30,703 nucleotides of DNA from a virus: positions 1 to 30,703 of the IMG/VR virus record IMGVR_UViG_3300035158_000367. One strand, written 5' to 3'. Positions 1-30,703 of the stretch are shown here, piece after piece (within the stretch, counting starts at the first letter, position 1; each line of letters starts with the position of its first letter). The position numbers were made by a program, and so were the translations under genes. Under the pieces are notes generated by a model. It had not been told where the DNA came from. It was given only the letters and a program-made list of their open reading frames with translations, and ran no database searches.

Positions 1-69
1 CCAGGCAGTAGCAGAAATAAAAAAGAGTAAGGAAAATACAAGAACCGATAAGCCAAACGCTTTTTTCAT
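1..69 (-). CDS. N-terminus of a secreted or membrane protein (cut by window edge)
   Basis: Reading leftward from an ATG at 69 gives Met-Lys-Lys followed by a hydrophobic stretch (AFGLSVLVFSLLFFISATA), a typical signal peptide or membrane anchor. An in-frame ATG lies 6 nt upstream at 75, but the GGGGG ribosome site (76-80) is correctly spaced only for the ATG at 69. The rest lies outside the window, so function is unknown. It follows array 1 in the leftward operon. Its N-terminus is similar in kind, not demonstrably in origin, to the secreted protein at 7614. Confidence 0.55.
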   Translation of the reverse strand, partial: MKKAFGLSVLVFSLLFFISATAW

Positions 70-113
70 CTTCATCCCCCTTTTGTTGTGGTTTTTGTCA
101 ACCATTTTGCCCA

Positions 114-248
114 TGGATTTCAATATCGTCTTGGCTCGCAAGGGACCACTGGATTTCATCTTAACTTTGGCTCGCACTCATATCTTGGATTTCAGGAAAA
201 ACCTGGCTCGCAAAGCCAGAATGGATTTCAGGCCCTCTGTGGCTTCAA
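114..248 (-). repeat. TIGR-type array 1
   Basis: On the + strand TGGATTTCA occurs at 114, 150, 186 and 222, alternating with TGGCTCGCA at 132, 168 and 204; a decayed copy TGGCTTCAA is at 240. Every spacer is exactly 9 nt and all differ: atatcgtct, agggaccac, tcttaactt, ctcatatct, ggaaaaacc, aagccagaa, ggccctctg. In the leftward transcript the unit reads UGAAAUCCA-N9-UGCGAGCCA-N9 (36 nt). The array starts 7 nt after the stop codon of the 205-aa gene and is sense to that operon. The structure matches tandem interspaced guide RNA arrays. Confidence 0.9.
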
Positions 249-255
249 TGCAATT

Positions 256-873
256 TTACGCCACGTCGCTCTCCGGCGAAATGAGCTTCTTAATTTTCTC
301 TAGCTTGGTCAACTCAGTCTTCTGTTCGATAACCGTCCGTTTCAGTTTTTCATTCTGGTCTCTGAGTTCTTTGATTTCCGTGCGTTGCTCGCGGATAATC
401 TCACGCAAGCGGTCCATTTCGTCCTGAGATAGTGCAGGGGCCTGAATTCTAACTGGTTTGGGTTTGCGGTGCTTCTCTATGATCTCCTCCACCTTTTGTC
501 GCCATTGCACGCCAGACGTTTTGAGCTTGTCAATTTCCTTGATCGCCTTCTCGGGCTTATCGCATACGTCCCAAATCTTGGCAACCAAACCTACGCCATG
601 CTCTTCCACCTTCTTCCTCTGGCGCAATATGGCGTTGCGATATTTGATGTAGGTATGTGGCCTCATGCCGTAGAAGTCCAAAAGGTAATGGTCCCATTGG
701 CTGTTTTTATAGCCTTCGTTTTCTTTGAAGCGCCTGGTCCGGTCAAGATAATAGAGTAATTCCACCATGCGGATCATGGTCGCACGGTTCCTGAGTTGGT
801 TGTTCTTGATCTCCTGTTCGATGTCTACAATACTTCTGCCGTCGTTTTCTTTTTTTAATTTGTCTAGTTTCAT
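256..873 (-). CDS. Coiled-coil protein encoded between two TIGR arrays
   Basis: A 205-aa protein I do not recognise by family. The N-terminal two thirds are mainly helical and charged, with a conserved-looking segment around residues 50-90 rich in aromatics (YKNSQWDHYLLDFYG) and a basic stretch after it; residues 150-198 form a strong Leu/Ile-spaced coiled coil, so it probably oligomerises. The start ATG at 873 has AAAGGA about 7 nt upstream. It lies directly between arrays 1 and 2, downstream of the Nop-like gene in the same leftward operon. An accessory role in the guide-RNA system (array or effector binding) is inference from position only; it could equally be an unrelated early phage protein. 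Confidence 0.75.
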   Translation of the reverse strand: MKLDKLKKENDGRSIVDIEQEIKNNQLRNRATMIRMVELLYYLDRTRRFKENEGYKNSQWDHYLLDFYGMRPHTYIKYRNAILRQRKKVEEHGVGLVAKIWDVCDKPEKAIKEIDKLKTSGVQWRQKVEEIIEKHRKPKPVRIQAPALSQDEMDRLREIIREQRTEIKELRDQNEKLKRTVIEQKTELTKLEKIKKLISPESDVA

Positions 874-900
874 CGGCTAATCCTTTCATTGGGTTATGAG

Positions 901-1163
901 TTAGGCGCATAATGGGGGTGGATTTCAATGGCCCTTATGGCTCGCAGTCATCTGTTGGATTTCAGCCATTCTTTGGCTCGCATTATACAAATGGATTTCA
1001 CGAGACGTGTGGCTCGCAGGTTTCGCCTGGATTTCACCCCATTCTTTGGCTCGCAATCCGTCCTTGGGTTTCAGGCCTTAAATGGCTCGCACTATCCCTT
1101 TGGATTTCAGCCCTCATCTGGCTCGCATCACTTCGCTGGATTTTAATTAACCGCTGGCTCCCA
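901..1163 (-). repeat. TIGR-type array 2 (largest; overlaps tas 3' end)
   Basis: TGGATTTCA (+ strand) at 919, 956, 992, 1028, 1065 (TGGGTTTCA), 1101 and 1137 (TGGATTTTA) alternates with TGGCTCGCA at 938, 974, 1010, 1047, 1083, 1119 and 1155 (TGGCTCCCA); a decayed copy TTAGGCGCA sits at 901. Spacers are 9 nt except two of 10 nt (928-937 and 1037-1046). All differ, though gccattctt (965) and ccccattctt (1037) share eight bases. It fills the gap between tas and the coiled-coil gene. The first two repeats in the transcribed direction lie in the last codons and the stop codon of tas. Confidence 0.93.
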
Positions 1164-1937
1164 AAAATACGGTTTTATCACATCATGCCCCAGGAGCTTC
1201 CCAGCATAGGGTTCTGTAACTTCTAGCTCCTCCAACTCCCTGGCCACCGCCCAGAAATGGGCCAAAAATAATTTTGCTGTCTCATGCCGGGCCATATTAC
1301 GGCGATGCATCGGCGTCGCATTAGGATGAGTTCTCAGCCTTTTCGCCTTGGCCTGATTATAGAAAAGCTTATAGGGATGAGCGTTGTTCTTCTTTTCAAA
1401 TTGCTCGCCTATGTGGTAAGCGATAGCCCGGCCCCTTCTGCCACCCCTGGATTCACCTTTATGCGCCCTGGCCTTCTTGCCATCTTCTACATGCATACCC
1501 ATGTAATGCCACCAGGCTGATATTTTAGGGAAATTCTTGCGCTCTATTCTGGCAAGTAGAATACCCTCACCCTTCGCTTTCTGACTGCAAGCCGGGCAAG
1601 TGAAGTCATCGTCCAGATCGACGCCGCATTTCTTACAGATAGGGATGAACCGAAAATAATATTCTTTGATAAGCGCTGCGGCTATCCAGGGCCCCACGCC
1701 GAACTTTTTATTGAGCCATTTTTCCCAGATTGGGAAAACCCTAAGTAGCCCTTCCATTTCCCGTGAAGTCGTTCCCTTAAGGCTCTCTAGTGCTTTGGCA
1801 ATGTCGTCATACTTTGCTGGACGTTCAGGCTTAAGATGGGCCAAGCGGTTCTTGGTTGAGGTGAGCATCTTGTTAAGGCTGTCATAGGTTTTCATCAAAA
1901 AATTCAAATACTCGACAGTTGTGTCGTCTATTTGCAT
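1143..1937 (-). CDS. tas: TIGR-associated Nop/IS110-like protein (TasA-type, nuclease-free)
   Basis: A 264-aa protein. Residues 79-93 (FGVGPWIAAALIKEY) match the helix-hairpin segment of IS110 transposase C-terminal domains and Nop-like folds. Residues 136-232 follow the order of that family: a hydrophobic 'KISAWWHYMGMH' strand, a Gly/Arg/Lys-rich segment 155-171, then helices with HRRNMARHETAK. Between them is an inserted zinc ribbon (C101, C104, C114, C117). The DEDD/RuvC half of an IS110 transposase is absent, and no HNH or RuvC domain is fused, so it would bind guide RNA and DNA without cutting. AAGGAG at 1944-1949 fixes the ATG at 1937. Arrays lie on both sides; the last codons (W259-E260-P261) are a degenerate array repeat. 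Family from known TIGR-Tas biology; assignment rests on motif reading, not a search. Confidence 0.8.
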   Translation of the reverse strand: MQIDDTTVEYLNFLMKTYDSLNKMLTSTKNRLAHLKPERPAKYDDIAKALESLKGTTSREMEGLLRVFPIWEKWLNKKFGVGPWIAAALIKEYYFRFIPICKKCGVDLDDDFTCPACSQKAKGEGILLARIERKNFPKISAWWHYMGMHVEDGKKARAHKGESRGGRRGRAIAYHIGEQFEKKNNAHPYKLFYNQAKAKRLRTHPNATPMHRRNMARHETAKLFLAHFWAVARELEELEVTEPYAGKLLGHDVIKPYFWEPAVN

Positions 1938-1963
1938 ATCTTACTCCTTCCGCATAAAGGTTT

Positions 1964-2115
1964 TGGGGTTCATTCTTCGTTTGGCTCGCAATAACCATTT
2001 GGATTTCAAACCTCTTTTGGCTCGCATTAGAATAATGGGTTTCAACGTGGCTCTGGCTCGCATTAACGGTATGGGTTTCAACCATTGCCTGGCTCGCACA
2101 GCAGGCCTGAGTTCA
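1964..2115 (-). repeat. TIGR-type array 3 (upstream of tas)
   Basis: TGGCTCGCA (+ strand) at 1982, 2018, 2054 and 2090 alternates with TGGATTTCA or its variant at 1964 (TGGGGTTCA), 2000, 2036 (TGGGTTTCA), 2072 (TGGGTTTCA) and a decayed end copy near 2108 (TGAGTTCA). Spacers are all 9 nt: ttcttcgtt, ataaccatt, aacctcttt, ttagaataa, acgtggctc, ttaacggta, accattgcc, cagcaggcc. The array starts 17 nt after the VRR-NUC stop and ends just before the tas ribosome site, so it forms the tas 5' leader. Two of the four full TGGATTTCA-type copies carry the same A-to-G change, suggesting local duplication. Confidence 0.9.
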
Positions 2116-2132
2116 TCTGTCTTTCGGTTCCA

Positions 2133-2453
2133 TCACACCAACACCTTCAGGTTAAGGGTTTCAATTACGGTCTCTATATCATCCGCTATAAAAGCGGTTA
2201 ATCCCCTCGCACGCATCTCGTCAATAAACCGTATTTGCTCGGGGTATGTTTTAGACCGTGGACCTTTGAGTTCAATAAAAGCCACCTGTCCGGGTATCTG
2301 GCTGGCCATGGTTTTCTGCGGCATATCTATGGCTATCAGGTCGGTAACACCTTTATGCGCTGAGAACTGGCCAGGGGTATGGGTACGGATCACATACCAC
2401 CCGCAGGCTTGCAGTAAGTCAACCACAGCTTTCGTCAGTTGTTTTTCATTCAT
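2133..2453 (-). CDS. VRR-NUC domain nuclease
   Basis: A 106-aa stand-alone VRR-NUC (PD-(D/E)XK superfamily) endonuclease. Visible motifs are GVTDLIAI (catalytic D38), then VAFIELKG (E61, K63) and the following Gln (Q73), in the order and spacing of the family; length is normal for single-domain phage versions. Such proteins act on DNA structures in phage replication or recombination. No strong ribosome site precedes the ATG at 2453; a GC-rich hairpin (2466-2495) lies directly upstream. It is the gene just before array 3 and tas in the operon, so it could supply nuclease activity to a nuclease-free Tas protein, but that is inference. Its first 17 codons are duplicated at 4582-4632. Confidence 0.85.
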   Translation of the reverse strand: MNEKQLTKAVVDLLQACGWYVIRTHTPGQFSAHKGVTDLIAIDMPQKTMASQIPGQVAFIELKGPRSKTYPEQIRFIDEMRARGLTAFIADDIETVIETLNLKVLV

Positions 2454-2499
2454 TGGCTTTAATCAGCCGGCCTCACCCGGCTTTATTGGCCGGCCTCCC
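2404..2499. repeat. 96-bp direct repeat, copy 1 (copy 2 at 4583-4678)
   Basis: Positions 2404-2499 are identical to 4583-4678. The segment covers the start of the VRR-NUC gene and the GC-rich inverted repeat GCCGGCC/GGCCGGC in front of it. See the chimeric duplication at 4537-4678. Confidence 0.95.
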
Positions 2500-2546
2500 C
2501 TCCAATTTCTCTGTTTGCAACTAAGTGGCACCCGCAGACAGGCGGG

Positions 2547-2705
2547 CTATTCGCCTTGGTTTGGTTTGTGCCGGGACTCATACCGTATAAACACTTTGCC
2601 TTTGCAATCAGGACAACACTGGTTTAGAAACTTGTAATGCCAGCCGGCTTTGCAATTCCCACAAAATAAATATTTATTAATCTCAAAGTTATTTCCAGGT
2701 GGCAC
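2547..2705 (-). CDS. Small zinc-ribbon protein, shortened paralog of the 4642-4878 gene
   Basis: A 52-aa product starting at a GTG (2705) after AAGGGGAG. It contains a FCGNC pair and a CCPDCKGK pair, an intact four-Cys zinc ribbon. The arrangement YLFCGNCKAGW...CPDC closely parallels YSFCAQCGSGW...CPDC of the gene at 4642-4878, so the two are paralogs. This copy stops at 2547 (TAG); the C-terminal tail present in the paralog (GGRPIKPGEAG) is still readable downstream at about 2464-2497 but is out of the product. A CCCGC/GCGGG hairpin follows the stop. Upstream the frame stays open through a TTC microsatellite (2755-2772) without a usable start codon. Function unknown. Confidence 0.5.
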   Translation of the reverse strand: MPPGNNFEINKYLFCGNCKAGWHYKFLNQCCPDCKGKVFIRYESRHKPNQGE

Positions 2706-2790
2706 GGTTGATGCACTCCCCTTACTTAAATTTGTACTACTTATGTATATATAAGAAGAAGAAGAAGAAGATACATACGTTATTTTCGCG

Positions 2791-3147
2791 TTACTTTTTT
2801 TGCTTGGCCCTATGCCTAGCCTGCCGCATGGCCGTTTGTTTTCTGGCTTTATCCTCCCTCATCATTCTTCTGTTTCCAACCGTTACTATTCCGTTACTAG
2901 TAACGCAAATGTCACAAAACTTATATCGCTCCGCCTCGGCTAAAAACTGGTCAAATTCCTGCTCCGAAGCCCCTGTCATTTTTGCCAACATTTTTTTTTC
3001 ACCGGTGACGCAACCTCGCGTTGGCGATTCCCAGCAGTAACAGAGAAGGTCAATCCATATTCCCTTGGCCGTGGGGCTCACCATTCTGAGCTGCGGGTCC
3101 GCAAGCCAATCTCGAACGTAGAATTGAAACGCTGGGGCCTTAGCCAC
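2791..3147 (-). CDS. DUF1376/YdaU-like phage replication-region protein
   Basis: A 118-aa protein whose N-terminus (FYVRDWLADPQLRMVSPTAKG then WIDLLCY) resembles the DUF1376/YdaU family, found in phage replication modules as N-terminal domains of replisome organisers. The usual C-terminal domain is missing; the protein ends in a basic tail (RQARHRAKQKK), so it is a short form. Start is GTG at 3147, preceded by GGGGGT and only 3 nt after the stop of the previous gene. A DNA-binding role in replication is inferred from family and basic charge. A run of eight T (2993-3000, + strand) encodes lysines and is a possible sequencing or slippage spot. Confidence 0.65.
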   Translation of the reverse strand: MAKAPAFQFYVRDWLADPQLRMVSPTAKGIWIDLLCYCWESPTRGCVTGEKKMLAKMTGASEQEFDQFLAEAERYKFCDICVTSNGIVTVGNRRMMREDKARKQTAMRQARHRAKQKK

Positions 3148-3150
3148 ATC

Positions 3151-3372
3151 TTACCCCCACACTTTAGTCACTCTTCGCCAAATCCCCCACACCTTCGCCA
3201 AACGCCTCACAATCCCCCACCACAGGCATTTCAGAGCGTGCCCAATCAATCCAATCCACGAAAAATTCTCACCTGCCGCCCCCTCTGGCTCGTAATACAT
3301 AAGCCGTTCCCGGCTGTCCGGATCTTCAATATTAATCAAGTATCTTATTCTTTCGTGGCGGGATTTTTTCAC
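3151..3372 (-). CDS. Small hypothetical phage protein with amphipathic C-terminus
   Basis: 73 aa if it starts at GTG 3372, which overlaps the previous stop as GTGA and has GGGGG upstream; an ATG at 3411 is possible but lacks a ribosome site. The N-terminus (KKSRHERIRYLINIEDPDS) is basic; residues 30-73 hold aromatic and basic helices rich in Trp (CLWWGIVRRLAKVWGIW), which could be membrane-peripheral. No family recognised. Member of the leftward early operon. Confidence 0.5.
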   Translation of the reverse strand: MKKSRHERIRYLINIEDPDSRERLMYYEPEGAAGENFSWIGLIGHALKCLWWGIVRRLAKVWGIWRRVTKVWG

Positions 3373-3587
3373 CACGGCACCCCCGCCGTGCAAAACGTAT
3401 GGTATTTGCATTCAAATCGTGAGCACACTCGCACAGCTCTTTTGTAACAGTCCTGATACCCTTGGCTTAACTGTTTCCTTCGGACATGGTCGATGCAGCA
3501 TTGCTCACAGACGCCGTGACTCATCCATTCGGTAGGGTCGCCATTGAGCCAGGTGCGTCCACATCGAATACAGCAATATGTAGCCAT
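3369..3587 (-). CDS. Small Cys-rich (zinc-binding) protein
   Basis: A 72-aa protein with a CIRC pair, a CEQCC group and further Cys/His (CSRFECKYHTFC), enough for one or two zinc sites. Start ATG 3587 follows AGGGGGATGA, and the preceding gene's stop lies 2 nt upstream, suggesting coupled translation. Function unknown; similar small zinc proteins are common in phage early regions and may bind host RNA polymerase or nucleic acid, but nothing here shows that. Confidence 0.6.
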   Translation of the reverse strand: MATYCCIRCGRTWLNGDPTEWMSHGVCEQCCIDHVRRKQLSQGYQDCYKRAVRVCSRFECKYHTFCTAGVPW

Positions 3588-3588
3588 T

Positions 3589-3906
3589 TCATCCCCCTGC
3601 CATGAACTCTGTCTCGCTCAGAAGCTCGTCGCTCCATAAATAATGAGTCTCATCGCCGTATTTTTTATAGCAATAGGCACATAGAAAGCGATTCTTGTTC
3701 GGCACCCGGTTATTACAACCGTCCCGAGAACAAATCCGATCGCTCAGGCCAGGGAAAGCATCCAAGCGAGTGCGCCGGCTGAGACAGCTTCTTACGAATG
3801 CAGCGCATGCAGGGCAGTATTTCTGCGCCGGCCCTCCGGGCTTAAATTCGCCTAAACAATTAGGGGATTGCTCATTCCAAATGTCAAAACAGCGACATTT
3901 TCTCAT
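3589..3906 (-). CDS. Cys-rich protein with multiple zinc-knuckle-like pairs
   Basis: 105 aa from ATG 3906, chosen because AGGGA is 6 nt upstream and the ATG overlaps the TGA of the previous gene (TGATG). Cysteine pairs: CRC, then C...YCPAC, then CSRDGC and CAYC, in a pattern consistent with two zinc sites. The central region is basic (CLSRRTRLD). No enzymatic motif recognised. Part of a run of Cys-rich genes (3369-4253). Confidence 0.6.
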   Translation of the reverse strand: MRKCRCFDIWNEQSPNCLGEFKPGGPAQKYCPACAAFVRSCLSRRTRLDAFPGLSDRICSRDGCNNRVPNKNRFLCAYCYKKYGDETHYLWSDELLSETEFMAGG

Positions 3907-4253
3907 CACCATTCCCTGAAAACGCATTCATCTTTCACCTGCCAGTAACTTTTGGGGTCCATTCTCAACCGACAACGGCCCTCGCTGTTAATCCATTGAC
4001 AATCACCACAGGCTTGCACAGCAAGGCCCCCTGGCCGCCAATCTTTTCTGGCTCGGGGTGTCTTGCGTTGTATTTTCTCGCTTGGTACGCCCCAAGGGTT
4101 GTTAGCCAGCGGCCCCTTATGTCCTCGTTTGCTATGAGACATAGCCGCACTTTTGCAAGCCTTGGCACCACAGGTTTTCGCGCGCGGGTTTGTTTTGATT
4201 TCGCCGCAGTATGGGCAGGTTGTTGATTTTTCAAGATTAATAGTCGAGGCCAT
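3906..4253 (-). CDS. Zinc-ribbon protein with C-terminal Cys motif
   Basis: 115 aa from ATG 4253 (an upstream start at 4289 is less likely because it lies inside the previous gene). N-terminal zinc ribbon CPYCGEIK followed by CGAKACK, a basic middle (HSKRGHKG and KIQRKTPRARKD), then a C-terminal CGDCQW...CRL...C group. DNA coding for that C-terminal group (3963-4018) is duplicated exactly at 4537-4592. It overlaps the HTH gene upstream by 17 nt and couples to the next gene by TGATG. Function unknown; the basic charge suggests nucleic-acid binding. Confidence 0.6.
   Translation of the reverse strand: MASTINLEKSTTCPYCGEIKTNPRAKTCGAKACKSAAMSHSKRGHKGPLANNPWGVPSEKIQRKTPRARKDWRPGGLAVQACGDCQWINSEGRCRLRMDPKSYWQVKDECVFREW
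3963..4018. repeat. 56-bp direct repeat, copy 1 (copy 2 at 4537-4592)
   Basis: Identical over 56 bp to 4537-4592; forms the second half of the chimeric duplication described at 4537-4678. Confidence 0.95.
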
Positions 4254-4371
4254 TGCGCAGCCAAGTACGAAATTGTTTGAGCGAAACACCCGCGTACCTG
4301 GCCCCCACAGATGGTTTTACCCAGCCTCTATTCGCTCGAACCGTGATTTCCATCGCCTCTGGCCTGCTCAT
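4237..4371 (-). CDS. Small MerR/excisionase-type HTH protein
   Basis: 44 aa from ATG 4371 (GGCGAGG just upstream, short spacing). The C-terminal part VKPSVGARYAGVSLKQFRTW followed by LRNG has the layout of a MerR/excisionase winged-helix HTH (helix, GVS turn, recognition helix ending in W..NG). It overlaps the RHH gene before it and the zinc-ribbon gene after it. Could be a minimal transcription regulator or an excisionase; no integrase is visible in the window, so the second role is unsupported. Confidence 0.5.
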   Translation of the reverse strand: MSRPEAMEITVRANRGWVKPSVGARYAGVSLKQFRTWLRNGLDY

Positions 4372-4522
4372 AACCTCGCCAATTAACGCCTTGTTCCCGC
4401 AAATAGGTATCGAGGCTTTTGCGAACGATTTGGCCAACAGAAGTAAACTCGCTGTCTGCAAGTACAGTTGCAGCGTCAGCCATTTTTTCTGGTACCCTAA
4501 CGTGTAAGACTTTGGTGCTCAT
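4328..4522 (-). CDS. Ribbon-helix-helix (CopG/Arc-type) DNA-binding protein
   Basis: 64 aa from ATG 4522, with GAGG about 8 nt upstream. Residues 2-45 fit a ribbon-helix-helix fold: a short strand STKVLHVRVP, helix A with MADAATVLADS, the turn and helix B with SVGQIVRKSLDTYLREQG. Proteins of this type bind operators as dimers and autoregulate. Its ATG overlaps the TGA of the chimeric mini-ORF upstream (ATGA). An in-frame TTG at 4549 is a less likely start. Confidence 0.7.
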   Translation of the reverse strand: MSTKVLHVRVPEKMADAATVLADSEFTSVGQIVRKSLDTYLREQGVNWRGYEQARGDGNHGSSE

Positions 4523-4632
4523 AAGCAAAACCTCACTCTCAACCGACAACGGCCCTCGCTGTTAATCCATTGACAATCACCACAGGCTTGCAGTAAGTCA
4601 ACCACAGCTTTCGTCAGTTGTTTTTCATTCAT
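4519..4632 (-). pseudogene. Chimeric 37-codon ORF: VRR-NUC start joined to zinc-ribbon gene end
   Basis: The first 17 codons (MNEKQLTKAVVDLLQAC) are identical to the VRR-NUC gene; the next codons (GDCQWINSEGRCRLR) are identical to the C-terminal part of the 3906-4253 gene, in frame. The stop overlaps the RHH start codon (ATGA). It is probably a recombination by-product without the function of either parent, though it may be translated and couple to the RHH gene. Confidence 0.65.
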
Positions 4633-4678
4633 TGGCTTTAATCAGCCGGCCTCACCCGGCTTTATTGGCCGGCCTCCC
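4537..4678. repeat. Chimeric duplicated segment
   Basis: 4537-4592 equals 3963-4018 and 4583-4678 equals 2404-2499. The two donor copies overlap in the ten bases caggcttgca (4583-4592), which occur in both donors and mark the crossover. The 96-bp part contains the inverted repeat GCCGGCC/GGCCGGC. Either template switching or recombination at microhomology in the phage, or an assembly artefact. Confidence 0.9.
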
Positions 4679-4878
4679 TTCTTGCTAGGTCTACGGTTGT
4701 CCATACGTGATGCTTCATTTAGCTTAGAGTTTAAGGTTGTGGTTTGTGCCGGGGTCATTGTGAACTTATAAAAAACAATACTGCCACAATCAGGGCAGTA
4801 GGAACCGAGATATCTGATTGTCCAACCTGAACCACATTGAGCGCAGAAGGAATATTGGTCTATACTGTCTTTTCGCAT
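4642..4878 (-). CDS. Zinc-ribbon protein (full-length paralog)
   Basis: 78 aa from ATG 4878, overlapping the end of the replication gene by 19 nt. Residues 9-31 form a four-Cys zinc ribbon (FCAQC ... YCPDCG). A basic tail (RRPSKKGGRPIKPGEAG) follows. The gene at 2547-2705 is its shortened paralog. The last codons lie inside the duplicated 96-bp segment, so the end of this gene and the start of a VRR-NUC gene were copied together. Function unknown; probably nucleic-acid binding. Confidence 0.55.
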   Translation of the reverse strand: MRKDSIDQYSFCAQCGSGWTIRYLGSYCPDCGSIVFYKFTMTPAQTTTLNSKLNEASRMDNRRPSKKGGRPIKPGEAG

Positions 4879-5648
4879 ATCGGACAAGGTTTGCCTTTCT
4901 TTACTGTATTTGCTTGGTAGCCACACGCACCACATTGAGTGAAGTTATAACGTGAATCGCTTTTAACATTAAGCCAATCCTGAAAATGGTCGTCCGGACC
5001 GTAAAAAGTCTTTCCGTGTTTTATGTACCTGTCCTCTTTGCCTTTGCAGTCATTGGCATAGTTTATTGTGGCTGCAAGCAGCTGCTCTTTAGTGACACCG
5101 TTTTTCAGTCGTGCCTTGTAGGCCTTGTAAGCTGCTTTTTTACCTAATTTTCTAGGGTAATAAGACCAGCAATTTTCAAAATGCTCTGGGTAGGCTTTGG
5201 TACATTTCTTTTGTATATTGTTTTTATTTCTTTTGTAGGCACCATTATTGGTGACACTTTTGACACCATTATTGGGGACACTTTGTACCTTTTTTGGGGA
5301 CACCTTTGGTGCTGTCACCTTTTTTGGGGACACCTGCCATTTTTCGTAATCCTTTTGAATACCATAAAAAATAGCCTCGGTGTCACCTTTATTGGTGACA
5401 GTCTTTAAAATTATGTTTTTGGCAACTAAACTGTTTAAAAGTGCGGGTATTTTGCGCCTATCAATGCCAGTGGCTTCTGAGAATTGACTCAATGCGATCA
5501 TGTCCTTTTTCTTCTTGAAACCATAGGTTTTTCGAATAATGAACCATAAGACCTGCCACTCCTGCCCGGCAAGCCGGTAAGAGCACAGGTGTTCAACAAT
5601 CTCATTCGCAATCTTGGTGTAACCGTTTTCGCATTGGGGATTTGCCAT
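4860..5648 (-). CDS. Lambda O-like replication initiator
   Basis: A 262-aa protein. Residues 8-105 resemble the phage replication protein O N-terminal domain (winged helix): NGYTKIANEIVEHLCSYRL, then VLWFIIRKTYGFKKKKD, then FSEATGIDRRKI. A low-complexity linker (about 105-145) with repeats VSPKKV and VxxxNNG is encoded by iteron-like DNA. The C-terminal part has the helical domain expected to contact a helicase or loader, and ends in a zinc ribbon (CGACG ... CPIC). In lambda the origin lies inside O and the N-terminal domain binds it; the same layout is seen here. The ATG at 5648 lies just after the preceding stop with a poor ribosome site, so translation is probably coupled. Confidence 0.8.
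   Translation of the reverse strand: MANPQCENGYTKIANEIVEHLCSYRLAGQEWQVLWFIIRKTYGFKKKKDMIALSQFSEATGIDRRKIPALLNSLVAKNIILKTVTNKGDTEAIFYGIQKDYEKWQVSPKKVTAPKVSPKKVQSVPNNGVKSVTNNGAYKRNKNNIQKKCTKAYPEHFENCWSYYPRKLGKKAAYKAYKARLKNGVTKEQLLAATINYANDCKGKEDRYIKHGKTFYGPDDHFQDWLNVKSDSRYNFTQCGACGYQANTVKKGKPCPICEKTV
5244..5401. repeat. Iteron-like repeats, candidate replication origin inside the O-like gene
   Basis: Five related copies on the + strand: ATTATTGGTGACAC (5244), ATTATTGGGGACAC (5268), TTTTTGGGGACACC (5291), TTTTTGGGGACACC (5321), and TTTATTGGTGACAG (5388). The last also forms an inverted repeat, TGTCACC (5381-5387) with GGTGACA (5394-5400). Spacing is 24-67 nt. Position inside the middle of an O-like gene is as in lambdoid origins. 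Confidence 0.65.
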
Positions 5649-5649
5649 T

Positions 5650-6048
5650 TCATTCTAATATTTCTAATTTTTCAAAGTGGATCCTGAGGCATTGTCCAAT
5701 GGCTGGAAAAATCAATCTTGTTGGTACTCCAACACTCACGGTAGTCCAACAATAACTACCATTTCTGTTTGGCGCTTCAATTTTGGCTTTAGGTAATTTG
5801 GGGTATTTCTTGATTTGCTCTATTGTCATGGTAGGATACTGACCTTCGATTTCACGGCGGTCTGGACTTTCAGCAAAATCGTATTGCCAGGGTGGGTCTG
5901 CATAGACTACAACATAATCGCCATGTAGTGATTCCGAAGACTTATCCCCAGAAGTTACACTTGTGGCAATACGGCGGTCATCCACCTTGGCTGCTGTAAA
6001 CTGCCGGTCTGAAACCTCGTAAACTAAATGGACGGTTGTTTTGCTCAT
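5650..6048 (-). CDS. Truncated MT-A70-type adenine methyltransferase
   Basis: 132 aa from ATG 6048 (AAGGAG properly spaced). Residues around 45-85 carry the catalytic DPPW motif (VVYADPPWQYDF) and the following QYPTMTIEQIKKYP, diagnostic for MT-A70-like N6-adenine methylases. Family members are usually 170-250 aa; here recognisable homology fades after 'SYCWTT' and the product ends soon after, so the C-terminal half of the Rossmann fold appears lost. Other frames of 5650-5780 do not restore it as far as I can read. The TnpB relic lies just upstream, so an insertion/deletion event may have damaged this region. Activity is doubtful. Confidence 0.7.
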   Translation of the reverse strand: MSKTTVHLVYEVSDRQFTAAKVDDRRIATSVTSGDKSSESLHGDYVVVYADPPWQYDFAESPDRREIEGQYPTMTIEQIKKYPKLPKAKIEAPNRNGSYCWTTVSVGVPTRLIFPAIGQCLRIHFEKLEILE

Positions 6049-6091
6049 AGCCACTCCTTTTAAAAGAGTTATTACCGTTCTCCGATACCTA

Positions 6092-6357
6092 CTAAAATCT
6101 ACTATGAGATTTCATGCTCGGTTCCTGCTTCGTCGAAGCCGCCAACGATACTATCGCCGGTCTTACATCTTCTCCACAGGCGTTCGCTTGCGCGTAGCAA
6201 GCTTGTTCCCGCCGAACTGACGGTACAGCTAAACTCTTTAGATTCAGCGCCGCATTCAAATCTCGATCTAACACTGCTCCACAATCACAAGTCCAAGTTC
6301 TATCTGACCGTTTAAGTGCTGAGTTGATACATCCACAATGCCTGCATAGACGACCTT
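6092..6357 (-). pseudogene. TnpB C-terminal remnant (IS200/IS605 family)
   Basis: Without any start codon, the minus frame from 6357 reads a TnpB zinc ribbon (CRHCGCINSALKRSDRTW then CDCG) followed by the RuvC-III motif DRDLNAALNL and a typical TnpB tail (ACGEDVRPA ... TKQEP). Only about 88 codons remain; the rest of the gene, including the other catalytic acids, is missing, and the fragment begins right after the Cro-like stop codon. It is the relic of an insertion sequence carrying an RNA-guided nuclease. The element's right end and a possible guide-RNA region would be expected just downstream (about 6050-6110), but I see no certain terminus. Confidence 0.85.
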
Positions 6358-6555
6358 CTAGGCTGCCTGGTTAGGATAAAGCAGTTCCTCTCTCTGGACC
6401 GCTCCATCAGACCATTTCTCTATTTTCTCTGCTAATTCAGGGGAGGCTCTATCGCCCTTAATAATTTGATAAACCCGCTGCCTTGTCACACCAAGCTCAG
6501 ATGCAGCCTTTATGACGCTTTTACCAGCCAGTTTGAGATAGGATTCTAGTCGCAT
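6358..6555 (-). CDS. Cro/YdaS-like HTH repressor
   Basis: A 65-aa protein with a helix-turn-helix covering residues 12-40 (SVIKAASELGVTRQRVYQII), then 'KGDRASPELAEKIE', the normal layout of Cro/YdaS-type phage regulators. It is the first gene of the leftward operon, facing a divergent promoter region that contains the inverted repeat CCTA-N10-TAGG (6564-6581), a plausible operator. It would switch between leftward and rightward transcription. Start ATG 6555 with a weak AGGT upstream. Confidence 0.8.
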   Translation of the reverse strand: MRLESYLKLAGKSVIKAASELGVTRQRVYQIIKGDRASPELAEKIEKWSDGAVQREELLYPNQAA

Positions 6556-6562
6556 AAAATGT

Positions 6563-6591
6563 ACCTATCACAGACCGTAGGATATTGTCAA
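6563..6591 (-). promoter_or_regulatory. Leftward promoter and putative operator of the Cro-like gene
   Basis: A perfect -35 box TTGACA (6591 to 6586, minus strand) lies 30 nt before the Cro-like start; the -10 candidate 17 nt on (ATAGGT) is poor. The inverted repeat CCTA-N10-TAGG overlaps this -10 region, consistent with autoregulation. Confidence 0.4.
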
Positions 6592-6655
6592 GAGGGTTTT
6601 TACATACGAAAAACCACCATTTTTAGTTTAATAAAGTCCTGGTGTAAAATAAAGC

Positions 6656-6684
6656 TTGACATAATCTCACCATTAGTTTATCTT
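6656..6684 (+). promoter_or_regulatory. Rightward sigma70-type promoter
   Basis: TTGACA (6656-6661), 17-nt spacer, TATCTT (6679-6684). Start of transcription would be near 6691, which supports translation of the first gene from 6746. It would drive the rightward operon including the pentapeptide gene and array 4, up to the terminator at 7489-7553. Confidence 0.75.
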
Positions 6685-6745
6685 GGCACTTACAATGAAA
6701 TACCTTCTAAACTTATATAGTGCTCCGCTGGCGAGAGGAAACCCC

Positions 6746-6967
6746 ATGACCGAAAAACTAAACATTTTGCTCAACGTAGACAGCACAGACTTCTGCATTG
6801 AGAGTAACATCAATTTTAGAGTGCCATCGCATGAGCTATACGCCCAAGTCTGGCACCACCCCAACGGCCAGCGCTTCGCTAGTTGCCTACACACAGCTTG
6901 GGGAGAGCATGCACTGACCGATGCTGTTCTGTGGCTATCGGAGCATCTGGCACCCCATTTCTCATGA
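6746..6967 (+). CDS. First gene of the rightward operon, hypothetical
   Basis: 73 aa from ATG 6746, preceded by GAGAGGAA at the right spacing; in-frame starts at 6683 and 6695 overlap or precede the predicted transcription start. The sequence (NILLNVDSTDFCIES, then HELYAQVWHHPNGQRF) suggests a small alpha/beta protein without recognised motifs. Position right after the early promoter fits an immediate-early phage protein. Confidence 0.6.
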   Translation: MTEKLNILLNVDSTDFCIESNINFRVPSHELYAQVWHHPNGQRFASCLHTAWGEHALTDAVLWLSEHLAPHFS

Positions 6968-6989
6968 TGGGTGGGCATAGGAGGGCAAC

Positions 6990-7445
6990 ATGAAAATCCT
7001 ACACCGCTACACAAGAGAATGCCTATTTGAGGCTGGGGCCAAAACCGTAAAAGAGTTGATGGAAAAGGCTGTTGACAAAAAAGCCGACCTGGGCGAAGCC
7101 GACCTGGGCGGAGCCGACCTGGGCGGAGCCGACCTGCGCAGAGCCTACCTGACATGGGCCTACCTGACAGAGGCCAACCTGACAGAGGCCAACCTGACAG
7201 AGGCCAACCTGACAGAGGCCAACCTGACAGGGGCCGACCTGAGAGGGGCCGACCTGAGAGGGGCCGACCTGACAGGGGCCGACCACGAACTCAGACTCAT
7301 CAAATCATGGCACGCCAAATCCCCCAACATAAAAGATCTAATGAAATCCAAGGCCAGGGTGCGAGCCAAAGGAGGAATGAAATCCAAGAATTGCCTGCGA
7401 GCCAGAAAAAGCCTGAAATCCATAATTCGGCTGCGAGCCAAGTGA
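6990..7445 (+). CDS. Pentapeptide-repeat protein whose C-terminus is read from a TIGR array
   Basis: 151 aa, ATG 6990 after GGAGG. Residues 31-99 contain about 14 pentapeptide repeats of the A(D/N)LxG type ([20 protein letters not shown]), which fold as a right-handed quadrilateral beta-helix; such proteins can mimic DNA and protect gyrase, but the role here is unknown. From residue 118 on ([21 protein letters not shown]) the codons are array 4 repeats read in frame: TGAAATCCA gives M-K-S and TGCGAGCCA gives V/L-R-A. The stop lies in an array spacer (7443-7445). The basic tail is thus a by-product of, or selected with, the guide array. Confidence 0.75.
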
Positions 7446-7476
7446 TGTTTGAAATCCAGATTGGGAATGCGAGCCA
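7342..7476 (+). repeat. TIGR-type array 4 (+ strand)
   Basis: TGAAATCCA at 7342, 7378, 7414, 7450 alternates with TGCGAGCCA at 7360, 7396, 7432, 7468, all eight copies perfect and all seven spacers 9 nt: aggccaggg, aaggaggaa, agaattgcc, gaaaaagcc, taattcggc, agtgatgtt, gattgggaa. Orientation is opposite to arrays 1-3 on the DNA but identical relative to transcription, because this operon runs rightward. It overlaps the end of the pentapeptide gene and is followed 12 nt later by a strong terminator. Confidence 0.93.
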
Positions 7477-7488
7477 TATGAACGGTTG

Positions 7489-7553
7489 GTCCGGCCTGCT
7501 CCGTCTCCCCATACCCTTGGGCGTGCCTCGGGATGGAGCGGGCCGGACTTTTT
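7489..7553 (+). terminator. Rho-independent terminator after array 4
   Basis: Arms GTCCGGCC-T-GCTCC (7489-7502) and GGAGC-G-GGCCGGAC (7535-7548) form a stem of about 13 bp with one mismatch, a 32-nt loop that may fold further, and then TTTTT (7549-7553). It ends the early transcript carrying the pentapeptide gene and array 4. Confidence 0.85.
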
Positions 7554-7613
7554 AGCGGATCGGGCCCCCGAATGAAGGGCCAAAACCACAAAACAAGGAG
7601 GAAGGAGGATAGC

Positions 7614-8195
7614 ATGAAAACAAAAAAACTAACAGTCATCCTCATGTTAGTAATCCTCACATACGCATCAACAAATGTTTTTGCAGAGGAGTATTCTTTC
7701 AGAAAGACAAAATGGGGAATGTCAAAACAACAAGTGCTTGCGTCTGAAACTTTGAAGCCTGCTCAGGAGAAACCAAATTTACTAATTTACAAAACAAGAC
7801 TACTGGAAAATAACTACTACATTATCTATATATTCGTTGATGACAAACTAGTGCGCTCTAAATATATGCTGCATGAAAGACACTCAAATAAAAATTCCTA
7901 TATTGATGATTATAATTCACTTAACGCTGCTTTGACCAACAAATATGGTGAACCGCTAGAAAAGGATACTCTATGGCTTAACGACTTATACAAAGATGAC
8001 CGTGCTAATTGGGGTATGGCAATAAGTATAGGACATTGTGTATATTTTACAAAATGGGAAACTAACGAAAGCACTATTTTTCAATGTCTCAGTGGCGATA
8101 ATTACAAGATGGAATGTGGAGTCCAATATAGTAGTAAACAGTTAAAGCATTTAGAGAAAAAGCAAAAGGAACAGCAAACTAAGGACGCATTGTAA
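7614..8195 (+). CDS. Secreted hypothetical protein
   Basis: 193 aa from ATG 7614, chosen because AAGGAGG lies at 7602-7608; an upstream start at 7533 would run through the terminator. Residues 1-25 are a signal peptide (MKTKKLTVILMLVILTYAS ... VFA, cleavage before EE). The mature part begins FRKTKWGMSKQQVL, a WGM-S-xx-V motif seen in several exported proteins of unknown function, and ends in a Lys/Glu-rich helix. The gene is clearly more AT-rich than its neighbours, a sign of acquisition from another source. A lysogenic-conversion or superinfection role is possible but unsupported. Confidence 0.7.
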   Translation: MKTKKLTVILMLVILTYASTNVFAEEYSFRKTKWGMSKQQVLASETLKPAQEKPNLLIYKTRLLENNYYIIYIFVDDKLVRSKYMLHERHSNKNSYIDDYNSLNAALTNKYGEPLEKDTLWLNDLYKDDRANWGMAISIGHCVYFTKWETNESTIFQCLSGDNYKMECGVQYSSKQLKHLEKKQKEQQTKDAL

Positions 8196-8285
8196 AGAGC
8201 TAAAGGGGCTGAAAGGAAGCCAAGAAGCAGCTACGGTTTTCCAAAGGGCAACACGCCCGCGCAGACCCAACCCTTAACCCACTGA

Positions 8286-8303
8286 GCCCCGCTACGGCGG
8301 GGC
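8286..8303 (+). other. Stable hairpin with UACG tetraloop
   Basis: GCCCCGC-TACG-GCGGGGC: a perfect 7-bp GC stem closed by a C(UACG)G loop, of the extra-stable UNCG class. No U-run follows, so it is not a standard terminator; it lies 20 nt before the next gene's start and could protect or punctuate mRNA. Confidence 0.6.
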
Positions 8304-8323
8304 CAACCCACAAGGAGGTTGCC

Positions 8324-8500
8324 ATGACCGAAGGATTTTACATCCGACCCCAAAGCACGGCAATCCTGGAGCTCATCCGGCAACGTGAACGATTGAATTT
8401 CATTCTCATGACCGAGGCTGATCTATGGGAAACAAGCAAGCGTGCCCTGAGAGATTCAATTGAGGCGCTGGATAGGTTGATAGGAGACCAAGATGAGTGA
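8324..8500 (+). CDS. Small helical hypothetical protein
   Basis: 58 aa, ATG 8324 with a strong AAGGAGG. Largely helical and charged (LELIRQRERLNF, then ETSKRALRDSIEALDRL), consistent with a small coiled-coil phage protein. Its end overlaps the next gene (ATGAGTGA), so the two are probably translationally coupled. No family recognised. Confidence 0.65.
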   Translation: MTEGFYIRPQSTAILELIRQRERLNFILMTEADLWETSKRALRDSIEALDRLIGDQDE

Positions 8501-8870
8501 GGAAAGATTATTTTTGATTCTTGAAGTCGTCAAGGATTACGAAATTTACCATAATGATGCCCGCACAATCCGCGTCTTCCCCTGCGGCTCTCATCCATTG
8601 GACGAGCCAATTGTGGTGAAGCCGGAGCGCATCATTCCTGAAAGCCAACTAGGCTACAAAGCCCCCAATTGTGGTATGACATGCTTTGAGCCTGCTTATG
8701 GCGGATGGGTAGAGTTTTTAGATTCGCCTTTTACTCGACTTGTTCGGGAACCCGAACCCAAATCCCCCTTCGACAAACTCATTGACGAATGCCCCTTGGA
8801 TAACTGGCAACCTGAAACCCGCAGAAAACTTGCGGAATGGATAAGAAAGATCGCGGAGTGTGAGGAATGA
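8493..8870 (+). CDS. Hypothetical protein
   Basis: 125 aa, starting within the last codons of the preceding gene. The N-terminal half contains YEIYHNDARTIRVFPCGS and predicted beta strands ending at 'GWVEFLDSPFTRLV'; the C-terminal part (FDKLIDECPLDNW ... WIRKIAECEE) is helical. Not recognised. Stop overlaps the next ATG (ATGA). Confidence 0.65.
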   Translation: MSEERLFLILEVVKDYEIYHNDARTIRVFPCGSHPLDEPIVVKPERIIPESQLGYKAPNCGMTCFEPAYGGWVEFLDSPFTRLVREPEPKSPFDKLIDECPLDNWQPETRRKLAEWIRKIAECEE

Positions 8871-8980
8871 CCATCACCCAACAAGAATTCGACCTGATCG
8901 TAGCACATTTAATCATGAGGTGCTGGACGCTGCGCTTCGCGGCTGAAGGTATTTATTATGCACAGAAAGCGAGGAATTGA
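8867..8980 (+). CDS. Very small hypothetical protein
   Basis: 37 aa from an ATG overlapping the previous stop (ATGA) and ending 1 nt before the next start. Sequence MTITQQEFDLIVAHLIMRCW then a short tail. Supported only by tight coupling on both sides. Confidence 0.45.
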   Translation: MTITQQEFDLIVAHLIMRCWTLRFAAEGIYYAQKARN

Positions 8981-8981
8981 G

Positions 8982-9188
8982 ATGAAACGCTACTACCCCC
9001 GCCAAGTAGAAACCGGCGAATGGTTTTACCGCGGCAGATATTACGATCACTATCCCTGCGAGGAAGTGGATAGAGATCATAACCTTGAGGAACGAGAAGC
9101 TGAACGAAGATTTGACAGGATGAGAGACGAAGGCGAGATTCACATGGACTCGTGGGATATTCTTGAAGAAATGCATGTGGATCAATGA
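8982..9188 (+). CDS. Small charged hypothetical protein
   Basis: 68 aa from ATG 8982 (GAGG upstream). Contains GEWFYRGRYYDHYPCEE and a long acidic-basic helix. Its TGA overlaps the start of the exonuclease gene (ATGA), so it belongs to the recombination operon. Function unknown. Confidence 0.55.
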   Translation: MKRYYPRQVETGEWFYRGRYYDHYPCEEVDRDHNLEEREAERRFDRMRDEGEIHMDSWDILEEMHVDQ

Positions 9189-9766
9189 AACTTCCCTCCG
9201 TCACCGAAGTCCTCAGCGTGTACCAGGACTTCTCAAATATACCGGAGGCAACGCTTGGTTACGCCACCGAGCGAGGCATTGCCGTCCACAAAACTTGCGC
9301 TGCGCTCGCTGTTGGTTTATGGGCACCAAAACTATGCCCTGAATGGCAAGGCTTTGTTGTTAGTACGCGACACTGGTTCGACCGAATGGTTGAGGAAGTA
9401 ATCCTCGTAGAGACCCAATTGAAAGACGAAAAATTCGGATTCACTGGCACACTTGATTATCTTTTAAGACTCAAAGACAAGCCCGATCTTACCGTGATGG
9501 ATTTGAAAACCCCAGTTCTCCGCTACAAAGTATGGGCTGGCCAGCTTGCGGCCTATCTCCGACTTGCTCAAGTCAATGGTTACGATGCTACGGATGCCTT
9601 GACGTTGCAGCCGGACCCGAAAGGCGGCAGTGCAAAGGCGCATTACCTTGAATATGGCTCTGAGGCGTTAACTGCATTTTTGGCGGCGTTGACAGCTTAC
9701 AGATATTTCAAGCAGAGCTTTGCGAGCCAGGAACACCGTGAAATCCAAAACAGTGCGAAAGCTTAA
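9185..9766 (+). CDS. PD-(D/E)XK exonuclease (RecB/Cas4-like), RecT partner
   Basis: 193 aa. Motifs in order: H35 in ERGIAVHKTC, D91 in GFTGTLDYLL, the D-x-K pair in LTVMDLKTP (D106, K108), and the QLAAYL motif (Q120, Y124), the pattern of RecE/Cas4-like PD-(D/E)XK nucleases. Upstream of a coiled-coil protein and RecT, it should resect double-strand ends for annealing. The last codons (A180-S-Q ... E186-I-Q) are TIGR array 5 in frame, beyond the recognisable nuclease fold, so the natural C-terminus may have been extended or replaced by the array. Confidence 0.8.
   Translation: MKLPSVTEVLSVYQDFSNIPEATLGYATERGIAVHKTCAALAVGLWAPKLCPEWQGFVVSTRHWFDRMVEEVILVETQLKDEKFGFTGTLDYLLRLKDKPDLTVMDLKTPVLRYKVWAGQLAAYLRLAQVNGYDATDALTLQPDPKGGSAKAHYLEYGSEALTAFLAALTAYRYFKQSFASQEHREIQNSAKA
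9721..9747 (+). repeat. TIGR-type minimal array 5
   Basis: One perfect TGCGAGCCA (9721-9729), 9-nt spacer ggaacaccg, one perfect TGAAATCCA (9739-9747). Sense to the + strand operon, like array 4. A partial TGCGA follows at 9755 with a shortened spacer. It lies in the last codons of the exonuclease gene. Two perfect 9-mers at exact 9-nt spacing are very unlikely by chance. Confidence 0.85.
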
Positions 9767-9820
9767 TCCAGATTTGAAGTGGTGAGAGAGGCATTACTAA
9801 AATGTCGAAAGGAGTAGCCC

Positions 9821-10516
9821 ATGAAATTTTCAGAAGCTCTTGAACCAAAACCCAAAAAGAAAACCCCACCTCCAGCCATAGCCAAAGGGCTGGACCTGGA
9901 AGCGGCAAAGAAACGGTTCGCCTACGTCCACCAAGAAATCGACAAGCTGAAAACCGATGCTGAGGTCGCTGTGGTTCAAGACGAATCCGGCCTGAAAGCA
10001 GCTGTGAGCATGACCAAAGCGGTCAAGGAACTGGACAAAAAGATCACAGCACAGCGCAAGGAGACCATAGCCGCAGCGGATAAGTTTGTCCGCACTGTCA
10101 ATACGTTCTGCCGCGATTTTACCAGCAAGCTTCAGACCATTGAAAAAACACTCAAGAAAAAGATAGGCGATTACCAGTACAGACAGGAACTCGCCCGGCG
10201 CGAAGCGGAGCGCAAAGCGCAGGAAGAAGCCAGGAAACTGCAAGAGGACTTGGACAAAGAGGCTGAGAAAAAAGGCGTCGAGAAGGTAGAAGTGACCACA
10301 CCGGTCATGCCCAAGCAAGATCTGGTTGCCAGGACCGAGGACGGCGCCAGTGCCCACATACGCATGGAATGGACGGTGGACGTAATCAACGAAGATGAAG
10401 TGCCGCGTGAATATTGTTCGTCAGATTCTTCCAAGCTCAAAGCGGCAGCAAAGGCAGGTGTACGGGAAATAAGAGGTTGCAAAATATACGAGAAACCTAT
10501 CCCGGTTATAAGATAA
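9821..10516 (+). CDS. DUF1351-like coiled-coil protein of the RecT cassette
   Basis: 231 aa, ATG 9821. After a proline/lysine-rich start, residues 40-165 are a long coiled coil (VKELDKKITAQRKETIAAAD, then EARKLQEDLDKEAEK). The C-terminus has the pattern 'VPREYC' then SKLKAAAKAGVREIRGCKIY, typical of phage coiled-coil proteins of the DUF1351 type found beside recT. Proposed roles include host nuclease inhibition or recombination accessory function; not shown here. Confidence 0.7.
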   Translation: MKFSEALEPKPKKKTPPPAIAKGLDLEAAKKRFAYVHQEIDKLKTDAEVAVVQDESGLKAAVSMTKAVKELDKKITAQRKETIAAADKFVRTVNTFCRDFTSKLQTIEKTLKKKIGDYQYRQELARREAERKAQEEARKLQEDLDKEAEKKGVEKVEVTTPVMPKQDLVARTEDGASAHIRMEWTVDVINEDEVPREYCSSDSSKLKAAAKAGVREIRGCKIYEKPIPVIR

Positions 10517-10530
10517 CGAAGGGAGATATT

Positions 10531-11841
10531 ATGGCAAACAAGCATTTACCAGACAAACAACAGCAGGCGATAACCATCAGGAAATACCTGCAAAGTGATG
10601 AAACCAAGAGCCAGGTGAGAATGGCAATCCCGAAATTCATGAATGCTGAGCGCCTTCTTCGCGTGGCCTATACGAGCGTCACCAGAAACCCAAAGCTCTT
10701 GGAATGCTCGGTGGAATCGCTTCTCTCCGCAATCATCCAGTGTGCCCAACTCGGCTTGGAACCGATTCTTGGTAGGGCTCATCTCGTACCCTACTGGAAT
10801 GACAAGAAGAAATGCCTTGAAGCCCAGTTCCAGCCCGGATACCAAGGACTCGTCGATCTCTGTCGGCGCACTGGGGAGATCGCCGACGTATGGGCGGAAG
10901 TGATCAAGGAAAAGGATGAATGGGACATCGAGTTCGGGCTTGAGCGACATCTTACCCACAAACCCAATTTTGAGGTCGAGGACAGGGGCAGACCGATTGG
11001 TGCCTATGCTGTCTTTCAGCATAAGGACGGCACAAAGGGATGGTCCTACCTTCCCATCAGTATGATTTACAGCCAGCACCGGGCGAAGTCGCAAGCATAT
11101 CTCAATGCTATCAAAAAGAAAATTGACGACACGCCCTGGATCTCCGATGAAGACGAGATGATCAAAAAGACAATGCTCAAACACCAGGCCAAGACGGAGC
11201 CGGTATCTATCGAGGTGCAGGCGGCAGTCGCCATGGATACTGCGGTTGAAATGGGTAGATCCTCACGCGAGGCATGGAACGCTTTCATTGCGGCCACACG
11301 TGAGGATGAGGACGTGATTGAACTGCCGGACAGCGAGAAGGCGGCCCAATTCGATGAATTGGTCAAGGATCTACCCAACAACGAAAAGATGAATGAATTC
11401 GTCCAGCATTGCGCCACTCATTTCGACACCACGATTGAAGAAGTAAAAGCCCAGGCGGTTCAGGCATGGGATGAATTCACGCAAGGCTACAATAAATGGG
11501 CTGAGAAGCAAAAACCTGAAAAAATCCTCTGTCCCTGGCCTGATTGTCGATATCTCTGCAAAAGCCAGCAGGGATTGCGGAAGCATCTCACTCAGCAACA
11601 TGGTGGCAAAGAGCCAAGGGATGAGCCAGAACCATCGGACCCTCCCCCTGATACTGAACCGGAAGAAAGTACGACTACAGAGCCTAAAAGCGAGCCTGAA
11701 GGGGCAAAATCAGGGGATATGGAACCGGATGTGCCGGTCGCCTGTTATAAATGCGGTCGCACTATGGCCTACAAGGATGCAATCGAGTATCCGCATGAGG
11801 GAGAGATCCTATACTGGTGCGGCATGGAGGATTGTCGTTAG
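10531..11841 (+). CDS. recT: RecT single-strand annealing protein with C-terminal zinc fingers
   Basis: 436 aa; AGGGAG at 10520-10525 selects ATG 10531. Residues 30-215 are a clear RecT domain (SLLSAIIQCAQLGLEP, then LVPYWND ... QFQPGYQGLVDL, then IGAYAVF). Usual RecT proteins have 250-320 aa; this one continues with a helical linker, a C2H2-like finger (C334-x4-C339-x12-H352-x4-H357), a long acidic Pro/Glu/Thr linker (about 361-395) and a final zinc ribbon (CYKCGR ... CGMEDC). RecT pairs complementary single strands produced by the upstream exonuclease. Confidence 0.9.
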   Translation: MANKHLPDKQQQAITIRKYLQSDETKSQVRMAIPKFMNAERLLRVAYTSVTRNPKLLECSVESLLSAIIQCAQLGLEPILGRAHLVPYWNDKKKCLEAQFQPGYQGLVDLCRRTGEIADVWAEVIKEKDEWDIEFGLERHLTHKPNFEVEDRGRPIGAYAVFQHKDGTKGWSYLPISMIYSQHRAKSQAYLNAIKKKIDDTPWISDEDEMIKKTMLKHQAKTEPVSIEVQAAVAMDTAVEMGRSSREAWNAFIAATREDEDVIELPDSEKAAQFDELVKDLPNNEKMNEFVQHCATHFDTTIEEVKAQAVQAWDEFTQGYNKWAEKQKPEKILCPWPDCRYLCKSQQGLRKHLTQQHGGKEPRDEPEPSDPPPDTEPEESTTTEPKSEPEGAKSGDMEPDVPVACYKCGRTMAYKDAIEYPHEGEILYWCGMEDCR

Positions 11842-11904
11842 GTGCACTTGCCTTAGTGGGCAATCCCGACCCAAGAAGTATCACGCAAAGGCAGAAAGGA
11901 AAAT
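11842..11904 (+). pseudogene. Remnant of a DUF7666-like gene
   Basis: Codons read ALALVGNPDP then RSITQRQ, nearly the same as residues 101-119 of the following gene (ALALVGNPDPSSIAAIQAK), and the DNA is closely similar to 12208-12260. It is a leftover of a duplicate copy deleted between RecT and the intact gene. Confidence 0.7.
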
Positions 11905-11907
11905 AAA

Positions 11908-12594
11908 ATGTTAGGTTGGCACTTTTTGGGGGAGGACAAAAGGATGCAATTTAGTCCAAGGACTGTTGTCGAAACAGGCCAAACCTATACATGCGAGGGG
12001 AAGTTAATCCCCTGTAAAAATGGACTACATGCAAGTCGGAGGATTATAGATGCCTTAAAATACGCACCCGGTCCCATTATATGCCGGGTAGAATTATCCG
12101 GTGAGATCATCTATGACACCGACAAGGCGGTTGCTAGACATCGCAAGGTAATATGGATGCTTGATGCGACTAATGTGCTACATGAGTTTGCCTGTAGATG
12201 CGCTGAAGATGCACTTGCCTTAGTAGGTAACCCCGACCCAAGCAGTATTGCGGCAATTCAGGCAAAAAGAAATTGGATGAAGGGTAAAATTACGGATAAA
12301 GGATTGGTTGCCGCGAGGGCTACCGCGAGGGATGCTGCGAGGGATGCTGCGAGGGATGTTGCGAGGGCTGCCGCGTGGGATGCTGCGTGGATTGCTGCGA
12401 AGGATGCTGCGTGGGCTGCCGCGAAGGGTGCTGCGAGGGATGCTGAGTGGGCTGCGAGGGCTGCTGCGAGGGAGGCTGAGTGGGATGCTGCGTGGAGTGC
12501 TGCGAGGGATGCTGAGTGGGCTGCGAGGGCTGCTGCGAGGGCTAAATTTAATCGTAGGCTTACTTCGATGGTGGTTGCTGGTCAAAGCGGGTAA
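11908..12594 (+). CDS. DUF7666-like protein with alanine-rich repeat tail
   Basis: 228 aa, ATG 11908 after AAGGAAAA. Residues 1-120 match the phage DUF7666 pattern (WHFL, then CKNGLHAS, 'ALKYAPGPIICRVEL', DKAVARHR). Residues 135-212 are repeats of AARDAAWDAA type, encoded by a GC-rich tandem repeat of 12-15 bp (about 12305-12540), expected to form a long helix. Function unknown. Copy number of the repeat is likely variable. Confidence 0.65.
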   Translation: MLGWHFLGEDKRMQFSPRTVVETGQTYTCEGKLIPCKNGLHASRRIIDALKYAPGPIICRVELSGEIIYDTDKAVARHRKVIWMLDATNVLHEFACRCAEDALALVGNPDPSSIAAIQAKRNWMKGKITDKGLVAARATARDAARDAARDVARAAAWDAAWIAAKDAAWAAAKGAARDAEWAARAAAREAEWDAAWSAARDAEWAARAAARAKFNRRLTSMVVAGQSG

Positions 12595-12626
12595 CCATAA
12601 ACCCAGACAGGGAAGGAGTGAGGGAC

Positions 12627-12836
12627 TTATTTTCTCTCCGCGAACTTCTGAGCCGCCTTGCCTCCAAATCCGGCACCTAGGAACATGGTGGTTATATAGG
12701 GAAAGCCACCCCCCGCCTTGAGCTCCAGGTATCCAAACGGAATGGCGGCAAGGAAAGCTAGGAAGCACTGAACCCTCATGGCGCTAATCCTGCCCGGAGC
12801 CTCCTCCAACATCTTCACTCTTTGGTTGTTCGCCAT
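12627..12836 (-). CDS. Small membrane protein of the lysis cluster
   Basis: 69 aa with hydrophobic segments around residues 23-36 (QCFLAFLAAIPFGYL) and 45-56 (PYITTMFLGAGFG), charged ends. It overlaps the holin-like gene upstream in the operon by 53 nt. Small size and two hydrophobic spans fit a holin or spanin-type partner, not proven. Last gene of the leftward late operon, convergent with the rightward operon. Confidence 0.55.
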   Translation of the reverse strand: MANNQRVKMLEEAPGRISAMRVQCFLAFLAAIPFGYLELKAGGGFPYITTMFLGAGFGGKAAQKFAERK

Positions 12837-13242
12837 TTTCCAACCTCGTCTTTTTCATCTGCCAATCGGCATATTTGCGATAGCCAAAGGCTGCTGCTAT
12901 AGCCAAGCCAATGGCTCCTTTGTACCAAGCAGGTGTTTTCTCAAGGGCGGCAAAGCCATCCTCGACATATTTGACCAGACCTGGAATGAAGCACATGACC
13001 ATGGGAATGGATAAAATAAGAGTCCAGAACTCATCCTTCCACGATGTTTCGGAAGCTCGAGCCATTTGTTTGTCCCATTCGATTTCGGCCCTTTCCTTGG
13101 TCTCTTGCCGTTTCATCTTGATTTCGGCCATGCGCGTTTTGTGCTGCTGCTTTAGGGTTTTGCGCTCCTGCCAGCCTTTGACCCAATCGCCTATAAGGTT
13201 CATGCCGCCGCTGGCTATGCCGACAAGCCATGTTGGTAACAT
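12784..13242 (-). CDS. Holin-like protein (3 TM type)
   Basis: 152 aa. An N-terminal hydrophobic segment (LVGIASGGMNLIG), a long charged helix with many Lys/Glu (residues 25-65), then two hydrophobic spans (WTLILSIPMVMCFIPGL and YKGAIGLAIAAAFGY) and an acidic tail. This layout is found in the 3TM phage holins of gene-transfer-agent type. It would form the membrane lesion at lysis. Neighbours are a DUF5675 protein and an XhlA-like protein. Confidence 0.7.
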   Translation of the reverse strand: MLPTWLVGIASGGMNLIGDWVKGWQERKTLKQQHKTRMAEIKMKRQETKERAEIEWDKQMARASETSWKDEFWTLILSIPMVMCFIPGLVKYVEDGFAALEKTPAWYKGAIGLAIAAAFGYRKYADWQMKKTRLENGEQPKSEDVGGGSGQD

Positions 13243-13243
13243 C

Positions 13244-13660
13244 TCACACCCTCACTGACATAACGGTTAATCTAAACTCGACCACGCCCTCCATCTTCGC
13301 CATGAACCGGCGGAAGGCTTTCTTGCTTCCCAATATGGCCCTCACCGGCGGCTGCTCGTTGTTAAACCAGCCCGCCTCGGAGCCGGTGAGCGGGCAGCCC
13401 CGCGTGTTCTTGTGCGTATTGCCCCAGTGGAACCGAATCAAGTCACGCCCCGGTACGCCCGTCACTTCGAAAGTGTCGCCGAACTTGGGAGAAACGACGC
13501 GCTTGCACAAGTACGAACCTTCGGGTATCCGGCTTATGCCCGGCGCATTGTCGCGGTCCGAATCCTCAAGAATAAAGCACAGAATGCGGCCATCCAAGAG
13601 GAGCGTGCCCACGGTCTCCTGCTCGCCGTGTTCAATGCGGATGAGTGTCGCTTCTTTCAT
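13244..13660 (-). CDS. DUF5675 family phage protein
   Basis: 138 aa with the DUF5675 pattern: GTLLLDGRILCFILED, then IPEGSYLCKR, 'IRFHWGNTHKNTRGC' and a C-terminal F-RRFM motif. Members sit in phage lysis regions; a peptidoglycan-related role has been suggested by context, but the activity is not known. The next gene in the operon (holin-like) starts 2 nt after its stop. Confidence 0.75.
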   Translation of the reverse strand: MKEATLIRIEHGEQETVGTLLLDGRILCFILEDSDRDNAPGISRIPEGSYLCKRVVSPKFGDTFEVTGVPGRDLIRFHWGNTHKNTRGCPLTGSEAGWFNNEQPPVRAILGSKKAFRRFMAKMEGVVEFRLTVMSVRV

Positions 13661-13663
13661 TTT

Positions 13664-13858
13664 TCACTTTATGACCATGCGGTCAACAAGGATGGCGATT
13701 ATTCCTATCAGGCTCAATAGAGACGACCCGAGAATCCACATAATAAACTTTTTTATAGCGCTGATTTCCCCCCATTGCGCCTCGATTTGCTTCTCCGCAT
13801 TAACAATCCTTGCTTCAAAGCCACTATGCGCCTTACAAAGTTGATTCGACTGATTCAA
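13664..13858 (-). CDS. XhlA-like lysis-associated membrane protein
   Basis: 64 aa: an N-terminal amphipathic helix (FEARIVNAEKQIEAQWGEI) followed by one C-terminal membrane span (FIMWILGSSLLSLIGIIAIL), as in haemolysin XhlA and similar phage proteins. Start appears to be TTG 13858 because the frame closes upstream and no ATG is available. It overlaps the preceding gene by 26 nt. Endolysin itself is not obvious in the window. Confidence 0.6.
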   Translation of the reverse strand: MNQSNQLCKAHSGFEARIVNAEKQIEAQWGEISAIKKFIMWILGSSLLSLIGIIAILVDRMVIK

Positions 13859-14228
13859 TTTTTTTAGGTTCCTTGTTTTGGGCTTCTAACAATTTCTGTT
13901 GATCTTTGAGCATCTTCACTAGTTCCCTAATAGCATAATCCGGTTTCGGTGATACCGTCTTTGTTTCATCGTCGTAGAAAAGCAACCCATTTCTCAATTG
14001 CTCGATTGCGGCTTGATTGCCTTCCAGAAGCCCTAGTTGCGCCCATTGTATCTCCCATTGCCATACGTCAACGCAAGCTCTAAGCGGCTTTTTGACCATA
14101 GGGTTTTCACGGGTCGGCACATCTCTTTCTATCCACAACGGGCAACCCTCGCCGGTTTCGGGGTCCCACGGCCTTTTAGGGCAACCATCTTTGAATCGAG
14201 GAAGCCCCCTAGTGCATGGCGGCTTCAT
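13833..14228 (-). CDS. Hypothetical tail-region protein
   Basis: 131 aa from ATG 14228, which overlaps the previous TGA (ATGA); a longer start at 14411 would lie inside the preceding gene. N-terminal Cys-containing segment (CPKRPWDPETGEGCPLW) and a C-terminal charged helix (IRELVKMLKDQQKLLEAQ). No family recognised; position between tail fibre and lysis genes. Confidence 0.55.
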   Translation of the reverse strand: MKPPCTRGLPRFKDGCPKRPWDPETGEGCPLWIERDVPTRENPMVKKPLRACVDVWQWEIQWAQLGLLEGNQAAIEQLRNGLLFYDDETKTVSPKPDYAIRELVKMLKDQQKLLEAQNKEPKKIESVESTL

Positions 14229-14521
14229 GGCAAAGCCTCCTGGATGGCGTCGAAATACTCGGGACGCTGAAGCAGATATTTCTCGATGGCATCCATCCAC
14301 ACAGGCTTTTGGGCCTGCAGAAACGCCAGCACGCCAGTCCAACGCGGGTCGTTTTGGTCGATGTAATACGACATGGTTTGGATCAGGTTGGTCTTGGTGT
14401 CGTCCTCCCAAATGCTTACTATAACCGAGACCGACGGCGCACCGATGTCGATGTGCAGATTCACCAGTTCCAGGTGCGTATCTGGCATAGTCGTTGTTTT
14501 CAAAAATCCTTTGATGGGCAT
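14225..14521 (-). CDS. Hypothetical tail-region protein
   Basis: 98 aa, ATG 14521. Beta-rich start (HLELVNLHIDIGAPSVSVIV) followed by helices with many aromatic residues. Tight coupling to the next gene. Not recognised; probably a minor virion or tail-fibre chaperone protein by position. Confidence 0.55.
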   Translation of the reverse strand: MPIKGFLKTTTMPDTHLELVNLHIDIGAPSVSVIVSIWEDDTKTNLIQTMSYYIDQNDPRWTGVLAFLQAQKPVWMDAIEKYLLQRPEYFDAIQEALP

Positions 14522-14533
14522 ACTATTTCCTTT

Positions 14534-14974
14534 CTATGCGTAAGTGTCCTTGGTTGCTGCGATCACAGTCTGATATTTTGGAGTGTGGTTGCCGGTACTA
14601 CCAGCACCCCCGGGATTAGCAATGTCGTCCTCGGTTATAGTATCCCCCCAAGTACCTGATGATGATTGGCCATCGGTAACGTGATCAAGTGGATGGGTGT
14701 GATTTGGCAATGAATGACTATGTGCTGCACTAGGACTATCCGAGCCGCCAGAGCCTATTGAGCCAGTGGTAAACACTATCATGCTGTCATTCGTCCAGGT
14801 AGCCGTATCCTTGGTCCAGCCCACCCAGGCAGTCGATGCTCCTTGAAGCATTTTGCCATTGGCTGGCACTACATCTGTGCGAACGTATTGAAGCTTGTCC
14901 CATAGATCGTCATAGACGGCCTTTTTGGTCGCATCGCCTATGGTACATTGATTCGTGTTACTTCCCCATGCCAT
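14534..14974 (-). CDS. Tail fibre-like protein with His-rich collar motif
   Basis: 146 aa. Contains 'AAHSHSLPNHTHPLDHV' (about 82-98), the HxHxLPxHxH pattern found in the distal parts of phage tail fibres and collar-like proteins, surrounded by Gly/Ser/Thr-rich sequence. It follows the tail-tip gene. Likely part of the receptor-binding end; target unknown. Confidence 0.65.
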   Translation of the reverse strand: MAWGSNTNQCTIGDATKKAVYDDLWDKLQYVRTDVVPANGKMLQGASTAWVGWTKDTATWTNDSMIVFTTGSIGSGGSDSPSAAHSHSLPNHTHPLDHVTDGQSSSGTWGDTITEDDIANPGGAGSTGNHTPKYQTVIAATKDTYA

Positions 14975-14986
14975 CGCATTATCTCC

Positions 14987-16942
14987 TTACCACCAGACCG
15001 AGGCGTTGAGGCTGTCCGGATCGTTCGGGTCCGCGTAGCCGTCGGAATCGCACCAGAACCCCCACTGATTGCGTTGGCTTTCCGTCGCTCCGCCCCAAGA
15101 AGTGACGTCCGCAGTTCCCGTCCAGAAGCCGACTCCGCCACCAAACAGTTTTAAATCGAATAGGGTGAGCCCTACCTGTGCTGGATTCACGCTTTTCTTG
15201 GTCTCGAACACCTCAAAGAACCTAGCCGACCAGCCACCGGCATCGGAAAACGGCGCTCGGGACAGCGTCACTTGCACTTTCTCGCCAAGTTCGCGGGCAT
15301 AATGATAGAGGGACGTGTGAAGATCGAGATGTGGCGTCGGTTCCCTGCACAGAAGAGACAGGCGCTGAGCCACCCGAGTGGCATCAGTCGAATTCGTGAT
15401 GTAGGTATCCATCACGAGTGTTTCGCGGCGACCGTATTTCAGAAACGATGGCGTGTGGGTATGAGTCGCATAGAGATAATTCTCATCCCACGGACTGTAA
15501 TTGTATCCCACCTGCACCTGGTAATAGAGCTGATCCACATTGTCGTCTATTTTGGGATCTGGCGAGGCCAATATGTCAAGTTCGTCAATGGTCTCATGAC
15601 TGGTACCTATGTACGGCTTCCATGTGCGGTAGCGCAGCCGGCCTTGGGTATCGTCGTCGAGAAAGGCGATGTCCGAGCGGCACAGCTTGTCGATTATGTC
15701 TTTTGCTTTGGTCTCCTTGGTCACGGCCACGGCCACCTCTACCTCGGTCTCGTCCTTGCTGTCGCCTATGGCTGAGCTGTCTACGTCGATGGCGGCATAA
15801 CTCAGGATGTTAAAAAGAATATCTTCGACGATGTGCGGCGGGTTTATAAGCAAGTTGCCGCTGGTCGAGCGGTTGTCGGTGGCGCCGGCCAGGGCCATCT
15901 TGACCTTGGTGCTTTTGAGTATGAAGCTGTTCACGGTGAGTGTGAACGTGGCGTTCGACAGGCCCTCGTTGCTGTGGGCCACGGTCTCCCATCCGGCACC
16001 TGCGCCATAGTCGATATAGCACTGATAGAACGAGTATATGTTCAGGTCGGAACACTTGAACTTCCAGGTGTACGGCGGGCTGGCGCTGTTCGCGTCGAAA
16101 CTGGCTATCTCGATGCACACGGGCTCCGGCGCCTCGCGGCTGTTGAAAACGCCGTACAAGTAAGGGATGGCCGCACCCTCCTGGTCCGGGTCGAGATAGG
16201 AATAAACCGAGGTCCAATAGTTGTTTATAGGCAAGGTGCGAAACAGGTCCCAGGCCACGGTACGCGTGTCAAGCTCGAAACTTCTGCGCGTGTGGTCTTT
16301 CTTGGTTATTATCCCCTGCCAGAATAGCTGGTATTCGCTATAGGGCAGATTTTCGCCGCCGACCAGAAGCCGTATCTGCCGATGGAACCACAGCCAGCGC
16401 TTGCTTATCTGGTCAAAGAAACCGTTCTGATTTTTCAGGTTCAAGCTGCCGCCGGAAAGGGCGGCCACGCCCCAGTAGATGTTGGGATTGGATTGCTCCA
16501 GGGCCGGCAGGCCGTCGCGGTCGATGTAAGGTTCGTAATATTGATGTTCTAATATTTTCCCTTTGGTCCCGAAATAAACCCAGAACTCCGCAATCACGGT
16601 GTGGCTCGTGGGATCATCGGAACTACTGAGATGGACGTAAAGCTTGCTATTCGTTTCGTCGTAATACCAGCTGGAGGCTGTGCTCTGGCATAATGCCTGC
16701 GAGGCCACCTCGGTCAGTTCGTCGCCGTCCTCGTACACCTTGGCCGGCACGCGGCGCACCTGATCTAGGGTGCTGTCCTCAAAAGTAATCGTCTCATAGG
16801 CCGAATAGGTCATGTAATAGTCGTCGTTGGCGCCGTCCTGCGTCCACGGGCCGGTGCATAAGATTCCGGGACGGATTTCGGCCAGCATAATCTTTTCCGA
16901 TTCCGGCTCTGCTATCAGTTTTGCCCAGGTGTCTATGGCCAT
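14987..16942 (-). CDS. Tail tip / baseplate hub-like protein
   Basis: 651 aa, ATG 16942 overlapping the previous stop. Mostly beta-rich; residues 200-240 (FWQGIITKKDHT) and 400-580 (VTKETKAKDIIDKLCRS, later DATRVAQRLSLLCRE) resemble tail-associated hub proteins of siphoviruses, where such sequences form the OB/knob domains around the tail tip. The C-terminal Trp/Gly-rich segment (about 600-651) may bind fibre. Position after the tape measure and a tail-tip protein supports this. Confidence 0.6.
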   Translation of the reverse strand: MAIDTWAKLIAEPESEKIMLAEIRPGILCTGPWTQDGANDDYYMTYSAYETITFEDSTLDQVRRVPAKVYEDGDELTEVASQALCQSTASSWYYDETNSKLYVHLSSSDDPTSHTVIAEFWVYFGTKGKILEHQYYEPYIDRDGLPALEQSNPNIYWGVAALSGGSLNLKNQNGFFDQISKRWLWFHRQIRLLVGGENLPYSEYQLFWQGIITKKDHTRRSFELDTRTVAWDLFRTLPINNYWTSVYSYLDPDQEGAAIPYLYGVFNSREAPEPVCIEIASFDANSASPPYTWKFKCSDLNIYSFYQCYIDYGAGAGWETVAHSNEGLSNATFTLTVNSFILKSTKVKMALAGATDNRSTSGNLLINPPHIVEDILFNILSYAAIDVDSSAIGDSKDETEVEVAVAVTKETKAKDIIDKLCRSDIAFLDDDTQGRLRYRTWKPYIGTSHETIDELDILASPDPKIDDNVDQLYYQVQVGYNYSPWDENYLYATHTHTPSFLKYGRRETLVMDTYITNSTDATRVAQRLSLLCREPTPHLDLHTSLYHYARELGEKVQVTLSRAPFSDAGGWSARFFEVFETKKSVNPAQVGLTLFDLKLFGGGVGFWTGTADVTSWGGATESQRNQWGFWCDSDGYADPNDPDSLNASVWW

Positions 16943-17709
16943 CAGCGCTCCTCGCGGAATTTAAGCGAAAGCGTCCTTTTGCCGTATTCCGGATAGCCCG
17001 TGCCCATCATGCCTGCGAGCTTGCCGTACATAGTCATCTCATTTGGCTCATTGTCATAGTCAGCGGCCAAGAAGAAAGATTTGCCCACGCCGACCGTATT
17101 CCACATCTTCTGGAACGCTTCCAATTGCGCTTGCGTCCTCACCACAAACTGCATGTTCAAGCTGCGGTAATTCGCCTCGATGTCGGCCAAAAAAGGGCCG
17201 CACAACGCCTGGCTCAGGATGGACGGATCGTTTAGGTTGTAGCCGTAGCCGTCATGCAGCATGTTGTGCGTCGGTTCGAAGTATTCGCCCAGGAACAGCC
17301 GGCCCATCTGCCATGCGCTGTCAGCATGCACCCTGAGCCGAGCGTAACGATACGAGCTGTTGAGCGCGAAGGTCTTTATGATGCAGGCCGGGTTGCTGTT
17401 CGATGTGGGATTTACGCACCAAGTGAGTGCTTGCGTCTGGCCGGATGCCGGTGAAAAGGACGAGGCGGAAAACTCGAGGTAAAGGCTGTTCGGCGCAGCC
17501 GCCCAATCATAGTTGACCATGGCCACGGCGGTGACGGCCTTTTCAGAACCGAAATCTATTACCAGGTCAGCCACCGGGCTGTCCACCTCCCATACCTTCT
17601 GCCGAAAGGCGTTCTTGATATTGTTCGCAGGGAGGCTGTTGTCCTCGCTCGTAGGATAAAGCGACGCCGTGTCAACTTGGTTCTGGTAAAGGAAAAGGAT
17701 ATTAGTCAC
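16942..17709 (-). CDS. Distal tail protein with discoidin-like fold
   Basis: 255 aa. Residues 28-125 contain the pattern ANNIKNAFRQKVWEVDSP, then VIDFGSEKAVTAVAMVNYDW and 'YARLRVHA', reminiscent of discoidin/F5-F8C beta sandwiches used for carbohydrate or host-surface contact. The C-terminus (LEAFQKMWNTVGVGKSFF) resembles distal tail proteins. It lies between the tape measure and the hub-like gene. Confidence 0.55.
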   Translation of the reverse strand: MTNILFLYQNQVDTASLYPTSEDNSLPANNIKNAFRQKVWEVDSPVADLVIDFGSEKAVTAVAMVNYDWAAAPNSLYLEFSASSFSPASGQTQALTWCVNPTSNSNPACIIKTFALNSSYRYARLRVHADSAWQMGRLFLGEYFEPTHNMLHDGYGYNLNDPSILSQALCGPFLADIEANYRSLNMQFVVRTQAQLEAFQKMWNTVGVGKSFFLAADYDNEPNEMTMYGKLAGMMGTGYPEYGKRTLSLKFREER

Positions 17710-17712
17710 GGG

Positions 17713-20484
17713 CTACCTCCTCGTGTCTATTCCCCGCTGGTGCACCACGGGGGTCCCGCGCCTGCTGGCTTCAAGCATTTTTTCCCTGATTGTCTCTATC
17801 AGTTCGTAGAATTGCCTTCTGTCCGGCATGATCAGGCTGCCGTCGATCCTCAGCAGTGTGTCATAGTAATAGTTATTTATTACTGCCGGCCTCGCCGCCT
17901 GCTCCGGCGTCAGCACCACCTCGCCTCGTTTCAGATGCGCCGGGCCGGTGTAGGGCATGACGCCGCCTTCGTCGAAACTCGGCAGAGCAAGACCGGCAAG
18001 CTTCCAGATGGATTTGGCCGAATGGCCCAATGTTCTGACTATGTTGCTGATCGGCTCCGTGTAATACTTGCCCGGCGTGACCAGATCCTTCGCCGTCTCT
18101 TGCATCGGCGCTCTGATGACGTCCAAAAGGGCGTCTTTCAACTCTTCGGGATCGAACGCTTTCGGCAGGAGCCTACGGAGTGGCTTCGGAATGGCCTTGT
18201 AGAATTTATCGAAAAGCTTCTCAAACGGACTCAGCAACCCCCCGAAGAAATATTCCTTGTCCGTCCAGCCGCCTTCGGTCATGAACCTGTCTTCCGCCAT
18301 TTTCACAGCGAACATTGCGGGCACGGCACGTGAAAAGAAACCAGCCATCTCAGCCAGCGCGGTTATTGGTCCGCCGCCCTTTGTGAATCCGTGCATGAAA
18401 CTCCAGCCGGCGGCGAGTGCCAGCAGGTCGGCGGTATTGGTCCAGTCGATTTTCCGGCCCTTCCAGGTGATGTATCCGCCTTCGTCGTAATTGCGGTTCA
18501 TCGCCTCCAGAAGCGGACCGAACTTGGCGCTGGCCTTTTTGTTCATTACAAACTCGCCGCCCATAGCCCAGTGACGCGTGCCGGGAGTGAACCCGAGTAA
18601 AACATCATCCTTGGCACCCGTGCCTTCGCGTATCCAGCCGCCATGAGGATGTTTGTCCAGCCAGCCGCCTGTGGCCATAAACTTCTGCGCTATAGTGCGA
18701 CTTGCCAGCATAGCGCCCACGCCTGCACTGAGATAGAGGCCGATCTCGGCCAATGCTCCCGGCACACCGCCAAGCGCTGCACCTTGAGCACCCGCGCCCG
18801 CAGCTCCCTCGCCGAGATACGCGCCTATGAGTTTTATTATCTTGTCGATTGCGCGGTTGTACATTTCCGAGGCCAGGGCGCTGGTCCTGCCCACGATGAA
18901 CCGCCCGGTGAAATCGGCAATCGCTCGCTTGGTATCCTCGGCCTCGACGAAGACTCGGGTCATGTCCTCCACGCTGTCCACGTAATTCGTCTTCACGCTG
19001 TCCCACACCGACTGCATGAGGCTTTTGGACTTGTCGGCCTCGTCGATGCGCTTCTGCATCATGGCTTGCCATTCGGCCTCAGTAATCTCGTGGACGCCGC
19101 GCTCTTCCCTCAAATCGGCCTGAAGTCTTTCTACGTGCTGCAGATGGGCCTCGTCCTCCCAAATCTTGTTCCGACTCACCCACTCCGCGTTCGTCTTGTC
19201 TGCGGCTTTGAGGAACGCTTTGTGGGCTTTCTCGCGCTCTTTGAGGGACATCTGGGTGTGCTTTACAGTCTCATCAATCTGGAAGCGTTCGGTTTCGCCT
19301 AAGTCTTTCGCGCCCTCCTCATGGTCTTCCATCTGGTCCATGAGTTGCTGCTCTGCGATCTGCAGGCCCAAGAGTTTGGATTTCAAATATTCGGTGTCGT
19401 CACCAAGACCGAACATGGCCGCAGCCGCCTCTTTTATCCCCCCCTTTCCGGCCTCGGACAATTGTTCTTCGATTAACTGAATTTCGTTCCTGGTTTTCCA
19501 TAACCGAGCTTCAAGTGAAGTGCCAAACATGTCAGCCAGGGCTTTTGTCGTTCTGGTCGTGGTGTCGATGACCCATCCCAAGGCGCCGCCTATTGCTTCG
19601 GCCCATGCCTTGAGCGTGCCCGTCTCTTCCAATTCCCTAATCGTACCAATCAAATCTTCCAGGGATTCGTTCAGCACAGGCATTACTTGTCCAGCAATGT
19701 CACTGCGAAACTGAAACCAGACGTTGCTCAGCCGGTTTATGTTGCGTTCCACCGTGCCGGCGGCATCTTTGGCAGCCTCGCCGAGTTCGTCATGTAATGC
19801 CTTGGCGAACCTAGGAAGGAAATCTTCGGCAACCACCTCGCCCTGCTCGAGCATCTTGCCGAGTTCTTGAGTCGTGACGCCCATTGCTCGGGCGGCAATT
19901 TGGAAAGCACCAGGCAGCCGCTCGCCCAATTGGCCCCTGAGCTCCTCGGCGGCGACCGTCCCTTTGGAGATCATCTGGCCTATGGCGAAAAGGGCTCCTT
20001 CAGTTTGCTCGCCTGAAAGCTGCATGGCCGTCGCGGCTTCGGATACCGCAAGGAAAATGTTCTTGGTCTTTTCGCCTTCAAGGCTGGTCCCCCTGGCCGC
20101 AGCGGCAAGTTTCTGAAACGCGCCGACCTGGCTTTCCAGGGTCAGGCCCAGTTCGTCCGATACTTCCGTCAGCCAATTAACAGACTCCGCCGCGGCTTCG
20201 ACGGAGCCGAGTGCGCCCTTGAGACCGGCCTCGAATCTGCTGACCTGAATGCCGGCGTCAAAAATGCTGTCCGCAAGATTCTTTAAGGTGCGGACGCCGA
20301 AATAAACGCCCAGGATGCCGCCGACTTTTTTAAGGGTCAAGCCTAGTTGAGACGTTGATTTATCAAGCTTCTTAGAGCCCTTGTCCATGTGATCAAAATC
20401 TTGCATGATCCCATCGACAAGTTTTTTTATCTTCGGGCCAGCTTTCGCATCGGCGTCTATGATTAGTTGGATTTTGTATGGCAC
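17713..20484 (-). CDS. Tail tape measure protein
   Basis: 923 aa; start GTG 20484, overlapping the end of the frameshift extension. Residues 60-240 match the tape measure N-terminal domain (AAESVNWLTEVSDELGL, 'SGEQTEGALFAIGQMISKG', EELRGQLGERLPGAFQIAAR). A central coiled-coil region (about 340-500), a hydrophobic Ala/Gly-rich stretch (about 555-605) and a C-terminal part with Gly-rich segments follow. At roughly 0.15 nm per residue the tail would be about 140 nm long. Its order after the chaperone genes is standard. Confidence 0.92.
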   Translation of the reverse strand: MPYKIQLIIDADAKAGPKIKKLVDGIMQDFDHMDKGSKKLDKSTSQLGLTLKKVGGILGVYFGVRTLKNLADSIFDAGIQVSRFEAGLKGALGSVEAAAESVNWLTEVSDELGLTLESQVGAFQKLAAAARGTSLEGEKTKNIFLAVSEAATAMQLSGEQTEGALFAIGQMISKGTVAAEELRGQLGERLPGAFQIAARAMGVTTQELGKMLEQGEVVAEDFLPRFAKALHDELGEAAKDAAGTVERNINRLSNVWFQFRSDIAGQVMPVLNESLEDLIGTIRELEETGTLKAWAEAIGGALGWVIDTTTRTTKALADMFGTSLEARLWKTRNEIQLIEEQLSEAGKGGIKEAAAAMFGLGDDTEYLKSKLLGLQIAEQQLMDQMEDHEEGAKDLGETERFQIDETVKHTQMSLKEREKAHKAFLKAADKTNAEWVSRNKIWEDEAHLQHVERLQADLREERGVHEITEAEWQAMMQKRIDEADKSKSLMQSVWDSVKTNYVDSVEDMTRVFVEAEDTKRAIADFTGRFIVGRTSALASEMYNRAIDKIIKLIGAYLGEGAAGAGAQGAALGGVPGALAEIGLYLSAGVGAMLASRTIAQKFMATGGWLDKHPHGGWIREGTGAKDDVLLGFTPGTRHWAMGGEFVMNKKASAKFGPLLEAMNRNYDEGGYITWKGRKIDWTNTADLLALAAGWSFMHGFTKGGGPITALAEMAGFFSRAVPAMFAVKMAEDRFMTEGGWTDKEYFFGGLLSPFEKLFDKFYKAIPKPLRRLLPKAFDPEELKDALLDVIRAPMQETAKDLVTPGKYYTEPISNIVRTLGHSAKSIWKLAGLALPSFDEGGVMPYTGPAHLKRGEVVLTPEQAARPAVINNYYYDTLLRIDGSLIMPDRRQFYELIETIREKMLEASRRGTPVVHQRGIDTRR

Positions 20485-21136
20485 TTTCTCAGTTCCCTAT
20501 AAAAGAACAGGATTCGAGCCAAGACTTCAGCTTGCAATGCTTGCGGCACAGCCAGCAACCGCATCATGGCCTCTATAACGACAGGCGGCTGCTGTTCGTA
20601 ATTCATCTGCTCCATGACGAACCAGGCCAGATGGTTCAGCCGGTCGCCCATGGGCGGCCTTTGGTTTTGGCATTGGCGGCATTTGGGGTGCCGTCCTTCT
20701 TTTTCTGCCAGCTTGTGGCAGTCACGGCACACGGCGTGGTTGTTGGTGGCGAGCCATTTGGCTAGTGCTGCGAGTTTTTTTCGGCGCTCTCTTGTCTTTT
20801 CCTCAATTGGCCTATGAGTTCGATTATCACATGCGGATTGTTGCCGAAAAATATTCGCTTGTTGTTCATGGTGCATGGCGCGGGAGTGCCGTCTTTCAGC
20901 ACCGGGCCGATCCACCTGGCTATGCGAGACATGGCCAGATAATTACCCGAGGCTATCTTGCCCTCTGGTTCGTCCAGGTTCTCATAGCCGTCGTCGCTTG
21001 CCATGGCCACTGCAATCATGTGGTCAGCAGCCGTGGCCGGGCGGACGAAAAAAGTCACGCCACCAATTTCTATTTTGTCGTGTCCGTACTCTTCAATCTC
21101 TATAGTGAGATCAAGAGGCATGGTTTCTTCTTCCAT
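20463..21136 (-). CDS. Tail assembly chaperone, -1 frameshift product (GT-like)
   Basis: Ribosomes slipping -1 at 20774-20780 make a 224-aa fusion: 121 codons of the short chaperone plus 103 from the downstream frame, which ends at 20463. The extension has no good start of its own. It carries a CRDC ... CRQC pair (zinc-knuckle-like) and helices (LNHLAWFVMEQMNYE, then VVIEAMMRLLAV). In lambda the equivalent gpGT binds the tape measure during tail assembly and is absent from virions. Gene order (tail tube, G/GT, tape measure) is the same here. Confidence 0.85.
20762..21136 (-). CDS. Tail assembly chaperone, short form (G-like)
   Basis: 124 aa from ATG 21136 (AAAGGG upstream); an in-frame GTG at 21154 lacks a ribosome site. 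Residues 1-60 contain a beta-rich start (DLTIEIEEYGHDKIEIGGVT, then FFVRPATAADHMIAV), followed by a helix with RIARWIGPVLKDG. Terminates shortly after the slippery sequence at its 3' end. Needed with the fusion product in a fixed ratio for tail tube polymerisation. Confidence 0.85.
   Translation of the reverse strand: MEEETMPLDLTIEIEEYGHDKIEIGGVTFFVRPATAADHMIAVAMASDDGYENLDEPEGKIASGNYLAMSRIARWIGPVLKDGTPAPCTMNNKRIFFGNNPHVIIELIGQLRKRQESAEKNSQH
20774..20780 (-). promoter_or_regulatory. Programmed -1 frameshift slippery site
   Basis: Transcript heptamer A-AAA-AAC, in the zero frame of the short chaperone (GAA AAA AAC) 9 nt before its stop codon. The -1 frame is open for 103 further codons. It fits the X-XXY-YYZ rule for tandem slippage. 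Confidence 0.85.
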
Positions 21137-21157
21137 TTGCGGCCCTTTCTTCACAGC

Positions 21158-22120
21158 CTAATAGCTGCTGATGGAGTTGACAAGAATCGCCCTGATTACC
21201 GAAGCGGCGGCTGCATCGGAGCGGAAGCCCATGAAAGGCATCTCTTGCCACAGCCCCTCAGCGCTTGGAATTTCGGGTGCCTGTATGCGATAGCGTAGTT
21301 CGTCAATTATGATTTTCAATTGATCGGAACCGACAGCGAAATCAATTTCCAGACTTCGTTCCGTACCACTCAAGGCGTAGGTGTAAAGCGTCCAATCCTC
21401 GAATTTCGCTCGATATGTACCTTCAACGGACATAAAACCTTCCGGCAAATCACCGCGTTGCTGCGAACCATCAATCAGGTAAACAGATTCGTCCAAATTA
21501 TTGCTCACGTTTATGTTGCATTCCGTCACCGTGGCAAGAGATGATCCGCCTTCCTTCAACGTGGCATCAAACTGGCCGTACCTGCCGCTGCCATACTCGG
21601 TCGGCGTGCCGGAAAAACAACTTGCGGCAAGTGGCGTCTCATTCGCGCCGATCAAGTTGAACGTCATGGTAAGTTCTGCATCGCCGCCCACGGCAATTGA
21701 CCAACCGCCGACTTTGATACCAGTATGCTTTGTGTATTTTGTTATGTCTGTGAATCCAGCCTCTAGAACATAACTGTCCAGTTCGGTGGTGCTACCTACG
21801 GTGAAAACGTGCTGCCATAGATTGCCACCTACGGAAGTGGTAGTGCATATCCCAAAAGCCATCTTCAGCCAATGGCCGATAGCGAACCTGTCCACTGGCA
21901 CAACCGCGTCGCCAGCCACATTGATATTGCCAGCGAAGGGCTCGTATGGGTTACGGTCAGCCCGTATGGTGGCTGCCACGTTCATGGCTTGATCGCCTCG
22001 AACGCCGTAACTATTGAACGGCAGCTTGTAGGCGACCATACTTGTGGGGTCCAAGTTGTAGCCGGTCTCCGCGTACACTGAGCGCAGCAGTTGACCGCTA
22101 ACTCCTCGTGCTTGTGTCAT
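21158..22120 (-). CDS. Major tail tube protein
   Basis: 320 aa, ATG 22120 with AGGAGGATAGGG upstream. Pattern of siphovirus tail tube proteins: an N-terminal arm (YAETGYNLDPTSMVAYKLPF), a beta-sandwich with VGGWSIAVGGDAELTMTFN, and C-terminal strands (LYTYALSGTERSLEIDFAVG). It lies directly before the frameshifted chaperone genes, as in other phages. The strong ribosome site suits high expression. Confidence 0.8.
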   Translation of the reverse strand: MTQARGVSGQLLRSVYAETGYNLDPTSMVAYKLPFNSYGVRGDQAMNVAATIRADRNPYEPFAGNINVAGDAVVPVDRFAIGHWLKMAFGICTTTSVGGNLWQHVFTVGSTTELDSYVLEAGFTDITKYTKHTGIKVGGWSIAVGGDAELTMTFNLIGANETPLAASCFSGTPTEYGSGRYGQFDATLKEGGSSLATVTECNINVSNNLDESVYLIDGSQQRGDLPEGFMSVEGTYRAKFEDWTLYTYALSGTERSLEIDFAVGSDQLKIIIDELRYRIQAPEIPSAEGLWQEMPFMGFRSDAAAASVIRAILVNSISSY

Positions 22121-22132
22121 TGCCCTATCCTC

Positions 22133-22567
22133 CTAATCTTCATGGGTTTCTGTTTTATGCAAAGTCATAAGGATCACAATGCCGTACAGGAACCAATTCT
22201 CGTACATGGCGTCAATGTAATCCTCAATTTCCGTGGTGAAATAATGGCAGTTCAAAGTGGTGCGGGCGTTTATCTTGTGCAACACGTCATGCACGTCGTT
22301 GGCCAATTCGTCCGCTCTGTCGAAGGCGTCTCGCATGTTTCTGGTAGAGCGTTGCCAGCACCAGAGCCTTATCTGCGGTTCCTCCTCGTATTCCGGATCA
22401 GCGCCTATGAGAAAGGTGCGGGTCCGGGGCATCCTGGCCGGCGTGATGTTGACATAGGGATACTTACTCGGTATCTCGCCAGTGGGGCCTAGGGCTGCAA
22501 CATGGACGTTTCTCAATTCCTCCACTTGGCTGAGCTCTATGTAAAGCTGGTCTATCCTGGCTCTCAT
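22133..22567 (-). CDS. Tail terminator / minor tail protein
   Basis: 144 aa, ATG 22567 overlapping the previous gene by 4 nt. Beta strands and helices with 'IPSKYPYVNITPARM' and ADELANDVHDVLHKIN fit the alpha/beta layout of phage tail terminators that stop tube growth. Position between the virion morphogenesis protein and tail tube supports it; family assignment is from context and size. Confidence 0.6.
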   Translation of the reverse strand: MRARIDQLYIELSQVEELRNVHVAALGPTGEIPSKYPYVNITPARMPRTRTFLIGADPEYEEEPQIRLWCWQRSTRNMRDAFDRADELANDVHDVLHKINARTTLNCHYFTTEIEDYIDAMYENWFLYGIVILMTLHKTETHED

Positions 22568-23157
22568 GGCCTAATCCCCATCTTCGCAGCCCAACTGTCC
22601 ATGGCTTTTATAAGGTCGGGCATTATCTCGCCTTCGGTTGGCAACATGCGCCTCTGCCTGATGCCGGGATGTTTCACGTACTTGGCGAACGTGTAGTCGC
22701 GTGGCGACCTTTTAAGCGCCTTGCCGTGCAGGCCGATGGTGTAGCCGCCCGTGACGAACCGCAGCGCCTTGGCCTTGACCGGCTTAATGATGTAGCCTCG
22801 CCTGGCCGGGCCGTATAGCCCCGTGCCTTCCTGATGGTATTCGGCTATGTCCATCGGGTTGCCTATGATGGCCTGCGTCCTTGTAGTCCGCCACGACCAT
22901 TGACGCATCATGTGGCCCGTGTCCATCAACGGCTTGCCACTGCCCCTACGTCTTGCCGCCCTGGTGCTTGGCGCGAGCGGTGGCCACCTTCTGCCTTTGA
23001 GCAACGCGCCAGCCGAGCGGGCATTCCGCATGATCCAATTGTGCGTTGTCTGGCCCAGCAGCTTCATGAGCGGCCCGGTGTCATACACCTTTTTCTGCAG
23101 CGCGTTCATGCCGCGCTTGAACTCGGGTATGTTCGTCGTCCTGGCCGAAATCCTCAT
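22564..23157 (-). CDS. Phage virion morphogenesis (Mu gpG/HK97 gp10-like) protein
   Basis: 197 aa with basic segments, notably GRRWPPLAPSTRAARRRGSG, then LMDTGHMMRQWSW and the 'IIGNPMDIAEYHQEGT' pattern, standard in the virion morphogenesis/tail completion family. C-terminus (AKYVKHPGIRQRRMLPTEGE) also conserved. Acts in head-tail joining. Overlaps neighbours at both ends. Confidence 0.85.
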   Translation of the reverse strand: MRISARTTNIPEFKRGMNALQKKVYDTGPLMKLLGQTTHNWIMRNARSAGALLKGRRWPPLAPSTRAARRRGSGKPLMDTGHMMRQWSWRTTRTQAIIGNPMDIAEYHQEGTGLYGPARRGYIIKPVKAKALRFVTGGYTIGLHGKALKRSPRDYTFAKYVKHPGIRQRRMLPTEGEIMPDLIKAMDSWAAKMGIRP

Positions 23158-23918
23158 CAGTCCAGCGCATCCTCCTCGTCGTCCAGCCGATCAGGGTCGA
23201 TCCTCATCTGGCTCCAACCGAGCATGTTGAACGTCTGCTCGTAATCGCTCAGATTGTGTTCCACCTGCGCCCAGTTGCTCGGCATGGTTGGCGCCATCAC
23301 AGTGCCGTCGGGTAACAATAATGCTTCGGAACCTACTGCAATGGCCTTCAACATGTCCAGCGCCCGGTCGCGCCTTTTCTCCGCCCATTCAGGCATGCCG
23401 CCTGTTTTCGGCTCGAGGATAGCCGCTACAACCAAATTCTTAGTCAATACTGGGATGATCGGTGGCAAGCTGTTCGCCCCCACCTCGAAAGGCACTGGAT
23501 AGCGTATGCCGAGAATATTGTTCACCTGTGCCTGAGCGTCTATGATGTCCTGGTCGATTTCGTGATAAGTGTAACCATCTTCCCTGAGCGGTTCGTACTG
23601 GTTGATTATGTCCATGGCATTACAGTAATAGCCGCTGGTGGTAATAGCGGCAGTTTTGACAATTTCAAAAAGTTGACCTGTATGGTATGTATTGGTGCTT
23701 ATGCTGTAATACCAGTGATAACTGTAATCACCAATAGAATTGGGCATCGTGTAAAATTCATAATAATGGCTAGTATCGCTTTGCGCACCTGTGGAGCTAT
23801 AGATAAGCGTATCATCCTCGTCTTTTACAAAGAATAATGGAGCCTCATCCAAGGCCAAACTTGTGACCAGAGTAAATTTTTCGCTGTGGCCGACTTCAAA
23901 TTTGAACTTATCCGCCAT
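23157..23918 (-). CDS. Head-tail connector (DUF1320/gp36-like) with extra N-terminal beta domain
   Basis: 253 aa. Residues 102-205 match DUF1320 (Mu gp36-like) connector proteins: MDIINQYEPLRE, then DQDIIDAQAQVNNILGIRY, PIIPVLTKNLVVAAILE and WAEKRRDRALDMLKAIA. Residues 1-95 form an additional beta-rich domain (FKFEVGHSEKFTLVTSLALD), not part of the usual protein, maybe Ig-like and exposed on the capsid neck. Head genes should lie beyond the window's right edge. Confidence 0.8.
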   Translation of the reverse strand: MADKFKFEVGHSEKFTLVTSLALDEAPLFFVKDEDDTLIYSSTGAQSDTSHYYEFYTMPNSIGDYSYHWYYSISTNTYHTGQLFEIVKTAAITTSGYYCNAMDIINQYEPLREDGYTYHEIDQDIIDAQAQVNNILGIRYPVPFEVGANSLPPIIPVLTKNLVVAAILEPKTGGMPEWAEKRRDRALDMLKAIAVGSEALLLPDGTVMAPTMPSNWAQVEHNLSDYEQTFNMLGWSQMRIDPDRLDDEEDALD

Positions 23919-23929
23919 TTTCTCTTACC

Positions 23930-26875
23930 TTACGACCCGGAGCCGTCCCCCAAAGTCTTCGCTAAAAATTCCAAAAAATGTTCTTTAGTAGCGAACCTGC
24001 CTACTCTCATTGGTGGTACTTCGCCCTGCAGGCCCACACCCATAGTCCAGCGTATGTCGAAACCACGCCCTAGCACGCGAAGCCCCGCACTGTAATACTG
24101 CAGCGCCTCCCAGGCCATGTGGCCGCCCATGGCGAGAAACGAATTGTGGAATATCTGTACCACGTCTTCAGCGAACACCCGCGCCCGTTCGGTGATCACT
24201 CCGCCCGTGCTCTCGAGTTCCCATTGGGCCAGGTGGATCAGGTCGCGCATGTAGAGGTATTTTCCGAGTATGCGCTCCGGGTGCGCCTCGCGGTCCCTGT
24301 GCAGAAGCGGCAAATTGCGCCAGAACTTCTTGCGCCGCTTGGCCTCGGTGTAGTAGCCCGTGTGCGCTATGTCCACGTCCATGAGTTCGGCGTTCGGGCC
24401 GCAGCCCTGGTTCACTGCGTATTCGGGATGCTCGTGGATGTAGCCCCAGAAGCGAATGTCTTTCTTGTTCCTGAACACGCGACTAGGCTTGTCGATCTTG
24501 TAGCTTTGCGGCGGCTGGCAGGTGAAATGGTGCTGCTTGATCCGGTAGGAGTCCATCGGCCCGAAATGGCGCAGGTATTTCACCAAGTGGTCGCCGTGCT
24601 GCAGCTCCTCGTCCGCGTCGATCCACAGTATCCACTCGCCTTGGGCGTGCCTGATGGACTCGTTCCGCGAAGTCTCGAAGCCTTTCTCCAGCGGGTTCGG
24701 TCCCTTGCGGACGATGGCCCCGAACTCCTTGGCTATCTGCATAGTCCTGTCCGTGCACCCGGTATCCAGCAGCAGGATCTCGTCCGCCACTTCATGGATG
24801 CTATTCAGGCAGCGCCTTATGTTTGCCTCTTCGTTCGCCGCTATCATGCAGACCGAAAGCCTGTTGCGCGGGACCTGCACCGTCAGCTTGCGCCGCTCGT
24901 TCAGCCTGCCGTATTCGCCGCCCTTGCCGAACGAGTACAGATACCAGCCGCAAAGCTCCTTGGTGGTCTCTGTATGCTGCCAGTAAAGCACCGTGGCCTG
25001 GAAGTCGTCCTTCTGGCCGAAATATTCCTCGATGTCCATCTTTTCTATATGCCGCACGTGGAACTCGTGGTGGTGGCCGCTGTCCTTGCTGACTGCCCGG
25101 CGCAATGGGCCGAAAGGCGTGGTAATCAGGAAATGGCCGTCGTCCTTGAGGTACGGCTCGAACTGTTTCACGAAGTCTTGGGGTTCGATGTAGGCCAGGT
25201 GCTCGAGGATCTCGGCTATGTAGATGACGTCGTATTTGTCCTTAGCCCATAGATTTTTGTTGTCAGCATCGCAAAAAAGAACACTTCCACCATTCTCGGT
25301 ACCATTCCATCTAGCTGCCATTAACTTGATTGCCTGCTTCACATATTCTGGTGCCACATCAAATCCGACCACGTTGTACCCTAGATTCGCCAGCCCCACG
25401 CTGAAATAACCACAACCGCAGCCGACATCAAGAATCCTTGCCCCCTTCGGTATTCCCATCCGTTCGAACCATCCCTGCGTCTCGCGCCACCGGGGCTCTT
25501 GGCTGAACACCTGGTCGTAGTGCAGCGCCACGTGATCCTCGACTCTATCCTTCCATTCAAATTTGGCAAAGTTAGCATACTTGGCTTTATGTTCTTCCTC
25601 GTCGAAGCACCAGCCATATTCGTCCTCTATCTGTTTGGCTACTGGCAGTTTATGTTTATCAGCCACTTGCTTCGCGTGGATCATGTCTTCGTGATAGAAG
25701 AAATGGTGCGCTAGGAGCTTGGGCTCCTTGCTGGCTTCCCTGAACATCGAATACCATTCCTGCTCCCACTGCAGAGCAACGTCAGTCCAACTGAATCTGG
25801 GCGCGCGGTCGTAGCATGCCTGCCTCATCTTGGCCAGGTCCGCATGGCCTTCATTGAGCAGATGGAAAACCTTCTCGGCGAAGAGCTTGCGGTAATTGGG
25901 CTGCTCGGGTTCGGCTTCGAGTAGCACGCTGGTCTCCTTGCCCAGGGTCTCGGGCAACGCCCCCAGGGCCGTGGTCACGAAAGGCGTGCCGGCGGCCATG
26001 CACTCCATGGCGCTGATGCAGCTGATCTCCCGGAACATCGTGCCTGGATGTGGCGTGGGATAGGCGTACAGTTCGGCCTCTGCATAGTGCTGATAGAGTT
26101 CGCGTTTCTGCAGAAAGCCGAGCTTGGTCACGTTGGGCAGTGCCTCGGCCCGTTCGTCGAAATACTGATACATGCTGGCCAGATGCGCCACGGGATTGTC
26201 GTAGCCGCAGATGTAAAGGTGGATCTCCGGGTCGAGCTCGTAGAGCATGTCCATGATGCCGCCGGGATCTAACAGGTTGCCAAGGCCGCGTTCGGGTCGG
26301 GCCGAGTACATGATCTTTTTGGAAACTTTTGACACAGAGCCGGGCTCCGGGAACCAGCCAAGGTCTATGCCGTTTCTGGTCCGGCAATAAACGTGCTCCG
26401 GGATGAACGGGTACGTCTGCTGGTATTGCTCTTTCATGTAATCGCTGAGTACGAAGATCCGGTCCATGTTCCACAGCGCCGCCGCGTGCGCCTGCCTCGC
26501 CTGCGGTGTGGCCAGGTCGTGGTTCCACAGGAAATGCAGTTTGCAAGCGCTGTTTATGCTAGTAAAGAACTCGGGATGACGCTGCACTATGAGCACGTCC
26601 ATGGGCATCTTGCTCACGGCTTCTTGGGCGTATTGTACAGGCGAATACCTCACCTCGTCGAACACGCCGCCCTCGGGCTGCTCCTCCGGCAGGCTGGACC
26701 ATACCGTCACGTGATGACCCCGCGCGGCCAGTTCCCTAGCCATGCACACGGTGGCGGTCTCTGATCCGCCGAGGCTTTTCTCCTTTATGGTATCACCGTC
26801 GAACGGCAGCCCCGGCACCACGATTGAGATGGTCAGCAGGAATTCGGGTTTGTCTTTTGCGGCCCTTTCGGTCAT
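23930..26875 (-). CDS. Trifunctional GT4 - SAM methyltransferase - GT2 protein
   Basis: 981 aa; ATG 26875 is chosen because AGGGGAGG lies at 26880-26887; an ATG at 26920 has none. Domain 1 (about 10-385): GT4/GT-B glycosyltransferase (KSLGGSETATVCMARELAARG, later 'ECMAAGTPFVTTALGALPE'). Domain 2 (about 440-640): class I SAM methyltransferase (DVGCGCGYF 483-491, acidic D506, EHL 558). Domain 3 (about 672-780): GT2 (SVCMIAANEE, WIDADEEL with DxD). The C-terminal 180 residues are helical. It should build or modify a glycan, perhaps on capsid or host surface. The gene is placed within structural genes, unusual for such an enzyme. Confidence 0.85.
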   Translation of the reverse strand: MTERAAKDKPEFLLTISIVVPGLPFDGDTIKEKSLGGSETATVCMARELAARGHHVTVWSSLPEEQPEGGVFDEVRYSPVQYAQEAVSKMPMDVLIVQRHPEFFTSINSACKLHFLWNHDLATPQARQAHAAALWNMDRIFVLSDYMKEQYQQTYPFIPEHVYCRTRNGIDLGWFPEPGSVSKVSKKIMYSARPERGLGNLLDPGGIMDMLYELDPEIHLYICGYDNPVAHLASMYQYFDERAEALPNVTKLGFLQKRELYQHYAEAELYAYPTPHPGTMFREISCISAMECMAAGTPFVTTALGALPETLGKETSVLLEAEPEQPNYRKLFAEKVFHLLNEGHADLAKMRQACYDRAPRFSWTDVALQWEQEWYSMFREASKEPKLLAHHFFYHEDMIHAKQVADKHKLPVAKQIEDEYGWCFDEEEHKAKYANFAKFEWKDRVEDHVALHYDQVFSQEPRWRETQGWFERMGIPKGARILDVGCGCGYFSVGLANLGYNVVGFDVAPEYVKQAIKLMAARWNGTENGGSVLFCDADNKNLWAKDKYDVIYIAEILEHLAYIEPQDFVKQFEPYLKDDGHFLITTPFGPLRRAVSKDSGHHHEFHVRHIEKMDIEEYFGQKDDFQATVLYWQHTETTKELCGWYLYSFGKGGEYGRLNERRKLTVQVPRNRLSVCMIAANEEANIRRCLNSIHEVADEILLLDTGCTDRTMQIAKEFGAIVRKGPNPLEKGFETSRNESIRHAQGEWILWIDADEELQHGDHLVKYLRHFGPMDSYRIKQHHFTCQPPQSYKIDKPSRVFRNKKDIRFWGYIHEHPEYAVNQGCGPNAELMDVDIAHTGYYTEAKRRKKFWRNLPLLHRDREAHPERILGKYLYMRDLIHLAQWELESTGGVITERARVFAEDVVQIFHNSFLAMGGHMAWEALQYYSAGLRVLGRGFDIRWTMGVGLQGEVPPMRVGRFATKEHFLEFLAKTLGDGSGS

Positions 26876-26924
26876 GAAATCCTCCCCTGGTTTAGCCAAA
26901 GAAAAAGGGCGGTTAGACATGGTG

Positions 26925-26940
26925 GGTATGGCACCATACC
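26925..26940 (-). other. Small hairpin upstream of the trifunctional gene
   Basis: GGTATGG-CA-CCATACC, a 7-bp inverted repeat about 50 nt upstream of the chosen start codon. It lies in the 132-nt gap to the next gene (26876-27007), where I see no gene. Possible mRNA structure or operator; no U-run follows. Confidence 0.4.
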
Positions 26941-27007
26941 TGCCGCCCTAAATCTTTTTCGCCCCTTGGCTCGTCAGCCCGAGGCTAGGCTTTTTTGTAA
27001 ATGCTAT

Positions 27008-27664
27008 TTAAACAGTCTCCTGTGAAGAAAACTGTATTTTCCCTTTCCATTTATCAGCCAGATAATCTCTGTCTGGCTTCTGTTTCTCTTCCAGTCCCTC
27101 TTCTTGTTTATCCGGGCTGGTCACCCTGCCCGTCGGCGCCCCGTGCAAAAGCCACACGTGCCCGTTGCAGTAGCACGACCAGCCATTCTCCCAAGCCTGC
27201 CGGCTCAGGTCTATGTCAACGAAGTAAGTCAGATTCTCATCCGCCCTTAAGCCTGCCTTGCGCCTTAGGACATTGCAGAAGCCGAATGTGCTGTGAACAG
27301 GACTTATAGAATCAAGCCACGGTCTGAAGCCGTTGTCGGGAATCGTGCCGTCCTTGGTCTCTATGGGCATCACTATGGCGGCGTCCGGGCGAAGGTACAT
27401 AGTCTCGACCAAGGATCGCAGCCAGAACGGCCTCAAGGCGGCGGTGTCGTCCTCAAGAACACAGATGAAATCCGCGTTCGCCCGTTCCATCAACCTGTTC
27501 CAGTTCTCGGCGTGGCTCACAGGGTCCAGCTGCAGGATGAGATTGTACTTAACTCCAGCCTCGACCCTTATGAGGCTTTGCAGGCAACGCTCCAGCAATT
27601 CGTTCCCTTGCGGTTTGTGGCAGAGTATTCCGACTTCGACACTGAACATCTGGCCCTGGTGCAT
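27008..27664 (-). CDS. GT2-like glycosyltransferase
   Basis: 218 aa. Pattern of GT-A/GT2: VEVGILCHKPQGNELLERCL, then a DxD-like acidic cluster in 'FICVLEDDTAAL' (around residues 66-77), 'PDAAIVMPIETK' and a C-terminal FVDIDLSRQAW. Shorter than classic GT2 but with the nucleotide-sugar core. Adjacent to the trifunctional enzyme and GT75-like gene, so probably the same glycan pathway. Start could be residue 1 or Met at residue 6. Confidence 0.7.
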   Translation of the reverse strand: MHQGQMFSVEVGILCHKPQGNELLERCLQSLIRVEAGVKYNLILQLDPVSHAENWNRLMERANADFICVLEDDTAALRPFWLRSLVETMYLRPDAAIVMPIETKDGTIPDNGFRPWLDSISPVHSTFGFCNVLRRKAGLRADENLTYFVDIDLSRQAWENGWSCYCNGHVWLLHGAPTGRVTSPDKQEEGLEEKQKPDRDYLADKWKGKIQFSSQETV

Positions 27665-27666
27665 GG

Positions 27667-28077
27667 CTACATTACCTCGTAGAGCACGTCTATGACGCCC
27701 TGGGTGCTGTTGCCCGCATTGGTTATGCTCGGCATGAGGCTCGTTGCGTGAATGTAGGCCGCCTCGGCGCTTTGCACCAGCGGCAATGCGGTCATGCTGC
27801 TTATGAGATTAGCACCCAAGCCAAACAGCCAATCATAGCCATACTTGTCCACGAGCGTCACATCGTAGCCGCTAGACGGCAAGGAACCGGCGCTCGAGGC
27901 GTCAACGATGTCCTTGAACTCGACGCGCCTGAGCCTGCCGGTTATGGCCTGAGCACCGCCCACGGCTGAGACGCTGCCATCAGTGTGTGCCGTCCAGCTC
28001 CACCGCACGCGCTGCAACTGGCCGCGTTTCAACTTTTTGTTGTCAGTTTCTTGCGTTACGTCACAATCTGCCGCCAT
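27667..28077 (-). CDS. Phage structural-like protein of unknown function
   Basis: 136 aa, ATG 28077 with GAGGAG. Beta-rich: QLQRVRWSWTAHTDGSVSAV, then 'DVTLVDKYGYDWL'. The pattern of small charged strands and a C-terminal LYEVM resembles virion decoration or minor head proteins, but no family is identified. It sits between two glycosyltransferase genes. Confidence 0.5.
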   Translation of the reverse strand: MAADCDVTQETDNKKLKRGQLQRVRWSWTAHTDGSVSAVGGAQAITGRLRRVEFKDIVDASSAGSLPSSGYDVTLVDKYGYDWLFGLGANLISSMTALPLVQSAEAAYIHATSLMPSITNAGNSTQGVIDVLYEVM

Positions 28078-28081
28078 AATC

Positions 28082-29116
28082 TTACTCCTCGAAAAGTGTT
28101 AGCCATTCTAAGATGGCTTTGCCGTATTGTCCCCAATATTCGCGGCCTCCGTTTTGGCCCCAATCGTCGATCATATTCATAGCAAGCTCTTTTAATAGTT
28201 CTGTGGGAGTCATTGAAGTTGGTTTTAAACCAGTTAAATTCATAATCCACTCATACAACTCCACGTTCATCTTATAGCCCGGCGCTTCTTTGACTATGTT
28301 GACAAACGGGTCGGAAGCTCGCACATGCCGCACGTAAGGACTACCGGACCATACCGCGTAGCCGCAATGATCGAGTACTTTCTTGGCCAGGAATCCGCAC
28401 CAGATGTCATCGAAACGGTCCACGCCCCAGGCTGGCCCCTGGAGGCCAAAGTACATCAGCGGGGCTATCTCGCGTCGGAACGCTATGTTCATGCCGGACA
28501 TGGGGAAAAGAGCGCCAATAGGAATTGTCTGATAGGGAGTCATATAATTACCTATACGTAAACCAAGCGAAGTTAAATCCGTAATCGCATCCGTATCAGG
28601 ATTTTTGAACCATAGTCCATGTGAAATTGCGACTGGATTTCCTGGTAAATAAGGCATTCCACGGGGTCTTGGCGCATAAAGTGTGTCCATCACATGATTG
28701 TATAAAGTTTTCCTGAGATTCGCTTTATGACCCTGCATCCATTCATAAGGTCTATCTTCCCCAGGACTTTCAATCGGCAAACAATCATCGTCCAGTACCA
28801 TTATCGGGTCCCTGTCGTGTTTCCATGCCTTGTAGATGGCGAACGACTTGCACGCGCTGGTCTTTGACGGTATTATCCAGCGCTTGTCCTTCAATTCCAG
28901 CGCCACGTCATGGTGGTTATAGACGTTGAGATCGGTCAACCCGGCATCAATGCAGATGGACCATATTCGTTTCCTTTTGTCCTCGTCCTTGGTGTCGTCG
29001 TCGTGCATGACGAAGACAGATACCTTTTCGCGGTTGAACTCGTCGGCCCATGCCTCGGCCCATTGATGCAAATGGTCCGGCCTTATGGTTGCTATGCAAA
29101 CAGCTGGTTTATTCAT
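28082..29116 (-). CDS. GT75-like (reversibly glycosylated polypeptide) protein
   Basis: 344 aa, ATG 29116 with AAGGAG. Motifs resemble the RGP/UDP-arabinopyranose mutase family (GT75): IIPSKTSACKSFA (82-94), the acidic cluster PIMVLDDDCLP (104-114, DDD 109-111), 'FPMSGMNIAFRRE', 'GVDRFDDIWCGFLAKKVLDH' and HVRASDPFVNIVKEA. These proteins are best known from plants, where they interconvert UDP-arabinose forms or are self-glycosylated. In phage, a glycan role on the virion is plausible. Assignment from motif order only. Confidence 0.65.
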   Translation of the reverse strand: MNKPAVCIATIRPDHLHQWAEAWADEFNREKVSVFVMHDDDTKDEDKRKRIWSICIDAGLTDLNVYNHHDVALELKDKRWIIPSKTSACKSFAIYKAWKHDRDPIMVLDDDCLPIESPGEDRPYEWMQGHKANLRKTLYNHVMDTLYAPRPRGMPYLPGNPVAISHGLWFKNPDTDAITDLTSLGLRIGNYMTPYQTIPIGALFPMSGMNIAFRREIAPLMYFGLQGPAWGVDRFDDIWCGFLAKKVLDHCGYAVWSGSPYVRHVRASDPFVNIVKEAPGYKMNVELYEWIMNLTGLKPTSMTPTELLKELAMNMIDDWGQNGGREYWGQYGKAILEWLTLFEE

Positions 29117-29125
29117 TGCGGCTCC

Positions 29126-29434
29126 TTAATGATCTTGTTTTCTTTTTGTTTCAAAATCATTTATCATATTATCTATCATTTTCATGTGAGCCGCAAGTTC
29201 CTCTTTCATATGAATGGGCTCTCTAAAATAAGCACTCAACCAAAGCACATGACGCGAAAAGAAATACAACCAATATGCTAAAGCCTCTAATAAGACGGCG
29301 GCATCATCATGTTGGCTTAATTGTTCTATCATTTGGTCCCGTATTTTTGTTAAGACTTCCCCCTCAAGTTCACGACTCCAATCAATGGGAACTCCAGCTA
29401 TATCTTTTTTTTCTTGTTTACTACTAGCACTCAT
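29126..29434 (-). CDS. Hypothetical helical protein
   Basis: 102 aa. A short polar start, then helices with 'ALAYWLYFFSRHVLWLSAYF' (hydrophobic, maybe membrane-associated) and a charged C-terminal helix (KMIDNMINDFETKRKQ). AAGGAGCCGCA precedes the ATG, the same leader as at the GT75-like gene. Not recognised. Confidence 0.6.
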   Translation of the reverse strand: MSASSKQEKKDIAGVPIDWSRELEGEVLTKIRDQMIEQLSQHDDAAVLLEALAYWLYFFSRHVLWLSAYFREPIHMKEELAAHMKMIDNMINDFETKRKQDH

Positions 29435-29443
29435 TGCGGCTCC

Positions 29444-29614
29444 TTACTCCTTAAAAATGTCCTTCTCCTCCACCCCGAACGCTTTGCAGCCTTTCACCAG
29501 CCTATGGCCGGGGCTAACATGCCACTCGTGCCAGGCCACACATTCGGGACCTGCGCAAGGCTGCATGTCCATGTGCGGGCATCCTTTCACTTTTTTCTTC
29601 TCGTCTTTAGCCAT
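29444..29614 (-). CDS. Small Cys-rich protein
   Basis: 56 aa from ATG 29614, which overlaps the stop of the previous gene. A basic start (MAKDEKKKVKGC) is followed by CPHMDMQPCAGPEC and another Cys near the end, enough for a zinc or metal site. Stop at 29444-29446; the next gene starts at 29434 after AAGGAG. Function unknown; lies beside the radical SAM gene. Confidence 0.55.
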   Translation of the reverse strand: MAKDEKKKVKGCPHMDMQPCAGPECVAWHEWHVSPGHRLVKGCKAFGVEEKDIFKE

Positions 29615-29744
29615 CTTTACAACCCTCCCTTCTTTTGAGTCTAGGACATTGCTTGTTCCTTATGGCCTTCTCGCAATAAGAGCTAATCGGAGCCCTGTCA
29701 TATAAACACCCTATGCACTCCTCCCAGTGTCCCCACCAGTTCAT
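29607..29744 (-). CDS. Small Cys-rich protein next to radical SAM
   Basis: 45 aa from ATG 29744 (alternative longer start at 29804). Cys pattern: CIGC, then C24, C33 and C42. It overlaps the radical SAM gene by 47 nt and its stop overlaps the next ATG. Could be a substrate or partner of the radical SAM protein, or part of its C-terminal cluster region; not shown. Confidence 0.4.
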   Translation of the reverse strand: MNWWGHWEECIGCLYDRAPISSYCEKAIRNKQCPRLKRREGCKDG

Positions 29745-30405
29745 GGGATTCAGATTCGTCTCTGGTGAGATGACATCCGGCGCACAGCTCGAAGGGTTCA
29801 TTTGTTTTCTCCAGGACGTCATTGTCCCATACGGAGCCTATGACGCCCTCCGGTCCGTCGGTTATGCAGCACGCGGCCAGGTCGCCGTTCCATCTCACCA
29901 CCATCTTGCCGAGCAGCGCGAATTCGCAGCCGTAGCGCCATTTGACCTCGTGGTTCACCTGCCCCGCCCAGTTGTGGTCCGGTCCTCCATGCCAGTTTAT
30001 CATGACTTGCCTAGCGCTTAGGCTGTGCGCGGCGTTTCTGGCCGTCTCCTCGTCGTGCGGGCTGAGGGTTATCCAGGCCCACCGTATAGTCGCCAGCTTG
30101 TCGGCCAGTCGTGGCGTGAGCGCCTTCCCGTTCGTGCTGAAAGACATCTTCGGCCTGTACCGGCGCCATATCTCGGCTGCCATCTCCGCAAATCGCGGGT
30201 GTAGCAAGGGCTCGCCGAAGAGATGCAGGTGCACGGGCTTGTCGAAGTTCAGGCCCCGGTCCACCCAGTAGAAAATGCGCTCTAGCGTTTCATCGTCCAT
30301 AAAACCCCGCTTGCGTTTGTGCAGCCTGTATGGGCAATACGAGCAAGCCATGTTGCATACGCCGGAAATTTCGATGGCGTAAAGGGTGCGGATAAGTCGC
30401 CCCAT
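29698..30405 (-). CDS. Radical SAM protein
   Basis: 235 aa. CNMACSYC (C17-x3-C21-x2-C24) is the radical SAM [4Fe-4S] motif; next come HLHLFGEPLLHP, 'MSFSTNGKAL' and a C-terminal SPASM-like part: 'DLAACCITDGPEGVIGSVWD' and CAGCH, which would bind a second cluster. SPASM proteins modify peptides or sugars. Its presence among the glycan genes suggests a sugar or peptide modification on the virion, but the substrate is unknown. Confidence 0.85.
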   Translation of the reverse strand: MGRLIRTLYAIEISGVCNMACSYCPYRLHKRKRGFMDDETLERIFYWVDRGLNFDKPVHLHLFGEPLLHPRFAEMAAEIWRRYRPKMSFSTNGKALTPRLADKLATIRWAWITLSPHDEETARNAAHSLSARQVMINWHGGPDHNWAGQVNHEVKWRYGCEFALLGKMVVRWNGDLAACCITDGPEGVIGSVWDNDVLEKTNEPFELCAGCHLTRDESESHELVGTLGGVHRVFI

Positions 30406-30407
30406 GT

Positions 30408-30635
30408 CTAGCTCGACTTGACAAAGGTTACGTCAGCATACTCGCTTGAAACGTAGCCGACGGATATTTCCGCGCTCGTGGGCAAGGCGAACATGGCTGT
30501 AACTAGGCCGTGACCATACGCGCTTGTAACGTAGCTGACGGATATTTCCGCGCTCGTGGGCAAGGCGGCAATGTCGGCTTCCATCTGAGCTATCTTTGCT
30601 CGCAATCCTCTAAAGCTCATCCATTTGTGTGACAT
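30408..30635 (-). CDS. Hypothetical protein with internal duplication
   Basis: 75 aa, ATG 30635 with GGAGGG and AAAGGA upstream. The segment ALPTSAEISVSYVTSAY is repeated as ALPTSAEISVGYVSSEY 26 residues later; the DNA repeat of about 29 bp is near identical (around 30453 and 30540). N-terminal helix LRAKIAQMEADIAAL. Resembles a small tail-fibre or bacteriophage trimerisation-type segment, not proven. Confidence 0.55.
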   Translation of the reverse strand: MSHKWMSFRGLRAKIAQMEADIAALPTSAEISVSYVTSAYGHGLVTAMFALPTSAEISVGYVSSEYADVTFVKSS

Positions 30636-30703
30636 TCCTTTCCCTCCTCAAAGAAAAAGGGACGCGAGGCGAAAGGAATCAACCTCACGCCCCCTATTGT
30701 CTC

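Follow-up and report, generated by a model that had tools for sequence, protein, structure and literature searches.

The window, by which we mean the whole stretch of DNA that was analysed, is an IMG/VR virus record of 30,703 bases. Judging from its genes, among them those for a tape measure protein, a minor tail protein, RecT, an exonuclease and an O-like replication protein, it is the genome of a tailed phage, the earlier note having likewise read it as a phage genome; a megablast search of positions 9000-30703 against phage records gave no match. Two 9-nt repeats, the edge repeat TGCGAGCCA and the loop repeat TGAAATCCA, alternate in five arrays, which lie together with their neighbours as follows.

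103..248, minus strand: array 1, with a degenerate edge (TTGAAGCCA) at 240-248, loops and edges down to 114, and a last spacer at 105-113 followed by TG
256..873, minus strand: ORF of 205 aa between arrays 1 and 2, for which the family search gave no match of weight
906..1163, minus strand: array 2, with its first edge (TGGGAGCCA) at 1155-1163, within the coding end of tasA, and a 3'-truncated edge, TGCG, at its end (906-909)
1143..1937, minus strand: tasA, a Nop-domain Tas protein of 264 aa without nuclease domain, assigned by sequence and fold matches
1584..1646, minus strand: zinc-ribbon-like insert of tasA (Cys 101, 104, 114 and 117)
1951..2098, minus strand: array 3, four units, with a degenerate loop (2108-2115) upstream that extends it to 2115
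6656..6684, plus strand: promoter-like site TTGACA-17-TATCTT, located upstream of the plus-strand ORFs that run towards array 4
6990..7445, plus strand: pentapeptide-repeat ORF (Pfam Pentapeptide, 3.6e-24), with most of array 4 inside its 3' end
7342..7476, plus strand: array 4, a leading half unit and then three full edge-to-edge units, with a full edge at the end
7489..7553, plus strand: terminator-like hairpin with T-run, behind array 4
9721..9757, plus strand: array 5, one unit consisting of an edge, a 9-nt spacer, a loop, and TGCG after 6 nt

Anatomy of the arrays

The edge repeat is present in 18 exact copies in the whole window, where 0.37 would be expected, and all 18 are within the arrays. 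For the loop repeat there are 16 exact copies against an expected 0.25, of which 15 are within arrays and one stands isolated at 19377-19385. When up to two mismatches are allowed, the two repeats are seen to alternate regularly at five places, with a step of 18 nt and spacers of 9 nt; the exceptions are two 10-nt spacers, both in array 2, for which the step is 19 nt. These counts confirm the earlier description of two 9-mers alternating with spacers of 9, rarely 10, nucleotides at five places, and the assignment made there to the TIGR-Tas type of array agrees with the definition published in PMC12045711. Both repeats contain UG and CCA boxes, and variants such as TGAAACCCA are present within the arrays.

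The roles of the two repeats follow from the array ends. Array 4 ends with a full TGCGAGCCA followed by the terminator-like hairpin, and arrays 2 and 3 end with the truncated form TGCG, which identifies TGCGAGCCA as the edge and TGAAATCCA as the loop. The order of a unit is thus edge-A-loop-B, A and B being the two spacers. The truncated terminal edge (arrays 2 and 3) and the hairpin (array 4) were seen at the arrays named and not at all of them. The hairpin has a folding energy of -46.7 kcal/mol for 7480-7560 (z -4.25), a value reached by only one of 200 shuffles, and is absent from the listing of a consensus terminator scan. Rfam gave no match at gathering score. Promoter-like sites number 18 in positions 1-10000 against a shuffle mean of 11.6 (sd 4.8), so the one at 6656-6684 is weak on its own.

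Every array runs in the direction of the ORFs around it, arrays 1-3 on the minus strand and arrays 4 and 5 on the plus strand. The first three sit between successive minus-strand ORFs: array 3 is upstream of tasA, with its truncated edge (1951-1954) abutting GAAGGAG, a ribosome-binding-like site of this gene, array 2 starts in the last tasA codons, and array 1 follows the next ORF. On the plus strand, arrays 4 and 5 are each found where an ORF ends, array 5 within the 3' end of the exonuclease ORF at 9185-9766.

It could be argued that the locus is a decayed and inactive remnant carried along in the phage, considering that array 5 has just one unit, in which the second spacer is short, and that arrays 1 and 3 have degenerate ends. 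However, the edge repeats inside the arrays are identical, their spacing is kept, and the tasA ORF is intact and retains the residues that are invariant in its clade, all of which makes such decay very improbable.

The Tas protein and its association with arrays

The gene between arrays 2 and 3 had been described in the earlier note as encoding a 264-aa Nop/IS110-like protein, and a search with HMMs or by structure had been proposed there. Both kinds of search uphold the description. Against PDB sequences, the best values are those for TasR (9mty, 6.5e-16) and TasH (21kl, 3e-7). The NCBIfam model TIGR_Tas_endo (NF052498) matches with 5.1e-25 and 88.7 bits, which is under its cut-off of 100, and two members of the same clade exceed that cut-off (G032 with 124.4 and G022 with 108.6 bits). 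This model is called 'endonuclease' yet is 215 positions long, and the match is to the Nop part. PHROGs places the protein in phrog_4285, named 'transposase' (7.9e-16), Pfam gives neither a family of weight nor a nuclease domain, and a single-protein scan for relatives found none.

An AlphaFold2 model built with 12 sequences (pLDDT 81.5) aligns with TasR 9mty over 200 residues, from TasR residue 110 onward, with a Z score of 20.7. The scores are 18 to 19 for TasH, about 15 for IS110-type recombinases including IS621, and 7.5 for Nop5 (1nt2), the last being a weak fold match. The alignment with IS621 begins only at about residue 122, and the N-terminal DEDD (RuvC-like) catalytic domain of IS110 is absent from the protein according to Pfam. 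With the nuclease half missing, that is, with neither HNH nor RuvC, the protein belongs to the TasA type.

The four cysteines of the insert (Cys 101, 104, 114 and 117) are invariant in the 12-sequence alignment of the clade, and the insert itself corresponds to a gap in the other rows of a wider Tas alignment. The insert probably binds zinc. The Tas tree, read without support values, lacks G017, whose gene ran across the border of the retrieved sequence. The TasA subtype, this insert and the link between the two spacers treated below are additions to the earlier note.

Arrays and protein are found together in other genomes as well. Among the virus records that were found by the repeat pattern alone, 35 of 43 encode a Tas homologue. 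The phrog_4285 protein is present in 14 of the 21 records found with a first pattern, in 21 of the 22 found with a second one, and in none of 14 control genomes. As the first pattern is short, some of its seven records without Tas may be chance matches or fragments. Six cellular genomes carry arrays, three with a Tas homologue and three with none. Starting instead from the protein, we collected 33 loci with the zinc-ribbon alignment, of which 13 belong to records whose arrays had been found before. The most frequent repeat distance at short range is 36 nt in 32 of the 33 loci and 37 nt in the other one (L250). L221 and L222 show the 36-nt signal weakly, in L223 and L247 coding repeats make up part of it, and several of the loci have other boxes (CTA, CGA, ACA). 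The array of Salicola phage CGphi29, named in PMC12045711, was recovered, an unannotated array was found in Microcystis phage Mvi-JY20, and the repeats of the window also occur in genomes or MAGs labelled Smithella, Planctomycetota, Thermoplasmatota, Euryarchaeota and Methanolliviera.

The position of the arrays relative to genes was also counted, an array being taken to start at the 3' end of an ORF if the stop of a co-directional ORF of at least 80 aa lies within -90 to +60 nt of the first full edge. This is the case for 57 of 78 arrays from 39 records, compared to 22% of random places, and for three of four arrays in the window. Neither array 5 nor lone half units enter the count, and 10 sources that were duplicates or fragments are left out as well. 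At least two separate arrays are present in 22 of the 39 records.

Since the repeats are short, regular and close to gene starts and ends, one may ask whether they are operators or iterons that the 264-aa protein binds as DNA, with no guide RNA involved. We regard this as hardly credible. The protein is a Tas homologue, the preference for co-directional ORF 3' ends and the terminator-like hairpin behind array 4 both speak against it, and the spacers covary within a unit but not between neighbours, as shown in the following.

Covariation of the spacer ends

Units of the form edge-A-loop-B-edge were collected in a first set of 556, of which 492 are distinct. Ten genomes, contributing 178 of the 492 units, form a G-G class, in which both spacers end in G in 130 of the 178; this class was set aside after its composition had been seen, which leaves 314 units. 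In these, the last bases of the two spacers (A9 and B9) are Watson-Crick complementary in 157 cases against 94.0 expected from within-genome shuffles, the largest value in 10,000 shuffles being 121. With the G-G class included, the figures are 163 of 492 against about 99.4.

The same link is seen in two further sets. A second one, from the protein-found loci, has no unit in common with the first. Of the 33 loci, 13 were dropped as already in the collection, and four of the remaining 20 (L222, L246, L250 and L252) contributed no distinct units under the repeat pattern used. Here, 87 of 146 units are complementary against 52.2 (largest of 10,000 shuffles, 71). A third set comes from another TasA clade, for which two of 27 loci were dropped as already present, eight of the other 25 gave units, and L287, with another repeat type, was left out; 24 of its 49 units are complementary against 15.2 (p 0.003). 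After removal of near-duplicates the count is 252 of 484 against 150.8, and of the 48 groups with at least four units, 43 are above expectation, two below and three tied. The window alone has 9 of 16 against 4.3 (p about 0.01).

The signal is specific in several respects. When B is paired with the A of the next unit it disappears (71 of 223 against 67.3 in the first set, 31 of 113 against 38.0 in the second). All four Watson-Crick types are enriched, by 1.5-2.1 times, and all twelve other combinations, G-U included, are depleted in the first two sets. When all 9 by 9 position pairs are compared in 216 TasA units, a set without G010 and G029, A9-B9 comes out on top with an excess of 56 against 15.9 for the next pair; a weaker signal is found for A8-B9 (71 of 216 against 55.3, and 57 of 146 against 46.5 in the second set). 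Complementarity holds for 75 of 131 units in the zinc-ribbon clade against 39.8, and for 51 of 85 in other TasA records against 30.2 if G010 (0 of 13) and G029 (0 of 4), both counted within the 314, are left out. G030 shows the opposite trend, with 1 of 15 against 3.7. The TasR-type records G016, G020 and G024, a small sample, give no signal (7 of 23 against 5.9), and a scan for more loci of this type returned three, all in records already in the set. Overall, about half of the units obey the rule, compared to about 30% by chance.

One possible origin of this pattern is an RNA-RNA base pair between A9 and B9 that holds the guide closed at the crossing point, in which case no target base pair would be shared. 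Both bases precede a UG box, and in our own reading of the TasR structure published in PMC12045711 they should be close together in the middle of the complex; the signal also stands out at one position pair. The pairing counts argue the other way. Pairs of the G-U type are usually tolerated in RNA helices, whereas at A9-B9 they share the scarcity of the other mismatches (27 against 39.7 in the first set, 41 against 57.1 in the first two together), which favours an origin in DNA. Moreover, about half of the units are unpaired, and this is hardly compatible with a structural requirement. An RNA-RNA pair thus appears unlikely as the explanation.

Proposed reading and comparison with known systems

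According to PMC12045711, cleavage leaves 8-nt 3' overhangs, with the cut at the fifth base from box C, and gaps of 1-2 bp in the target are tolerated while larger ones are not. The side of the cut is worded differently in two passages of that paper, and we have used the version that fits 3' overhangs. From this geometry we derive an arrangement in which the two spacers come together with their 3' ends at the midpoint of the site. Where their last bases are complementary, a single base pair at the centre of a 17-bp site would then be read by both. Our main reading, to which we assign a probability of roughly 0.75, is therefore that the locus is a TIGR-TasA system and that the A and B spacers of a guide have one base pair of a 17-bp target, the central one, in common.

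The following course of events is proposed. The arrays would be transcribed along with ordinary phage operons, in which they form 3' ends or intergenic stretches, and cuts in the edge repeat would release 36-nt guides of the form 5' ...GCCA-spacer A-UGAAAUCCA-spacer B-UGC... 3'. Processing into RNAs of this size and binding of DNA by them are assumed here from what is published on the Tas family. One guide would be held by a dimer of the nuclease-free TasA, and within a continuous DNA site A would pair with one strand and B with the other, their 3' ends meeting centrally. For this lineage of TasA, the natural site would be 17 bp long, namely A plus the reverse complement of B with a one-base overlap. 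As TasA has no nuclease, it most likely acts through binding and bending of DNA, and would in this way most likely block transcription or replication of rival elements or of host genes.

Searches for such sites were made with first-set units in the collected DNA and with two 17-mers outside it. For 232 unique units against 0.92 Mb, in four arrangements and four spacings, there was no exact match, and five matches with one mismatch were found against 12 in a shuffled control. For the 492 first-set units against 1.77 Mb, an exact match was required in one 8-nt half and up to two mismatches were allowed in the second, at spacings of 0-5 and in two orders; the counts are like those of three shuffles. 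The two 16/16 matches at the predicted spacing both have a mismatch at the centre and were rejected. A 17-mer from the window gave four blastn matches in IMG/VR, on contigs without shared flanks, and these were read as chance; one from a Smithella prophage gave none in 51 genomes of that family. These searches, which cover a small part of the possible sites, did no better than chance, and the biological role is therefore inferred.

A further step would be joint copying of A and B out of a single, uninterrupted 17-bp stretch of double-stranded DNA, one spacer from each strand, with the middle base pair in common. We put this forward tentatively, at somewhat less than even odds. If true, TIGR-TasA phages would capture or copy each target site as one unit by a route not yet described, and a sequence search for A plus the reverse complement of B could reveal natural targets. 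Apart from this, the A-B link, which is present within a guide and not between neighbours, sets the phase of an array from the sequence alone, and it suggests both a 17-bp natural site for this lineage and a search rule for targets. Natural targets, spacer origin and the role of the nuclease-free TasA are among the questions that PMC12045711 leaves open, and the zinc-ribbon TasA clade, with its scattered arrays at ORF 3' ends, offers a clear object for experiment. The A9-B9 link looks new, although it may be in print elsewhere, as preprints and most subscription papers were outside the literature search.

The closest known systems include the TasA type of TIGR-Tas described in PMC12045711 (a review on TIGR systems is given in PMC12385481). 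Shared with it are the alternating edge and loop repeats with UG...CCA boxes, the 9-nt spacers, the 36-nt period, a nuclease-free Nop-domain protein beside the arrays, the phage host, the truncated terminal edge and the terminator; the form of the array end and an extra pair in the edge also agree with the published ones. The present system differs in having the zinc-ribbon-like insert (the words zinc and ribbon are absent from the main text of that paper) and arrays at five places, some of them within ORF 3' ends. It also differs in that A9 and B9 covary, whereas the text of PMC12045711 states no obvious covariation of A and B spacers and gives an 18-bp site for TasR.

TasR (9mty) has a homologous Nop domain (hhalign 99.9%), and the three TasR-type records use the same repeats; unlike the 264-aa protein, TasR carries an N-terminal RuvC domain. 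The array of TasH from CGphi29 (21kl) has the 36-nt period, a similar repeat (AAGCGAGCCA) and, with the ends read by eye, a terminator-like end behind it as here, but TasH has an HNH domain and 8-nt spacers, 16 nt in all (PMC12045711). To box C/D snoRNPs, the Nop5 fold match points to a weak likeness. The IS110/IS621 RNA-guided recombinases have a related fold, but the 264-aa protein is without their DEDD nuclease half and is accompanied by arrays of guides where they have one bridge RNA.

Arrays with G or A at the spacer ends

In a second array class, represented by ten of the compared genomes (G001, G002, G005, G017, G023, G031, G033, G034, G035 and G039), most spacers have G, less often A, as their last base. 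The class looks as if box D were to be read as RUG, with spacers of 8 nt. Its members fall at two separate places in the Tas tree, taken without regard to branch support values.

Tas loci and their arrays in other genomes

In genomes G032, G026, G030 and G001, Tas ORFs take in array repeats or seem to do so, at:

L196:17226-18242
L181:97-987
L190:4697-5701
L063:4773-5789

The ORFs of G032, G026 and G030 enter an array, whose repeats are translated into ASQ/ETQ-like residues at 12-residue intervals. G001 shows this at the N-terminus, with the start codon being uncertain.

At 3192-4270, Microcystis phage Mvi-JY20 (L259) has a Tas homologue annotated as hypothetical and an array with a 36-nt period and a terminator-like sequence at its end. 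The array of the zinc-ribbon TasA locus L246 (6891-7270) is built on TATAAATCA and TTAAAATCA, without UG...CCA boxes.

Repeats and other genes in the window

2401-2502 and 4580-4681, direct repeat pair 1, 98% alike
3960-4018 and 4534-4592, direct repeat pair 2, 98% alike
23930-29116 and 29698-30405, minus strand, sugar-modification module near structural genes

The second copies of both pairs meet near 4580-4592, and the two pairs make up a mosaic duplication.

At 6092-6355 (minus strand) there is a TnpB/Cas12f-like protein fragment, end part only (Pfam Cas12f1-like_TNB, 3.4e-8), which is adjoined by a YdaS/HTH-like regulator (6358-6555). The sugar-modification module encodes a 996-aa protein in which glycosyltransferase, methyltransferase and glycosyltransferase domains are fused, as well as a radical SAM protein and a member of the RGP family.

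A pair of TasR-bearing contigs

L096:7281-7721, TasR-bearing phage contig G016
L099:2908-3349, TasR-bearing phage contig G020

TasR is identical in the two, and their arrays are unlike in a few spacers; these contigs constitute a natural pair for the study of spacer change.

What the first reader, a model, noticed from the sequence alone, without database searches (positions are those of the whole stretch)
1143..1937. Tas-like protein with an inserted zinc ribbon and no nuclease
Between the helix-hairpin (79-93) and the second half of the Nop/IS110 core (136-232) lies a CKKC...CPAC ribbon. I know of no such insert in IS110 transposases. No RuvC or HNH is present, so the protein should bind, not cut. 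The insert could contact guide RNA, DNA or a partner nuclease such as the VRR-NUC protein encoded upstream.
Basis: partly seen in the sequence, partly recalled or inferred. Interest (0 to 1): 0.8.

Follow-up and report, generated by a model that had tools for sequence, protein, structure and literature searches.

The report
Zinc-ribbon TasA in a TIGR-Tas module
A phage carries an RNA-guided DNA-binding protein (TasA) that lacks a nuclease but has a zinc-binding finger built into its core, and this finger marks a whole phage lineage of such proteins that almost always travels with a second, probably DNA-binding, protein.

Summary
The 264-aa ORF (1143-1937, minus) is a nuclease-less Nop-fold protein: TasR Z 22, TasH Z 20.8, IS110 recombinases Z 15. 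It lies among arrays that obey the TIGR rules (36-nt unit, 9-nt repeats TGCGAGCCA/TGAAATCCA, 9-nt spacers). A ~38-aa CxxC...CxxC ribbon sits between the helix-hairpin-helix and the rest of the Nop core. The ribbon is not unique to this phage: the same four cysteines occur in 34 non-redundant loci (31-49% identity), and in the tree (19 ribbon rows, insert columns left out) they form one clade (support 100/99). The other 47 Tas proteins compared, and the solved TasR and TasH, lack it. The primary TIGR-Tas paper's main text mentions no zinc or ribbon. The suggested VRR-NUC partner is not supported (3 of 25 ribbon contigs). A better partner is the 205-aa ORF at 256-873: 30 of 34 ribbon loci have a homologue, 0 of 47 other Tas loci do. 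Its helical fold weakly resembles the ParB DNA-binding domain, so it may be the published 'TasParB'. Most likely this is an RNA-guided binder, not a cutter, with the ribbon as a docking or dimer surface (inferred). No target was found. Verdict: new variant of a known kind.

The parts
1143..1937 (-). tasA-like gene, 264 aa: Nop/IS110-type core with a zinc-ribbon insert and no nuclease domain
   Evidence: translation; AF2 model pLDDT 92; VIA-align Z 22 to TasR 9mty, 20.8 to TasH 9w04; phmmer 6.5e-16 to TasR
1656..1700 (-). helix-hairpin-helix, residues 80-94
   Evidence: alignment and model
1536..1655 (-). insert, residues 95-134; zinc knuckles C101/C104 and C114/C117 at 1587-1637
   Evidence: four Cys invariant in the ribbon clade, insert absent in 47 other Tas proteins
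1946..2116 (-). TIGR array 3, just upstream of tas: 3 full units (edge TGCGAGCCA, loop TGAAAT/CCCA, 9-nt spacers); its degenerate last edge repeat TGCGGAAGG overlaps the tas ribosome-binding region
   Evidence: sequence
920..1163 (-). TIGR array 2, between tas and the partner gene: about 6 units; its first edge repeat is the last codons of tas
256..873 (-). 205-aa partner gene: helical DNA-binding-like domain plus C-terminal coiled coil; possibly TasParB
   Evidence: 30 of 34 ribbon loci, 0 of 47 other Tas loci; AF2 pLDDT 93.6; top fold matches are ParB DNA-binding domains, Z 5.7-6.9, but no sequence-profile match to ParB
114..248 (-). TIGR array 1, downstream of the partner gene: 3 units
7342..7476 (+). 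TIGR array 4, opposite strand, 5.4 kb from tas, same repeats, 3 full units
2133..2453 (-). VRR-NUC protein: a neighbour, judged not part of the module
   Evidence: Pfam VRR_NUC; not conserved in the clade

Best explanation
This is a phage TIGR-TasA module of a distinct lineage, 'zinc-ribbon TasA'. Shown by computation: a nuclease-free Nop-fold protein carries a clade-defining zinc ribbon after its helix-hairpin-helix, sits among TIGR dual-repeat arrays, and is genetically linked to one conserved second protein that looks like a helical DNA-binding dimer. Inferred from TasR/TasH biochemistry: arrays on the same strand are transcribed and processed to 36-nt tigRNAs; a TasA dimer holds one tigRNA by its C/D boxes and opens an 18-bp target, spacer A pairing with one strand and spacer B with the other, without cutting. 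Inferred further: the ribbon is a docking or dimer surface specific to this lineage, most likely for the partner protein, so that the guide decides where a stable, bent, partner-loaded complex forms (blocking, tethering or partition rather than cleavage).
For: Fold: TasR Z 22 rmsd 2.3 over 200 residues, TasH Z 20.8, IS110 Z 15, Nop5 Z 7.7. Sequence: TasR E 6.5e-16 and TasH E 3e-7, with the insert not aligned in either. Arrays: 36-nt unit, repeats starting TG and ending CCA as in the published rule. Ribbon: invariant cysteines; one clade 100/99 on a tree built without the insert columns. Partner: homologue in 30 of 34 ribbon loci and in none of 47 others; whole-contig search of 49 contigs negative with positive control 6 of 6; the reverse scan found 13 partner loci, all on contigs that also carry ribbon TasA. 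No other gene family apart from TasA and the partner is near tas in more than 9 loci, leaving aside antisense and array-frame ORFs. Faure et al. report ParB-like genes in operons with tasA, arrays around them, and a predicted head-to-head TasA dimer unlike other Tas (PMC12045711).
Against: The ribbon is kept in L034 (deepest ribbon branch) and L024, whose contigs show no partner, so the ribbon cannot depend strictly on the partner. The partner's likeness to ParB is weak (Foldseek not significant; hhalign negative). No target of any spacer was found. Nothing was tested for RNA binding, zinc or complex formation.
Confidence: 0.5

Rival explanations
1. The ribbon touches nucleic acid directly (target DNA beside the opened 18 bp, or the tigRNA), e.g. 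as a lineage-specific wedge or clamp, independently of the partner.
For: Insert is mildly basic (mean net charge +2.6 over 31 inserts); it follows a helix-hairpin-helix, a common DNA/RNA-contact motif; it is kept in two loci without a detected partner (L024, L034). TasR has a 'wedge loop' that separates strands (PMC12045711).
Against: The same repeats with 36-nt units occur beside Tas proteins without the ribbon (L004, L005, L008), so the ribbon does not set repeat sequence or unit length. No coordinates of the TasR complex were at hand to place the insert.
Confidence: 0.28
2. The ribbon is a structural staple of the Nop core in one lineage, with no contact function of its own.
For: Single origin, all four cysteines invariant while the knuckle-to-knuckle loop varies in length.
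Against: 47 other Tas proteins and TasR/TasH fold without it; conserved flanking residues (YYYRF, KGDG, DFPNIS) go beyond the cysteines.
Confidence: 0.18
3. The ribbon recruits the VRR-NUC nuclease encoded upstream, making a two-part nuclease.
For: VRR-NUC gene at 2133-2453 is on the same strand, about 0.2 kb upstream of tas.
Against: VRR-NUC above cut-off in only 3 of 25 ribbon contigs; in one of them about 25 kb away. It does not recur among neighbours. VRR-NUC genes are common in phages (own knowledge).
Confidence: 0.03
4. The protein is an IS110-type transposase or a decayed one, and the repeats are unrelated.
For: PHROG 4285 is labelled 'transposase'; Nop/IS110 core similarity.
Against: No DEDD/RuvC domain, nearest solved relatives are TasR and TasH, and TIGR arrays flank it and its relatives.
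Confidence: 0.01

Closest known systems
TIGR-TasA (Faure et al. 2025, PMC12045711), including TasA operons with tasParB
   Same: Nuclease-less Nop protein; dual-repeat TIGR arrays with TG...CCA repeats and 9-nt spacers around the genes; phage setting; second gene in the operon with arrays between
   Different: A zinc-ribbon insert not mentioned in the main text; the partner here lacks a detectable ParB N-terminal domain, and the supplement (fig. S14, Table S1) could not be read, so identity with tasParB is unproven
TaTasR (PDB 9mty)
   Same: Same Nop fold and coiled coil, Z 22, E 6.5e-16
   Different: TasR has an N-terminal RuvC nuclease and no ribbon at this site
SpTasH of Salicola phage CGphi29 (PDB 21kl, 9w04)
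   Same: Nop fold, Z 20.8; phage TIGR system
   Different: HNH N-terminal nuclease, no ribbon
IS110-family recombinases (IS621, ISCro4)
   Same: RNA-binding Nop-like C-terminal part, Z 15
   Different: DEDD/RuvC recombinase with a bridge RNA; no array; alignment to the solved members shows no counterpart of a DEDD domain here
ParB DNA-binding domain (for the partner)
   Same: Top three fold matches of the partner model, Z 5.7-6.9 over 92-96 residues
   Different: No CTPase/ParB_N domain; no sequence-profile similarity; Z below the tool's trust level

Membership tests
TIGR-TasA | Nop-domain protein without HNH or RuvC | tested here: met
TIGR-TasA | Adjacent array of two alternating 8-12-nt repeats with ~9-nt spacers | tested here: met
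TIGR-TasA | Both repeats begin UG (box D) and end CCA (box C) | tested here: met
   TGCGAGCCA and TGAAATCCA (rule)
TIGR-TasA | Solo Nop domain, no added domain | tested here: inconclusive
   No fused domain at either end, but a ~38-aa ribbon inside the Nop core
TIGR-TasA | Array processed to 36-nt tigRNAs bound by the protein; RNA-guided DNA binding | not testable with these tools
   needs pulldown and small-RNA sequencing
TasParB (partner) | Operon with tasA, TIGR arrays around and between | tested here: met
   (gene order and strand; transcription as one unit not tested)
TasParB (partner) | ParB homology | tested here: inconclusive
   fold matches to ParB DNA-binding domain Z 5.7-6.9; hhalign negative; no Pfam hit
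TasParB (partner) | Dimerises through the C-terminal region | not tested
   C-terminal helix 150-198 predicted; dimer not modelled
IS110 transposase | N-terminal DEDD/RuvC catalytic domain | tested here: not met
   no such domain in the window protein
Zinc ribbon (four-Cys) | Two CxxC-type knuckles, all four ligands conserved | tested here: met
   weak Pfam zinc-ribbon matches in several members
Zinc ribbon (four-Cys) | Binds zinc | not testable with these tools
   needs metal analysis

The most novel reading that the evidence does not exclude
Zinc-ribbon TasA and its ParB-fold partner form an RNA-programmed partition or silencing complex: tigRNAs choose the sites at which a ParB-like DNA-binding protein is loaded, with the ribbon as the loading dock, so that short RNA arrays do the work of a fixed centromere or operator sequence.
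Probability: 0.18. Interest if true: 0.88.

Novelty: new variant of a known kind. Interest (0 to 1): 0.58.

Why it matters
TasA is reported as the commonest Tas effector and the least understood, because it cannot cut. A clade-defining zinc ribbon plus a nearly obligatory partner gene gives TasA function a concrete handle: a defined lineage, a removable module (four cysteines), and a partner to test. The lineage also has candidate bacterial carriers (Desulfobacterota and Smithella assemblies) in which targets and function could be sought.

Tried and rejected
Single-protein scans of viral contigs and genome contigs found no relative; the profile scan did. No plasmid match. Spacer targets: A + reverse complement of B (order deduced from the published 8-nt 3' overhangs) against the own contig and 496 distinct spacer pairs against all fetched DNA: no excess over reversed order, A+B, B+A or shuffled pairs. 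The one 3-mismatch self match (position 27890 of the minus strand) is at chance level. VRR-NUC as partner rejected. RepO as conserved neighbour rejected. ParB homology of the partner by sequence profile: negative against six chromosomal ParB proteins, scores inside the range of column-shuffled controls. ParB_N genes near other Tas loci: a few within 2-4 kb, none adjacent. Ribbon as HNH remnant considered and dropped: no HNH motif, and TasH carries its HNH at the N-terminus, not at this site.

Full report
What is there. The window is a 30.7-kb virus record with phage tail, replication and recombination genes (tail and recombination genes judged from sequence only). The ORF at 1143-1937 on the minus strand gives 264 aa. 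It lies in a minus-strand run: VRR-NUC gene (2133-2453), TIGR array 3 (about 1946-2116), tas (1143-1937), array 2 (about 920-1163), a 205-aa ORF (256-873), array 1 (about 114-248). A fourth array lies on the plus strand at 7342-7476. Units are edge TGCGAGCCA, 9-nt spacer A, loop TGAAATCCA (or TGAAACCCA), 9-nt spacer B, with a 36-nt period. This fits the published TIGR rules: 8-12-nt repeats, 9-nt spacers, both repeats starting UG and ending CCA (PMC12045711). I call TGCGAGCCA the edge repeat because it can form the extra pair described for edge repeats; that assignment is inference.

Is the protein a Tas protein? Yes by several tests. phmmer against PDB gives TasR (9mty) at 6.5e-16 and TasH (21kl) at 3e-7. 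The AlphaFold2 model from an alignment of 38 sequences has mean pLDDT 92, pTM 0.88. VIA-align gives TasR Z 22 (rmsd 2.3, 200 residues), TasH Z 20.8, IS621/ISCro4 Z about 15, Nop5 Z 7.7. The match to TasR starts at TasR residue 110, after its RuvC domain. No nuclease family is found.

The ribbon. In the alignment with TasR, TasH, Mvi-JY20 and other Tas proteins, residues about 95-134 have no counterpart. A profile scan of IMG/VR gave 93 Tas relatives, of which 80 loci were kept. In a first set of 66 distinct proteins, 19 (window included) carry the ribbon; the other 47 have a stretch of mostly 30-39 aa (49 in one divergent member) where the ribbon clade has 67-96. All complete ribbon proteins keep the four cysteines at 31-49% identity to the window protein. 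A tree built without the insert columns puts the 19 on one side of a branch with support 100/99. A second scan and a genome scan added members, giving 34 non-redundant ribbon loci, including contigs in Desulfobacterales, Desulfobacteraceae, Smithella, a Deltaproteobacterium and Candidatus Methanoperedens assemblies. Binning errors are possible for these assemblies. So the ribbon is real, of single origin in this sample, and typical of a lineage, not of this phage alone.

The partner. I asked which neighbouring genes recur. Apart from tas itself, only the homologue of the 205-aa ORF does so broadly: 30 of 34 ribbon loci; the next gene family, terminase-like by its sequence, is in 9, and the other large clusters are antisense or array-frame ORFs. 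Of the four without it, L118 ends 93 bases after tas, L106 starts just before tas, and L024 and L034 lack it on the whole contig. None of the 47 non-ribbon Tas loci has it in the fetched flanks, nor do the 49 whole contigs searched, with a positive control of 6 of 6. A reverse scan with the partner gave 13 loci, all on contigs that also carry ribbon TasA. The association is clade-wide and therefore one or a few evolutionary events, so Fisher's p of 3e-18 overstates independence. Gene order is usually array-tas-array-partner(-array); the partner precedes tas in L026, L032, L110 and L125.

What the partner is. AlphaFold2 predicts a helical domain (3-134) and a long C-terminal helix (150-198), pLDDT 93.6. 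No Pfam or NCBIfam family fits. Foldseek finds nothing significant, but among its candidates the top three VIA-align matches are ParB DNA-binding domains (6t1f Z 6.9, 6sdk 5.8, 6s6h 5.7). A profile comparison with six chromosomal ParB proteins is negative. Faure et al. [quoted passage not shown] I think it likely (about 0.7) that the 205-aa family is tasParB, but the supplement that would show it could not be opened.

Mechanism. Shown here: anatomy, fold, lineage, linkage. From published work on TasR/TasH/TasA: arrays are processed to 36-nt tigRNAs bound by Tas, and (TasR) the guide opens an 18-bp target with the two spacers pairing to opposite strands. Inferred: this TasA binds but does not cut; the ribbon is a lineage-specific contact surface. 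I favour docking of the partner or a changed dimer because the ribbon and partner mark the same lineage and because the published TasParB-linked TasA is predicted to dimerise differently. Against a strict ribbon-partner dependence, L034 and L024 keep the ribbon without a detected partner. Direct DNA or RNA contact is the main rival. The ribbon does not set repeat sequence or unit length, since the same repeats occur beside ribbon-less Tas.

Targets. No spacer pair from the window matches its own contig above chance, and 496 pairs from 83 loci show no excess of hits over controls in the DNA on hand. The biological role therefore stays open.

Limits. Relatives came from scans seeded with conserved motifs, so rare or divergent ribbon proteins could be missed. 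The statement that the ribbon is undescribed rests on the main text of PMC12045711 and one review; the papers behind the 2026 TasH structures were not found in the library.

Noticed in passing
window 7342-7476 (+): A TIGR array with the same repeats on the opposite strand, 5.4 kb from tas, overlapping the 3' end of a pentapeptide-repeat-like ORF (6990-7445).
   Followed up: partly
window 1146-1163 and 1946-1954: The last codons of tas (W-E-P) are the first edge repeat of array 2, and the degenerate last edge repeat of array 3 overlaps the tas ribosome-binding region. In L034 the tas ORF reads on into the array.
   Followed up: partly
L047 residues 184-201, L091 residues 206-225, L005 after SLWAYFG: Cysteine-rich, ribbon-like motifs at other positions in Tas proteins outside the clade, suggesting independent gains (for L005 and L047 in the loop after the second conserved motif).
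   Followed up: no
L016, L017, L108: Arrays of ribbon TasA with a 37-nt period instead of 36; L016/L017 also have divergent repeats.
   Followed up: no
window 11908-12594 (+): Alanine-rich heptad-like repeat ORF (AARDAARDAAW...); its 36-nt DNA periodicity at 12341-12520 is coding and not a TIGR array.
   Followed up: no
L007: Contig with a short array of the same repeats but no Tas gene detected on the contig.
   Followed up: partly
window 23930-26920 (-) and 27008-29116 (-): Large glycosyltransferase/methyltransferase-like fusion and further glycosyltransferase-like genes near the phage structural region; judged from sequence only.
   Followed up: no

Follow-up and report, generated by a model that had tools for sequence, protein, structure and literature searches.

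The closest described relatives of the arrays reported here are those of the TIGR-Tas systems (Faure et al. 2025, PMC12045711), which begin with a 5'-truncated edge repeat and are followed by a terminator; both of their repeats have the form UG...CCA, the loop having an A-rich linker and the edge an extra pair. The origin, upkeep, and expansion of TIGR arrays were termed an enigma in that study, the main text of which has no passage on a coding overlap of the arrays. In a search of openly accessible journal papers, tigRNAs were treated in substance only by the founding paper and one review, and no published description of an overlap between array and coding sequence was found.

Two other described phenomena are comparable in part. 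OppZ and CarZ, autoregulatory small RNAs derived from 3' UTRs (PMC7398697), are likewise released from mRNA 3' ends closed by a terminator; these are, however, base-pairing regulators cut by RNase E, whereas here many guides would serve a DNA-targeting protein and the predicted cut sites lie inside coding sequences. Spurious proteins annotated over CRISPR arrays (PMC7673337) also arise from repeat-spacer DNA read as spaced protein repeats, but those cases are false open reading frames, whereas in the present phage conserved, genuine genes enter the array without a stop. The window analyzed here is the whole of IMG/VR virus record IMGVR_UViG_3300035158_000367 (positions 1–30,703), and this 30.7-kb stretch contains four clear dual-repeat arrays and the remnant of a fifth. 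Like TIGR-Tas of the TasA type, it has 9-nt UG...CCA edge and loop repeats, 9-nt spacers, a 36-nt period, a 5'-truncated first edge (in most related arrays), a terminator after array 4, and a solo Nop-domain protein akin to TasR and TasH; it differs in that its arrays supply stop codons and protein tails to genes.

Dual-repeat arrays and the Tas protein

The best-preserved array of the window is array 4 (7342–7476, plus strand), in which four loop repeats TGAAATCCA (at 7342, 7378, 7414, and 7450) and four edge repeats TGCGAGCCA (at 7360, 7396, 7432, and 7468) are separated by 9-nt spacers. All eight copies are perfect, with a spacing of 18 nt and a period of 36, and together they contain three complete edge–loop–edge guide units. 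Both repeats start with UG (box D) and finish with CCA (box C), as in TIGR-Tas, and the assignment of TGCGAGCCA as the edge and TGAAATCCA as the loop follows from the naming rules of PMC12045711, correcting an earlier naming. The alternation of edges and loops of 8–12 nt, with 9-nt spacers and a period of about 36 nt, is that of the TIGR-Tas dual repeats. A 5' half edge, which is present in most related arrays, was not recognizable before array 4 (7324–7332). Immediately 3' of the array lies a terminator-like hairpin with a UUUUU tract (7485–7554, plus strand; −45.8 kcal/mol, z −4.4).

The array 5 remnant (9721–9758, plus strand) consists of one edge (9721–9729), one loop (9739–9747), and a half edge, TGCGA (9754–9758). 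The other three arrays are on the minus strand: array 1 (114–247), which opens with GAAGCCA as a 5'-truncated edge, follows the tas companion gene at a distance of 25 nt from that gene's stop to the first loop; array 2 (919–1163) is downstream of tas; and array 3 (1964–2098) lies between a VRR-NUC-like gene (2133–2453) and tas. No fewer than five genes of the window have an array at their 3' end, in some cases 5–8 kb away from tas and on the opposite strand. They are considered real because a search for dual-repeat chains in 1.1 Mb of shuffled sequence gave none. Targets for spacer pairs (A and B on opposite strands, gap of 0–2, one mismatch at most) were found neither in the window nor in the collected loci. 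Repeats of other kinds are also present, namely, near-exact direct duplications (98–99%) of ~99 nt (2401–2499/4580–4678) and ~59 nt (3960–4018/4534–4592), and a 12-nt repeat (12309–12541) occurring 20 times and encoding an alanine- and arginine-rich repeat protein.

The tas gene (1143–1937, minus strand) encodes a solo Nop-domain, TasA-like protein of 264 aa, adjoining an array as is typical of TIGR-Tas. Its family profile matched the solved structures of TasR (9mty, 5.8e-71) and TasH (21kl, 5.9e-28), aligning only from residue 114 of TasR and residue 64 of TasH, and fold comparison of the Tas model also ranked TasR and TasH best, followed by the IS110-type recombinases ISCro4 and IS621. The NCBIfam model TIGR_Tas_endo matched at 5e-25 with a score of 88.7 bits, below its cut-off of 100. 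A Pfam search detected no nuclease family in the protein, in keeping with the TasA type, which lacks a nuclease domain. Residues 101–117 (1586–1637, minus strand) include four cysteines that are invariant in 24 relatives and look like a zinc-ribbon insertion in a Nop protein. The closest cellular relatives of Tas (L150–L154; loci are numbered with the prefix L) are in Desulfobacterota-type genomes (Desulfobacterales, Smithella, and Desulfobacula), a hint at the hosts of the phage group. The tas companion gene (256–873, minus strand; 205 aa), followed by array 1, is conserved, with relatives in more than 30 loci at 25–40% identity; it matched no Pfam family and no solved structure, and it might be the ParB-like partner described in the founding TIGR-Tas paper.

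Coding sequences that end within arrays

The gene for a pentapeptide-repeat protein (6990–7445, plus strand; 151 aa; Pfam Pentapeptide, E 3.6e-24) enters array 4 in the register xTG AAA TCC, and the first 104 nt of the array, read in frame, provide the last 34 residues of the protein; this C-terminal tail (7341–7445, plus strand) comprises residues 118–151 and the stop codon (7443–7445). The array-coded part contains the three full edges at 7360, 7396, and 7432. The phage exonuclease (PHROG 298; 9185–9766, plus strand; 193 aa) has its last ~15 residues over the array 5 remnant in the register xxT GAA ATC, where the edge GCG AGC CAG reads A-S-Q, the loop GAA ATC CAA reads E-I-Q, and the remnant as a whole reads ASQ-EHR-EIQ-NSA. 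The tas product ends in WEPAVN and a stop within array 2, of which the first edge TGGGAGCCA and first loop TAAAATCCA are degenerate and lie within or at the end of the gene: TGG GAG CCA (1163–1155) of the edge encodes W-E-P, the spacer A-V-N, and the stop codon TAA is the first three bases of the degenerate loop (1145–1137), an intact loop giving TGA. These coordinates and frames confirm the original prediction that arrays are read in frame as the C-termini of the three proteins.

That prediction also held that the arrays supply new tails, and proposed a search for the natural stop positions in homologs free of arrays. For the exonuclease, this comparison gave a clear outcome. Its homologs in L002 (MetMV; same in L066), L067, L068, and L069 are 177–183 aa long and stop ~15 residues sooner, and that in L074, itself a TIGR phage with tas, has a short unrelated end; array repeats were absent at the ends of all these homologs. 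On this comparison of homologs, the array-coded tail of the exonuclease is new. Relatives of Tas stop at or close to the corresponding position and are either tail-less or differently tailed, which supports the same claim. In the case of the pentapeptide gene, no pre-array stop was found because its relatives exist for the repeat domain only, and its 34-residue tail can be called only a candidate new tail. TAATGA at 7339–7344, in another frame, might point to a frameshift as the source of the pentapeptide read-through, but it is not evidence of one, since that frame has several stops. The AlphaFold model of the pentapeptide protein alone had a pLDDT of 37; in that of Tas, values over the final 20 residues were mostly below 50, in favor of tails as by-products.

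Tas proteins of related loci end soon after a conserved I-I-x-P block, and some of them carry an array-coded tail beyond it. Such tails occur in L073, L093, L095 (~65 aa), L103, L121, L139 (36 aa), and L141/L146, and L026 has one on a gene other than tas. On a quick tree of 49 Tas proteins, extension of the coding sequence past the first edge required eight changes over ten tips, L070 being scored outside although it also reads one loop. In the sisters L070 and L073, tas enters the array in the same frame but stops in different spacers, and in L134 the first spacer opens with TAA, just after the half edge, whereas L139 has GTC there and continues for 36 residues. The tail of L095 (~1900–2138) runs over partly decayed repeats, beyond which lies an intact, non-coding array.

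Retention of the arrays for the sake of coding, with residues useful to the proteins, might be argued from the basic, K- and R-rich tail of the pentapeptide protein and from the long open tail of L095 over its partly decayed repeats. This explanation is nevertheless highly improbable: the tails of the Tas relatives use every register and vary in sequence and length with no conservation, exonuclease homologs do without a tail, and the repeats of array 4 are perfect as DNA, which the guides need and the peptide does not.

Array position and reading frame among related loci

Well over a hundred loci were collected by scans with the repeat pattern and with Tas profiles. Single-sequence scans of IMG/VR with Tas, the exonuclease, and the pentapeptide protein gave no matches, whereas the repeat pattern and the alignments did find loci; an array search in 3 Mb of shuffled sequence found none. 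Of 176 loop positions in the related arrays, 49% kept the pentapeptide register open for at least 34 codons; the figure was 39% for the exonuclease register and 2% for that in which the loop gives TGA. The high openness is due to the repeats themselves, which have no stop in two of three frames, and the open frame over array 4 is therefore not beyond chance.

Since an open run this long is expected at about half of the positions, and spurious proteins from CRISPR arrays are a known database artifact (PMC7673337), it could be supposed that the true products stop before the array, owing to a decayed gene or a changed frame, and that the in-frame run is merely mechanical. We regard this as improbable, because the three genes have no stop between their conserved domains and the array, and a ribosome on the intact message must go on into the array; moreover, the upstream parts are intact, recognizable genes.

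The placement of the arrays at gene 3' ends, on the other hand, exceeds chance. Among 117 distinct related arrays, 63 had the end of a same-strand gene no more than 50 nt before their first full edge, whereas this held for 5.2% of random positions. The P value of this excess overstates independence and serves only as a guide, as the loci were picked by Tas or repeat pattern and share ancestry; some of the upstream reading frames counted, such as those in L012 and L112, are possibly not genes. The upstream genes include tas and its companion. Others, named from reading of the proteins, are presumably portal-like (L048) and terminase-like (L056). The stop codon was within the array in 53 of 85 junctions, frequently as TAGCCA, TAAGCCA, or TGAGCCA, in which it overlaps the half edge, or as the TGA of the first loop, and the coding sequence extended beyond the first full edge in 13 of the 85. 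In the window, three of five arrays run into a coding sequence, whereas elsewhere the share is roughly one in eight; small as these numbers are, they hint that compaction may not be the whole explanation. One 72-kb record, IMGVR_UViG_3300036863_000086 (L012, L033, L046, and L049), has at least ten arrays scattered between genes, one of them with 37 repeats.

The presence of arrays at many gene 3' ends agrees with the suggestion that arrays invade genes by expansion, but no expansion or insertion event was caught; among near-identical contigs from different samples, arrays were identical or too little changed to reveal growth.

The three genes of the window together use all three registers, and the 22 coding sequences reaching the first loop had no preferred reading frame (9, 4, and 9; L140 is one base off and belongs to the TGA group). 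This register spread, together with the lack of shared peptides, argues against selection for the tails. Edges inside coding sequences matched the consensus of their locus in 15 of 22 cases, compared with 647 of 854 other edges (P = 0.45), and there is thus no sign of purging or special keeping of processing sites.

Guide excision and the probable origin of the tails

Collectively, the most probable explanation, to which we assign a probability of about 0.68, is that the arrays live as mRNA 3' ends and that the tails are by-products of guide placement. TIGR guide arrays of a TasA-type system would make up the 3'-terminal parts of phage mRNAs, each array lying on the coding strand of the preceding gene and starting at its stop codon, presumably because gene-dense phages have little room; the 5' boundary would be so tight that the first units often include the stop codon. 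If the stop of the gene itself is lost or falls in a spacer, the ribosome would translate guide units up to an in-frame stop in a spacer or loop. The tails of 34 aa (pentapeptide protein), ~15 aa (exonuclease), and 6 aa (Tas) would then be by-products rather than evolved modules, their lengths being set by register and spacer sequences, and they are probably translated and neutral. In the window genes, excision of guides at mid-edge would part the stop codon from the message.

This last consequence could also be the basis of a coupled regulation, as the original prediction envisaged for the processing of mRNA ends: Tas and a host RNase would cut edges within the coding sequence at their middle, the stop-less upstream fragment would be rescued or decayed, and the making of guides would reduce expression of the pentapeptide protein and the exonuclease and, by negative feedback, of Tas. 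Each of the three coding sequences contains at least one edge (7360, 7396, and 7432; 9721; a degenerate one at 1155), array 4 is closed by a terminator-like hairpin, processing at mid-edge is precise and needs Tas and full edges (PMC12045711), and there are known cases of autoregulation in which the RNA is released from the 3' end of an mRNA (PMC7398697). Nevertheless, we consider such regulation rather unlikely, as in most junctions the stop coincides with or precedes the first full edge, so that cutting spares the coding sequence, the edges in coding sequences are no more intact than others, and the frames and tails appear random. In the pentapeptide and exonuclease genes, at least one intact edge precedes the stop (a degenerate one in tas), and correct excision would yield a non-stop message; from this anatomy it follows that guide excision may compete with translation for the mRNA end. 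That guide production and translation are mutually exclusive, so that the array itself restrains Tas and other phage genes to a degree set by the Tas level, with new spacers rewriting both guide specificity and the protein C-terminus, is a somewhat fainter prospect still.

While the TIGR-Tas system itself is known, the placement rule (sense-strand arrays that abut and often share the stop codon, at several genes of one phage) and the tails encoded by guides seem not to have been described before. The placement suggests that the arrays ride on mRNAs and have no need of a promoter of their own. Through the overlap anatomy, an effect of tigRNA maturation on gene expression can be tested directly, and annotations of Tas and neighboring proteins should be read with the caution that they can bear guide-encoded tails.
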